Assembly: GCF_026151205.1 (NCBI RefSeq)
Contig: NC_087078.1
Span: forward strand, 16,013,118 to 16,077,117
DNA from: Bolinopsis microptera
Lineage: Eukaryota > Ctenophora > Tentaculata > Lobata > Bolinopsidae
DNA: 64,000 nt
Direction: 5' to 3'
Under the pieces are notes generated by a model. It was given only the letters and a program-made list of their open reading frames with translations, was not told where the DNA came from and searched no databases. The position numbers were made by a program, and so were the translations under genes. Below, one piece after another: positions 1 to 64,000 of the stretch. Position 1 is the stretch's first letter, and the number at the start of each line of letters is the position of its first letter.

Positions 1-2450
1 CCTTAAGAAGTTAGGGGCAATGATCTACTGATGGGCAATCGATATGTGCCGACATTCACCTTTTCGGGGCACTCCAAATCTTCCAAATCTGTGCTGTCGA
101 CCAATTTCCGCAGCAAAATTAATAACTATGACGCACAAAAATTCAATCCTGGGAGTTAAGGTCACGAGTTCTGTACATGCTTAATTCATGTTTCTTCGTG
201 GCTCCAGTTCATTGTCTCAATGTTTAGCCCAACTGTTTCGGAAATAGTTCACCCGAATTTTCGGAACAGAAAATTCATAAAAAATTCCTGACTTACAGAT
301 AAAGAGCCATTTATAACGAATTCTATGAAATAGTGTCAGAATTCTACGTATCGTCTAGTTCCCCACATTGAGAGAGGTCAAATTGACGCATGCCTAGATT
401 TAACGGAGACAACTGCAAATGCCCGATGAAAGCCCCCTCACGTGCATAAGACCACCCCAATTCAAGCGGACAGGTTAGTAGCGGAGAAGGGGCGTGGAGT
501 TTGATCTCCGACTGTTAACTCAGAGTCAACCTGTACCACCTAGTTCACACTTCACACTCCAGCAATTATCACAGTGGAACTGCCAGCAGATCTTCAGATT
601 TAACGGCATGAGTTCTGGTGGTGCACCTCCAACATTTGAGAGTTCTATCGGCAGACAGAACAATGAACAATGCAGACATAACAATGAACTTTGGTTATTA
701 TAATCAGCGGGAAAATATAGTTCGGACGACTGATTACAGTTTCCTTGAAACCTCACCCCTTTCTGAAGTCTGTACAGTGTACCCCAATAACCGAGCATAA
801 CCCGCCCACGTGCAACTCACCCCACCAAGTGCAACTCACCCCACCACCCTTCACTGCACATCAATAATTGTATAATAATTACAACTACCACCATAATACC
901 TGGAAGGCAGGTTTCCAGTCCTGGAGATATTCCGTGTGGTATGGTGTTGTGACCTGGTCTCCGTTACTTGAGCCTGATCCCAGCGAGCTGAACGCACTAT
1001 CCTGATCACCTGGTGGAAGTGGTGTGGTGATTAGTTAATAGGTTTAATTAAGAGGTAATTAGTTAATTGGTTTAATTGAGTAATTGAATAGGCCCATGTC
1101 AGGGTATCAAGAAGTGATGGGTTGATGAGAAGCTGGCTGGTCATGAAATATTGGAAAGTTTAAGTAATATTATAACCCCATACGAGTGTAACCGTTTATT
1201 ATAAGCCGGCTTAAAAACACTTTGAATCTTTAGTCTCAGCTACTCCCTTCTAACGATGTTTATTCTAGCTATGTAAAAGGAAGTTAGAACCGAATTATAG
1301 CCAGGTACATATTGGTTCTCCTTCAATTTCTTATCCCTTCTACTAGGTACTGAATAATCTTAACTTAAGTAAATAAATCCGTAATAACTCGTAAATGTTT
1401 GGATCTTCCGAGCTACTCGCGTCAACATCCAAATTGAATATTTCTCCTCCATTAAAATTAGCCAAATTGAACGGTGCACACCATTGCTACATCACGATGA
1501 TTTGCACATCAAAGCAGGGGTATCATTACCAATCTGTTGAAATCTATAAAACTCAATCTTCCTATCGATCAGTGTCACTCAGCCACTGTAACACTGTATC
1601 TAGACCGGTACGAATGACTTAGTATATCGGTTACCATTAACAACAGGTTACCATTAACAACCTATAATTTTGCACAGGTTTGTCTGAGGGTGATCTCAAG
1701 AAGGAAAGAAGGGAGTTGACCCCTGCAAATGATCAGATCAGTAATTAATGAACTTCAAATGAACTGTTGGTACGAATAAACAACTATTTAGAGTCTCCTG
1801 GTATGCGTTTAAAGGAACAAATTTCTATTCAACTTATTCATACTCTTGTCTAATTCTTAGACTACTTTCTTATCTCAATGTGATAAACGTGGATTAGTAG
1901 CATGATCATTCAAATAAAGGCTGTATAAATGAGTATTTAATCTATAATTCAACCCCTAACAACTTCTACAAAATAATTGCTACCGAAACATTAGGGAAAT
2001 AACGCTTTACATTGAAACGCAGGACATTTCAGACATCTTAGATTTAGATGAAGATTCTTTACTTTGATGTGAGTTCTATTCAGGGTTGACAGATGGAATT
2101 AGAGGGGTTAATTTCGTGTCGGGGACAGGATTAAAATATAGGGTATGGCGGCGCTGTAGACTGTAGAGAGGGTTAAAAAGGGCTCGGTCACGCGGAGCTC
2201 ACTGGGATTATTTAAATAACGAATATTCAGTTAACTTGTCGTTGACTCACTATAATAAAATTATTGTTTGTTTTATCTAGGAGATTATGTGGTTTATGTG
2301 AATATGACAGACGAAAGTGTATTATAATATCCAATATTGCAGACATTACCTCTGATGAAAATTAATATAAACTCTGTCATGACAAACCCATCTCAGTTAG
2401 ACTTTAGTTTACTTAACCAGTAGTCGAGACACGAATAATAATCAATCCAA
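1..2450. other. No gene seen downstream of the cadherin gene
   Basis: AT-rich sequence with short duplications (for example GTGCAACTCACCCCACCA twice near 811-846). The short open frames lack protein-like composition or splice support. Confidence 0.6.
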
Positions 2451-2692
2451 CTAATCCATAGAAACGAAACTGAAATCCAAATCAGGATCTATTGTGTTTC
2501 CTGCAGTGGGGTCTGGACAGTAGTTTCGTCCAGAAGTAGTCGGTATTAAAAAATTAACAAAAACATCCATTAGCTTCCAGTACAAACCTAAAAAATGATT
2601 CGATTTGTCGATAACGCTGACATCGTCATCTATATCTGCTAACTTGTTGAAGAGATTATGAGCGTCAATAACTGCGTCACCTTCACCACCTC
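2451..2692 (-). CDS. Cadherin gene last exon (C-terminal tail)
   Basis: Encodes the last 80 residues of the cytoplasmic tail after a TTGCAG acceptor and ends at a TAG. It is acidic at both ends (GGGEGDAV, then DPDLDFSFVSMD at the C-terminus). I recognise no PDZ ligand or catenin-binding motif. No clear polyadenylation hexamer is visible immediately downstream. Confidence 0.8.
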
Positions 2693-5600
2693 CTGCAATA
2701 TTACACAATATTAGTATAACATAATATAACATTAGCTGGTCGCCAATGGCAACGGTGCAATATTTACCTAGTCAATGAGCTATTTACATGGCAAAGTAGA
2801 AGGTAAGTTAGAAAATGTATGTCAGGATAATTTTCCGCTATCAAGGATGCTGGAAGCCTTTATGTTCATGATTGGTCAAAGGGTGTAAAATTGTTTGAAT
2901 AATTTATCAAAAATGTTTTGACTTCCACCGTAAATTTATCACCATATCATGGTTTTTAGGCTCACATTGTTCACCTGAAATTAAGATCGTGCGCCTAATT
3001 TCCCAGATTTAAATTATTTGAAATCTAATTATAACATGAATAAATTCAGCCGGACCAGCCAACACATTTTAAAAATACCTCACACAATCACGAACAGGCC
3101 TGATTTCTACAGTAATTCGCAACATCTTCACCCGTAAGCTGGTACAGGGGTAATGTGACGGTAGTAGCCTTGTTTGAGGAGACTAACTAATTAACTTATA
3201 CTAATTAACTAACTACGCTAATTTTAACCGAGCAGTTTCCTGGGTTTCAGAGACAAAGTGATGTGATGTAATAAACAGCAAGGGCCCTTGTACAAATATA
3301 GTGTACTCATACCATAAGAAACATTGCCTATTGGACACCTTACAGACACTGTATACTTATAGTGTGTACAGACGGTACCTTTTACGGTACCTTTTGAACA
3401 TCTTTAAACTCGGCTCTTCGACCACCTACAATCCAAACGCTCGTTCAACTGTTTACTGTGTGATTGTCCCAAAGGATCAAAGAAGATCAAAGGGGCTCAA
3501 AAACAATCTAACACACACTCAAATATTCCGGCACATTATTAATGATTAATCATAATTGAAGAATAATTATGAGTTTTATGATAACGGCTACCATACTCAG
3601 ACGATTTCGGAAGCATCAAATGGCCTACCATTTGAATCTATCGGCAAAAATACTCTACAAACTATATTTCTATGGTTACTTGAGTTGAGTACATAAAATA
3701 TATTCTGTACATAAAATATATTCTGTGAAATAGAAGTCGCCACCACTATAATTTATAAACCGTCATTGTTATAAAGTATAAAATTATAGTTGTTTTCAGG
3801 GATAAGACATCTGGTTATTACCAGGGTAAACTTGTACAAAATGTAATACCAACAATGAATTATAAATTAAATAATTAGTGAACTAATTACCTTCACTGCC
3901 GAACACGTGTACGCTCTCACAGCTCCCAGTTCTAGCGAGGGATCCAGTCAGACGGTGTGGTATTGCTGATACTTGGACATCGTTCCTCATATCTGGAGGG
4001 GGCAGTTTTTTAGTTTATCTGTCAGTTTGTTAGTTTGAAAACATGGGTTGAAAATATCGTGTACAGTACTTCATGAGTAGTACAGTACTTCACAATGATA
4101 ATCCGCCTCCCCAACCAAAACATTTAAGTTTGTTAGTTTGTGTGTTTGTTTGTTTGTGTGTTAGTTTGTGTGTTACACAGTTTTAAGTTTTTATTTATCA
4201 GTCTGTTTTTTACAACCTGTTTGCAAGGTGGGACAGACAAAATATCAAACCCTATACATGAAGATTGGAGTGTTCATGTATAAATTTAACTTAATAATGA
4301 ACTTAATAATTATGTATAGAGTGTCCGTTATCAGATTAGTGGTGAAATATACAGGAGTACTGTAATACAGTACATTCTAGTTTCAAGTATGCCGACTTAA
4401 AGTGGTGCCTGAACGGTGGACACGTTTGGCAAATTAGAAAATTGGAAACTGTTAAAAAATTAGTGACGTTTAAACTTTAAAAGATGAAGTATCATGTACG
4501 TTCATAACAGGATCCTCGTGATAGCCTAGACAGAAAGCACGTGAGATTTATAAAACATTTCCTTGTGTTTGACTTACCAGATAATACTGTAGAAACACTC
4601 ATCTTGTGGGGGACTGTTTTATCTCTAACGTTGAGATACCCGGGATTGGAGGATGTGTGGTATGAAGAGTCTCCCATTTCGAATAGTGGTGTGTCTCTGA
4701 ATTCTCCTCCCAACTGAAAAGACACAGTGGTTAGTTTGAACAAAGGATCAGATTATTACAGCTTTCAAGCCGAAATTTCTTACATAGCATCAATTACTAA
4801 ATAAAATTTCCCCTTTTTTACAGAAATATTCTTTGCTTTAAGTTCGAACGCTATTAATGATTATTTGAAAGGTTTTATTTAAAATAAATGTCCCGAATTT
4901 GAAGCTATACAGAAAATAAAATTTTCACACTGGCCTCTTTCTTTTTGTTTGTTCAACAAATTGCCGGACGATTTGTACATTTACAGCCTAATTTGAAGTA
5001 TGAATGGTATGTGTCTGAATCTCTGTCTGTGCTATTCAGCGAGAGGTGTAATACTTCCATTCAACTCAGTCAAACACAATAAACTTAACAATGTTAACAA
5101 GATTCTAAACAACATTTGAGGTATTACGAAGTGCGGTATGTCAATCGGAATGAAATTACACACGAAATTGAGTAAAGAGTGTAACTTTAGATCGTATAAG
5201 ATATTTGACGCAAACACTAGTAATAGCGTTTCTTCCTCATCTACTAATATAACCAGGGCCATAGTCCATACAGTACTAAAATTCCACACAGTTGGCATAT
5301 TTTAATTTTTAGATGAAATCCTATCAACCAGCCTATAGTAACTCTGACATAAAGTATAACTATTCTTACCTCGTCAACAGAGTAAGGGGTATGTTTCGTG
5401 GTAACGTTTCTCTTTATTTCACTGAACCCTGACATTTCTTGTAATACTATGTCAATTTCTTTTTTTTCTATGTCACTGCTGTGATACCCACCGTCCCCGG
5501 TTATATTCTGTGAGGAACGGATTGTAGATTAGAGGGGATGATAAATTCAAAATATCGTCAAACAGTTACTCATCAAAGTTAATATATTCTGCTATTGTTC

Positions 5601-8600
5601 AGAAAGCGAATTTTCTCTTGCTGATTACAGGCGCCATGATAAGATATGTGCCTTGGTTTAAAGGTTTAGAGAGAGATGTCACACGTTGAATGCTGGTAGT
5701 ACATTTGAAGAAGTAAGATTGGAAGTGGTTCAAAAATCGCCTTCACTGGGACTAATTCACGAAGATTCTAGGAAATAAAATAAATGATTCAGTTTAACTC
5801 TCGGTTCTAAAAATTTGAAGTTGCACAGAAGTCAGAAGGGTGGCCGTCTCATTTTTTATTATTTTTAAATTCAAAATCAAAGCTACAAAATAACAGCTTT
5901 TATTCGGGAGAATTCTGACATTTAATTTAATATTCGAAAATTCTAGAGAAAAAATGCGATAGCATATTTTAGTACGCCCCATGACATTTAGTTCCCAAAT
6001 TTTACAGTTGAGTTCCAGGGTTGAACAGGTTCCCGATAAAGAGCTGATAATAAAAACTCTGTTCACGGTCCAAGGGATTTGGTGAAGTTTCATTGTAACC
6101 GCTTCAAGTTTTCATGGAAACGTTAAATGGGCCCACCAATTCCTTGATTTAATTTTCCGGAATATTTTTATTCTTATTTAATAGCAATAATGCTAAAATT
6201 TTAAAATTAGTTGGTGACACTGTACCCAATATTACGATTCTTTGAGTTGGTAAAAAAGCCATACAATTTCCAGAAATTTAACATTTCTAAAGATAAGATT
6301 TGAAACTTCATTCTATTACAACATCATGCGCGCACATTTTAAACAAAATATATTCCATACTTTTTCGAGGATTCCTTTATCAGTGCAAACAATACGCACA
6401 ATTCCACGATATTTCAGAATCACTTTCACGGCATTTCTCCCAACATGCTCTCGTAACCATGACAACCACTCTTCACCATCTAATTAACTTTCCAGAACCT
6501 CTACGGACGCCCAACATAGAACTCCAGAACTACTTAACAGCACTGAATCAGATCTAGCGTGATTTAACAACTTTATCTAATTTCCATTAATTTGACACTC
6601 CATTCAATTCGATATAACGAAGTAGGCATGTATTATATTACGCCGTTTTCGGTGCAATGCAAGGAATGGTGCAGAGTTATTTCATTAAAATTTGGGTACC
6701 TATATTGTGATAATCCAGTCAAGAGACCTTTGGTTTTATTGATTGGCTATTAGATCAAACAAGCAATGCTGCCAAGAAGATTTGCTTTGTCAGTTGTGGT
6801 CAAATATTTGACCACAGATTAGTAGAAAAGGGGCGAAAAGATCTTACAAAACTTTGATGCTGTTGCAGGGCTGCACTGGCAAAAATTTAAGAATACACAA
6901 CCTTGCAACAGCAATTAAAAAATTACTAGATCGTTTCTATTTTTGAAAATTTGGACGCTGCAAATGAAGAACAAAATTTACGATTGGAGTGACAAACGTA
7001 ATGATGGTTGACTTCCTGTCTCGAACAAAGGTAAGCAATTGTTGAGGACTTGGTTGAATGATTTCACGCTTTCAGAAAGGCACAATTAATGTGTAGGTGC
7101 AAAGTGCTTTTGTATAGGTTATATGGGGTGTTTATTGGAGTTTCCAGCAGTTTTCGAACTCCCAAAATCAAGTTAAAAAAGGTGAGAATTGATCAGTTTA
7201 AAACTCTATTCAGATCTAATCTCCCAATTAAGGCGTCCATCAAATGTTAGGTTTTATGAAAAAGGTTTGCTTCACAACAAGATTCTGACCGTGAACATGG
7301 GAGTTCTGAGAGAGTCTCGTGTACTCTAGAGCTGATAACCTAGAGAAGGGCCAATGGAATAAGATTGTGGAAACTGGAACTTTCATGAAGGGTTCAAATT
7401 GGATTATTATGTTGCTCTAACCCTTTTTCCAGCCACTCAGGCAGACACGTTTAAGTTTTATCAGCTGACAGTAATTTTCGAATTTCCACATCTTAAATTT
7501 TAAACTGGACTATTATATATATATTCCCGACATTCAAGAATCTAAGTTTTTAGATGTTTCCCATAGAAGCAGAACGATTTTTTGCTTGCTTGAATATCAA
7601 AAATATTCCTAAAAAACTTCTCAATCTCCTCAGAAAATAAACAGAGAAACCCAACTCACCCGGCCATCTTTATCAGTGTAAGCAGTAGGATTGACGTAAG
7701 TAAGATCCTTAGAACCAGACTTAGCCTTCCTCCGCCTCATCACAATGAAGATACACACTAATATCAGAATGATGAGAAGCAGACCACCTCCTGCTGCCGC
7801 TCCAATTATTACCACCTGGGAGATGTTCTGTACAGCTGTTAGATTGGGAATAAACATGACTTAATAATGGTTTGGAGGTTTGTCGTCTATGAGGCATGAT
7901 AATATGACAGTAAATAATAGATAAAACACTTATTATGGCCTTATAATAGGCTCGTAAACGCTGGTAAATGAGAAATGAACGGCATATTATTTTCACAGAA
8001 ATTGCTAAATTTCTAAATCCAAGGAATATTTGACGATATCATCCTAACTAACCTGGTCAAATTATTTTCAATCAAAGAAATTGCTAAATTTCTAAATCCA
8101 TAGAATTTGCGGATATTGGGTCCCACTAACCTGGTCATTGCCACCTGTGTAAGGATACACACTGATATCCACAGCAGCTCTAGCAGACAAGTGCTCCTCC
8201 TCCTCAGACGGACTATCTCTCACTTCTACTTCTAGTCGCACTGTGTGGAATACTGACCCTGCAACGGTTTTATAGTACAGTTTCAGCTCTTACTGGTGGT
8301 GAAATGGCTTCAAATCAATACCACAATAGTGCACTAGGTACTGTGCACTAGGTACTATGTACTGTGCACTAGGTACTATGTACTGTGCACTAGGTACTGT
8401 GCCCTAGGTACTGTGCACTAGGTACTGTGCACTAGGTACTGTGCACTAGGTACTGTGCACTAGGTACTGTGCACTAGGTACTGTGCACTAGGTACTGTGC
8501 ACTAGGTACTGTGCACTAGGTACTGTGCACTAGGTACTGTGCTAGGAACCGACCGGAAATCCGGCTGAATCCGGTTCCGGCCGGATATCCGGCTTCAAAA

Positions 8601-11600
8601 TCCGGTTCCGGTTCCGGCTCCGGCTGGATTTTTGCCGGATTTCAGTTTTTTTACCGAAAAAAAAATCAAAAAAATATTTTCGGCTAATAATGAACAGGGT
8701 AGCCTGAATCGTGGAAAAAAAGTGGTTTTCAGAAAAACTTTAAAAAAATTTTGACTTAGAAGTTTTTCGGTCCGAGTCGTTCTCGAGACGTACCTCCTGT
8801 ATCGAGAGCTCCCGCTTCCGAGCTCGTGTTGCAAAGGGGAGGCCTGCCTTCCAAGATCACATTACCGGGGGAAACCTCGAGTCCAGAATTGTGTATCGAT
8901 GGGTAGGTGCGGACTTCGAAAAACCGAAAAAATATTTTCGGCTAATAATGAACAGGGTAGCCTGAATCGTGGAAAAAAAGTGGTTTTCAGAAAAACTTTA
9001 AAAAAATTTTGACTTAAAAGTTTTTCGGTCCGAGTCGTTCTCGAGACGTACCTCCTGTATCGAGAGCTCCCGCTTCCGAGCTCGTGTTGCAAAGGGGAGG
9101 CCTGCCTTCCAAGATCACATTACCGGGGGAAACCTCGAGTCCAGAATTGTGTATCGATGGGTAGGTGCGGACTTCGAAAAACCGAAAAAATATTTTCGGC
9201 TAATAATGAACAGGGTAGCCTGAATCGTGGAAAAAAGTGGTTTTCAGAAAAACTTCGAAAAATTTTAACTTGAAAGTTTTCGGTCCGAGTCGTTCTCGAG
9301 ACGTACAGCTCCTGTATCGAGAGCTCCCGCTTCCGAGCTCGTGTTGCAAAGGGGAGGCCTGCCTTCCGAGATCGCAAGGAAATTTTCCGGCAACATCCGG
9401 CAAAAACCGGCAAAATCCGGCTGCCTTTATTTCACTCTGAAACCACCGGTTCCGGTCCGGCAAAATCCGGCTTGCCGGATTTGAGATCCAAATCCGGCTG
9501 AATCCGGTCCGGCAGCCAAAACCCCAATCCGGTCGGTTCCTATAATAACTGTGCACTAGGTACTGTGCACTAGGTACTGTGCACTAGGTACTGTGCACTA
9601 GGTACTGTGCACTAGGTACTGTGCACTAGGTACTGTGCACTAGGTACTGTGCACTAGGTACTGTGCACTAGGTACTGTGCACTAGGTACTGTGCACTAGG
9701 TACTGTGCACTAGGTACTGTGTACTAGGTACTGTGCACTAGGTACTGTGCACTAGGTACTGTGCACTAGGTACTGTGCACTAGGTACTGTGCACTAGGTA
9801 CTGTACACTAGGTACGGTGCACTAGGTACGGTGCACTAGGTACTGTGCACTAAGTACTGTGTATTAAGTACTGTGCACTATATGCTCTGGATTATGTACA
9901 CAGCAGAGTCTTACTGGTACAAAACGGATTTATATCAGTACTACGTATTACGTGTAGGAGGCATGCATATTTGCATATATTTGCATATATTTGCATATAT
10001 TTGCATATATAGCAGGTTAGGTAGACTCTTTTTCTGTAAGACTTCTCGAATGAGGGTGAACCCACGTCGAAATCAGAATGCACGGTGAGAGGTGGCGTAT
10101 GCAACAGACGTAGCGGATAGCCTAAAGTCGCTTTCACAAGTAACAGCTAATTACGAATATAATGACTTTTTCACTAATTCAAAAGTAAGTATGAGGACAA
10201 ACCCACACAGAATTTAGACATGCTGTCTATAATTAAACATGTTGTCTAGTACGGTCATGTCTAGAAAATCATCAATTTCAAATTCAATCATTGGCTAACC
10301 ATCTCAATTCAGTTCTGAACTCCACCATCATTACATATTACAAAAAATTGTGTTACCGAACTTTTAGGTAAATTGGTTGCGCAAGGATTTAAGTTAGCTG
10401 CTTTGCGCAACAAGTTTGTCAAGTTTTATAAATCAAGATTAAATATTTGGGGTAAATATGGTAGTGATATTTATGATGAATTTATTGAAATGTTTCAATC
10501 ACCTAATATTATTTTGTAATTTGTATCGACATATATCGTTTTTCAGTTATATTAGTTACCTAATATCTATTAATTATTCTAGTATTTGTGATTAATTTGT
10601 ATTGATTTATTATTTGTGACTTATAAATTAGTAACCATTATTTTACCGTCTAAAAATTTTTTTTTTGTCAAAAATTAATTTTATGAAGGAGTAAGTTGAC
10701 AAAAGATGCGCATTCGTATATTCATTTATTGCATGTTTAATTTGTTTTTTGTGTTTAATTTACGATTATTTGCATTTGAGATTCTGCGATTAAATTTATT
10801 TTGTTGATTGTAATGTTGTGATATTGCATAATTTATTGTAAATGTAATATATGTTTCAGAAAATTATGTAATGTAATGCGATGGAGGTTCTTTAAGCAGG
10901 CAATTCCAGTCCAAACCCTGGAAACATGACATAAAGGATTTGTTTTACTTGTTGCATGAAAAGCACTAATAGATATGAAGAAGCGTATATATACCTAGAA
11001 ATATGAATCAATATCAAGAACCATTGGGAGCGGCCTCTGTTTTGAGAATTAGAAGAGGAAAAGTCAGCACCAAGTTCAGTATTTTTACACTAGACGGCTG
11101 ATGACGCTGGATTTACGAGGTATTATAGTACACGGAGCACTAATCCAAGTACTACAGCACGTTTTTTCATGATGAGTATTTTAAAGTCGTTTAATAGATC
11201 GAACACGTAGGTTTGAGTTTGTATGCGGTTTTCATTGTTATTTTTTCCTAGCAATTATTTGCGGTCCATTATCATGGGTGTCCTATACATCTAAATCTGA
11301 ATATGATGAGATTTACCAGATTCGTCGACACTTCTTTTGGAAGAAGCATCCTCGTCCAAACTGCGTTTCCTTCTGCTGTCCTCATTCTGTTGTTTCACTC
11401 GCATGATCTCTCCAGTGCTGCGCTTTATCCTCCAACCTGAAATTAAAGGCGTTTAGCAATATCAATAAAAATCAATCGTAATATGGCTGGCTGGCAGCTG
11501 CTGAACGATTTATTTGAACGATGGTTCAAATTTAAACTCATCCTTGCATGCAACGAAACGATTGTAATATTTTATTCATTGTAACTAAACAAATTGTGCA

Positions 11601-14600
11601 GGTAGCCATGTTGCGGGTTCTCCTGACAGTGGCTCTCCTCTCGGTGGTAGCGAGTAAGGTATCGAACAAGGAATGGGAGCACTTCGAAGGTGCCACAGAT
11701 GAGTCTCTAATTCTGGGGCACCCTGCGGCAATCAATGCAAAGAAGATGGCCACCCTAATGCAGAGGCAGGGAGTTGTTTCAACCTGTCGCTACATTCTTT
11801 TCAAGGCTAAGAAGAATTTCTGGGATGCCAGAGATGCATGCAAGTCTGTTGAGTGGCCTTTCAGTCACACGGGAGCTTGGCTGGCCGATGTCCATAACAT
11901 GGATGAGAACATGGATATCAGAATTTTACTGCAGTTAGCCAATGGAATACATAACGAGGGATCACATTTCGACCGTGCCAACTGGGCATGGATCGGCCTG
12001 GAGAAGACGCAGAACAACGACTTCATGTTGGAAACAGAGGACCGTGGAGAAGAAGGCTTTAAACCAGAAGAGTGGGAATGGCAAGATGGAACTCACCCCA
12101 ACTTTACACATTGGATGAGAAACCAGCCGGACCAGGAGTACAAAAGACCCTACAAGGATTACCAAAGGTTTGTCATGGTCAACAAGAGGGGACGATGGGA
12201 TGACACTTTTGGACAAATGGAGGCACCTTATGTCTGTAACTACTGTGGAAGGTACATCGTCATAGCTGAACATGTTACTTGGTATCATGCCAAGGATCTG
12301 TGCGAGTCGTACGGTTTGACCATGGCCATTGTAGACAGCAAAGAAGACAACATTGAGCTGGGATGGGCAGCCAACACCACCTTCGGACCTATACCAGAAG
12401 ATCAGAGATGGGATGATAACAACTGGATCTGGCTGGGCACCCAGGAAGTGATGGATGATGCTGAGGTCGGGACAGGAGAGTGGATCCACCACAATGGAGA
12501 TGACATGAAGTGGGCACCCAAATGGGACAGAAAGAGGCAACCCGACAACAGGGTGAGGAAGAAAGGTGAGCAAGCAGTGGTGGCTTTCTCTAGACTTAAC
12601 TGGAGGTGGGACGACTCTTTCGCTTGGAGGAAACGACCTTTTGCTTGCATGTGCCCTCATAGAGCTTGCAGCTACGATCATGTCTGGAAAGGTGGTCCAG
12701 GTAGCGGCGAAGATGGTCCTCGTAAGTTGAAAAAAGAAAAGGCTCCTGATAGCCTTTAAGATTTTAGACTGAAGTAGAATATGGACTTTGAATTGAAACT
12801 TTTGTGATGGAATCATCTAATAAAATTAAGCCAGTAAGATGCATGGAATCTAGAATGTTAAATAAAATATCAAAGTTAACTCTCTGATGAAATTTTGTTT
12901 TTATTTGTAAATTGAACTAGAAGCTAAATATCTTTTTGTTGCTGTCCTATAATAAGTTTTATAAAGTTTTGGACACAAACATGTATTTCAATAAGTATAA
13001 CAACTAGCAGGTCAATTCTACCATTTTTTCTTCTCGACACTCCCTGGTGTCCTTACTTAACAAAATATCCCTTATTCCTCCCCCTCCTCACCCTTGAAAA
13101 AGTGAATAAAAATGTCATGTCTGTATCATCTACAACATTGGCAATGATCGCTCCGAAAAATAGCCCATCCCGATTCAGCTAGAATAAGATGCGGCTATCT
13201 TTACACAAGCCTTTCGAACGAGGTCAAAAGGAAATCGCGGCACGTGCAGAATCGCGATTTTGCCCATTCCCTGCGACAAATCGCGATTTTTGACGTTTGC
13301 CGAGACAAACAGATCTTCGCGACAAATTGCGAATATTCCAGTTCTCTGAGGACCAAATTTGCGCATTCTCCTTTAAATCCGAGGGCCAAATATCACGTTC
13401 TTTATAATTATGGAACTAATCACATCCAAAGCCTTCCGAATGTAGGTACGGACCGAAAAAGTATTTTTGGCTTATAATGCTCAGGGAAGCATGAGACATA
13501 AACAAAAGTAGTTTCCAGAAAAGCTTTGAAAATAATTTCGATTTAGAAATTTTCGGTCCGAGTCATTCTCGATGGGTACAAGGAAAGTGCCTCAATATGT
13601 AAGTTACTCCCCTTGTTTCTATATAATAAACATAACTTTTATAATAATTCTTACGTACGGTAATAATTATAATAATTTTATATTATCACTAGAAGCCGCA
13701 CAGACCTACTATCTACACACAAACCGACTAGTATTTTTCATTACCCTAACCCTATGAACCAGTGCATCCCTTATTCATAATTCGAGTAACAACATCATGA
13801 AGAAGAGTCTGTTTAGATCTTAACACTTAAGATTATTAATATAGATGCTATTGTTTTGCCTAACGAGCCTGTCGCTCCCTAATCTATCTATACTAACAAG
13901 CTAGTTAACAAATTTATGACATCTAACTTAATGCTCTGCAAATACATTATCTTTCGCCGCAAATTCACCGCGATTTTGCCTAGTTTGACTTGTCGCGGCG
14001 CCGCGATTTTTGGCCTAAATAATCGCGATTTTTTTGTCCTTGCTTTCGAACGACTCTACTGATGACTCTAACATGGAGGTTGCAGCCCCACAAGAACCAA
14101 CTGACCTGTTTCTGGACCTTTGCAAGTCTTACGTGCAAACAAACTGGGATGATGTCCATCACAACTCAATTAGCACTGGATGCGACTTAAGACAATAATT
14201 CATATGAACCCTACCTGCAGAGTGCAGGGGTCCACATGAACCAACAGACCTCCGATCTGTTTCCGGACCGTACCAAGTTTAATGTACATCTGGAACGATG
14301 TCTCACTTCACCTGTCTACCCCCTCCCCTCCTTACCATACCCAGCCATGTCGGCGCCATAGGCCTACAAAGGCCTTAGTCTACCACTACAATTTATAAGA
14401 TGATAATATTATGTTGAACTAGAGAAATTTAAATTACTATTTACATGTTACTAGGCCTTTGCAACAGTTTCTTAAATAGAGGCCCCTCTAGCTCCAACTC
14501 CAAGACTTTTACAGTTTATTTGATGAGGCACACCGGTCTTGTTCAAGCTCGCTTAATGATATTCACATTGATGTTCTGTTTAAGCATTGATTATTGCAAT

Positions 14601-17600
14601 TCATTACAATCTCGCTACTAAGGAGATAAACTGGCTTAAAAGTCTTCTAAGAATATGATCATACTCAAGCAAAATAGTTTGTGAAATCTTGGACCAAGAT
14701 ATAACTTTAAGAGCCAAATTATGAGTGCTTTAAGACTTTGATGTTTTAGCTTATGAATATAAGCATAATAAAGCTATAAAATAATATCATCCTCATATTA
14801 TAATTATAATACAAATATTCCAATAACTATTAACAAGTCTCTAGGCTTGTGGTGAGAATTACATAATTATTAAAGCCTTCGCATTCAACTCAGGTCAGTT
14901 TAGCGGCTAATTTGATGAGGCCAAAACTTAACCATTAACAATAAGTCCGTAGACTCATATTTTTTATTTGAATTGATAATTGTAGTCTATTCTACATTTA
15001 ATTATACATATTCTGCACATTTGGTAGTAGCAGTGCCGTTATTTTTTGCTACCGTAATCACACATTCTAAATGCACTGGCTCTCTGCAAGTTGAAAAATG
15101 AAAACTTTGTAACTTTGGTACTGTGACTACGTTCGTTTAATTCTGATAAATTCAATCGAGTTCTCAATGATTATCATGGAACATTCGTTGGGGCTCGAAC
15201 TTCCCCCGTTTTTAAGGTTAATGCCTGCAGGTGATTGGATTTCACAGTTGATTGATTTTCCGACTTCTACGAGGTCTAAGCCTCCAATATGCGTGTTCAA
15301 TCGAAATAGAAATAATTTATTGTACAGCAGCATGATGAACTATAGATTGTTTCAAAACACGCATCTTTGCTACAGTCGCAACAAAAGTGAACGTTAACTC
15401 AACTTCTGATGAATTTTGTCCAACTTAGTAGATCAGATTTCTAGAATCGTCAATCACGATGTAGCTGTGCGTAATAAAGTAATAAGTTTGAAGGGTAGTG
15501 GAGCATGGAATGGCGACATGATGAATTTTCAAGGCTGTGTAATATTCAACTATGAATCCTCGGTGTGTTAGTGAAATGTGTTGGATCAGTGATATTAGAA
15601 CAAAACTATTTCAAACTATTCAAACTTGGCCGGTATTTTATTACATATATTATCACCAATCTTAAGAGGTGCTTTTTCGAAAAATCAAAAGATAGATATT
15701 ACAGCACCGTTAATATCTAAATATCGAATCACCCATTTAACAAATTATCCAGGTAGCCATGATTCGGGTTCTCCTGACAGTGGCTGTTCTCTCTGTGGTA
15801 GTCTGGGGTAAGAAAACAAATTTAGAATGGGAACAGTTTGAAGGATCCACTGACGAAGATTCCATTGCGGAACATCCTGCTTACATCAACGCAAAGAAGA
15901 TGTCTCATCTCATGAAAAGACAGGGAGTGGTGTCCACATGCCGATATATCCTCTTCAAAGAAAAGAAGAACTTCTGGGATTCAAGAGATTCCTGCAAGCA
16001 GCTGGATTGGCCGTTCACCAACAATGGAGCTTGGCTGGCCGACGTCCATAACATGGAAGAGAACATGGATATCAAAATATTGCTGCAGCTTGCGTACGGA
16101 ATAAAAGATGTAGAACATAATTACCATCGGGAGAACTGGGCATGGATTGGGCTGGAAAAGATGGAGAACAATTCCTTTATGCTTGCAAAAGACGAACGCG
16201 GACCGAAGAACTTCAACCCAGAAGAGTGGCAATGGCAAGATGGAACTCACCCCAACTTTACACATTGGATGAGAGACATGCCAGATCAGGAGTACAAAAG
16301 ACCCTACAAGGATTACCAAAGGTTTGTCATGGTCAACAAGAGGGGACGATGGGATGACACTTTCGGACAAATGGAAGCACCTTATGTTTGCAACTACTGT
16401 GGAAGATACATCGTCATAGCCGAGCATGTTACCTGGCACCATGCTAAGGATCTTTGTGAGTCGTACGGTTTGACCATGGCTGTAGTGAACAGCAAGGCTG
16501 ACAATAAGGAACTGGGATGGGCTGCTGATACCACCTTTGGTCCGGTACCGGAGGAGAAAAGATGGAACAACACTAACTGGATCTGGCTGGGCACACAAGA
16601 AGTAATGGGTGAGGACGGTAATGGAACAGGAGAGTGGATTCACCACAATGGTTCTCCTCTCGAGTGGAGTCCTAAGTGGGACAGAAAGAGCCAGCCCGAC
16701 AACTGGGTAAGAAAGAAAGGTGAACAGCAAGTGGTGGCTTTCTCCAGGATAAACTCCAGGTGGGACGACTCTTTCGCTTGGTTGAAACGACCTTTTGCTT
16801 GCATGTGCCCTCATAGAGCTTGCAGCTACGATCATACTTTCAAAGGTGGACCAGGTAGCGGCGAAGATGGTCCTCGTAAATTGAAGAAACAAACGAAGAA
16901 TGAAGTGGCAAACTAAGCTAATAAATTCAAGGAAAGTAGACAGTGGGTTCTAGACGGGAGATATTTAAGTAATTGCATTTGTTCTCAATCAAAATTTTAT
17001 TTTAGATCAAGTTATTTAAGCTTATGTTTCCTTTGAGGGGCAGTAGGTTCAGCCTGAGTTTATTGTGAAATTATGTGTTAGAATTGAACTTAAAAAGGAT
17101 GGTCGAAGTAATGAAGGTATCCGGAACTTGCAAAAACAAGTTTTGGCGACTGTCTCCGATTACAGAAAGAAGTTCCAACCATGATTTTGTCTGTTGTCTG
17201 GCATACTAGTAATATTATTTTCCACAAAATTACCCATTTTCCTTCTCAGTGCACCAAAATGTGTGTATATGGCGGAGGAAAAAGGGTGGGCAGTACGACG
17301 GAATCACATGGTACTCGGATTACTATTCTTGTACATTGAAAAAAGTTTGACTTAACCTGAACGCTTATTCTTCTAGAACCTTCCAATGGAAATAAATTTG
17401 TTATTAACTTTGTTACGCTATGAGCACCAGCCTTCTATGAGTATGCGAGCGTAGTAGACTAGTTTAACAAAGGGTAAGTCATATATTGTTACTGTAAACA
17501 TTGGCGTCATGTTTACAGTAAAGCCCTCAGTAATCAGTATACATGTTCATCATCTCAGTTTCACAACTTTGGGGGAGTTTGATAAGTTAGTTCCGCCGTA

Positions 17601-20600
17601 CTGTCCGCCGTATTGTCCGCCGTACTGTCCGGTACAGTCATGTACCCCATGGTATCAGGTACTACTTTACGGTTTTCAGCAAACTCAAGATGCAGGCTGA
17701 ATCCCCAAACCCAACTTTACTATATATTTTCAGTATGATCGTTTTATGAATTTTTGAGCCAATATCATGGTTTTCGAATAAAGCAATTAATTTAATTTGA
17801 TTAGTGTTGTTTGACATTCGGGATATAAAATCTTTTACAAAAATTAATTCCCCGTCTTTTATTTGCTTCATTACCTTACAAGACATTTTTGTGGCGGACC
17901 AATGTGCGACGACCGAAATTTTGGCGGTCCGAAAATATGGCGAAATTGAACAAAAACCGTCACATTTCGGACGTCACAGAAAATAAGGGTATTTTTCATC
18001 ATTTTGTTTTCTGACACAAAGGAAATTCAAAATTTTCTAAAAATCGGTAAAATCATGTTGAAACAAAATGAAACTTATAAATCGATTTCTTCATCTTCCT
18101 CTAAGGGGTCCGGCTCGAATCTTTCAGTTTCACTTATTGAGTTTGGTATTAAATTGTTTATCTTGACTTAGTCTATAAGACGTTTATGTTAGCACATAAA
18201 TGTAATTTATTGTAAATTTAAAACGTATAACTTGACATTAAATTCATCATGGAATATTGTGTTTATTTGTCCCACCATCATATCACTAACTTTTCAAGAA
18301 CAAAATGAATCGATGAAGCCACAATTGTCAATTATTGGAATAAGCTAAAAATAATGCGACGGATTCTATTACGACGACCGAAATTTTGGCGGTCCGAAAA
18401 TATGGCGAAATTTCGGGAAAACCGTCGCATTTCGTACGTTATAAAAATGTCTTGTAAGGTACACGATTATACGAATGCTCTTCCCTCCTAAATCTCGGAC
18501 AACCAGTAAATTTCCCGCTCCCAAATATTGACGAGTCACAACACCACATCCGACCACAACTCCTCCCTGTTCACTTGACATTAAATAACTCTTCACTCGC
18601 ACAATAAACAATTAAACCTGAATGTCGTGTGGTGTTTACCACCAGAGCATACAATAAGAAGCTTTAATAAGAGAGTCCAGATCATTTGTACAATGTTTGT
18701 ATCAGCAGGCTTAAAAGGCGGATACCAGTGGAGTTTGCCTCTCCGAAAGACGGCACAATGCCACAATTACGAAGGAGGAACATCGAGCAGCACTCGCTCA
18801 TTGGTTACTTACTAATTTAAAAAACTTTGTGAGGTTTTATTTTCGACCAAATCTTCCTGACAGACAGTTGTGATTTATTTAGTTGTGGTCAAAAGATCTC
18901 CTAGAAAATGAGGGTGCTGCTAGTTCTGCTGGTATGTGTGGTCGGTCTGGAAGGAGCAAAGCAACCAAAGCTTACAAACAACGAATATGAAGCGTTTGTT
19001 GGAGCCACTGATGAGGCCATTATTATGGACGACCCGGTGGCAATCAAAGCAAGGAAGATGAGCAAGCTTCTTAAAAGGCAAGATGTGGTCGCTAACTGCC
19101 GTTATCTCCTCTTCAAAGCATACAAGAACTACACGGACGCCAAAAGTTCATGCAGAAACCTGGAGTGGCCCTTCACCCACAAAGGTGTTGACCTGGCAAG
19201 TGTGAACAGCGAGGAGGAGAACAAGGAGATCAGGATCCTGCTGCAGCTAGCTCACGGTGTCAAACAGGTCGGGAAGCTCTACAACAGAGACAACTGGGTC
19301 TGGGTTGGGTTGGAGAAGACACTCAACAACAAGGTTCTGCTAGCTAAAGAAGAGCGAGGTCCCGAGAACTACAACGCCTCAGAATGGCAGTGGTTGGACG
19401 GTACCCACCCCAAGTACACCAAGTGGATGAGAGACATGCCGGACCAGGGATACAAGAAGAAATACGATGATTTCCAGAACCACGTCATGGTTAACAAGAG
19501 AGGCCGATGGGACGATACCTTCCCTGAGATTGAGGCACCCTACGCCTGCAATTACTGTGGAAAGTACATTGTGGTTGCAGAGCACGTGACCTGGTTCCAC
19601 GCCAAGTCTGCCTGCGAGTCCTACGGTCTGACCATGGCTATAGTGAACAGCATGGCTGAGAACATAGAGTTGGGCTGGGCTGCCAACATCACCTTCGGGT
19701 CGGACCCGGAACACAAGAGATGGAACAACACTAACTGGATCTGGCTGGGAACTGAGGAGATAATGGACGCGGAGGATCACGGAACTGGGGAGTGGATCCA
19801 CCATGATGGGAGCGAGCTGGGATGGAACCCCGTCTGGGACAGGAAACTACAACCGGACAACAGGGTCGCTAAGAGGGGAGAGCAGAAAGTGGTGGCATTC
19901 TCAAGGATCAACCAGAAGTGGGACGACTCTTTCACCTGGAGGAAACGACCTTTCGCTTGCATGTGCCCTCACAGGTCATGTCACTTCCCCGAATAGACGA
20001 GAAAGTGAAGAGTAGTGATGTTAGTGTACGAGGAGGAGGAGGTTAGAGGCACTGATGAACTACATTGTGAATTTTACTCTTTGAACACAACTATATTGTC
20101 GGTTAATTAATGGTCTAAAATTTTATTTGAAGAGTTTTAGAAAAATTTCTAGTGACGGCTCACCAATATTTGAATTCTTGAAAATGTCGCTAGCTGTATG
20201 CCTGCAAAAAATCTATCGTTTTCGATTTCTATGATACGAAATATGTATTGAAATTATTGTAACATGATAATATTGTGCTTTACGTTTTAGGATAGTTATG
20301 ATTTAGTATTTCATTTTGTGGATAAGAACAAACCCAGTGCACACTATTTTCAGTTAGTTCGAACCAAACGTTAAATTCGGCCATTAAAACACGAATACCT
20401 ACCGCAATTTATCAATAAAATCAGGGCGCCCTGTCCTCAAAGGACCCCATTCATCTTCATTATAATTCACGGTCAATCGAAAAATTACAGAGATTTTCAT
20501 TCCACGTAACGATGTGATAACATGATGATTATTCAGAAATAACACGTCTGATGACACGTCTGTGAGTCGTTGCTGATAAAACTGATATTAAAGAATGGGT

Positions 20601-23600
20601 ACTGCGGAGTAGGTAATTTCAGGTGGGCCGATACCATATTATCGAGATAAGATGTTGTGAAAATAAGGTGCAAAAACTTAAACAGGAGGTCATTCCAGAA
20701 GACGTGATTAATCATTTGCATTATCCTCAATTCTGTAGATCAATAGATACAGCGCGACCGATTTTGTGATCGTCTAGAGCCTGATGGATCATTAAATTTG
20801 TCAAAATGGAGAGGACGGAGGACACAGACATCTAAAATTTGGATTAAATAATATCAGATCATCATAATATCATAGTACAGTTTCAGGAGACTATCTAACA
20901 TCAAGGTGTTAGAATGTTGGACTTAAGTAAAATAATCACAAAACGTACAGACCAATAAGCGTACAGAGAGCTGAAATTTAAGTAAACAAATTTGTTGCTG
21001 ATTTACGCAATCACTTTTTATGCAAGCTAACCAAAACAAAATTTCTGATTTGATTGATCACATGTAAAGCTATTACATCACTGATCAACTGGAACGCGGT
21101 GGTCGTTTGTGTGTACACGTGATTTGTAACTTGGATTTTTATTGGTCCCCTCAAATTCCGATTTATCAGTTCGTCGCAGCGGGAGACTTAAATGTTTTGA
21201 AAACAAAATGTGATCAGTAACAGAGTCCCACAAGTATACAGTTCAGAGCACATGTTATCTGATGATATTACACCGGTAGGGCACGGTAGGGGAGTTCCAG
21301 TTCTCATAGACAATCTTTCCATTCTTTACGGGCAAAAACAATCTATAATCGAAACTTCTATGCTTCTACTCGCGACATGTCCTTTAATAAACACAGTGTT
21401 GGCACAGTTATGGGCTGATGACTGCAGAAGTAAAATACAGCATGCATCACGCACCATGAACTTGATGACATGAAGTGAGCTAAATCAAAGCTCAGTTCAC
21501 CGTTCCAACGCCGTGCAGCGCGGGAAATTTCAAAAGTATAGTTACAAGCACCAGGACAGCACTTTGAGTGCAAATGTTTACCTTTACAGCTACAGTACTT
21601 ACGAACTTTACTTGTAACGTTGTAAGTACATAAAGTGCGTGTTAAGATAAACACACGAGTGATTTGTACTGCATCAGACTAAGAAGCAGAAGAAGTGAAA
21701 TCCGCTATAAACTGGTAATCTCGCTAGTTTTTAAACTCTAAACACCAAGCAAGCATGTCAGAAATCCCCTTACGATGATTCTTATTAGTGAGCCGCATTA
21801 CACTTTAGTGCGGAGGAATTAAAAATAGAAATCAAATAACTAAATTACTTATTAGTTTTCTATTTAACTGAAAATATTAGTTATTGACCTGGCTGATCTC
21901 CGAGAAGGATATACTGGAGGATTCCATCATTTCCCTTGTCAGCATCGGTTGCTTCAACTTTCCCAATAACCCTGAAATCGAGATCAATGTAACTTCATGG
22001 TGATTTCCACACACTTACACACTAAATGATTGCCAGTAAATCACTTCGAAAAGTTTCGAATAAAAGTTAAACATGACTAACTTGTCTTGCTCCACGGGGT
22101 CGTATGCATCGAAAGAGAAGATAGATTTAGTAAATTCGGGGGCAAACTCATTGATACCTTCCACTTTCACAGTAACAGTAGCGTCTGTAGATTGATCGTG
22201 AATATTTGTGACGCTGCAAGTCAACCTGAATCAATAGATACTGTTAAATAGACATATTATATATACTCTATAGAGTGGAGAAAAAAAATGTATCTTCCAT
22301 TTCCAAATCCCTTGTTTGGTTGAGTTTTTATAAGATCATATCCCAGAAAGACAGAACGTTTGACTTCCAAATATTCTACAAGATCAACTAACGAGTAAGA
22401 TTGGTGTTGTTCGTAGTCCAGTTGGCTGGTAGTGGTGATGACCCCACTCTCTCCGTCTATCACAAAGACAGACTTGTAGTTTTCGTTTTCTGCATCCCAA
22501 GATAACTGGTACCTGGACGAAGAGGTAGTGTGGGTTTAATTAGGATAATTAAGAGGTAGTGTGTGTTTTATTAGGATAATTAAGGCTACCATTGGTTTGT
22601 AATGTGGTGCCAAGATCATTGTTCTATTTAAAATGGTCAACGTCTTTCTTACCTAATGGGACTGCTAGAGGACCCAGTACACTTCCCTGCGGTACTCCCG
22701 ACTTCAGCTGTCTCTGACAACTTCTCTCCTGGTAAGACATGACCATATTAGGAAGTATAGCAAGGGAGTTTACCATTTTACCAATGACATATATTCACGG
22801 ATCATCAAATTGAAAAGTAAATCATGTTAACATTGAAAGGCCATAAATATGTTACACTCAAATCATAAATATATTTGGCAAATTAATTGCGTTTAAAATA
22901 TTCATGTCACACACGACGTATTTACCATTTTGTGAAACTAAGGGTGCCTGTCCATCGTCTTTATAAACATTTACTACGAGATCTGTAGTGGTGACATATC
23001 TTCCATCTGATGCTCTGACCTCAGAAGTTAGCTGTGAAGAAGAGACCCCTTTCAGGGTGTTGAAAATGCTTATCTCTCCTGGCGAGAAAGTTTGTTCAAC
23101 ACTGATTCTAGTTCTAGTTTCTACACTAATTTTCGACGTATTCGGTTCAAATATTTCGACAGTACCAATTCGACCTGATCATTCATGTATCCTTTAAGAA
23201 ATAAGAACTGCAAGCCGATTAATTTATGAAAGTAAACCTGTTTCTGAATCTATCACAAAATATGGACTAGATATTGCGAATGTGATAGTATCGTCAAGGT
23301 CTGCATCCATTGCTTCTACTTTTGCAACAACCTGTAACAGTTTAGGATACTGTTTGAAAGCTATTTGGATTTATAATCTCTTTTACGCATTTTCTAATAA
23401 TTCTTCGTTACTGTTATTTTATGAACAAAATCGGAATTTCTTATTCAACCCTATAACAATAAAAGCTATTTTCAAATTATCTGTAGCAACAAAATCCAAC
23501 CTGATCAACAGAAGCCAGCTCGGATAGGTCCACTATATAAGGGGTACTGAGAAAGACAGGTTTAGTATCACTGACATCTAAAACCTGTATCTGTATTTGT

Positions 23601-26600
23601 ATTGTATCGTTGTGGATATGATCGCTGTCGTACACAGCTACTTCTATCATGTAGTGGTCTTCAGTTTCTCTGAAATAAGGTTTTGGTTAGAACTTTTGAG
23701 GGTTCTGATTTTTCGGAACTGTGAGATGAAACTGTGCTTGGTACTGGTAGTAAATAAGGTTTGGTGGTTTTGATGCCAAGGAGGAGGGGGAAGTTTTGAT
23801 ATTGTCGAATGTTTTGTTAATAATTTTCTGGGAAAATAAATAGAGACGAGGCAAACATTTTGGCACAATGGCGATGGATGGTTTGTGTGATGGAAAAATG
23901 GACCGGTACGGGTAAGCTTGGAAGGTAACCGGGAATTAATATGGGGACTTACTGATTTACCGAAACTTTCGACTACAATATACTTCATACTTCAAGAGAC
24001 AGTACTATGCTAATTAGTGCACGAATTTGATCACGTGATAAGAAGTTTTGTGCCCCGAAAAGGAGTAATGACGGCAAATAAGTGAAATGTGTGTCACCTT
24101 TATGCTTGTTGGACAGCCTGTCGTGATTTGTGACATTTCCTCCAAATTTCATCTTTACCAAAATCACTAAACTATTCCATTATTAATTTTAAACATTTAA
24201 CCCTAACTTTTGAATACGAACCTGTTTTGATAGGACTCGAAAGGTTAAGAAAGCGTCTACGATATTTCTAAAAGGGCCGGATATCATAAGCTTCTCTATT
24301 GTTGGTTTCCATTAATGCCATAATATGCACTTTAATGATCATTTTATGATCATATTTTACTCATTTTAATCTTCGTAGGTGGCCATAGTCACACACATAG
24401 AGTTGATCACTTTGGAGTGGTAATCAGTGATTGGAATGTAACGCCCAGTAGTAACACTAGACATTCAGCCTGATATCATCTACCTCCTGCTGAGAACATG
24501 TTTTTTAGCACACTGAACACTGAGATTGGCTCAGTTTAAAGGACACACTGAACATCGAACACTGAGATTGGCTCATTTTAGTATATTTCATTTTTTATCA
24601 ATAAAATAATCAAAATTTAGGAATCGGTTACCAAGATCGAGTTCAAAACCTGAAGATAATGGTTCGGTACCTTGAACGATATTTAGAAATGGAAAACTTA
24701 GTCCCCTGTTTCAAAGTAAAGGTGTTATATGCGTATGAGATAAAGGACCTGTCATTTTAAACAGGGTAATTTAGTCCCTGCTTCGAATGATAAAGGTGTT
24801 ATAAGCTAATATAATAAGATAAAGGAGCTGAACCAACGACGGGCTTAACTACTGGTTGAGTTCACCACGCCTCTAAGGATTCTGTTAAACAGGGTTAATG
24901 TGGATTGTGGTTTAATGTGAGGGCAACGAGTCGTTTATAATGAGTATGGTTAATAAATATTAATGTAATATACATCATGTGTAATATATATCATGTGGCA
25001 AGGCGTCCTCCAATGTGAACGCGAGTGTCAAAAAGAGTTTCAATAACTTGATTCGTAGCTTTTTGAGAAAACTTATTTAACAGAATATCAGAATATCACA
25101 AACCATCTGATTTATTATATGATATATCTGTGTCAAGTTTTCCGTGAGCGACGTATTTAGTCTCTGCCAAGTCCCAGTTACCCTGGTATAAAGTGTGAAC
25201 CAGGTATGTGGGAGTTCATGCTCTCTTCCCACTGATGACGTGTCACACGGTGTCACACTGTCACACAGACACCCTGGAACAAGGCACTAATTACCTCTTC
25301 AGTCTTCACCTAGTCTGGTTCTGTGATGCTGATCTACTCTCAGATCATCAGCTCAGATAGCCCTGTTAGCTCACCCTCTCTCAGACATACAAGGTTTGTC
25401 CACATTATCACGTAACATTTACAGATTTACGTTAGGGGTTGAGAGTAGGGCGGGTGCCAAATGTACCGAATAACGGTTTAGATAACAGCCTCGGAATAAG
25501 GTGACAGTTTTACTACTAAAATTGGGGACCGGGGCTTATCGAATCTCAGAAAGTTTACAGCCTCAGATTGGCAGAGTAAATATGTTATGTAATGAGTGTA
25601 TTAATGTATGACGTCTGAGTAATGAAACTCTGTGGAACGCAGGTGGGAATGTTAAGAATGTACCACAGCTGGTGCTACGGTTAGTTCTGAGTTTACAGAC
25701 ATTGTGGGACCAGGATCATGTTTCCATGGAGTCTGAAAACTCTGACATCCACCACCTAATAAAAATGCAGTATTCACAGATTTATCCAATGGGAAATGAG
25801 CAGCAGAGTCTCGTGACATAGTTTTAGAAACTTCTATAGAGCGATGTAGTAAGTGCTGGCCGGGGGACGGCTGTGTTATAACGTCAGACATGTTGAGGAT
25901 TTCATGGGGAGTTCTCAAAATTACCCACTTACAGAATACTGGTGGGTGTCACCATGGTAACCCCTGACAATACCCATTAATCACAATATTCACAACTTCG
26001 TGTGAATACCGTATTATTATGTTTTAATATTGCTACCTTGCTGCATCTCTCATTAATTTGGCAGACACAAACATCTCCCTAATTTGATTCAAGGACCCCA
26101 GCTATCTTACTCGAGCATTGTCTGGGTCCTTGAACAAGGCGTGTTAAAGCTAACTTGGTGTGTTACCGTAGTACTCAGTAATCTCGACTAGTTAGTGGTT
26201 GATAATCTTCCAACAAACTCGGAAGAGTCGGTTCCAGGGTGATCAGGTGTTAACCCTTTGCCTGCTAGTGACGTCATCACATCACAACACATGGCACGAT
26301 AATGTGGACATGGTAATTTTAAATGTTAACTAGTTAGTAGCTATGTTGGGATACATCCCTGATATAAACCACATGGTGGAACTGGAGAGTGTGTGGGAGT
26401 GGCACAGGAACAACCCTCCCAATTTAAGAGTTTGGCGGCCAAATTTCAGTATGAAATTTTGCAAGGTGATCTGTAGCAAAACAAAAAGTTTCAGTTCACT
26501 AAGCAGGTACGGATCATGCTGAAGAATTATTTGTGAAGTAGTTTTAAGTTATTGTTGTAATCACGGTTTTTAGTAAAAGCCATATACCCAGGATGTTACT

Positions 26601-29600
26601 TTACTTTAATTAGTTGATATTTTGGTTTTATTAATTAAGTTGTTGAGCAACTAATAAATGCTTTTCTTAACCTTTCTTATCCCAATATCATGCCACTTCT
26701 TTACTTCATTTCTGAACTTAAAATTTAACTTCTTTCAATCTAGACAATTTGTTTACACGCACATACAAACTAATTACACACTATACACTCTATTATTAAG
26801 ATCCTGTATACACATCATATTGTGGTAGTTGACTCGAAAAGCTAACGGCGAATGTGGGATTTTGAGTTGATTACTATTGATGTATCGTACGCAAGCAGAT
26901 TTCAATAATAAACTCTCAAGTGATTGTGAACCTTCGATCTGGTCAGGTTAGTATGAGGTGTTGTACAAAACTGAAAACAGGTTACACACGTTGTACGTGT
27001 TGATACTTAATCAGCGTGTGCAAGTGTGGGTAGTGGGTACTGGGTATGCTAAACACAAATTCATCTGGATACAAATCCTTGCGCCATGAGATACCTTTGT
27101 TTTATACTCATAGAATAATGCCCCATCTAGGAGGAGTTCGATGTCAAGCTCAAAGTTTCTTAGCCGGCTCTAGTGACTGTTTACAAGATTATGTTTAGAA
27201 GTTTATTAGCTTTTTTTGCTCACAAATTGCCATTTTGAACTCTGGTCGAATTTGTCTTGAATTTCGTAACCTTCTCCGCTTTTTACCTATTTCTAGGATA
27301 CAATCAGCACACAGTGATCAATTTCAAGGCTTGTTTCTTCATCGTGTATCTTTAGAAAAATATAATTCTGCATAGAGGACCCGAGCGTGATTCCATTTCA
27401 TTTCTTTCTAGTTTTAAAAAAAATGTTTATACGGTACCGATCGTAAGCTTTTCAGAGTAATGGAGCAGGCAAAATGTACTAGAATTTAAAGATGAGATGA
27501 GGACGGAAGATGAATGTATTTTGCCGGAATTTATAAATACAGAGATCAAGAAAGATGAAGATGATTTACATATCAAATCAGAAATGTATTCGAATCCTAC
27601 TTTGCAGATGCAGTATATAACAGAACCTCGTCCACACTATGATTCTACGGTTATCGCTGGAGACACATATAAATATGAAGGCCAAACATCACCACAAAAT
27701 GTACAAAACAATGCTCATTTAGAACTTAACCAAACTTTTGTTGCCGAAACAGAATGGATGAAAGTAACCCAAAATCAATTAGAATTCTCTGATACTGTTT
27801 GCAGTCCCAGCAAAACATCAACATTACCTTCCGATCAGCGATCTCATACCGGCGAGTGTTCCTACAGTGCAAGCAAAAAATCATCTTTATTTTTACATCA
27901 GAGGAGTCATACCGGTGAAAAACCGTATAAATGCTCTGAATGTTCCTTCAGTGCAAGCCAAAGATCATCTTTAGTTCGCCACCAGAGGATTCATATCGGT
28001 GAAAAACCGTATAAATGCTCTGAATGTTCCTTCAGTGCAAGCCAAAGATCATCTTTATTTTTACATAAAAGGATTCATACCGGTGAAAAACCGTATAAAT
28101 GCTCTGATTGTTCCTTCAGTGCAAGCCAAAGATCATCTTTAGTTCGCCACCAGAGGATTCATACCGGTGAAAAACCGTATAAATGCTCTGAATGTTCCTA
28201 CAGTGCAAGCCAAAAATCAAATTTATTTTTACATCAGAGGATTCATACCGGTGAAAAACCGTATAAATGCTCTGAGTGTTCTTACAGTGCAAGCTACAAA
28301 TCATCTTTATTTTTACATCAGAGGATTCATACCGGTGAAAAACCGTATAAATGCTCTGAGTGTTCCTACAGTGCAAGCCAAAAATCAAATTTTATTTTAC
28401 ATCAGAGGACTCATACCGGTGAAAAACCGTATAAATGCTCTGAATGTTCCTTCAGTGCAAGCCAAAGATCATCTTTAGTTCGCCACCAGAGGACTCATAC
28501 CGGTGAAAAACCGTATAAATGCTCTGAATGTTCCTACAGTGCAAGCCAAAGATCATCTTTAGTTCGCCACCAGAGGACTCATACCAGTGAAAAACTGTAT
28601 AAATGCTCTGAATGTTCCTACAGTGCAAGCCAAAAAACATCTTTATTTTTACATCAGAGGATTCATACCGGTGAAAAACCGTATAAATGTAATAGATGTT
28701 CCTACAGCGCAAGCCTAAAATCACCTTTAGTTCGCCACCAGAAGGTTCATGCCAGTAAAAAGCCAAACCAATCTTCTGAATGTTCTTATAGAGATAGCCA
28801 TGAGTCAAGGTTGGTTTCTAATCAGCGGAATGATATCGGAGAAAACTCACATACTTTTTATAAAAGTGGCCAGGCTTCCAATCCTCTACAAAACGATACT
28901 GTTGGAGGACCAATAATTTTCGTTAAGCCTCTACCTTTGACGAAGCTTCTAACATTTGCAAAGCCTCTGACCTTATTTAACCCCTTTCACCCCAGTTTCA
29001 GCTTACCTCCCAGTTCCTCCTTCAGTTATCAACCAGCATCTCAAATGTCTCACCCTGCAGCTCCTCTCACCTTCTCACCTGGTGAGTCTGTCTTCACACC
29101 TCCTCCCTCTGTCTCACCTACCTACTCTACAACAAATCCTCCCCCTCTCATATCTCCAGTCAGTACAGTGGTTACGGGGCGTAAATAACTGGAGCATATC
29201 GCTATTGAAATGTATGTAATATCAAACGCCGGGGGATCACTAGTTATAAGTTAACGTACAGTGATCACTGAGGTCATATCTTGTTCCTGAACAGCATTAT
29301 ATCATATATCAGTCAAGACTGAGATTGTTAACAAGTTCAAGTGACACTCAACTCCTACGCATCAAATGAATGGGATAAATAATTGGATTTTGCAAGTTTT
29401 CTTCTCTATCCATCCCGAAACCCGGAATTTGAAACTGACAAACATTCCTTTCTCCGATCCCGGCTCCCTTTGTCTATTTTGACATAGAAGTCTGAGCGGC
29501 GCGTGGCAGTGGGGTATTGTTTTGTTTGGTGTGAAATATTGTGAAGATATATTGTGTGAAGATATATTCTCTGTTGAAGATACGAACGATCAGTGGAAGA

Positions 29601-32600
29601 TGATGCGTAATTTAGCCACTCTAGTCTGGGAAAAATTACGGCAAATCAATTATTTTCCCCGGAACATCACAGTCAATGATATTGTAGTTGTACCTAACTG
29701 GAAGAGATGATTACATTTTCCTTGATCGGTCTCCTCCCAAAAACAAGTCTGGCTTTCTTGTCATCTTTTCTTGAAAAAATCATGGAACTTGCAATGGCCA
29801 AATTTTAAAATGTCGTTATTAATTTGCAAGAAAAGATGTGTGAAACATTACTTAGCTTGGACTGCTCGCAATGTTTTTCTTTGTGACAAGCACAAACTTG
29901 AATGACAATTGACACGTTTTAGTAAAATAGCCGACTGTTTTACGCGTATTGGGCGTGCTTGTTTACGATAAATAGCAAAACATGATGTTTTAATAGTATT
30001 AAATTAGTATAAAAGTAATGACTCAAGAGAACGGAAAGTGTTTTAAAACTGTTTTGTTTACGAATGATAGCACGGTATTTTCTAACAAGCCTGATGATTT
30101 CACGTTTAATCGTGACGTGTGAAGTTACACCGCAGATGATGTGATTTTACGTGATGAAGTAGAGATTTACTTGTTGAATATCTAAAATATGAAGTAAAGT
30201 TTTAATATATTTAAAACATCTTCCTGGACTAGGGACGGAATGCCAGAATGTCGGAATGAGAGTCACACGTACACAGTGAGAAAGTGTCCCATATAAAACA
30301 TGGTGTGTGGTCTCCTGCAATAATTCATCTTGTTTGAGGATATTTTTCATTTTTATTTAATATTTTCCTTACGTCATTCGATTTTTTAACGTTGGTTAAT
30401 CTTTTGGACAATGTAAGTGATAGATCTTCTTGAAGATATATTTAACGTTCGTTGCGTAAAATTCTACAACTAAACTTGAAGATTGTCAGCAATAAATAAC
30501 CAAAATAATATTTGTCATATAAACGGCAATCTGATAGCGATATCACTTTATTTCGGAAGAAACTGTACCTGTGTGTAGTAATTGAGTTTGCGGATGTGTA
30601 ATACGCAATAAGGGCACGACATAATACTATTTTGTTTCCCGGAATTTGGATTTTGACATTCTTGAACGATCCGGATCTTATCATAAAAGAGTGCCGAGTT
30701 TAAGTCGGAATCAAAACGAAGGAACCCCAAATATATTGAGAATATTGACACCTACAGTTTCTGTTAAATACCAGAGATCAGTTAGAATGACACAAAAACT
30801 TAACATTCCCACAACTTAATTATCACCTTAATAACACCAGAATGTGTGTGTGTGTGTGTGTGTCTGTCTGTCTGTCTGTCCGTGTGTAATTTCCGGTCGG
30901 TTATACAAAAAAAACGGTAAGAGTTACGGGACTGATTTTTTCGGTATAGTGTCGACAAAACTCTGATGAAGCCCATAGGAAATTTTTTTTAAAATCGGCC
31001 GGTGGTAAGTGGTTTTATTGATGGTTTTGTACCACAAATGTTACATAAAGTTGCTTGAGCAGAACGGCAAGAGTTACGGGGCCTGCTCTCTCTTTCTCTC
31101 GCTCTCTCTCATTACTGTGTAATATGTTATCTGCTGCATTTAAGTAGCGTCATAATTGGATTAGCCCGGAAGATTTGCTGTAATGTTATACCTTAAGCTT
31201 ATTAGGGGAGGGAGTACTGTTAGTGTTTGGGGTCTGTTTGGACTGCAGAGAGAGAGAGAGAGAGAGTTCATACGACAATGTTATGCGTGTTTTCAAATAT
31301 AATATGCGGGTGTGGTGCGGAGTTAACAAGGGTTAATTTCTATAACGATTTAAATAAAAATAGAAAGCGGTTCAGGACGGGAGTGATGAGGTGTAATACT
31401 CGGTGTTCAGACCTTATGATCATGGAATGTGGTGCCTAATAATGATTAAATTATCCACAAGAAATAACTGATTATGAGATTATTGTTTAAGAAACTATTG
31501 GGTCACCTAATGCGGGTTTTGACTCAGCGGGTAATTACTCCTACCCTTTTTAACTGCGGCAGTGAAATCCCGGCCGTAGGCCGGGTTACACTAGTAAATA
31601 ATAATATGTAAAAGAGTGTTATACTATTATATCATATTATTATAATATTACCTGTCAAGTAGTACTTTGTTTCTGACCACCCCCGCCACACTATCCACAG
31701 AGAAAACATCACTATCAGTCAGCAGAGAGAAAGTCATCTTGTCTTCATCACTCGTATCTACATCTGTAGCTACCAGTGTCGTTATTTCCGACCCTGAGTT
31801 GTAGTAAAATTATAATCTATATTATACAAAACGATACAAGAGTAGGTATCTCCCGGTGTCGGGATTTCCTGAGGCTTGCTTATCTCCTTTTTAGTTAAAC
31901 TCTAAGCCACTTTGTGCCAATTAGTAATCTATATCAGACAGCAATCCACCGTACGAGCAAAATTATTAATTTCGTAGTCCAAAAATCTGATTCAACAAAA
32001 AATAAAAACTGTGACTGTGAGTGAGGTTTTACAGTTAATATAGATTGTTGCTAATACCAATATTTTTACCGTAAGTTTATATACCGGGAGATATTTAGTT
32101 AATAATTAGTAACCAATTATTTAATAATTAGTTACTTGAGGTTTGAGTGGTCAAGATTGTTAGGTACACAAATAATTTTCAGTTATAGACCGTTAAACAC
32201 CGAATTTAGTATTAAATAATTAAATTTCGCAACCACAGCGCCCCTTAAATCACCTATTTTGCAGCTATAAAAGAACATGAACTATTTACCTCACGACCTT
32301 TTGAAGTTCGAAAAGTTGCTTAACTAATTTGTGCAACTTTACCACTCGCAATGAAACATGACGCAAATCAAGCACCTCCATTTTCCACCATACACAACTA
32401 AACACGTGTTTCAGATGTAACCACTATACGGGGCCCCGCAATCCGAATGGTCCATCCTCCTTCGACAGTGACTGGTCATACTCGAGAACTAAAATAAACA
32501 CTAATTTTGACACCTCACTGCACAGCCCACAGGAGACACAAAAACAAACCACCACCTTCAAGCTTCAGTACTTTCAACAATAACATTGACTCACTTCACG

Positions 32601-35600
32601 ACCGGCACATAACAGAATCTGCTCTCTATTCTTATGCCTGAACAACATCCAACAAGCTCTTATATTTAATAAATATTAGAGCATGTGAATAACTAAGATA
32701 TCACCTATAATTTACGTCGTTCCATTGCGTATCCATCTCACTCATTCTACACCTCTATTACAGATTACAATTGTTCATTGTCTGTCCACATGCACACGTT
32801 ATATTGATACTGATAGAGTTGAACTGCCAGCAGAGATAAAAAGGCCACCTAAGTTTCAATAATACAGGGTGGGCCAAAAGTCAGTGTGCAAACGTTGGGT
32901 CTTATACCTCCGCCGTGTTTTATATTTGAGAGCTGTTGCTTTGCAGATGGCATACTGTACTTACTGGTTCGAGGATTCCGTCGTCAAAATTTGAAAATTC
33001 GAATATTTTAGACCACGCCCATTCAATATTAAAACACCTATATTGTTTTCTCTGAACATGCTGAACGCCTAATTTTTTTAGAAACGGTAGATTATCAAAT
33101 TTTGCATATGATCTGAAAACATGAGGTAAAACGGATTAGAAATGACGAAGTTATTAAGCATTTTGTGTATCTCGTTAACAAAATTGACTGGGTGATTATG
33201 TGACACCATGACACGACACCTTAATTGGGCACTCTTAACAATTCCCATAATGTTTAACGGGGTAGTTAACGGGGTCACCTTATCACGTGATTAGGTAAAC
33301 CAATCACCTGATCACACGTAATGAATAAACTCGTTATGCTTCATATCTCGGTCATCTGAGAAGCTACAGTTCTAATTCTTTCAGGACAAACGTAATTCGA
33401 ATGGCCAAACACAATTCAATAACATTTAGCTTGATCCGACTATCCAAACTATCAAATAAATGTGAAAATGAACCTCCATTTGAAAAAAATGAACGCGAAT
33501 ATTTTTCGAGTTGACAAATTCCTCGAACCAGTGGTGGTACTAAGTCATACCAGAAGGAAGTATTTCAATTGGGCACTCAGTGACTGAGCTATTAAGGCCA
33601 ACGTTTGCACACTGACTTTTGGCCCACCCTGTAGAATATACTGATATTGAAACGTCATGTGCAGCCGTTATTATTCTGTATTGTCGTAATGTGGGCCAAG
33701 TAAAGGAAAGAAAACAGTTGAATTGTCGCCTGTCAAGCAAGAGTAGCGCACATGCGGTTTACAAACATCGGCTGTTCATCTGGTACCAGTCTCTGTGACT
33801 TCAGTGAAACGTAAATTCATGAGAAATAATTCTAGAAATTTATCTACGACTAAAACAGCTAGTTTGTCGATCAACAATTATTCCATGTCATGTACTCGCT
33901 ACTGTTCCACAGCCTGCACAGTTCACTGCCCTAGTGTCCTCGCTGTCAAACTCTAAATTTCTCCACTTTCCCACCTGATCACTTTCCCACTTCTCCACAG
34001 ACTCCACTCCTCACATTCTACTCTGCCCCGTTACTCCACTGCTCTGAGTGCTGCCCTGCCAATATTCTACAGTTGTTCCGGTACTCTATATTGTTGAGTG
34101 TGCTGGTGATATTCTGGTAATGAATTGGAGGTTCTTTAACAGCAATTATAAATCCCAGCATCATTATAAGCCCGTCGCAATAAACCCATGACTGACCTTT
34201 CAATTGACAGAGGTGCGAACTCTGCGAAGTTAACGGAGAAATTTCCCACTATCTTCATGATTAAAACTCCAGTTTCTCCCTCTCTTCACTGGTCCGACAA
34301 TCGAGATACTAAATATTTTACCGAGCCGAAAGTTGGGAAGATGCGAATTCCTGACATTGTTGCCATGGCAACTCAAATTTAAGTTATCACGCGAAATATA
34401 TCATTTCAACAAGCTTCTCCGTGATTTTAATGGAGGGTCGGATAAATGTGTGGAAGGTTTCCAACGCACGCCTCAACTTGGCTAGGTCTCCTAAAACCAG
34501 ACGTAACTCATTCTTACTCAAGTATGTGTCATGTTCAACTCAATTAGACGTTCATGTAAAATTAACATTGTGATTAGTTTTTGAAATGAGAAAGGCGGAT
34601 ACTTGGTGTCTTTCTCTCACAGAATCTCAGATAGAGGTCACGTGATAACACATTATTAGGTAAGGGTAACTGTGCACGCTAAGATATGGGCAGGGCAGCC
34701 CTATTACGACACAGCACATACAAGTTAGCATGTATTTCAATTAAGAAGTTCATTAATATTTATGGGTAGATTTAAAGGAACCATGTTCAAGGTAGGACCT
34801 AAGTAGATAATATCTTGATATCCACACTTCTATATACACGACCTACATACATGAAAAGCGGAATGAGCCTTTGAGGATAACTTGGTGAGATTCTGATCTA
34901 TAACCTGTTCTGTTTCAGAGAATAAGAAAGATGCAATAATTTCAAAAAATATAAAATTGAACCACTAACCTATCCCAACGTCCTCTTTAACAGTGACCAG
35001 ACCCAGATCTTGCAGAACAGGAGGGTTATCATTAACATCAGATACGATAAGGTTGTAGTTACAGACAGTAGAGAGGGTGTTACTGGTGCTGTTATCTGTT
35101 ACTGTTACTTCTACTGTCGTGCTCTTTGTCACTTCGTAGTCAAACTCCTTCTGTGGATGGAAATAGTGGTAAAGATATTAATCGTCAGATTATGAAAAAG
35201 AAGGTTGAAATTTTGTTGTGTCGTAATAATCTCAACATATCGAATCATAACATTTGTGAGCTGATTTCGATGTTTCACGACTAGTTGTCTCCTAAAGCGA
35301 ACGATAGTTAAGGCCCCTAATAAGTCAAACTCTAAGAGAAACTGAAGAATTCAATAAATATTACATGTATTTACCTTAACATTAACAGCTCCATCCTCAT
35401 CAACTGAGTACCTCGCTGTGTCCACTATACTGTAAATCAGTTCTGCATTACGACCTATATCCTCATCATCTGCTTCTATGTTGAACACCTTTCCAACCTG
35501 AGCATTAATCAAGACGTCATAATTAATTTAATAACGACATCATGCACAAGGAAGGGGCTTGGTAGCATGGTTAATCTGACATGGTGTCAACTTTCATGCC

Positions 35601-38600
35601 AGCGTCAAATTACGGCAATTATGTAATACATTTCTGAAATTGGAACCAACTCAGTTGTTTAGTCTAATGGGAGTAAATTAGATCATATTATTATTATTAT
35701 TTAAAACAAAGAAATAGCTTACAAAGTTTTCAGCAACAGTGAAACTCTGGTCACAGTTAATTATAGAAGGTTCATTATCGTTATCATCCAATACTCTCAA
35801 AATGAATTGAACTTCTCTAGATCGGACTGGGGTGCCGCTATCTTCGGCTCTGAGATGTTTTTGGTGATCATGAATCTGATGTTTCAAATGTTAGGAGATT
35901 CATGTTTTAAATTTAAGAAAGTGAAACTGTAACCTAGGGGAACACATTCCACAATGAAGTTAATAACTAGAGAAAGTCTCACTTGATTATAAGAGTGTAA
36001 GAGTCAGTCTCCTCTCTGTTTAACACTGCTTTAGTAACTATCTGCCCGATATCACCTTGTTTTACTGCGTACTCGAACCTATCACTGTACCCTCCCTCGA
36101 TTGTAACTGATATCTGTAACATGTATCTGTTACAAAATATACAGGTATCTGTTACGAGAGTGGATTTGTTAAATCTTACTCGTTGTGATAAACTATTATT
36201 TAAAATAAAGCTAACATAGTCCGACACGACAATTTAATCAAATTACAAAACAACCTTACAAACAAATCTTTTAAAATTCATAACCGAACCTTGGAATTGT
36301 CTCCAGAATCCTTGTCTGATATCTGAACTTTACACACAATACTTCCTATAGGGAGATTCTCCCTCAACTCCACTGTCTCACCGTTTGTAGGGGATAATAT
36401 CACCGGTCTGAAAATAAAATCAGTAAAATACAGATAATTATGGTGATAAACGACGATTCTGTAATGGCGCAAATCTGGTTGCAACCGTCTGAAGTTATTG
36501 TCAACTTATACTACACATTTCCGTCACATTATATCATGGATAAAGTAATAGGTCTCATTTCACTCTCATAATATCTGGGTTCTCATAAAGCTAAGTGAAT
36601 ATTTTCCGTATCAGTAAGCCAATAACGCATATCACCAGCATGCCCAGTACGTTTAGTGTAGCACATTGTACAGTTTTGCTTGTTTTATGTCTGCAGCTGG
36701 GAACAACCAAGAAACACCAGGACGATCAGAAAATAATGATAATCTTGATGAAGGAGCAGTATCACCACTGAAAATAGAACAGCCAGACAACGATATTGTT
36801 AATGAAGGAGCAACACCTCCACAGGATCTGCAGCTTAGAAGTGAAGAGAACCAAGAACCCACCATCCAGGTTCACAAGAGAGAATGTACACTAGCAACGG
36901 AGAGATTAGATAACTTTACATCAGTTCAGCCAGCAACAGAAGATGAAGCAAGAGATGGAGGAGAAGTAGGGGAAGGAGGTTCAATCCCCTCCTACAGACT
37001 GACAGTTCAAGAGTTCTTCACCCAGTCAGGGTTAGGAAAATTCCAGTATCTTCACGCCCTGTGTTTCGTCTTCGTCTTCATTAGAGATGGTATGGAGGTG
37101 ATCTACGCCGCCCTAATCAAACCCTCCCTTGCCTGTCTGTGGCAACTTAACACATTTGAGGGAGCCCTGATTCCGGCACTGCCTGCACTTACATACGCAG
37201 TAGGTTCTCAGGTTGCGGGTATAGCAGCTGATAAACTCGGGAGGAAACCGGTTCTACAGGTCTGTCTTGGTCTGTCTCTTACACTGGATATCGGGTGTGC
37301 CTTTTCAGAATCTTTCCTTGTGTTTATAATTCTTAGGGCGTCATCAGCCTTCTTTTTGGGCGGTGCTTTTGGGACGGTTCTGACTACATGGATTGAAATA
37401 GTCCCTAAAACAAAGAGGTTCAAATCTCTGTTTTACTTCGCTCTATTCTGGACAACCGGAACAGTTGTGGCTGTCGCTGATGGCTGGTTCATGGACAAAC
37501 ATGACCGACTAGACTATCACTTCTTTATCCTTGTTCTCTGCATCCCCTCACTGCTGGCTTTTGTATTTTCCTTCCTTGTGTACGAGACAGCAAGTTACTA
37601 TATAGCTGCAGGGAAGGTGGATAAAGCAGTTAAACTGATAAAGGAAGTGATAGAGATAAATAAGATGGAACCAGCATCTTACGATGTGCTCTGTGAGGGA
37701 ATGCACTACGACAGAGGTGCTGTTATCAAGCTCTTCCAGATGCCTTACGCTAAAGTTTCTCTCTGTTTCATGGCTATTTCATATTCTGTCGGTTGGACAT
37801 TTGGTGGGTGGACTGTTTTGATATCGAGCTTGTTTACCAACGAGTTCTGTACCTACAGGAGCATGTTTGCGTACTCCTCTGAGTACTGTAAAGCGCTGAC
37901 TGACGAAGCGTACCTTCTCATACTCTTAGCAGTGTTAGGCGGGTACCTGGGATACATCGCAGCTTACACCATTTCCAACAAAACAGGACCTATGAACTAT
38001 GTTTCAGTGACCTACTTCTGCGCGTTCTACCTGTTTGTTGTGTTGAACTTCTGCTTGCTCCCCTTCCCACTCTCCTACTACCTGTATTATCTGGAATTGT
38101 TTTCGACGCGCGCATTGTTGGGAGGTGGATATCTGATGTTGTGGCTTTACACTCCCGTCTACTATCACACACAAGTCAGAGCAGTGGGTGTTGGGTTGGG
38201 GATATGTAGCCTGAAGCTAGGGACAGCCAGTGCTGCGGTGCTGATCGCGTATCTTGATATGCCGTTTAAGTTGTATAGTTTCGCTGCGTTTTGTTTAGTA
38301 GTGATGTTCCTGGCGGTGGTGCTCAGCGAGCCACGCACACGGAAAATATTGTTTGCAGAAACTGACGCTGTGATAGAAACACGAGATCTGGATGAGCTCT
38401 ACAAACACCACCATGTTCCACCCTCAGATCTAGGCTGGCACATCCGGAACATACAGATCAAGGAGGGCCAGAACAAGAAGAAAGTAGCGCCGTTTGCTAA
38501 TGATCACAGTAGTACACACGGGCCTGATTTCAACTGGGTAGATTTAACACCCTCCGCAGCAACAACCACTACTAGTACCAAATCTCTCAAATACAGCTTC

Positions 38601-41600
38601 AGTGTGGATTCTTCCAGGACACCCGATGCGGAGCTGCCATTGAACGCATTCCGGGGACGGCAAGTGTACCGTGACGCATCAACACCCGGTAAACCAACAT
38701 TCAACTTTGACCGCTCTATCTATCCAATCAGAAAAGTAAAGAAAGTGAAGGATAAGGGAAAGTTCCACATTAGGCCCATGTCAGTAGCAGGGCTGGTAGA
38801 CGAGCGGACCTATATTCTAACCCCGACTGAAGTAAGGTCCGAGGGTAACACGCCGGATCCTAGTGCCGCACTGAGGGAGCGTGTTATTGTGAAGAGGACT
38901 GTTGTTGAGAGACCTCCGGAGCCGGTATATGAGAATGTGAAGAAGAGGACTCGTGGAAGAAGTTCAGGTAGTGAGAAGTAGAATGTGTTTGAAATCTTTT
39001 AACACTGATAATGACGTGCCAAAATAATTTGGATTATGCGTCTTACCACAGATTTCATTACAAATTAATAGTCTTTTGGTTTTCGATGTATGTAGTTTTA
39101 AAATGGCAGCGCCGTTATTAACATGATGTAAATATTTGTGGGTGGTATTAAAAACTAATTGAATTTCGAGATTTACTTTTAACATTTGTTAAGGAAATTA
39201 AAAAACCACCAAAATCCGCTTCCACACTGTCACTACATATTCATAACCAAACATTTGTAAACTAAATATCTAGATTCAAAACAACTAACTGGTTGTCGTT
39301 GACATCCAGCACAGCTACCACCACACTAACGCTACTCTTCCTGGAGACAGTACCACTGTCCTGAGCTTCCACTTGGAACGTGTAACTTGATACTGTTTCT
39401 CTGTCCAGCGCACGTGTTACTATTATATCGCCGTTATCCTGGGGCAATAAGTTAAATCAACTTGGCATTTAACAAATCGTTTAAGTAACTAAATAACAGC
39501 GCTATAAAAACAAGAGTAGTTTACAAATTTTCATTCGATTTGTGATCCTCAAAATTGAGTTTCTGCACTGGAAATGACCCTCAATTAAGTTCCTATAACG
39601 AAGGTCAACTCCAGTAAACACTAACAGTCGACTTACTCGCACAGCAAAAGGTAAGTTATCTCCCAGTAACGAGTACAGAACTTTGCCGTTATCCCCCGAG
39701 TCGGCGTCAATAGCCACCACTGTCAGCACTACTGTCTGTGTCCCTGCATCTTCTGCTACTGAATCAGTGTAGGAGGAGGATTCAAACTCTGGTCTGGGAG
39801 TGATGTTTGTTAAGTTTCTATGTACCGATCGGGAATAATTATTCTTGAGTCTGTGTTTGAAGACTGTACATTTCTTCTTATATTATTAATTATTTAGATC
39901 TTAAATAATTCAATGACTTATTCCATATTTAGCATAATACTCTTATTTATTTATACGGAGTACATAATATTCAGTCCATTATCCATCTATAAATATACCG
40001 CACAGAAATTACCCTTACTTTAAAAAACTATACATTTTTTCTTCATTTTCCATAGTTTCTCGCTAATATGCAGATGATTTGAGACTAAAGTTACTGTAGC
40101 GAATAATGGCTTTAGAATGTTTCACGTAACTGTTCGATACATATAATAATATTCTGACTCATTAAGTTAAACTTTGAACAATGACAAGCACAAAGTACAT
40201 TGTTGAAAAAGTGGGCATGCTAAACTCCTTCAGTCGCTGCTTGCTAACAACTTCTTAAATATAAAACTCTTTAAAACTCGGTTAAGTTGCATAAGTCCCA
40301 TTTAATCAAAACCAATCAGTTTGAGTGGTGTTTGTTTGTTAGACAGTATGGCGAGGAGGACAAGTAGATGAGCTTCTCAACCTCATTAAGTAGATGAGCT
40401 TCTCAACCTCATTAAGATCATGAGACTGGTAACCTTTTACTTATCTCCTAATTTTACTGAGCTTCTTACTGTTGTACCACATAACCACATTTAACGTTTA
40501 AAATGCACATAAAATATATTCTACTAGTTAAAACTCCTGATGCATCTCGTGTACTCATGAGAAATTTCCAGAAACATTCCACGAAATCCACACATTTTGT
40601 CCCACGAATAATATTTGGACTGCAGCAGTAGAATAACAGCATGCATGACAGGAGCGGAAGATGTAGAGTGCAGTGTAAACACGACTTCTGGCTCTACAAT
40701 GGGGGAGATACTGCACAGCTTATCGACTTGCAACAATGTGGAGAATGGGAAATATGCGGGGCATTGTTAACAAGATCATGGTAATTGTGTTATGATACAT
40801 TTATATCGTGAGAAGTTGTTTTCTTAACTACACTCAATTACACTTCATGAGCAGTGGGCTGCATTCTATGAATCATATAAATTCAGCTTTAGATCAAAGA
40901 CATAATATGAATATAAAATGCACATTAAATGTACAACATGTGCTTTAAAACGCCTAGTAATTTGAACCAATTAAGAAGCCCTCACTTGTGATCATTAATG
41001 TCGTTAACAGTGACGGTTAACACCAGGGTGTCTGACTTATCATCTTTGTCGTAGGCTCTGATATTCAGCACAAAAGACTTGTCTCCCGTGTCGTAGTCCA
41101 GTTCCTGTGAAGATCACAGTTTAAATCAGATTCTGAGGGTTTAGATTCAGAGAGTAGTGGGGAGTGAGGGTTGGTAATCTGGAGGAAATGGAGATATGTG
41201 GTCTAGTAGAAATGGAGAATGTGGCTGCATACTGTGTGTTGGATACTCAAGATGTCTAAAGAAGGGTGAATAAGAATGTATAATTTTAAGGGTTGATGAA
41301 AGTGTACCTTGATAATTTTAAGCGAAAGTGGTAAAGTGCCCCCTGACCATGTTCCAGTAACGATCTCGAACTTATCTGTGTCTGTCGTCAACTCATATCC
41401 CGATACACTGAAAAGAAATGTACATTCATAGATACAAATCACTTAGTTTAACTTCCAGTTTTCAGACCAATTACTCGTTACAATATCGATAAAGTGAAAT
41501 TTTAAGCCGAAGGAAATTCAGTATCTTCCCGTATTAACTATATTCGCACCAACTATTATCAAAACCTATCAAACAAGTCATACAGCTTGACACAAATCAA

Positions 41601-43039
41601 ATTGATTGAGAAATTGTTGTTATTTAAAACAAGTCTATCATCTTGATCTTACAGCTTATCAATATTGCTGCCTTGGCTTACCTGTTAGGTTGTGTATCTT
41701 TGTCAGTGGCACCAACTAGAGGATATTCAACCGGAACTGAGGTCTTTTCATTAACATTTAACGACTGGGCCGGTTGTGAAAACACCGGACTATTATCGTT
41801 CTTATCAACTGATGGATTTAAAATCATGTAACACTTAGATAAAACATGGTAAAACAGCAATTTATGTTGCATAGTGTACTAATATGCAACTATGAGTAGA
41901 TATCTAAAAGCGTAAGTACTGTTAAACAGAAACTATCTCAATCAGGTCGTGAAACCAACGATTTTGGGCAGTATCGAGATAGCCCGACCACTGGTCCGCG
42001 GACCACTGTCATGAACAACAACAACTATTCCAATTCCTGACAGGGTACTCTTCTGTCTAATGGACGAAATTAATGGACCCACCGCCTCCCTAGAGAATGC
42101 TCAAGACTTCCTATTCCAGAAAAACCTCCTAAAGAGCTCCATGTCCTGTCCTGGGTGTAATGCATCTATGTTGATGGTAGAAATGATTGATGCAGTCTGA
42201 TAATAGTTATTCTTTATATATTGCATGATGTGAACTGATCTCGAAAGCTTGCTTAATCGTTTAATAAGCCTTGACACCACCGCTGATTGGAATTCGCGTG
42301 CGATGATGTGAACCCTGCTTGATTCAGGGGATGATGTGAACCCTGCTTGATTCAGGGGATGATGTGAACCCTGCTTGATTCAGGGGATACTGTTATTATA
42401 CAGTAATATGATCTGGTAGACAGTGGTCCGCAGACAGTGGTCCGCGGACAGTGGTCCGCGGACCAGTGGTCGGGCTATCTCGATACTGCCCGATTTTGCT
42501 GGGCACAAATGTATAAAAATGTTTTTTTCCCTGATAGCAGACAACTTGACTCACCAATATTAACGGTAATTTGATAAGTAATAAAGTAAGGGTTGACATC
42601 TAATGTACAATCTAAAGATCCGAAATAACTTGATGTGGTTTCCCTGTCCAATTCCTTTGCAACTTGCAAATAACCACTGTCATTTATTTTACAGCATTCA
42701 TCTAAATCCTGAAATGGTTTTGGTAAAGTATCATGCGTATTTGTCTGAATTAATAGCAGACAATCTCAAAAGTGAATAATCATAATTGATTAAAAATGGA
42801 TTATGGAACTGTGGAAGTAACATAAAATCAAGAAGAATAAAAAGTTCATGTGAAAGGAATTTGAGTCACTACACAAATCCACAGTCCAGTATACTTACTT
42901 TGAGTTCATATTTTGAACAGATGCCAGATAGATCATAAAAGATATCATTAATTGTAGCATCTTCGCGTAGGCTTAAATCATAGTCTGTTCCAGTAGCAGA
43001 CACAATCTCATATAGCAATAGCGTCAAATAGATGATCAT
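2451..43039 (-). CDS. Nine-repeat transmembrane cadherin (protocadherin-like), 27 exons
   Basis: Type I membrane protein expected to mediate calcium-dependent adhesion or recognition at the cell surface. I joined 27 exons by GT-AG sites; every junction keeps codon phase and the total is 3,738 nt, 1,245 aa plus stop. Residues 1-17 form a signal peptide. About nine cadherin repeats follow, with linkers near residues 99-108 (DKNDNSP), 208-217 (DINDHKP), 311-317 (DVNDNQP), 420-426 (DDNDNEP), 520-526 (DVNDNPP) and 621-627 (DVSDTKP), then degenerate linkers near 754 and 850. A membrane span lies at about 989-1014, followed by a basic RRRK stop-transfer and a 230-residue tail. No EGF, laminin-G or recognisable catenin-binding region is visible. 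The first ATG sits 2 nt after a CAG acceptor. Five plus-strand genes lie in its introns. Family membership is secure from the repeats; orthology is not assigned. Confidence 0.93.
2693..7659. other. Cadherin introns 23-26
   Basis: The sequences between exons 23 to 27 contain simple GTTT-type repeats near 4,120-4,175 and a short duplication (ACATAAAATATATTCTGT) near 3,691-3,725. I see no nested gene. Confidence 0.6.
7660..7827 (-). CDS. Cadherin gene exon 23 (membrane span)
   Basis: A 56-codon phase 0-0 exon carrying the whole transmembrane segment (residues about 989-1014, a Gly/Ala start then Leu/Ile-rich), the RRRK stop-transfer and a TYVNPTAY tail motif. YVN at 1028-1030 fits the pYxN consensus bound by Grb2-type SH2 domains; that function is inferred only. 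Confidence 0.9.
8329..8542 (+). repeat. 14-bp minisatellite, left block
   Basis: About 15 tandem copies of CTGTGCACTAGGTA with few substitutions, in intron 21 of the cadherin gene. It resumes at 9549 after an inserted element. Each unit contains the palindrome GTGCAC. Confidence 0.95.
8545..9540. mobile_element. 996-bp TIR element inserted in the minisatellite, TA target
   Basis: It begins GGAACCGACCGGA and ends with its reverse complement, flanked by TA at 8543-8544 and 9541-9542, as for Tc1/mariner-type insertions. The subterminal regions are full of ATCCGG-type repeats. The centre holds three tandem copies of a 258-bp unit. No transposase is seen; the short open frames here repeat with the unit and are not genes. 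Confidence 0.8.
8674..9370 (+). repeat. Three tandem 258-bp units inside the TIR element
   Basis: The landmark CGGCTAATAATGAACAGGG recurs at 8681, 8939 and 9197, exactly 258 bp apart. Copies 1 and 2 are nearly identical; copy 3 diverges at its right end. A distant relative of part of the unit lies at about 13,445-13,575. Confidence 0.9.
9549..9880 (+). repeat. 14-bp minisatellite, right block
   Basis: Continuation of the CTGTGCACTAGGTA array, about 23 copies, decaying toward the right end (CTGTGTATTAAGTA). Confidence 0.95.
9966..10011 (+). repeat. 11-bp tandem repeat
   Basis: Four copies of TTTGCATATAT. Low-complexity AT-rich repeat; each copy resembles a partial octamer motif (ATTTGCATA). 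Confidence 0.9.
10319..10519 (+). pseudogene. C-terminal fragment of a possible retroelement protein
   Basis: An open stretch ending at TAA (10517-10519) reads like a real protein C-terminus (VTELLGKLVAQGFKLAAL, later WGKYGSDIYDEF). It has no start codon and no upstream domain. I suspect a retroelement ORF end but cannot name the family. Confidence 0.3.
11317..11436 (-). CDS. Cadherin gene exon 21, symmetric cassette with RRKR site
   Basis: A 120-nt exon too short to stand out as an open frame, found by looking for the missing part of repeat nine. It starts after TTTCAG, ends at a GTAAAT donor, and is phase 1 at both ends. It supplies WRIKRSTGEI, matching the conserved F-I-x-STGxI strand of a cadherin repeat, then a charged stretch with RRKR at residues 923-926, a furin-type site. 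It joins exon 20 (ends DQP-G) and exon 22 (begins G-SVFHTV) in frame. It lies only 171 bp from the start codon of the first lectin gene, which is on the other strand. Confidence 0.85.
11601..11607 (+). promoter_or_regulatory. Splice-acceptor-like CAG and leader of lectin 1
   Basis: TTGTGCAG followed by GTAGCC and ATG. In lectin 2 the same GTAGCC-ATG follows ATCCAG, and similarity between the two genes begins right at this point. This is what a 3' acceptor (5'-UTR intron or spliced-leader site) would give. Confidence 0.5.
11608..12759 (+). CDS. Secreted double C-type lectin-domain protein 1
   Basis: Intronless gene for a 383-aa secreted protein: signal peptide (MLRVLLTVALLSVVAS), a short acidic N-terminal segment, then two C-type lectin domains. 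Domain 1 has the WIGLE box, QPD and WDDTF; domain 2 has WIWLG, QPDN and WDDSF, ending with an FACMC cysteine pair. QPD with the W-D-D strand is the galactose-type calcium-site signature, so galactose-type binding is predicted. The tail is Gly/Lys-rich. I chose the ATG at 11608 rather than the longer frame from 11548 because the signal peptide starts there and the block GTAGCC-ATG, directly after a CAG, is shared with lectin 2. AATAAA lies at 12819. It lies inside intron 20 of the opposite-strand cadherin gene. The lectin-fold call is firm; the ligand is inferred. Confidence 0.9.
   Translation: MLRVLLTVALLSVVASKVSNKEWEHFEGATDESLILGHPAAINAKKMATLMQRQGVVSTCRYILFKAKKNFWDARDACKSVEWPFSHTGAWLADVHNMDENMDIRILLQLANGIHNEGSHFDRANWAWIGLEKTQNNDFMLETEDRGEEGFKPEEWEWQDGTHPNFTHWMRNQPDQEYKRPYKDYQRFVMVNKRGRWDDTFGQMEAPYVCNYCGRYIVIAEHVTWYHAKDLCESYGLTMAIVDSKEDNIELGWAANTTFGPIPEDQRWDDNNWIWLGTQEVMDDAEVGTGEWIHHNGDDMKWAPKWDRKRQPDNRVRKKGEQAVVAFSRLNWRWDDSFAWRKRPFACMCPHRACSYDHVWKGGPGSGEDGPRKLKKEKAPDSL
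12819..12824 (+). terminator. Polyadenylation signal of lectin 1
   Basis: AATAAA about 60 nt after the lectin 1 stop codon; another AATAAA follows near 12,861. Confidence 0.5.
13890..14047 (+). repeat. Dispersed repeat, copy 1
   Basis: Shares about 160 bp, at high similarity, with 50,524-50,690 (ACTAACAAGCTAGT start, TTTCGCCGC, then GGCGCCGCGATTTTTGGCC). CG-dinucleotide-rich compared with its surroundings. No coding capacity; class unknown. Confidence 0.8.
15759..16916 (+). CDS. Secreted double C-type lectin-domain protein 2
   Basis: Intronless 385-aa paralogue of lectin 1 with the same layout: signal peptide, two lectin domains and a GSGEDGPRKLKK tail. Domain 1 has MPD in place of QPD, so its sugar site is probably altered; domain 2 keeps QPDN and WDDSF. 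Several N-x-T/S sites are present. The leader GTAGCC before the ATG follows a CAG as in lectin 1. AATAAA begins 4 nt after the stop (16920). Blocks of near-identity to lectin 1, including silent sites, alternate with more divergent blocks, which suggests gene conversion. It lies in intron 20 of the cadherin gene. Confidence 0.9.
   Translation: MIRVLLTVAVLSVVVWGKKTNLEWEQFEGSTDEDSIAEHPAYINAKKMSHLMKRQGVVSTCRYILFKEKKNFWDSRDSCKQLDWPFTNNGAWLADVHNMEENMDIKILLQLAYGIKDVEHNYHRENWAWIGLEKMENNSFMLAKDERGPKNFNPEEWQWQDGTHPNFTHWMRDMPDQEYKRPYKDYQRFVMVNKRGRWDDTFGQMEAPYVCNYCGRYIVIAEHVTWHHAKDLCESYGLTMAVVNSKADNKELGWAADTTFGPVPEEKRWNNTNWIWLGTQEVMGEDGNGTGEWIHHNGSPLEWSPKWDRKSQPDNWVRKKGEQQVVAFSRINSRWDDSFAWLKRPFACMCPHRACSYDHTFKGGPGSGEDGPRKLKKQTKNEVAN
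17872..18461. mobile_element. 590-bp inverted-repeat element (MITE)
   Basis: TACCTTACAAGACATTTTT at the left end is inverted at the right end (18443-18461). A GACCGAAATTTTGGCGGTCC segment occurs near both ends in the same orientation (about 17,912 and 18,375) and is itself partly palindromic. No transposase. It lies in cadherin intron 20 between lectins 2 and 3. Confidence 0.75.
18908..19996 (+). CDS. Secreted double C-type lectin-domain protein 3
   Basis: Intronless 362-aa third member of the tandem lectin family. It has a signal peptide (MRVLLVLLVCVVGLEG), two lectin domains with WVGLE / WIWLG boxes, MPD in domain 1, and QPDN with WDDSF in domain 2. It is the most diverged copy and lacks the Gly/Lys tail, stopping soon after the terminal cysteines (CPHRSCHFPE). 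Codon use is more GC-rich at third positions than in copies 1 and 2. The ATG follows CTAG by 3 nt. Same intron and orientation as the other two. A nearby AATAAA is seen only at about 20,412. Confidence 0.9.
   Translation: MRVLLVLLVCVVGLEGAKQPKLTNNEYEAFVGATDEAIIMDDPVAIKARKMSKLLKRQDVVANCRYLLFKAYKNYTDAKSSCRNLEWPFTHKGVDLASVNSEEENKEIRILLQLAHGVKQVGKLYNRDNWVWVGLEKTLNNKVLLAKEERGPENYNASEWQWLDGTHPKYTKWMRDMPDQGYKKKYDDFQNHVMVNKRGRWDDTFPEIEAPYACNYCGKYIVVAEHVTWFHAKSACESYGLTMAIVNSMAENIELGWAANITFGSDPEHKRWNNTNWIWLGTEEIMDAEDHGTGEWIHHDGSELGWNPVWDRKLQPDNRVAKRGEQKVVAFSRINQKWDDSFTWRKRPFACMCPHRSCHFPE
27453..27496 (+). promoter_or_regulatory. Zinc-finger gene leader: acceptor AG and two short upstream ORFs
   Basis: TTTTCAG ends at 27455. 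The first ATG (27460) opens a 9-codon ORF ending TAA at 27489; a second ATG at 27492 is followed by one codon and TGA. The main ATG is at 27497. If the mRNA starts at the AG, translation of the main frame would need leaky scanning or re-initiation. Confidence 0.5.
27497..29188 (+). CDS. C2H2 zinc-finger protein with ten near-identical tandem fingers
   Basis: Intronless 563-aa predicted nuclear DNA-binding protein. The acidic N-terminal 120 residues have no recognised domain. Ten intact C2H2 fingers of the form C-x2-C-x12-H-x3-H follow, joined by TGEKPYKC linkers (one IGEKP, one TSEKL). A degenerate finger lies on each side: the first lacks its first cysteine and the last lacks its final histidine. 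The helices fall into two main types (QRSSLVR and QKSNLFL-like). The 84-bp units are almost identical at DNA level, so the array is young or homogenised. The C-terminal 140 residues are rich in Pro, Ser, Leu and Thr. A CAG at 27453-27455 and two short upstream ORFs precede the ATG. It lies in intron 13 of the opposite-strand cadherin gene. Confidence 0.88.
   Translation: MRTEDECILPEFINTEIKKDEDDLHIKSEMYSNPTLQMQYITEPRPHYDSTVIAGDTYKYEGQTSPQNVQNNAHLELNQTFVAETEWMKVTQNQLEFSDTVCSPSKTSTLPSDQRSHTGECSYSASKKSSLFLHQRSHTGEKPYKCSECSFSASQRSSLVRHQRIHIGEKPYKCSECSFSASQRSSLFLHKRIHTGEKPYKCSDCSFSASQRSSLVRHQRIHTGEKPYKCSECSYSASQKSNLFLHQRIHTGEKPYKCSECSYSASYKSSLFLHQRIHTGEKPYKCSECSYSASQKSNFILHQRTHTGEKPYKCSECSFSASQRSSLVRHQRTHTGEKPYKCSECSYSASQRSSLVRHQRTHTSEKLYKCSECSYSASQKTSLFLHQRIHTGEKPYKCNRCSYSASLKSPLVRHQKVHASKKPNQSSECSYRDSHESRLVSNQRNDIGENSHTFYKSGQASNPLQNDTVGGPIIFVKPLPLTKLLTFAKPLTLFNPFHPSFSLPPSSSFSYQPASQMSHPAAPLTFSPGESVFTPPPSVSPTYSTTNPPPLISPVSTVVTGRK
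30843..30887 (+). repeat. TG and CTGT microsatellite
   Basis: (TG)n followed by (CTGT)n, a simple sequence repeat in cadherin intron 13. Confidence 0.95.
31245..31266 (+). repeat. (GA)n microsatellite
   Basis: About 11 GA dinucleotides in intron 13. Confidence 0.95.
31568..31594 (+). mobile_element. Possible Helitron 3' terminus
   Basis: A perfect 7-bp stem (CCCGGCC-GTA-GGCCGGG, 31569-31585) is followed five bases later by CTAG and then T. Helitrons end in a short hairpin plus CTRR and insert before T. The 5' end is not found; the element may begin near the CTGT repeat at about 30.85 kb. Confidence 0.4.
31794..34969. other. Cadherin intron 12
   Basis: A 3.2-kb intron with a mariner-type MITE. 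No gene seen in the rest. Confidence 0.8.
32865..33631. mobile_element. 767-bp TIR element with TA target (mariner-type MITE)
   Basis: CAGGGTGGGCCAAAAGTCAG at the left end is exactly inverted at the right end; TA flanks both ends (32863-32864 and 33632-33633). The arms extend to about 35 bp. No transposase frame. It lies in cadherin intron 12. Confidence 0.85.
36687..38981 (+). CDS. MFS transporter, SV2/SVOP-SLC22-like, 12 TM
   Basis: Intronless 764-aa membrane transporter. A hydrophilic N-terminal region (about 117 residues) precedes twelve hydrophobic segments (about 118-548) and a long basic, Pro/Ser/Thr-rich tail (549-764). MFS motif A after TM2 is visible (GIAADKLGRKP), and YTPVYYHTQVRAVGVGLG near TM10-11 matches the E/Y-x-YPT-x-R-x-x-G box of the SV2/SLC22 group. 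The substrate cannot be told. I chose the ATG at 36687; the open frame upstream begins with a non-ATG codon, and TGTACAG lies 13 nt before the ATG. The coding sequence takes up about 80% of cadherin intron 7, leaving 279 bp upstream and 308 bp downstream. Confidence 0.88.
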   Translation: MSAAGNNQETPGRSENNDNLDEGAVSPLKIEQPDNDIVNEGATPPQDLQLRSEENQEPTIQVHKRECTLATERLDNFTSVQPATEDEARDGGEVGEGGSIPSYRLTVQEFFTQSGLGKFQYLHALCFVFVFIRDGMEVIYAALIKPSLACLWQLNTFEGALIPALPALTYAVGSQVAGIAADKLGRKPVLQVCLGLSLTLDIGCAFSESFLVFIILRASSAFFLGGAFGTVLTTWIEIVPKTKRFKSLFYFALFWTTGTVVAVADGWFMDKHDRLDYHFFILVLCIPSLLAFVFSFLVYETASYYIAAGKVDKAVKLIKEVIEINKMEPASYDVLCEGMHYDRGAVIKLFQMPYAKVSLCFMAISYSVGWTFGGWTVLISSLFTNEFCTYRSMFAYSSEYCKALTDEAYLLILLAVLGGYLGYIAAYTISNKTGPMNYVSVTYFCAFYLFVVLNFCLLPFPLSYYLYYLELFSTRALLGGGYLMLWLYTPVYYHTQVRAVGVGLGICSLKLGTASAAVLIAYLDMPFKLYSFAAFCLVVMFLAVVLSEPRTRKILFAETDAVIETRDLDELYKHHHVPPSDLGWHIRNIQIKEGQNKKKVAPFANDHSSTHGPDFNWVDLTPSAATTTTSTKSLKYSFSVDSSRTPDAELPLNAFRGRQVYRDASTPGKPTFNFDRSIYPIRKVKKVKDKGKFHIRPMSVAGLVDERTYILTPTEVRSEGNTPDPSAALRERVIVKRTVVERPPEPVYENVKKRTRGRSSGSEK
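40360..40412 (+). repeat. 26-bp direct duplication
   Basis: GTAGATGAGCTTCTCAACCT occurs twice head to tail in cadherin intron 5. Confidence 0.85.
41966..42491. mobile_element. 526-bp TIR element with 6-bp target duplication GATTTT
   Basis: Both ends carry GGGCAGTATCGAGATAGCCC in inverted orientation, continuing into GACCACTGGTCCGCGGACCA-type palindromes. GATTTT flanks it at 41960-41965 and 42492-42497. Inside are three 28-bp tandem copies (42302-42385). Non-coding. It lies in cadherin intron 2. Confidence 0.88.
42302..42385 (+). repeat. 28-bp tandem repeat, three copies
   Basis: Three head-to-tail copies beginning GATGATGTGAACCCTGC, inside the 526-bp TIR element. Confidence 0.95.
42899..43039 (-). 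CDS. Cadherin gene exon 1 (signal peptide)
   Basis: Encodes 47 residues starting MIIYLTLLLYEIVSATG, a typical short signal peptide, followed by the start of the first cadherin repeat (acidic DYDLSLRED segment). It ends in phase 0 at a GTAAGT donor. The track of open frame continues upstream of this ATG, but a CAG lies 2 nt before the ATG, so the transcript probably begins there (cis or trans splice acceptor). Confidence 0.85.
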
Positions 43040-44168
43040 TCCTGTTTGAAGGATATTTTTAGTTAAACACAATATTTCAAGAATATTACCTGCCTCCCAA
43101 AAAATACACTCTGGATAAGGCATTCAAACTAGAGGCTTGCAGTATAGCGATTTCAGAAAGAACTTAATATCATGTAAGAGCCAGCCGCAAAAATAATGCA
43201 AACAAAATTATGTCTATATTACGTCATTTGGTAACAACTCCATTTGATAACCCTCCAAACCCGCAGAAATCTCAAAACAACACCAGCAGAAATCTCAAAA
43301 CAACTGAGAGAGTGGCAAAAAAATTGGTTCTCTATCTTGCCACATAATTAAATTACAGAGATGATCCAATTATATAGGAGCAAATCATGTCTACACAATA
43401 ATAAATTGCCCTTCTCAAGAGGACCTCCGTAATATTGCTGTAAAATGGGCTCCTGAAAGGCGTATTTATCAGACCTGACTAAGAAAGTTTGAAAGTTCTG
43501 ACACAAACGAAAATAAGTTTTAAATTTGTTGAAAATCTGTATAAAAGGCTTCACTGTTCAAACAAGAGTTACTATTGTGGTGTCCCTATTAGCGCACCCC
43601 TCGGCTTAAAATAACAAACCCTAATTACACAGCAACAATTGCTGTAAGACGTTTAAACTTCTGACCTCTTTGCAGTCTACATTACTATAACCTGTTATAA
43701 AATTATTACTTTGCAGTTTCACATTTTGAAACTGATATTTCATTAACAGTTCCATTGTCCAAAGCCTCTTTTACATTTTATAGAAATGATAACCATTTAA
43801 CCAACCCATTGAACTCCAACCAAACGGATTGGCAGAAAAATTGCAGGTTCCAATCTAACCATCAAAACGTATAACAAAACATTTTTGGAAACATTCTACA
43901 CAATCTCTCTTCTATTTCAACTATAACTTCATGTTCTAAATAACTGCACCACTTATAACGATCCAGACAATGATTTCCTCTCTTCTATAAAATGTTATTA
44001 ATCACAAAAGAGTTTTAATATAATAAGGATTTCATCTAATTAATAAATACAGATACTGAAATATCATGGGCTTGATCAAATTAAAAGTCGTTACTAATAC
44101 TTAATATCATCTTGGCATTGGATGAGGTTACAATTTATAAACTAATTTAGTATAAAAAGGTTTTTTAA
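43040..44168. other. Upstream flank of the cadherin gene
   Basis: AT-rich, no gene seen. It must contain the cadherin promoter or trans-splice outron, but I cannot place a core promoter. Confidence 0.5.
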
Positions 44169-44414
44169 AGTGGAGTTCCCACCTACGAGTGCAACACTCG
44201 AGTGGTGGCTGAGAGGTGGGCCGCGCCACCTGAGAGGTGGCGCGGTATATGCAGAGTATGATAATGTCAGCCTTGCGGTGCGGCTGACATTAGCTTTCAT
44301 TACGTTTGGATTATCGCGTCCGCGGCAAGGCTGACATTATCATACTCTGCATACACCGCGCCACCTCTCAAGCGCGCCACCTCTCAGCCATCACTCGTAG
44401 GTGGGAACTCCACT
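44169..44414. mobile_element. 246-bp foldback MITE
   Basis: AGTGGAGTTCCCACCTACGA and its inverse bound a sequence whose arms pair over about 100 bp each, including GAGAGGTGGCGCGGT and GCAGAGTATGATAATGTCAG. No clear target duplication. It lies upstream of the cadherin gene and could fold into a long hairpin. Confidence 0.85.
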
Positions 44415-44989
44415 GTGATAGACTACTTAGTAATATTACGCCTACTTAGGCATAAACACAATTATTATCCATAAAATTTGCAATATTATATAAAACTAGA
44501 AAACCCGTGGTCATAGGGAGGAAGCTAATAGTATTTTTTGTTAGTAAGTTTTTCTCGCATCAAAAAATATCCGTCACAACCAAAGATACAGCCGATTTAA
44601 ATGTTGCTTGTACTAAACACAGCGTAATATCAACAAAACCGATCAAAATGACGTTAAAACAATCATTGCACGTGCACGTGCGTGTAACAATTCTCGTTAC
44701 TATGGTTACTTTGCAACCTTTTTCTTTTTTACCTAATTTGCACGTGGGCGGTCGTACATACATACATTCTACAGAAACAATTCTCTGAATTATAGTAGAG
44801 ATAAGCCGAAATAAGTTATAGAGTTCATTCTGTAACTGACTTCATATTAAAAATTGACTATGTCCATAACTCGAGTATTTTCGTTCACCCTATCTGCATT
44901 TTCCATGACGGAAACAAACAAATCCTGGACTTCCTGGGCATCTTTACAATTATTGTCTTCGTCACAGCAGCAAGTTTTTTTTTTAAAAA

Positions 44990-47004
44990 AACAAGGTTAC
45001 AAGATAGTGCGGGTGATGCTAAAAAGACTTATTCCATCGTTAATAAGTTGCTCAATAAAGAAAAAGTTAGTACTACTACACCTTCTTGCTCTTCAAATCT
45101 TGAGAGTGCTAATAACTTTGCACAGTTCTTTAAATCAAAGGTCGACAACATATACAACAACATTTATTTAGAACAACAATCCCAAGATTCTCCTAACTCA
45201 GATGAATTTGTTCCTCTTTCTAATAGCCCAAAGATAGTACAATTCCGTCATGTGTCTGATGAAGAACTAGTAAGCATCATAAAGAATATGTCAAACAAAT
45301 TCTGTGATCTTGACCCCATACCTACAAAGATTCTCATCAAGTGTCTCCCAGAACTCCTTCCTCTGATCTCATTTATAGTCAATGAATCATTAGTTAAAGG
45401 TGAGTTTCCTATAAAACTTAAGGAGGCTCTCATTCGTCCAAGTTTGAAGAAACGTGGCCTTGACGGTGAATCTCTATCTAACTATAGGCCTATTAGCAAT
45501 CTCTCATTCTTGTCAAAAATCATTGAGAAGTGTGTATCTATACAGCTCACCAGTTATCTTGAGGATAACAACTTGCTTTCTAAAGTTCAGTCCGGCTATA
45601 GGAAGTTTCATAGCTGTGAAACTGCAACAACCAGAATCCATAACGACATCTTGATAACTATTGACAAGAAAACTAAAGTTGTTCTTTTACTTCTAGATTT
45701 GAGTGCTGCCTTTGATACTGTCAATCACCCAAGATTAATCAAGAAGCTAAGATCTGCTTATGGCATTACAGGCATTGCTCTTACATGGATCAGGTCCTAC
45801 TTGGCTAACCGTTCATTTTGTGTCAAAGTCAAGGATTCGTCTTCCTCAGCAACTGTTCTTGAGATAGGTGTGCCACAAGGTTCAATCCTTGGCCCCCTGC
45901 TATTCATATTGTACACCAAAGATCTTGAGAACATTGCAAGTATGCATGGGTGCTGTATTCATTTGTATGCTGATGACACCCAGCTGTATTTCACTCTTGA
46001 TTCTGATGACCCATCACAGCTAGAGCACAATATGGAACACTGTATGTCTGATATCAAGAAATGGATGACAAACAATTTCCTTCAACTGAATTCTTCTAAG
46101 ACTGAAGTCATCGTTATATCCTCTAAATTTGACTCACAAAATATTCCAGCCTCTCTACAGATTGTTAAGGATCAAGAGCCACATGTTGTTAGTGGAACTG
46201 TGAAGAGTCTTGGGCTGTATTTGGACAGTTATCTTTCAATGAGTGATCAGATTACGTCAGTGGTTCAAGCATGTAATATTCAGATCAGAAATTTGTGGTT
46301 TATTGCATCAAAACTGTCTTTTAACCTTAAGATTCAGCTTGTTCATGCTCTAGTACTCTCTAGAATTGATTATTGCAATAGCGTATATTTTGGACTGAGC
46401 TCTTATGATTTAAGTCGTTTACAGAAGGTGCAAAATTCTGCTGTAAGATTTATTTTCGGGAGAGGAAGAAAGGCACACACTACTCCACTACTTAAGAAAG
46501 TTCATTTTCTACCAGTTAGATTTAGAATAGATTTTAAGATTGCCCTACTTGCCTACAAGTGTTTAAATAATATAGCTCCTCCTTACTTAAAAGAGTTGAT
46601 ATCTCCTAGGCAGCAAAGTTTTAAAAATGTACGTCTTGATAATGATTATTTTTACCTTAGTTTTCCGCCCTCTCCTAACTATGTAAACACAGAGAAAGCT
46701 TTTAGTCACTGTGCAGTTAAAGTATTTAATTCCTTGCCATACGACATAAGATCAGCTGAGTCAGTTACATCTTTCAAGACCAAACTTAAAACATACTTCT
46801 TTTCTCTAGCATTTGATTGATTTTGCATTTACATAGGTAAAATGAACTTGTCATGTCTAATTTTCAATTAAACTAAGCTCAGTTAATGTAAGAGCCGCTT
46901 TAGAAAGCACTGGAGTTTATCTCCAGGATTAAACTATATCGAGTTATATGATTTAGCTATAAGGCGGTTTATAAATGTTGTATTTATTATTATTTATTTT
47001 ATTA
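44990..47004 (+). mobile_element. 5'-truncated CR1/L2-type LINE with intact reverse transcriptase
   Basis: An open frame of about 600 codons (from about 45,000 to 46820) encodes a non-LTR reverse transcriptase: NYRPISNLSFLSKIIEK, LLDLSAAFDTVNH, GVPQGSILGPLLF and the catalytic LYADD box, then the QNSAVRF ... LPVRFRIDFKI ... APPYLKEL C-terminal region typical of CR1/L2-type elements. No endonuclease domain is present, so the copy is 5'-truncated; a T-run/A-run near 44,975-44,990 marks the approximate edge. The 3' end is a short UTR finishing in a TTATTATT-type tail near 47,003. There are no internal stops, so the insertion is fairly recent. It abuts the pseudogene on the other strand. Confidence 0.88.
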
Positions 47005-47425
47005 TTAAGTTGTGTAGTTCAAGGCCCCGTTAACACTGTGATATAGCACCACTTGGTTTGAAAAGAAAGGACACCAGTAAGATACCACCGTATCGGTTGA
47101 AGTCATCTCACCCCAGCTGTATTTGGTGGGGTACTTGAACCCTACCTGGTTACTCGGCAGAAACTCGCAGTAGGTTCCCTCTATCTGGGTGAGAGTTGAA
47201 GTACTCGGAGTGTGTCCCTGTCTCCACTCCTTCTTTGTACTTCGCAAACAAAGGAAACCTCTTCTCCTCGATACAAGATTTGAGCTGGTGGCTGATCTTT
47301 TTAGCCGTCTCCAAGAGCGTGGTCTCTTTGGTTATCTTCTCACTTGTTTCAACCTCAGCAATGCAGAGCATAAAGCTCTCATCCCCTGGATCTGGATCTA
47401 CCCGGCTCCTGAGGTTAGCAACAAC

Positions 47426-47800
47426 GGCTCTTACTAAATCGCTCGCCCAAAAATTTCACGTGACTTTGGTTTTTTTGGTTTTGCAGCCGTACAAAACGGT
47501 TTTACATAAACCCTAATCCCAACCCTAACCCTAACCATAACCCCGAAGCTATCCATAATCTTAACCAGAACCCTAACCCTAACCCGAGCCCTAAATAATC
47601 GAATTCACGTTTTACTAGCCTGTCACGTGACCAAAACGGTTTTTTGCCCATAACTCTCCAGGGAAGCATTTTAACCCTACGTCATGGGGGGTGATTCGGA
47701 ATCAGCGTCCAAAAATACACCGATCTAGATCACTTTCATGCCTAAAGGGCCTTTTCACAAGAATTTTCTTAAAATTTGGGCGAGCGATTTAGTAGGAGCG
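47426..47800. mobile_element. 375-bp TIR element (MULE-like) with 9-bp target duplication
   Basis: The ends are inverted copies (GCTCTTACTAAATCGCTCGC on the left, the reverse complement of the right end with two or three differences). AGCAACAAC flanks it on both sides (47417-47425 and 47801-47809). It splits an open reading frame that is continuous without it. There is no coding capacity. A 9-bp duplication fits Mutator-like elements, though an 8-bp hAT-type duplication cannot be excluded. Confidence 0.85.
47508..47598. repeat. Degenerate telomere-like CCCTAA repeats
   Basis: A run of CCCTAA / ACCCTAACC-type hexamers with interruptions lies inside the 375-bp TIR element. The motif equals the common animal telomere repeat (TTAGGG on the other strand). 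Confidence 0.75.
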
Positions 47801-48566
47801 AGCAACAACATCGGTGTACAATTTTGGAACCCCCTCTTCGGGAGACTCTCCTCCTTTTCTCTTAATGTGAACTGCAGCTACCGCGTAGAACAAAGCTGCA
47901 AAGCTGTAACAACCAACAGTCACCCTGATCTCTTGCACAGAGATAAATGGTGGCAATCTAAAAAGGTCGAAAGCCAAGGGAATTAACTTTGAATCCAAGA
48001 TTGACCATTGTTAATAGTCTGGCCCGGCGCGCGCTACTTCGTAGCACTTGCGCGTTACTTACATCCGTCAAATCCAAGGATAAATTGAAAATTTACAGCA
48101 ATTACAAATTATGTTTTTTACTTTGGTAATGGTAATAGCAACATGACACGAACAATTACAAATAAAAAGTGATATTTGGCCAATAGTGTTGACGAATTTT
48201 TTGTCCAGGCCATTATGAACGTACTAACTGCTAACCCGACGCGCGCCTTTTCGTAGCACTTGCCTCTATTCATAATATTTCGAGAAGAAAGCGACGCGCG
48301 TTGTACATTGTACCGAGATGCGTTACTGTGCCGCGCCGCGCACTCAATGAGGCTTCTCTCTAGATCGGCGAGATGCGCTATTGTGCCGCGCCGAGCTGAA
48401 ATGAATTGACATCGTCAATATTTAACAAGATTGCAATGAAATTTAGACGACTATCATCCGACATCCGTCGACGCGGTCAATAGACATTAGTGATCAGTCC
48501 ACTAACAACTAGCTAACAATGAACAAATAGTATATAATTATAAAAATTACGATAATTTAATTTTAA

Positions 48567-49750
48567 CTTTAACGGGTGATACTCCTAAAATATTCGTTCC
48601 AAATATTAAATTGTCAACGAAGCGAGTCCAAACTTCAAGCCGACTCGGCCTCGGCCTCGGCGTGCGTTTTGGTAAATTATAAACCTATTCTTTTTACTAC
48701 ACACTAAACTATTACGTGACTTATTTTGTGCTTTGATAAATTTTCTTTGACGCTCTTGAATTTGGTTCTGTCAAACAAATCCTTGTAGCACAATGCACTC
48801 ATGACATACGTTGCATGCCACTTTTCGCGCACTTATATCAATTATTATCAACTAACTATAAACTATTATATTGGCAATTAGGCTGCGCCGCGCATCCAAT
48901 AATTATCTTTCTTGCAGCCACTTTTCTTCGTTAGATCAGCAAAATGCACTATTGAGCCAAACAAAGTCGATCAGGATCAGGATTGACATCGTAAATTGAA
49001 ACAAACCCATGCCGGCCATTCCCTAGCTTTTCTCATCCCGATCCTTTATGGATGACAACCTTGGAGGACTTCGCCGCTTCGACGCGCTGCGCAAACTAGC
49101 ACCTTTGCTTCGCATCGTCGATCTCGATGGATTGACATCGTCAATCAAATGACAACCTTAATTATTTTTAAAACATCTCATCGTTCCAGGGTCAAGGGTT
49201 AAGTGATTTATAATTTATTTAGCACGCTCGCAATTATTATACTTATACTTATAGACCAAACATTGTTTAGTGTTTAGATATTTAGTCTACTTTTAAAGTG
49301 AAAAGTCTACTCCTGAAATCCCGAGTGATAGACGATAGTTTCCTTTTGGCGAGTAGTCAGTCCTCTGAAGAATTTTGTATACCTGCTTTAATTCCTTAGC
49401 TCCGGCTTTCTCCATATCAGGACGATAGGATTTGTCAAGAGTAGACTTTCACTTATCTCCAGAAACCCAAGCATTATTCCACTAATCGTCCTTTCCTTCT
49501 CTAAGTAGAGCTACGGAATATTCTAGAGTGTTGTCACCAGGACAAGGAAGAGGTGGGAGACATGGCAGATGACGTAGAGTGAGGACACCATGATGATATT
49601 GATGGTGATAGCTTATGATTATGATGTTATTAGAGATAACATTGTAGGTTTATAACCTACCAGGACGCGCGCCGAGTTGGACTTGTCGACGGTCCTAATA
49701 TATGGTCCTAATATATGGAACAAATATTTTACGAGTATCACCCGTTAAAG
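48567..49750. mobile_element. Possible 1.18-kb TIR element with CG-rich interior
   Basis: CTTTAACGGGTGATACTC at 48567 is inverted at 49733-49750, with the similarity continuing into AAAATATT. The interior is rich in CG dinucleotides and short palindromes (CTCGGCCTCGG, CTGCGCCGCGC). No open frame of note. No target duplication is clear. Confidence 0.55.
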
Positions 49751-49929
49751 ATAATAAAGAGTGATAGAGGGATAAAGGGAGATTATGCGGGATTAGGTCG
49801 TAAGACTAAGTGTACCCTTTCAGGAACTCCAGATATGTATCTTCTGCGGTTTTCTTCAGAGAGTATAATGTTAGAGCCTTCATTTGTTACACTTTGCTGA
49901 TTACCCTTCTAAGAGAGTTTCTTGTTTAA

Positions 49930-50430
49930 GATTAAAGATTAGACTTTGACAACATTTCACGATATCAATATTGAATGCAGTGGACAAAAGATTGTACGTT
50001 ATTGACCATTTATCATTGTACAATTAGTGAAATAGAAGATTCCAGGTCCCTTCCGGGCCCTTACTTCATGGTAATCTCTGTCAACAAGCCGAGGGAGGTT
50101 ATGAATATTAACTAATCTGACAATTTAAATATAATTATTACAACAGCAAACTGGGGATACCACTTGCCAGTGTGCGCTATTATAATAATAGACGTACAGC
50201 GTGCGACAATTTCGTACGACAATTTCCTGTCTAAGAGAGGCTTTGACGGTACTTCAGGGCATCAATATTGATTATTGAATGCAGTGGACAAAAGATAATA
50301 CGACTTTGGCCATTAACCTAATTGTGAAATTAGTTGATCGGAAGCACCCAACCGGTCTCTTTATGGCCATCTTTAATTAACCTTTAATGCTGGAGTCGAT
50401 GAAATGAAAGACACGAATCAGATAATTCAA
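49930..50430 (+). repeat. Diverged direct duplication, about 290-bp period
   Basis: GAATGCAGTGGACAAAAGAT occurs at about 49,974 and 50,278, with similar context on both sides (ATCAATATTGA before, a GGTC-type segment after). No coding capacity. Confidence 0.6.
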
Positions 50431-50523
50431 ATTACATTGTCACAACTACAAGTACAACAAAGTCAGCGACGTGACTATATATATAATTGGCAGTGAAATG
50501 TTTTATTGATGGAGTTCTAACTA

Positions 50524-50690
50524 GACTAACAAGCTAGTAAACGAATATATGACATCTAACTTTGCTCTACAAATACATCATCTTTCGCCGCGATTTTTGA
50601 AATGTTTCCGCGATTTTGCCTAGTTTGTCATGTTGTGGCGCCGCGATTTTTGGCCTAAATAATCGAGATTTTCTATTTTCCTTGCTAGCT
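50524..50690 (+). repeat. Dispersed repeat, copy 2
   Basis: Second copy of the repeat at 13,890-14,047, same strand, in the gene-free stretch upstream of the receptor gene. Confidence 0.8.
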
Positions 50691-51704
50691 TATAATTTGG
50701 GACCTGTACTAGGGCTGGTTCACCGTCATATCAAACCTTTTAGGAAAATACCTAGTTTACGTCTCATACACTGTCGTGTCTTGTATCCCAGACCATATGC
50801 AGATCATGAACCATAGCTAAACAGTACACGTAATGTGTTAGGTAATCGATCACATTACACAATCTTTGTTCTCAGTAAGTACCACCAATACTTTTACTTT
50901 TTAGAGAGCATGATGTGGTAGTTTTACTAAACTGGACGGTAGGAAACACATGACGTGATGTGTTACAAGATCCAGTCGTTGTCCTGCAGAGGCGGTATAA
51001 GTAACGTGGCACATGCCTGCATGGTTATTGTTACAGTTACCATGGTAACAGTGGTAAATTTAGTAGCGCTAACCGGGGGACATCACTCTCAGATGGTTCA
51101 GTGGAGAGGAAGTGGCTACAGTCATGTATAAGGCCTTGTTAATGGTTTCGTCGACAATAATATTTTCCTGAATGTGATCATAATGTTGTTATGTTCTGCA
51201 TAATGTTGTTATGTTCTCCACACAGGGAGACTTTAGTGCAAACCATAACAGTAAACCTTTACTATCTCTTATCCTCCCGGGACATCTGCAAAACATGTTA
51301 ACAAAACGATCCGTAGAGCCAAAGATGTGATCCATCCCGGGTCCTTAGAGTTGGTTCACTCTTAATTAGATTACACGCCGGGTTTTTGATATCACTATCA
51401 GATGAGGTCAGAGTTTTGGTTTCACAGAAATTCTTAAATCTGATCTCATGCCGAGTGATGAATATAAATCTCCAAACTTCAGTGAGTTTTAGCTCAAGTT
51501 TGCCTCTACCTCCATCCTACATCGACCGAGAGTGAGCGGTCCTTTCTTTGGTATATATTGCATGAGGCAGTGCCTTTTCTAAATAAAGGATACGTATCAC
51601 CTTGTGAGTGCTCCATGCGGCTATTGATGTGTTTCTTAACAGCATGTTGTGCTGCTGTACGCGTCTACCAATCTTAATAAATTGTCGTACACACTGCACG
51701 GCTG

Positions 51705-51781
51705 ATAATAACTAATAATCCATTATCTGATTACTGGTTATTATATAATAACTAATAATCCATTATCTGATTACTGGTTAT
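51705..51781 (+). repeat. 40-bp direct duplication
   Basis: Two adjacent copies beginning ATAATAACTAATAATCC, period 40 bp, essentially identical. Confidence 0.9.
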
Positions 51782-53265
51782 GTTGATCGTACCAGCGACC
51801 AGAGAAGCACCGGTTATTGGTTGCATTATAGTAGCTTTTATTGGTTATGTTAATTTCTAATGGCTATTACCCGAGGACTTCACTATCAGTTGTTCATTGT
51901 TCCGTATCAAAGATTCGGCGGAGAAATAGGCCGCCAAGTTTTCGCTCAGCTTTCGGTAATGCTATTTTCTAACATTATAATGTCTATTGGTTTAATTAGA
52001 ACTTTTATAAATCAAACACAGTTTAGCTAAACTGGGCCACTACTAACCCCCTCCAGTAAGTTTTAAGCTTGTCGCCAAGATTATAAGAATATTTAATTGT
52101 ATTTTTAATTGTTTCGAATGTAATGATTATGTAAATAGTACCTGCAGGGAGGTGAAACCTGTCTTTTATCTATCGCGTAGTTTTTAAATAACACACCCTT
52201 TTCTGGTAAAGATCTTCACAGGTGTTTGAAATCTTCACAGCCGATAAAATTAAAGATTTCACCGAACCCCAATTCATTTACATTTCCCCTACTTTGTTAA
52301 ATAAACATGGAAACTTAAGATGAAAATACAATAACTTTGGTAAGAATACATTAGCCTTTGTTACGAATTCGTTCCCAAGTGGTCTATGATACCCACTCTA
52401 CTGTTTCACTATATCCGTACTACCTCACGAGACCTGGCGTCAACCAGAAGAACCGCTATAAGTTTCTTCCGCCAATAGTGTTATTTATTCTGTACACCGA
52501 CAATTTTTCTTTGTTTGTAATTGTTGAATGTTGCGGTACATAATTGCTTTAATATTTTAAATTGTATAATTGAGACCTTTACCAAATTAGTAGTACATTA
52601 CTTTAATTTCATGCGACTGTTTTCTTTTGTATGCGTAAATTATATTCGTCGTTAATTCTGTCTCGAAAACATTATATTATATTAATTATAGTATAAATTC
52701 AAACTAAACACCCAAGGCTATGCGACATTAGGATGAATGATTGTCGTTTTATTGTATGTTTCTTTATTAATGTATGGTCCACGTTGTTTATCCTGCGTGT
52801 GGCCTCGTTGTGAGCGTTAGTGTTAATTTTACTATGATTAAGGGTCCCTCAAATGAAAACGTTTGGAGTTCACATAGCTTATATAATATATATCATGCTG
52901 CAGGTGCCCTCTGTTTCATCGAGATAGTCGACAGGTGCAAGATAATATACTAAGGGTTTGAAAGGGAGCTAATCTGGCAAACAGGCGGACAAAAGCTCAC
53001 CGCTGGTCCGTTGTTTTTAATCTTATTTCCTCTTATTCAACAACAATATTTTGTTGGTTGTTTGCGCAACTTCAATGTTAGCCTGGTCTTGTGGCAGTTC
53101 ACTTAACGTTCAGTCCTTCAGTTGAATATAGTTTACTTTCAAAGGTAGCCATTTCTCAGTCCGTTTGGATTGTTTTTATTTCAAGCCATAAAGGAACCGT
53201 TCTCATAGCGTCAACACATTGACCTACCAAAAGGATACTCGCAACAGGAAGCAGTTATCAACAGA

Positions 53266-56200
53266 ATGAAGAAGTGGGCTTTTTGCTCTTTTCTATTCAT
53301 CTTAGGAGCTTCTGCTCAGGAACCTCAACCAGGTCAGTTTAATTTTAGATCAGAAAATCAAAATTCAAATACTGCAGATTTGTGTTAAAAGCATGTAATA
53401 ACTTATGTGGAGGACACCCCGGTTCGTGCTCCGTAAGACGAGTAAAGCTTATGATCAATTATTTGCTTGTAGGCACGGAAGAACTTAGCTCCGACCAAAA
53501 TTATCACCGTCTTATATGTGCTTTTAGGGTATGTATTCATTATATACAATTTAGAGATAACAATAACTAATAAATTTCATCCCAGCTGCCACAATAACAC
53601 CCACCACGGAGATAGTGTACGCGGTTGAAGAGCACGTGATTAGATGTGAAATTACTGGTATCCCCAGACAAGTCAATGGTGTCCGTTGGAGACCTGCACA
53701 GCAGAGGATAATAGGATATAATCTAAATGATGGAACTTTCGATCGGAAAACGAAGTCTCAAGTTTCCAGGCTGAGGATATCAGCTGCAAAACTGGTCGAA
53801 CTGAGAAACAGTACGCGCGAACATACCTTCACGTGCAGTTTCGATATTGGTAACACTAAATTTAGTGCTAACAAAATCATCACTATCTTTAATCCGAGTA
53901 AGAAACTCAGTTTTAATTTATCCTTTTTTTCTTCTTTATGTTTATCGCCTATTTTCATATAAAATCATATTTTCATTGATTGAACGTTTCGTGGTTCGGT
54001 GAAGTAAAAACGGATTCGTGTTTTGAGTGATTTTTAGTGGTCCAGTTCGGGATCAGGAAACAAAATTAAGCCGAATTTGTTTCCGTGGTAAGATGTTGTA
54101 ATATTTCAATAATACCTTTAGCCAGGGTTTGTTCAATAGCACAAAATATTTGGTTAGATTCAGTTCGGAATAAAATGAGTGGTTCGGTTGAACGTGCGAT
54201 TCAGTCGTTTGCTAAATACCCTTCAAATTATTTTGACAACATTGAATCATTTCCCAACATAATTGTATTAACTCAAATACATTCCCAGGTGTGAGAATAC
54301 ACACAGCTACAGAGAATGTATATGCTACCAAATCCCATTCCATAAACTGTCACTTGGATGATCATCCTAACAAAGTAACTGGCGTGCAGTGGCCTCCTGC
54401 AACAGGAGATACAAATGGATACTCTTTTGACGATGGCATTTTCTATGAAATTGAACTCCCCCTTCAATACCATCAAACTCCAATTCTGACGATATCAGCT
54501 GCCAAACTTGTTGAGCTGAGAACTTCTGCTGCTTCACACACTTTTACGTGCAAGATTGTTGTTGGTTCCACCAAAATACCGGTTACTGCTACTCAAACCA
54601 TTACCATCTTCAACCCTGGTATGTGAATTCAAATTTATTTACATTTTGTTTATTTATTAACAGTTGATATCATCATTGATGGCGAAATTTGAATAAAAAT
54701 TCAACTATATTCTTAAATCAAAAACGGACTGACCAAAAGTTTAAAAATAGACTGCTTTGAATTGATTTAAATCTTATTTCAGGTTTATCAATAGGTCCGT
54801 GGATGCAGAATGTGTATACCACGTACAATCATATCATCAGTTGTATGTTGTCCGACATCACTGAAGAATATATTTTCTTATGGACTCCTCAACGGTATTG
54901 GGATTCAGGAATTACTTTGTCGAATGGAACTTTCGATTCGACTTCGAGCTCTCAAGTGTCCACGATGACGATATCGCCTGTTAGTTTGAGAGATTTCCAG
55001 AGCTACTCCAATCCACAAACTTTCAGATGCAGTGTTACAATAAACGATACTGATTTAATCACTGCTAGCCAAGTTATCACTTTCTTTAATCCAAGTAAGA
55101 AAATATAGACAATTTTAATAATCAGTCGTCAGTCACTGCCAAATTCCAATGGACGTTTAAGCTGTTTTAGTCACAGAAATTCAAAAAAGACTTAAAAGGC
55201 GTTTATAAAACCACACATTTACCTCCATGGGAACCTTTAAACAAACGAATACAATTTCAGCTGCAATTATAACGTCAAATACGTCAAACGCGTACATTAT
55301 GGAAGATCTTGTCATAAAGTGTAGACTGTCTGGTATCTTTGGCCAAATAACTGGTGTACTCTGGAACCCTGCAGTAGAGACACCCAAAGAGTATATTTTG
55401 ACGGACGGAACTTTCGATTCTAAAACCAATTCCCAACAGTCCACGTTAACGATAACAGCGTCAAAACTTGCCTTACTTAAATCTGATCAGGCGATATGGA
55501 GATTCACTTGCGAGTTCGTGGTGGATCCTGATTCTAAAAAATCAGTACAGGCAACTGAATCTGTCGCTATCTTCAATCCATGTAAGATTATTCCAGATTA
55601 TTTTGACTTTATTGTTGTAATTATTTGATATATAGCACTCTTTGCATAATAAATAAAAGACAATCTGTCAAAAATGTATGAATTCTGTTCATTATGATTA
55701 AGGTAAGGCAAAAGGACTGTTTATCAGAAACCCAGAAAATTGGCAAGTTATCGACAGGCTTATAATGAGTAAAAATTGATGGTCAATAAAGGTTGGATAA
55801 TGTTATAACAATTCTTATATCGCGTGTTTTTCAATTGGAAGCTTTAAGAGAATGTATAATACCGAATCACCATTGTCATTGCAACATGATACTCACCATT
55901 TAGCTTATGTAGCTGGTCGGCCGTTCTTTAATTTTGCTTTTAGTGAGCGACAAATGATAGTAACCATTAATAATAATTATCAAAAATATGCTCATAAAAA
56001 TACATTTATCACGTATTTAAATGTAATTGACTATTTCAGCTGTTACGATAACGCTCAGTTCTGATACTGTATATACAGTGAAAGACTTTAAAATAACTTG
56101 CACTTTGAACGATGTCTCATATGCAATGGCTGAAACTCTGCTTTGGACTACAACACCAATAAAAGAACCATCCAAGTTAATAACATTAGATGGATTTACT

Positions 56201-59200
56201 GCAGATCTTGTGAAGAACGGATCCTACGTGTCCATCCTGACAGTCCCAGCTGACGAGCTTAGTGCCGCTTCACACATGTTTACTTGTCAGATAACCGTTG
56301 GTTCCAGCAACACGATAATTTCCGATACCAAATTTATCACCATGATTGATCCAAGTAAGAAAATTGGTTTTGATAGATCGACCATAATGTTATTGTTAAT
56401 CAGCTGAACATGATCTTCAGTATATTTGCTCAGTTTTTTTCTTTTAGTCGAAAAGATCAAACAGAATCAATAGAAATTTACCCAAGAAAACAGAATCATA
56501 GCGATCCCAAACAATACATGCCAAGTTTCACAACCTTATGCTCTCATAAAGAAATCATTACAGTCAAATGTCACAAAATTGTCTTTCTGATGCGCCCACA
56601 GCAGCTATAAAAGTTCCCATGATTGATTTCAGTTTCTTCTTCACGTGTAATTTCGACTACAGATAATTCACAATTAAATTTAACATCTGTTATCGGCATG
56701 CAAAATGTTCAGGGCAGGTCATGTAAGAAATGTTTTATCACATAGAAAATTCATTCAAACAATTCATTAATATTTCCTATATTTCAGTATCATCGCTTTC
56801 TTCTTTCGACATAGAAAGTGAAAAAGTCATTAAGCATACACGCAGTGAAGGTTTGCTCTCGCTGTCGTACGGGGACTCGGATGGTAAAGAAATGATGGGA
56901 ACTGTTTGTGGTGATTTCAACTTTGACATGTCAGACGAATTTTGCATGAAATTTGGTTATCAATATGGAGAATGGGGAAAAAGTAGATATCGAAAGCAAT
57001 ATGCTACTCAACAGTAAGTAATATGCTACTCAGCAGTAAGTAATATGCTACTCAACAGTAAGTGATATGCTACTCAACAGTAAGTTATATGCTACTCAAC
57101 AGTAACTGTAAGTAATATGCTACTCAGCAGTAAGTTATATGCTACTCAAGAGTAAGTAATATGCAACTCAACAGTAAATTATATGCAACTCAACAGTAAG
57201 TAATATGCTACTCAACAGTAAGTAATATGCTACTCAACAGTAAGTAATATGCTACTCAACAGTAAGTAATATGCTACTCAACAGTAAGTAATATGCTACT
57301 CAACAGTAAGCAATATGCTACAGGCTACTCAACAGTAAGCAACAGGTTGGGCAGGTTGGGCAGAACCATGAGCGGTGAGCCTCAATAAGCTTACGTCGTA
57401 GTACTCACTAGTAGACTTCAATGGAGTTTAATCTAATATTCCCTTCTAAACCTAATGCCATGATTTTGCTATACTGTTTCAGTTTACTAAACTCACTAAT
57501 TTACTCAGGACGGTTCTTAACGATCAAGATTATCAAATCCTGCAATGCAATATGACCGGTTCTGGCACGATATTCTGCAAAGAGCTATCATCTGATTTGC
57601 AAACTTGTAGCCACGGTGATGATATTTGGTTACAATGCGCAAATTCGACAGGTAAAATATGATAATTTCATTGTTTGACAATTTTGTTAATTTGCTCAGA
57701 GACGGGTAATCAGTAAGTAATCTAGCCTCAAAATTAAGTTGTTCTTAATCTGAGAATCCTTCAATGCTCAAGTTTAAAAATCATTGAGTAATTTACCTTA
57801 TCCCTATAAAATCCCAAATGATTGACTATTAGTTTCACTTCTTACCGTTATTATCCGTTATTATAGAAATTAAAAGTTTGATCGCAGATACGGAAAGATG
57901 GCGAGTTGACGGCAAGTGTGGTCCGGATTATCCTTTACGGGATGGAAGTGCATCCGAATGTGATCCTTCCGGAGAGGACCCTTGCTGTAACCAAGATGAT
58001 CAATCTTGTGGAAACACTCAAAATTACTGTACATGCGAAAGATGTATTGATTACAGAACACAAGTACAAGAAGAGGGGTGTAAGATATCAGAGGTGGGCA
58101 GGTTTCTCAAAAACTTTTGTTTCACTAAAATTCTCAAGGAGCATTACAAGTGTCTCCATTCCGATGTAGTTTACAAAGAGGAGTTAGGAACATGGGATCA
58201 GGATCTCGGTGGGGCCACGCTGTCCAGTGTTACAGATGTGTGTGAAAATGATCCGTTTGTTTACCAAGCTTGTGGCTTCAACACTCCCATCAGCAACAGT
58301 GAGGTTCTTTGCAACGGATTCTTTTGTCCAGATGAAGAAACTACCCAGAGAAATCACAAATATACTGATTTCGCCGGAGAAAAGACTTGTGGGGACACTA
58401 CCAAAGTTGAATCTGAAGAAGATACCTCGGAGGTTTGTGATGGTAAGTGTGACACTGCTAACACTTGTGCTGATGAAAGTGAGTGTAATGGAGAGATTTA
58501 TGGATTGAAATGTGATAAATCAGAGAATGAAACAAGCTACATCCCTGTACACTGGATATGTAATGGAAATCCAGGATGTGAAGATGGAGCGGATGAAAGC
58601 AGGTGTGAGGTTCCAAATGAAAAGGAAGTAAAAACCTGCATGCATTACTACGGTAATTTAATTTTGGGGAAAGACATCATAGTGCCCATCTTGAATTTCA
58701 CGAGATGTGCTGTTTTCGACATAGCCAACGGAGTCTACCCTTATTGTTTGGATTTCATGGACCAAACCAACTGTACAGATGTCCAACGGGTCGGAGGAAA
58801 GTGCAATGTCAACAACATGTTGACAAGAATCTCTATGAGTATGGTTTGTTACAATCATAAACTTTGTGATGATAATATTGAAAATGTGTGTGAATCCCCT
58901 TCCAGTCTGACGAATTGCAAGGTCCACCGACACAGGATGTGTGATGGTGTGAATGACTGTGACGACGGCAGTGATGAACTTCATGACGACTGTAAACTTA
59001 CCGCTGAAAGCTTCCAGTGTAAAAGAAGATTTGGCATCGATAAAGAAATGAGCCTTCCACTAGCTTGGACTATGGACGGTATAGAAGACTGTATAAATGG
59101 GTATGACGAGAATCAGGATGAGTGGAAACGATGTGGAAATGAGACAAAGAAAACTCTTCGATGGATCCATAATAAAAAAGGTGACGAAAAAAATTACTGT

Positions 59201-61279
59201 AATGACGTTTTCCTATGCTCAAAGGGAAACACGACTTTTGTGAGCCTTGATATTGTGTGCGACGGTGTTGAATCCTGCGGGGCGAGTCTTGAGAACCAAA
59301 TCTGCAGAATTTCCAGAGACTTTCCTAACATCAGAAGGATTCCATTAGTTAGTGACAAAGTTGCAGAATTGTGTGCTGAAACGGACTCGAAAGAATGTGA
59401 GCAGAAGGATTTCATAGGACCAGCAGGCCCAACCTTTGGAGTTTCTAAAACTCTTAATGTTCCGAAGACTAAGGTCGACTGCAATGGCTTGTTTGGAGAG
59501 TTATATGTCTACCTCAGCTGCATGAACCTCTGTATAAACTCCACTTGCCCACTATCAGAAACTCCTGTGAAGTACGATGAGTGCCCCGGTCAGTACCCTG
59601 ATCGCGTGTACTCTTTAGCAAACAACAAAGATCTCACCTTCGTCACCAAATCTGATACACAAAATTATCAGAGCAACAAATTTCAGTGCAACAACTCACG
59701 TTGCGTGGATTACAGCCAGGTTTGTGATCTCACAAATGACTGTGGTGACATGTCTGACGAAATAAATTGCAAGAATAATGTTCGCTGCCTTGATGATACA
59801 AATCATCTCATTTCCCTGGACCAGCAGTGTGATGGCATGTTCGATTGCTTCGACTTAAGTGATGAGTGCAATCTAAAATGTAAGAAGCAGATTCTCGAGA
59901 ACTGGTTTCTGAAAGCGATTTGTTGGATAATGGGTGTCCTTGCTACCATATTCAACTCTGTACTCATTGTTCAAACAGTTTCATCTTTCAGAGCAATAGA
60001 GACAGGAAACATGCTCCAAACCAAGGTTCTTGTGACTCTGATCGCCATAGGAGACTTGCTGAATGGTGTTTACTTAGTTGTTATGTCTGTTTACGATAGC
60101 TTTGTATTCGGACATGACTACTGCACATATCAAGTGCAATGGCTGTCAGGCACAGCATGTGCCCTGTTAGGGGTGATCAGCACTATGGGATCTCAGCTGT
60201 CGTTATTCGCCATGACAGTTCTCAGTCTTACCAGAGTCATTGGACTTACTTGCAGCTCTATGACCGCTCCTTCAGTCGTGAACAAGAAAATAAAAGTTAA
60301 AATCGTCGCATTGGTGACATCAATTTTGGCTTTGTCTGCAGCTGTAGCATTGGTTCCTCTAGCACCTTCCTTGGAAGATTACTTTGTGCAAGGCTTATAC
60401 TACGAGCCGGAAAACAAAGTATTCATTGGTTTTCCAAATAAAGAGAAGCATGTCAAAGTCCTGAGAGTCTACGAAAGTGATCCAGAATTACCCATGGACA
60501 TGAAGTGGAGTCTTATTCACGAGAAGGTAAAAGAAATGTTTACCAATGACTACAAAACACTCAGCTGGAAAACAATACATTTCTACGGAAATGACGGTGT
60601 GTGTTTGTTTAAATTCTTCGTTCGAAGTGACGATGCTCGAAGAAGCAGACAAACGCTTGACATCAAAACAGGGGTCCTCGATTACATTGATTTCCAGGGG
60701 AATCTTATGTTATGGATCATGCTGGTAATCAATATTGTCTGTTTCATGATAATGACCGTATCATACGTATTGATAACAATCCAGACATGGAAATCTTCGT
60801 CTGAATCAGGTCAAAACAAAAACGTTCACGCTGTTCGACAAAACAAGAAAGTTCAGCTCAGGATAACATTGATAATCGCGACTGACTTTCTCTGTTGGGT
60901 GCCTTTCATCATTGTCTGTACTCTCCATAACCTACAGCTGATTGATGCGACAAAATGGTACACATACTTTGCGATGATAGTGCTCCCGATAAACTCAGTG
61001 ATAAATCCCCTGCTTTATGACAACACAGTAACAGGGTTATTTGGAACGTTTTTCAAACGTTCAGGCTCTCTCCTTAACTCAACAGTAATTACATCTGTCC
61101 GTAGAGCATCTCTTACAGTCACTTCTCAGCAGCAGGGAGAAAGCATTCGTCTTGATGCTATTCAGCATTCAGCCCTTCGTTACAAAGTCAAACTGCATCC
61201 AGCTGATGAGATCCATCATAACCCTTCAACACCAATTGTTGCAATTCATCCAGACGATCCAGCAATGAGCAAAGTATGA
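53266..61279 (+). CDS. Chimeric receptor: five Ig-like domains, SRCR, Cys-rich module, LDLa repeats and class-A 7TM
   Basis: A 9-exon gene, 5,439 nt joined, 1,812 aa. Signal peptide at 1-17. Five Ig-like domains (23-553), each with C, W and a distal FTC/FRC cysteine plus DGTFD-like and L-x-IS motifs. SRCR domain (553-676) with six cysteines (TVCGDF, SHGDDIWLQC). A RWR-DGKCG Cys-rich module (685-739). LDLa-type SDE/DES repeats near 865, 907, 1033, 1297 and 1329 in a Cys-rich ectodomain. A 7TM (1353-1727) with N in TM1, D in TM2, CWVP at 1685-1688 and NPLLY at 1722-1726; the LPINSVINP form is typical of the LGR/relaxin/GRL101 group. The D/ERY position reads TRV. The last exon holds the Cys-rich module, LDLa and 7TM. 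A signalling receptor for a surface or secreted ligand is inferred. AATAAA at 61308 and 61324. Confidence 0.92.
53266..61279 (+). other. Exon map of the Ig/SRCR/LDLa receptor gene
   Basis: Exon 1 53266-53332 (signal peptide); 2 53586-53897 (Ig1); 3 54289-54618 (Ig2); 4 54783-55094 (Ig3); 5 55261-55581 (Ig4); 6 56040-56354 (Ig5); 7 56788-57013 (SRCR first part); 8 57509-57651 (SRCR second part); 9 57867-61279. Exons 2-6 all start and end in phase 1, so any of them can be skipped or duplicated without changing the frame. Exon 7 ends in phase 2 at CA|GTAAGT and exon 8 starts with the G that completes CAG (Gln). All junctions are GT-AG with matching phase. Introns are 164-495 bp. Confidence 0.9.
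57001..57345 (+). repeat. 22-bp minisatellite made of copies of an exon end plus splice donor
   Basis: About 15 tandem units of mostly 22 bp. The first unit overlaps the last 13 nt of exon 7 of the receptor gene and its donor (CA|GTAAGT at 57012-57019). Almost every later unit repeats the same exon end followed by GTAAGT, with variants GTAAAT and GTAAGC and one unit with 6 extra bases. The codon after the first donor is TAA in the exon frame, so use of any downstream donor would add a stop codon. Confidence 0.95.
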
Positions 61280-61307
61280 TATTAACCAAACGAAATACAG
61301 CTGAATT

Positions 61308-61329
61308 AATAAAACAAATGTTTAATAAA
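61308..61329 (+). terminator. Polyadenylation signals of the receptor gene
   Basis: AATAAA at 61308-61313 and 61324-61329, 29-50 nt after the stop codon of the Ig/SRCR/LDLa receptor. Confidence 0.6.
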
Positions 61330-61542
61330 ACAAATATTTATTTTTACGGCACAATCAAACAATATCAATAATAAATAAATCAGGGGAGGTTTGAAGAGGT
61401 TTCAAGTGCCGAAGGCCACTGCTTATCTTTAGGATTTGAGAGTGACCTGTGCTTGAAACCCCCTCAACCATCCACTACGTCAATACAAATATCACAGTGC
61501 TGGCAAGCACGACCGTTGCATTTATTGTGGGTATACTATGTT

Positions 61543-61602
61543 CCCCATTTACTATTATACCCCCTTTACTATTATACCCCCTTTACTATTATACCCCCTT
61601 TG
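61543..61602 (+). repeat. 17-bp tandem repeat
   Basis: About three copies of CCCCCTTTACTATTATA, directly upstream of the GC-rich hairpins. Confidence 0.9.
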
Positions 61603-61624
61603 GTACACGTTACAAGCCTCTTTT

Positions 61625-61681
61625 GTGCACGCGAAGCGTGCACTCCGGCCGGAGGCGGCGGCCGAAGGCCGCCGCCTCCGG
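61625..61681. repeat. Two adjacent perfect GC-rich hairpins with GAA loops
   Basis: Hairpin 1: GTGCACGC-GAA-GCGTGCAC (61625-61643). Hairpin 2: 15-bp stem CCGGAGGCGGCGGCC, loop GAA, inverse stem (61649-61681). The palindrome CTCCGGCCGGAG (61643-61654) bridges them. Strikingly GC-rich in an AT-rich background. Confidence 0.95.
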
Positions 61682-63073
61682 CAGGAGTTTTCCAGGCATT
61701 AAGACTCATCGGAAGTCGTTAAGCAGAATTATTTTTAGTTCAAAACATTCTAATTTGATGTCAAAGATGACAGGAATAAAAAATAGTTATGTTGAGATTT
61801 TTAAGAAATTTGCATAAAATACTCGCCAGCACTGTTATACGAAATTCGGTAAAAAACCCAAAATCGCCATATTCAGGTGCCTTAAAAACCATGTTAAAAT
61901 TGAGTTAGAGATCTGAAATTTTTCAGGGCGTCTAGACGTTGATCAAATCGACTGCAAAAAAAAGTTTCAGGTTTCAGGAGTATCGGGAAATGGGTTTTCT
62001 AGAACCCCTGTTTTACGACAGATTGTCGTGATATATATATACATACATATTCAGGGATAGACGCTTTGCCAGTCAATTGTAGCCTGTATTTAATTGTCCA
62101 TAGATTCAAAAGTATAAAAGATAAAGCCATTTCCGACCACAGGTCTTGCGAATAATTGTTTACACTTTAGTTTACATTGTATAAAAAAATTATTTGACGT
62201 CATAAACACCCCTTGATGACGTCATCAAGTTAACCGTTTTTAAAACTTGATTTTTGACAAAGTAATAACTTTTAAAATTAATTTTAAACCATTAAGGAGT
62301 AATTTTATTCAAAATCTGAGGAGATTTTCATCTTAGATAATTGTTCAAGCATTCTGAAAATCTACCGGAAAGTTTTTCTAGCTTGCTCCTTCATAAAGAT
62401 ATTCGTCATTGAAGTTTGTGCTTTTTTGAAGAATTATTTTATAAAAACGTCAATTTTGCGATTTAGTATTCTCTGGTGTTGGGCCATGCCTTGAGTTGAG
62501 GAGCTCAGTTCTGCTTTCTATAGGTATAAATTGTGCATTAGGCTAGTTTTGAAGTTGAAAATCGAAAAGTTGCACACGTGGGGACACGCCCAAATTGATA
62601 GAAAATTGCTAAAATCACTGAAAATTGCTGTTTTCGTCATTTTCTGTCAACTTTAGAGTGCCATTGTGATTACAGTTCTTCTTGAAATACTTTAAAACTT
62701 TGCATGCTTATCAAGCTATATATAAAACAATTACATGAAAAAATTTACGGCGATTCAATATTGGATGCGCACGCAACGTCCGCTCAAAGTTTGCACGTGC
62801 GAAAGGTGAGAATTTTGCTCATTCGTGATTTCCAACAAATTCTGCTTTGCCACGACAGTTTAATGTCATTATATATGAATTTAATGCCAACTTGAATGAG
62901 TATTAGGTGGCATATTCAGTCAGTGATCGACCGATATGCTTACCTAAACACAAGGAAATGTTTTTAAAGGAAAATTTCGAAATCGTTGAAACTTCCTCCT
63001 TATTAATTAATGAAGATATCAGTTTATATTTCGACTTTATAAAGTACCCTGACATTATAATCAAAAAGAGATG

Positions 63074-63583
63074 ATATTTTACCAAAACCCATATTCATGG
63101 GTAGAGTGGACCGCTGCCAGTGTCTCTCTTTCCCAAACAAAAGGAAATGATATTAATTTGATTGACCGTTCTCAAATGCAAAATGATACCGAGAATGAAA
63201 TCGGTCGCTCGCTTTTCCCATTCATTTACAATTGTAATAGATTAAGAAGATCTACCCAAAGGCAGCTGTACTCGGCAATAAAGATTCAATAAACTTCAGC
63301 TAATTCAATAAGCAATAACTACTACCCTTACCCCGAAATACTAGGTATCGATCCGAACGCAACCCAAAGAGATTTTTACAGCATCTGACTGATGTAATCA
63401 ATCGAAATTTATTACAATTCGTAAGCCGTGAATGAATGGAAAAAGCGAGCGACCGATTTCATTCTCGGTATCATTTTGCATTTGAGAACGGTCAATCAAA
63501 TTAATATCATTTCCTTTTGTTTGGGAAAGAGAGACACTGGCAGCGGTCCACTCTACCCATGAATATGGGTTTTGGTAAAATAT
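63074..63583. repeat. Long inverted repeat, arms about 145 bp
   Basis: 63,074-63,217 is matched almost perfectly by the reverse complement of 63,440-63,583, with about 220 bp between; weaker similarity extends into the spacer. It could be a foldback element or half of a transposon pair. The short open frame in the left arm is a by-product. Confidence 0.9.
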
Positions 63584-64000
63584 AATAATATAAAATTACT
63601 TATTGGTTTAGTTTGGTGACATAGGAGAGCCCAGTTGAGTTTTAGTTTAGGTTTAGGTTTTAAGTTATAGTTTAAAAGGTTAGCCATGTTTCATGGCAGA
63701 GAGAGATATCATGTGTGCAGAGCCGTACCGGATTTAGAATTTGAGATATAATATAAAGTAGTTACCATGTATTAGGGTCATCTCGATTTTGGAGGGATAG
63801 CAAGTGCTTTTTAAGGTTAGATTCAATAATACCTGACGAGGCTGACAAGTCTGAATTCTTGGAAGAACCCGGGATTATTATCCCATCTTCATTAGCATCA
63901 CAAATTTCGAATACATAGGGGCTGAGGTCATTCCAAATTTTCGTAGAGGTGTAAAAAAAAATCTGTTGGGAGATATCTAACCTCAGTAATGGGACAATCA

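Follow-up and report, generated by a model that had tools for sequence, protein, structure and literature searches.

Receptors that join LDLa modules to a seven-transmembrane (7TM) core of the LGR type are already known. The LDLa module is described as essential for activation of the relaxin receptor RXFP1 (PMC4837482), and GRL101 is presented as an LGR that carries multiple LDLa domains (PMC4079206). SRCR repeats have been reported from the sponge adhesion GPCRs Aq712029 and Aq715659, and Ig domains likewise appear in the legend for the sponge adhesion GPCRs (PMC4302439). The amphioxus VCBPs are given as immune-type molecules composed of two V-type domains and a chitin-binding domain (PMC2632668), and Trp53 and Trp55 of the hevein-like chitin-binding domain of amphioxus BbtPGRP3 are reported to bind chitin (PMC4610682). 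A count of 55 SRCR genes is given for the ctenophore Mnemiopsis, in which SRCR occurs in new combinations with other domains, Ig and LDL among them; the same source reports ctenophores including Mnemiopsis as being without TLR-like and MyD88-like proteins (PMC11797021).

The locus described here lies in a stretch of 64,000 nucleotides (the window) of contig NC_087078.1 of the ctenophore Bolinopsis microptera. Its 7TM core resembles RXFP1, TSHR, FSHR, LHCGR and LGR4 by sequence and fold, and its LDLa modules recall RXFP1. Unlike the relaxin and glycoprotein-hormone receptors and the LGRs, however, it has no LRR match, possesses an Ig array, an SRCR domain and a hevein-like module, and has Thr-Arg-Val in the position of E/DRY. 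Like the GRL101-type receptors described in PMC4079206, it places several LDLa repeats in front of an LGR-type 7TM; it differs from them in the lack of an LRR match and in the additional Ig, SRCR and hevein-like modules. The sponge receptors in PMC4302439 are 7TM receptors with N-terminal SRCR too, but theirs is an adhesion-family 7TM, whereas the core in the window is of the class A LGR type with no GPS/GAIN or 7tm_2 match. With the VCBPs (PMC2632668) the protein shares the combination of Ig-type domains with a chitin-binding-type domain, yet it is a 7TM receptor and its hevein-like domain has no aromatic site. The Mnemiopsis SRCR repertoire is similar in combining SRCR with Ig and LDL; in the legend of PMC11797021, the text on which this comparison is based, 7TM, GPS and HormR are explained after panel d (CTLD) and not in the list for panel c (SRCR); an SRCR-7TM protein may still be part of that repertoire. 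A literature search found no report of Ig, SRCR and a hevein-like module on an LGR-type class A core, but this search was limited and is weak evidence of absence.

Exon structure of the locus

Nine exons with GT/AG splice sites and matching phases yield 1,812 codons in the translation of the window (Table 1); borders and frame agree with the nine-exon joining given in the preliminary description. A leader scan returned a hydrophobic leader candidate at exon 1. The open frame of exon 9 comprises 1,148 aa, in which the first Met does not occur before residue 258. The units of the minisatellite are repeats of the exon 7 donor region, and reading beyond the first donor meets a stop. Counted from base 61270, the two AATAAA hexamers are found at offsets 38 and 54.

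Table 1. Positions of exons, modules and other features in the window.
Feature	Position	Strand	Description and support
Exon 1	53266..53332	+	Start codon and signal-peptide-like leader (MKKWAFCSFLFILGASAQ...), phase-1 end; translation, GT donor
Exon 2, Ig-like domain 1	53586..53897	+	Phase 1-1; AlphaFold pLDDT 90, Ig fold matches
Exon 3, Ig-like domain 2	54289..54618	+	Phase 1-1; 48% identity with Ig1, splice phase
Exon 4, Ig-like domain 3	54783..55094	+	Phase 1-1; 34% identity with Ig1, splice phase
Exon 5, Ig-like domain 4	55261..55581	+	Phase 1-1; 44% identity with Ig1, splice phase
Exon 6, Ig-like domain 5	56040..56354	+	Phase 1-1; 32% identity with Ig1, splice phase
Exon 7, SRCR first half	56788..57013	+	Phase 1 to 2; Pfam SRCR under cutoff, paralogue phases
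22-bp minisatellite	56994..57321	+	Grown from exon 7/intron 7 junction
Exon 8, SRCR second half	57509..57651	+	Phase 2 to 1; Pfam SRCR under cutoff, paralogue phases
Exon 9, hevein-like module, Cys-rich/LDLa region, 7TM and C-tail in a single exon	57867..61279	+	
Hevein-like (chitin-binding-type) module (RWR module)	57896..58057	+	Match to amphioxus PGRP3
LDLa-type repeats with Cys-rich spacers	58448..59869	+	Pfam LDLa, 4 stretches
LDLa pieces	58448-58606, 58889-58993, 59207-59305, 59681-59770, 59780-59869	+	By eye, cysteine/SDE pattern
Class A seven-transmembrane core	59906..61018	+	Pfam 7tm_1, PDB sequence matches, fold search
Long extracellular loop 2	60374-60677		
Two AATAAA poly(A)-signal-like hexamers	61308..61329	+	Closely 3' of stop codon

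Ectodomain modules and 7TM core

Judged by predicted fold, the five Ig domains are real yet missed by Pfam. In the alignment of exons 2-6, C20, W34 and C83 are invariant and form the C-W-C core of the Ig fold, while no Pfam Ig profile exceeded its cutoff and only one of the five exons matched any (13.8 bits versus 30). The best fold matches of the exon 2 model include the neural adhesion Ig domains of Dscam, NCAM and DIP-theta; shark VNAR and T-cell-receptor V domains come out at a similar level. A database search gave the Ig protein P0121 as its sole match.

The SRCR domain is divergent: joined exons 7-8 score 20.0 bits against PF00530, under the cutoff of 26.1, with no other family matched, and PDB sequence searches returned no significant match that is an SRCR. 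The joined exons contain six cysteines, a pattern that we take to be of the group A type. The profile searches proposed in the preliminary description gave matches below cutoff for one Ig exon and for SRCR, and it is the fold and the C-W-C core that bear out its Ig assignment.

The Cys-rich RWR module of that description is present but is ruled out as a new domain. It matches the solved amphioxus PGRP3 (4zxm) at E 2.1e-13, has the hevein cysteine framework and shares with BbtPGRP3 the module start RWRxDGxCG, which marks it as hevein-like and kin to the PGRP3 chitin-binding domain. In contrast to BbtPGRP3 (Trp53/Trp55 in PMC4610682), the alignment places no aromatic residue at either of the two chitin-contacting Trp places. 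The aromatic chitin site is absent from all hevein-like modules of the clade to which the gene belongs (0/10), which makes glycan binding by this module doubtful and rules out a chitin sensor acting through it. Elsewhere in the family, 90 of 130 hevein-like modules carry some aromatic at this site; the full canonical motif is rare family-wide (5/140).

LDLa (PF00057) scores 41.1 bits on the whole protein, and no Pfam family was matched in the Cys-rich spacers between its pieces. The 7TM core reaches 42.3 bits against 7tm_1 (curated cutoff 30.5). The exon 9 model (mean pLDDT 68.7) shows seven long helices and a short eighth, and the core includes CWVP and NPLLY, corresponding to CWxP and NPxxY. 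W1010, P1012, N1046, P1047 and the retained TM3-loop2 cysteine pair C764/C912 (exon 9 numbering) are invariant in 50 aligned rows of the family, and Y1050 and the TM3 Arg789 nearly so. Instead of E/DRY, TM3 reads LTRV, and the acid is absent from the consensus of the same alignment. All 18 PDB sequence matches of the core at E<=1e-4 belong to the LGR group, as do the top 30 VIA rows of a fold search that barely tested the exon 9 model outside residues 648-1063. By sequence and modelled fold, the core is consequently of class A and nearest to LGR, relaxin and glycoprotein-hormone receptors, a kinship that had been proposed beforehand together with the LDLa repeats and on which PDB and fold searches concur.

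At E<=1, Pfam matched 7tm_1 and LDLa alone on the whole protein. No LRR family was found, which rules out an LGR in the strict sense, and the lack of GAIN/GPS and 7tm_2 matches likewise rules out an adhesion GPCR. The stretch before TM1 aligns weakly with LGR4 (E 0.048), for which reason we make no claim of a tethered agonist.

A ctenophore family with SRCR and hevein-like modules

The genome, assigned to a ctenophore by its database relatives, contains at least 41 loci of the exon 9 type with the same core, including the one in the window. SRCR matches lie upstream of 18/41, again including the window's own, with 0 in two control placements, and the gene is therefore no lone oddity. The phases of exon 7 are available at ten first-half SRCR exons of eight other loci; among second-half exons, ten at eight other loci have a phase-1 donor, and six of these ten have a phase-2 acceptor candidate. 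These splice sites were chosen from candidates, and several second halves are weak (E 0.003 to 0.9). Of the three closest paralogues, two yielded no SRCR in the scanned flanks: C7:13886719, where the match is partial, and C7:13722393, where it is broken. We conclude from the recurrence of SRCR and of the same-phase splice sites that exons 7-9 belong together and that the combination of SRCR with an LGR-type 7TM is shared within the family rather than unique to this gene. In this family, two-exon SRCR and/or hevein-like modules stand before an LDLa-7TM core in one large exon. The Mnemiopsis gene model P0013 also carries SRCR and LDLa-7TM, although SRCR is not listed in a Pfam scan of the whole model.

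An HMM search for Ig exons in 10 kb of 5' flank at each of 10/41 loci (L010-L019; L020-L023 were left out) returned none at E<=0.01; up to E 20, the best value was 0.13, in L016. An exon scanner applied to six of these ten flanks gave 0/6. Judging from the flanks scanned and from the database search that matched P0121 only, the Ig array is perhaps peculiar to the gene in the window. The architecture that initially appeared unfamiliar may thus be so in its Ig array, while its combination of SRCR with LDLa-7TM recurs.

Competing readings and their meaning

We interpret the locus, with a probability of about 0.6, as a single, complete ctenophore gene that encodes a cell-surface recognition receptor. 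Reading frame, module identities (SRCR under the Pfam cutoff) and family membership were shown by computation; G-protein signalling and a ligand we infer. The order would be signal peptide, five Ig domains, SRCR, a degenerate hevein-like module, LDLa repeats and a class A 7TM of the LGR/relaxin-receptor kind. The outer modules would bind a macromolecular ligand, be it a microbial surface, a glycan or a partner protein. As in the receptors for relaxin and glycoprotein hormones, binding may move the LDLa/Cys-rich linker relative to the 7TM. The 7TM retains NPxxY, CWxP, the TM3 Arg and the TM3-loop2 cysteine pair and would signal through a G protein. Shuffling of phase-1 exons would then alter the choice of ligand, with the signalling exon staying constant.

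It is unlikely that exons 1-6 form a separate gene for an Ig-array protein, adjoining one for an SRCR-hevein-LDLa-7TM receptor (exons 7-9), and that the two seem joined only through their shared use of phase-1 borders. Such borders are common in extracellular modules, Ig exons are absent from the scanned flanks of L010-L019, and Mnemiopsis P0013 begins at its SRCR; in paralogue L010 an in-frame hydrophobic leader candidate runs directly into the SRCR exon, so that an SRCR-first gene can stand alone. However, the 433 bp between exons 6 and 7 open with a GTAAGA donor and close with a pyrimidine-AG acceptor, the in-frame stretch before exon 7 (EMFYHIENSFKQFINISYIS) is unlike a signal peptide, and over 5 kb 5' of exon 7 the scan, which detects only leaders ending at a phase-1 donor, found none nearer than exon 1. 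Paralogue comparison did not contribute to our joining of the Ig exons to exon 7, for which the grounds are phase, spacing and the requirement for a leader. That the Ig and SRCR parts fall outside those domain families is highly improbable, even if the whole protein has no Pfam match to either at E<=1.

Other readings accept the single gene but differ in its role. The Ig array might bind a cell-surface protein, homophilically or heterophilically, with the 7TM reporting contact and no sensing of microbes. The neural adhesion domains among the Ig1 fold matches and the loss of the hevein aromatic site in the clade are consistent with such a self/partner recognition or adhesion receptor; we nevertheless regard it as somewhat improbable, as the Ig fold says little on the partner, and the SRCR and hevein-like modules of the family would point to surface or glycan recognition. 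A hormone or peptide receptor like those of relaxin or GRL101, in which the N-terminal modules merely capture or present a secreted ligand, seems rather doubtful to us as well: at least 41 loci in one genome and the varying outer modules would exceed the expected need of a hormone system, and Pfam (E<=1) detected no LRR, which in LGRs binds the hormone, despite the LGR/relaxin-like core and the role of LDLa in RXFP1 activation.

It is possible, and we suggest this tentatively, that ctenophores have a large putative immune-type repertoire of class A GPCRs, in which SRCR, hevein-like and, here, Ig modules are shuffled as phase-1 cassettes onto a constant LGR-type signalling exon, and which would take on, via G proteins, the role that Toll-like receptors have elsewhere. 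Should the ectodomain bind microbial or self ligands, this would represent expanded G-protein-linked recognition in a lineage reported to be without bona fide TLRs. Domain swaps offer a direct test of ligand specificity, since the phase-1 modules can be exchanged while the signalling exon stays constant, and with so many related genes a G-protein route for sensing external molecules is likewise open to direct test. As a separate observation, a viral-contig scan returned one locus, L001, which matches exon 9 residues 352-668 at 36%.

Gene structure of the receptor

The receptor reads, in order, a leader, five Ig domains, an SRCR domain in two halves, and a final exon holding a hevein-like module, LDLa repeats and a class-A 7TM domain, and it belongs to a family of loci with the same LDLa-7TM core. 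The gene model is sound, the modules are real and the core is of a known kind. As the preliminary description had claimed, all nine exons join in matching phase, giving 1,812 codons, here followed by a stop. Their GT donors and AG acceptors are listed in the table. Exon 1, by its look, encodes a signal peptide, and at the 3' end AATAAA begins 29 bases after the stop codon. The residues of exon 9 before 258 contain no Met, so that a hevein-LDLa-7TM protein cannot start inside this exon. Reading through beyond exon 8 meets a stop right after GKI; a secreted Ig-SRCR form might therefore possibly arise through intron retention.

The five Ig exons are all of phase 1-1 and share 30-48% pairwise identity and an invariant C-W-C core, with third codon positions the most divergent in all ten pairwise comparisons.

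A 22-bp minisatellite (56994-57321, 14.6 copies by TRF) begins within the 3' end of exon 7. Its units are copies of the splice-donor region of that exon, GTAAGT occurring 12 times in 56994-57340, and reading beyond the first donor meets an immediate TAA. Just 3' of the gene, a short GC-rich stretch with inverted repeats was seen by eye (61625-61690).

Receptor exons and neighbouring open frames, in window coordinates
Feature	Position	Strand	Remarks
Exon 1	53266-53332	+	GT donor
Exon 2	53586-53897	+	AG acceptor, GT donor
Exon 3	54289-54618	+	AG acceptor, GT donor
Exon 4	54783-55094	+	AG acceptor, GT donor
Exon 5	55261-55581	+	AG acceptor, GT donor
Exon 6	56040-56354	+	AG acceptor, GT donor
Exon 7	56788-57013	+	AG acceptor, GT donor
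Exon 8	57509-57651	+	AG acceptor, GT donor
Exon 9	57867-61279	+	AG acceptor
Three similar tandem C-type lectin open frames	11536-12759, 15741-16916, 18905-19996	+	Pfam Lectin_C
C2H2 zinc-finger open frame	27461-29188	+	84-bp tandem finger array, 10.4 copies, 89% matches
Sugar/MFS transporter-like open frame	36657-38981	+	774 aa
Reverse-transcriptase open frame	44805-46820	+	RVT_1; likely a non-LTR retroelement

The LDLa-7TM family and its outer modules

A database search with the LDLa-7TM region scored 7,962 candidates, of which 1,083 proteins matched at E<=0.001; among the 120 matches listed, the organism is named for four (three Mnemiopsis leidyi, one Bolinopsis microptera), which makes a ctenophore the most likely source of the window. 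In a tree of 121 rows, built by a quick method, the receptor groups with the database protein P0001, to which it is 92% identical. Both fall within a clade of 15 rows (SH-aLRT 100), together with the SRCR-bearing Mnemiopsis protein P0013.

In the assembly that contains the window (264.65 Mb; window coordinates G000:C7:16013118-16077117), exon 9 gave 45 matches. These were grouped by hand into at least 41 loci after removal of four second pieces of loci already listed; with only 41 out of 812 first-look candidates scored, the count is a lower bound. Some loci are partial and three have internal stops. A decayed copy with several internal stops lies on the same chromosome as the receptor (C7:13722393-13725521, minus strand).

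SRCR matches in this assembly numbered 65 at E<=1. Of the 41 loci, 18, among them the receptor's own, have such matches on the same strand at most 12 kb upstream; these account for 28 of the matches, and the other 37 lie elsewhere. Two control placements within that distance of the 41 loci, upstream in the opposite orientation and downstream in the same orientation, gave no match. Two further loci (C4:9409135 and C4:9442982) carry SRCR in their flanks by HMM. At eight other loci, with splice sites selected from candidates, all ten SRCR first-half exons have a phase-1 acceptor and phase-2 donor available. Several of the second-half exons are weak (E 0.003 to 0.9); a phase-1 donor is available in 10/10 of them and a phase-2 acceptor candidate in 6/10.

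The hevein-like module gave 107 matches at E<=0.001, is held by 23 separate open frames of more than 1,000 aa by our own count over the match list, and was found by hand comparison at five of the 18 SRCR-bearing loci. Eight such modules occur in the relative P0101 and nine in the relative P0079. Seven stand in tandem in one open frame at another family locus (L019, G000:C1:16920200-16930199). In the Mnemiopsis family member P0021, the approximately 180 residues ahead of the hevein module (before residue 183) are neither SRCR nor hevein by profile, which implies that the outer modules vary further. Ig exons were found neither by HMM in ten paralogue flanks nor by an exon-pattern scan of six; as a positive control, this scanner recovered four of the window's five Ig exons. 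Among complete paralogues, the nearest one (C7:4895281, 59%) carries both SRCR and hevein, but the 8 kb read ahead of its SRCR show no Ig of that type.

Proposed assembly and comparison with known receptors

The modules and their order, the exon phases and the family are established by the analysis. In the proposed assembly, Ig and SRCR modules entered as phase-1 cassettes, behind a leader exon of phase 1 and ahead of a signalling exon that stays constant. These outer modules would bind a macromolecule, the LDLa/Cys-rich linker would relay this binding to the LGR-type 7TM domain, and a G protein would presumably act downstream.

The ectodomain combination appears to be new, and no description of its family was found in the literature covered; a limited search judged by titles likewise found none of the receptor architecture. 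As far as the portions consulted go, Mnemiopsis has 55 SRCR genes in novel combinations and no bona fide TLR among its immune genes (PMC11797021), ctenophore GPCR clades radiated independently (PMC13231562), LGRs including GRL101 are covered (PMC4079206), choanoflagellate rhodopsins carry additional LRR and LDLa domains (Table 1 of PMC12716839), sponge adhesion GPCRs carry SRCR (PMC4302439), and SRCR companion domains include 7tm_2 (Table 1 of PMC10855680). Parts of papers on VCBPs (PMC2632668) and of PMC8242945, PMC4610682, PMC5119243, PMC11184263 and PMC4837482 were also consulted.

Among the neighbouring open frames, those of the C-type lectins sit at least 33 kb upstream of the receptor gene.
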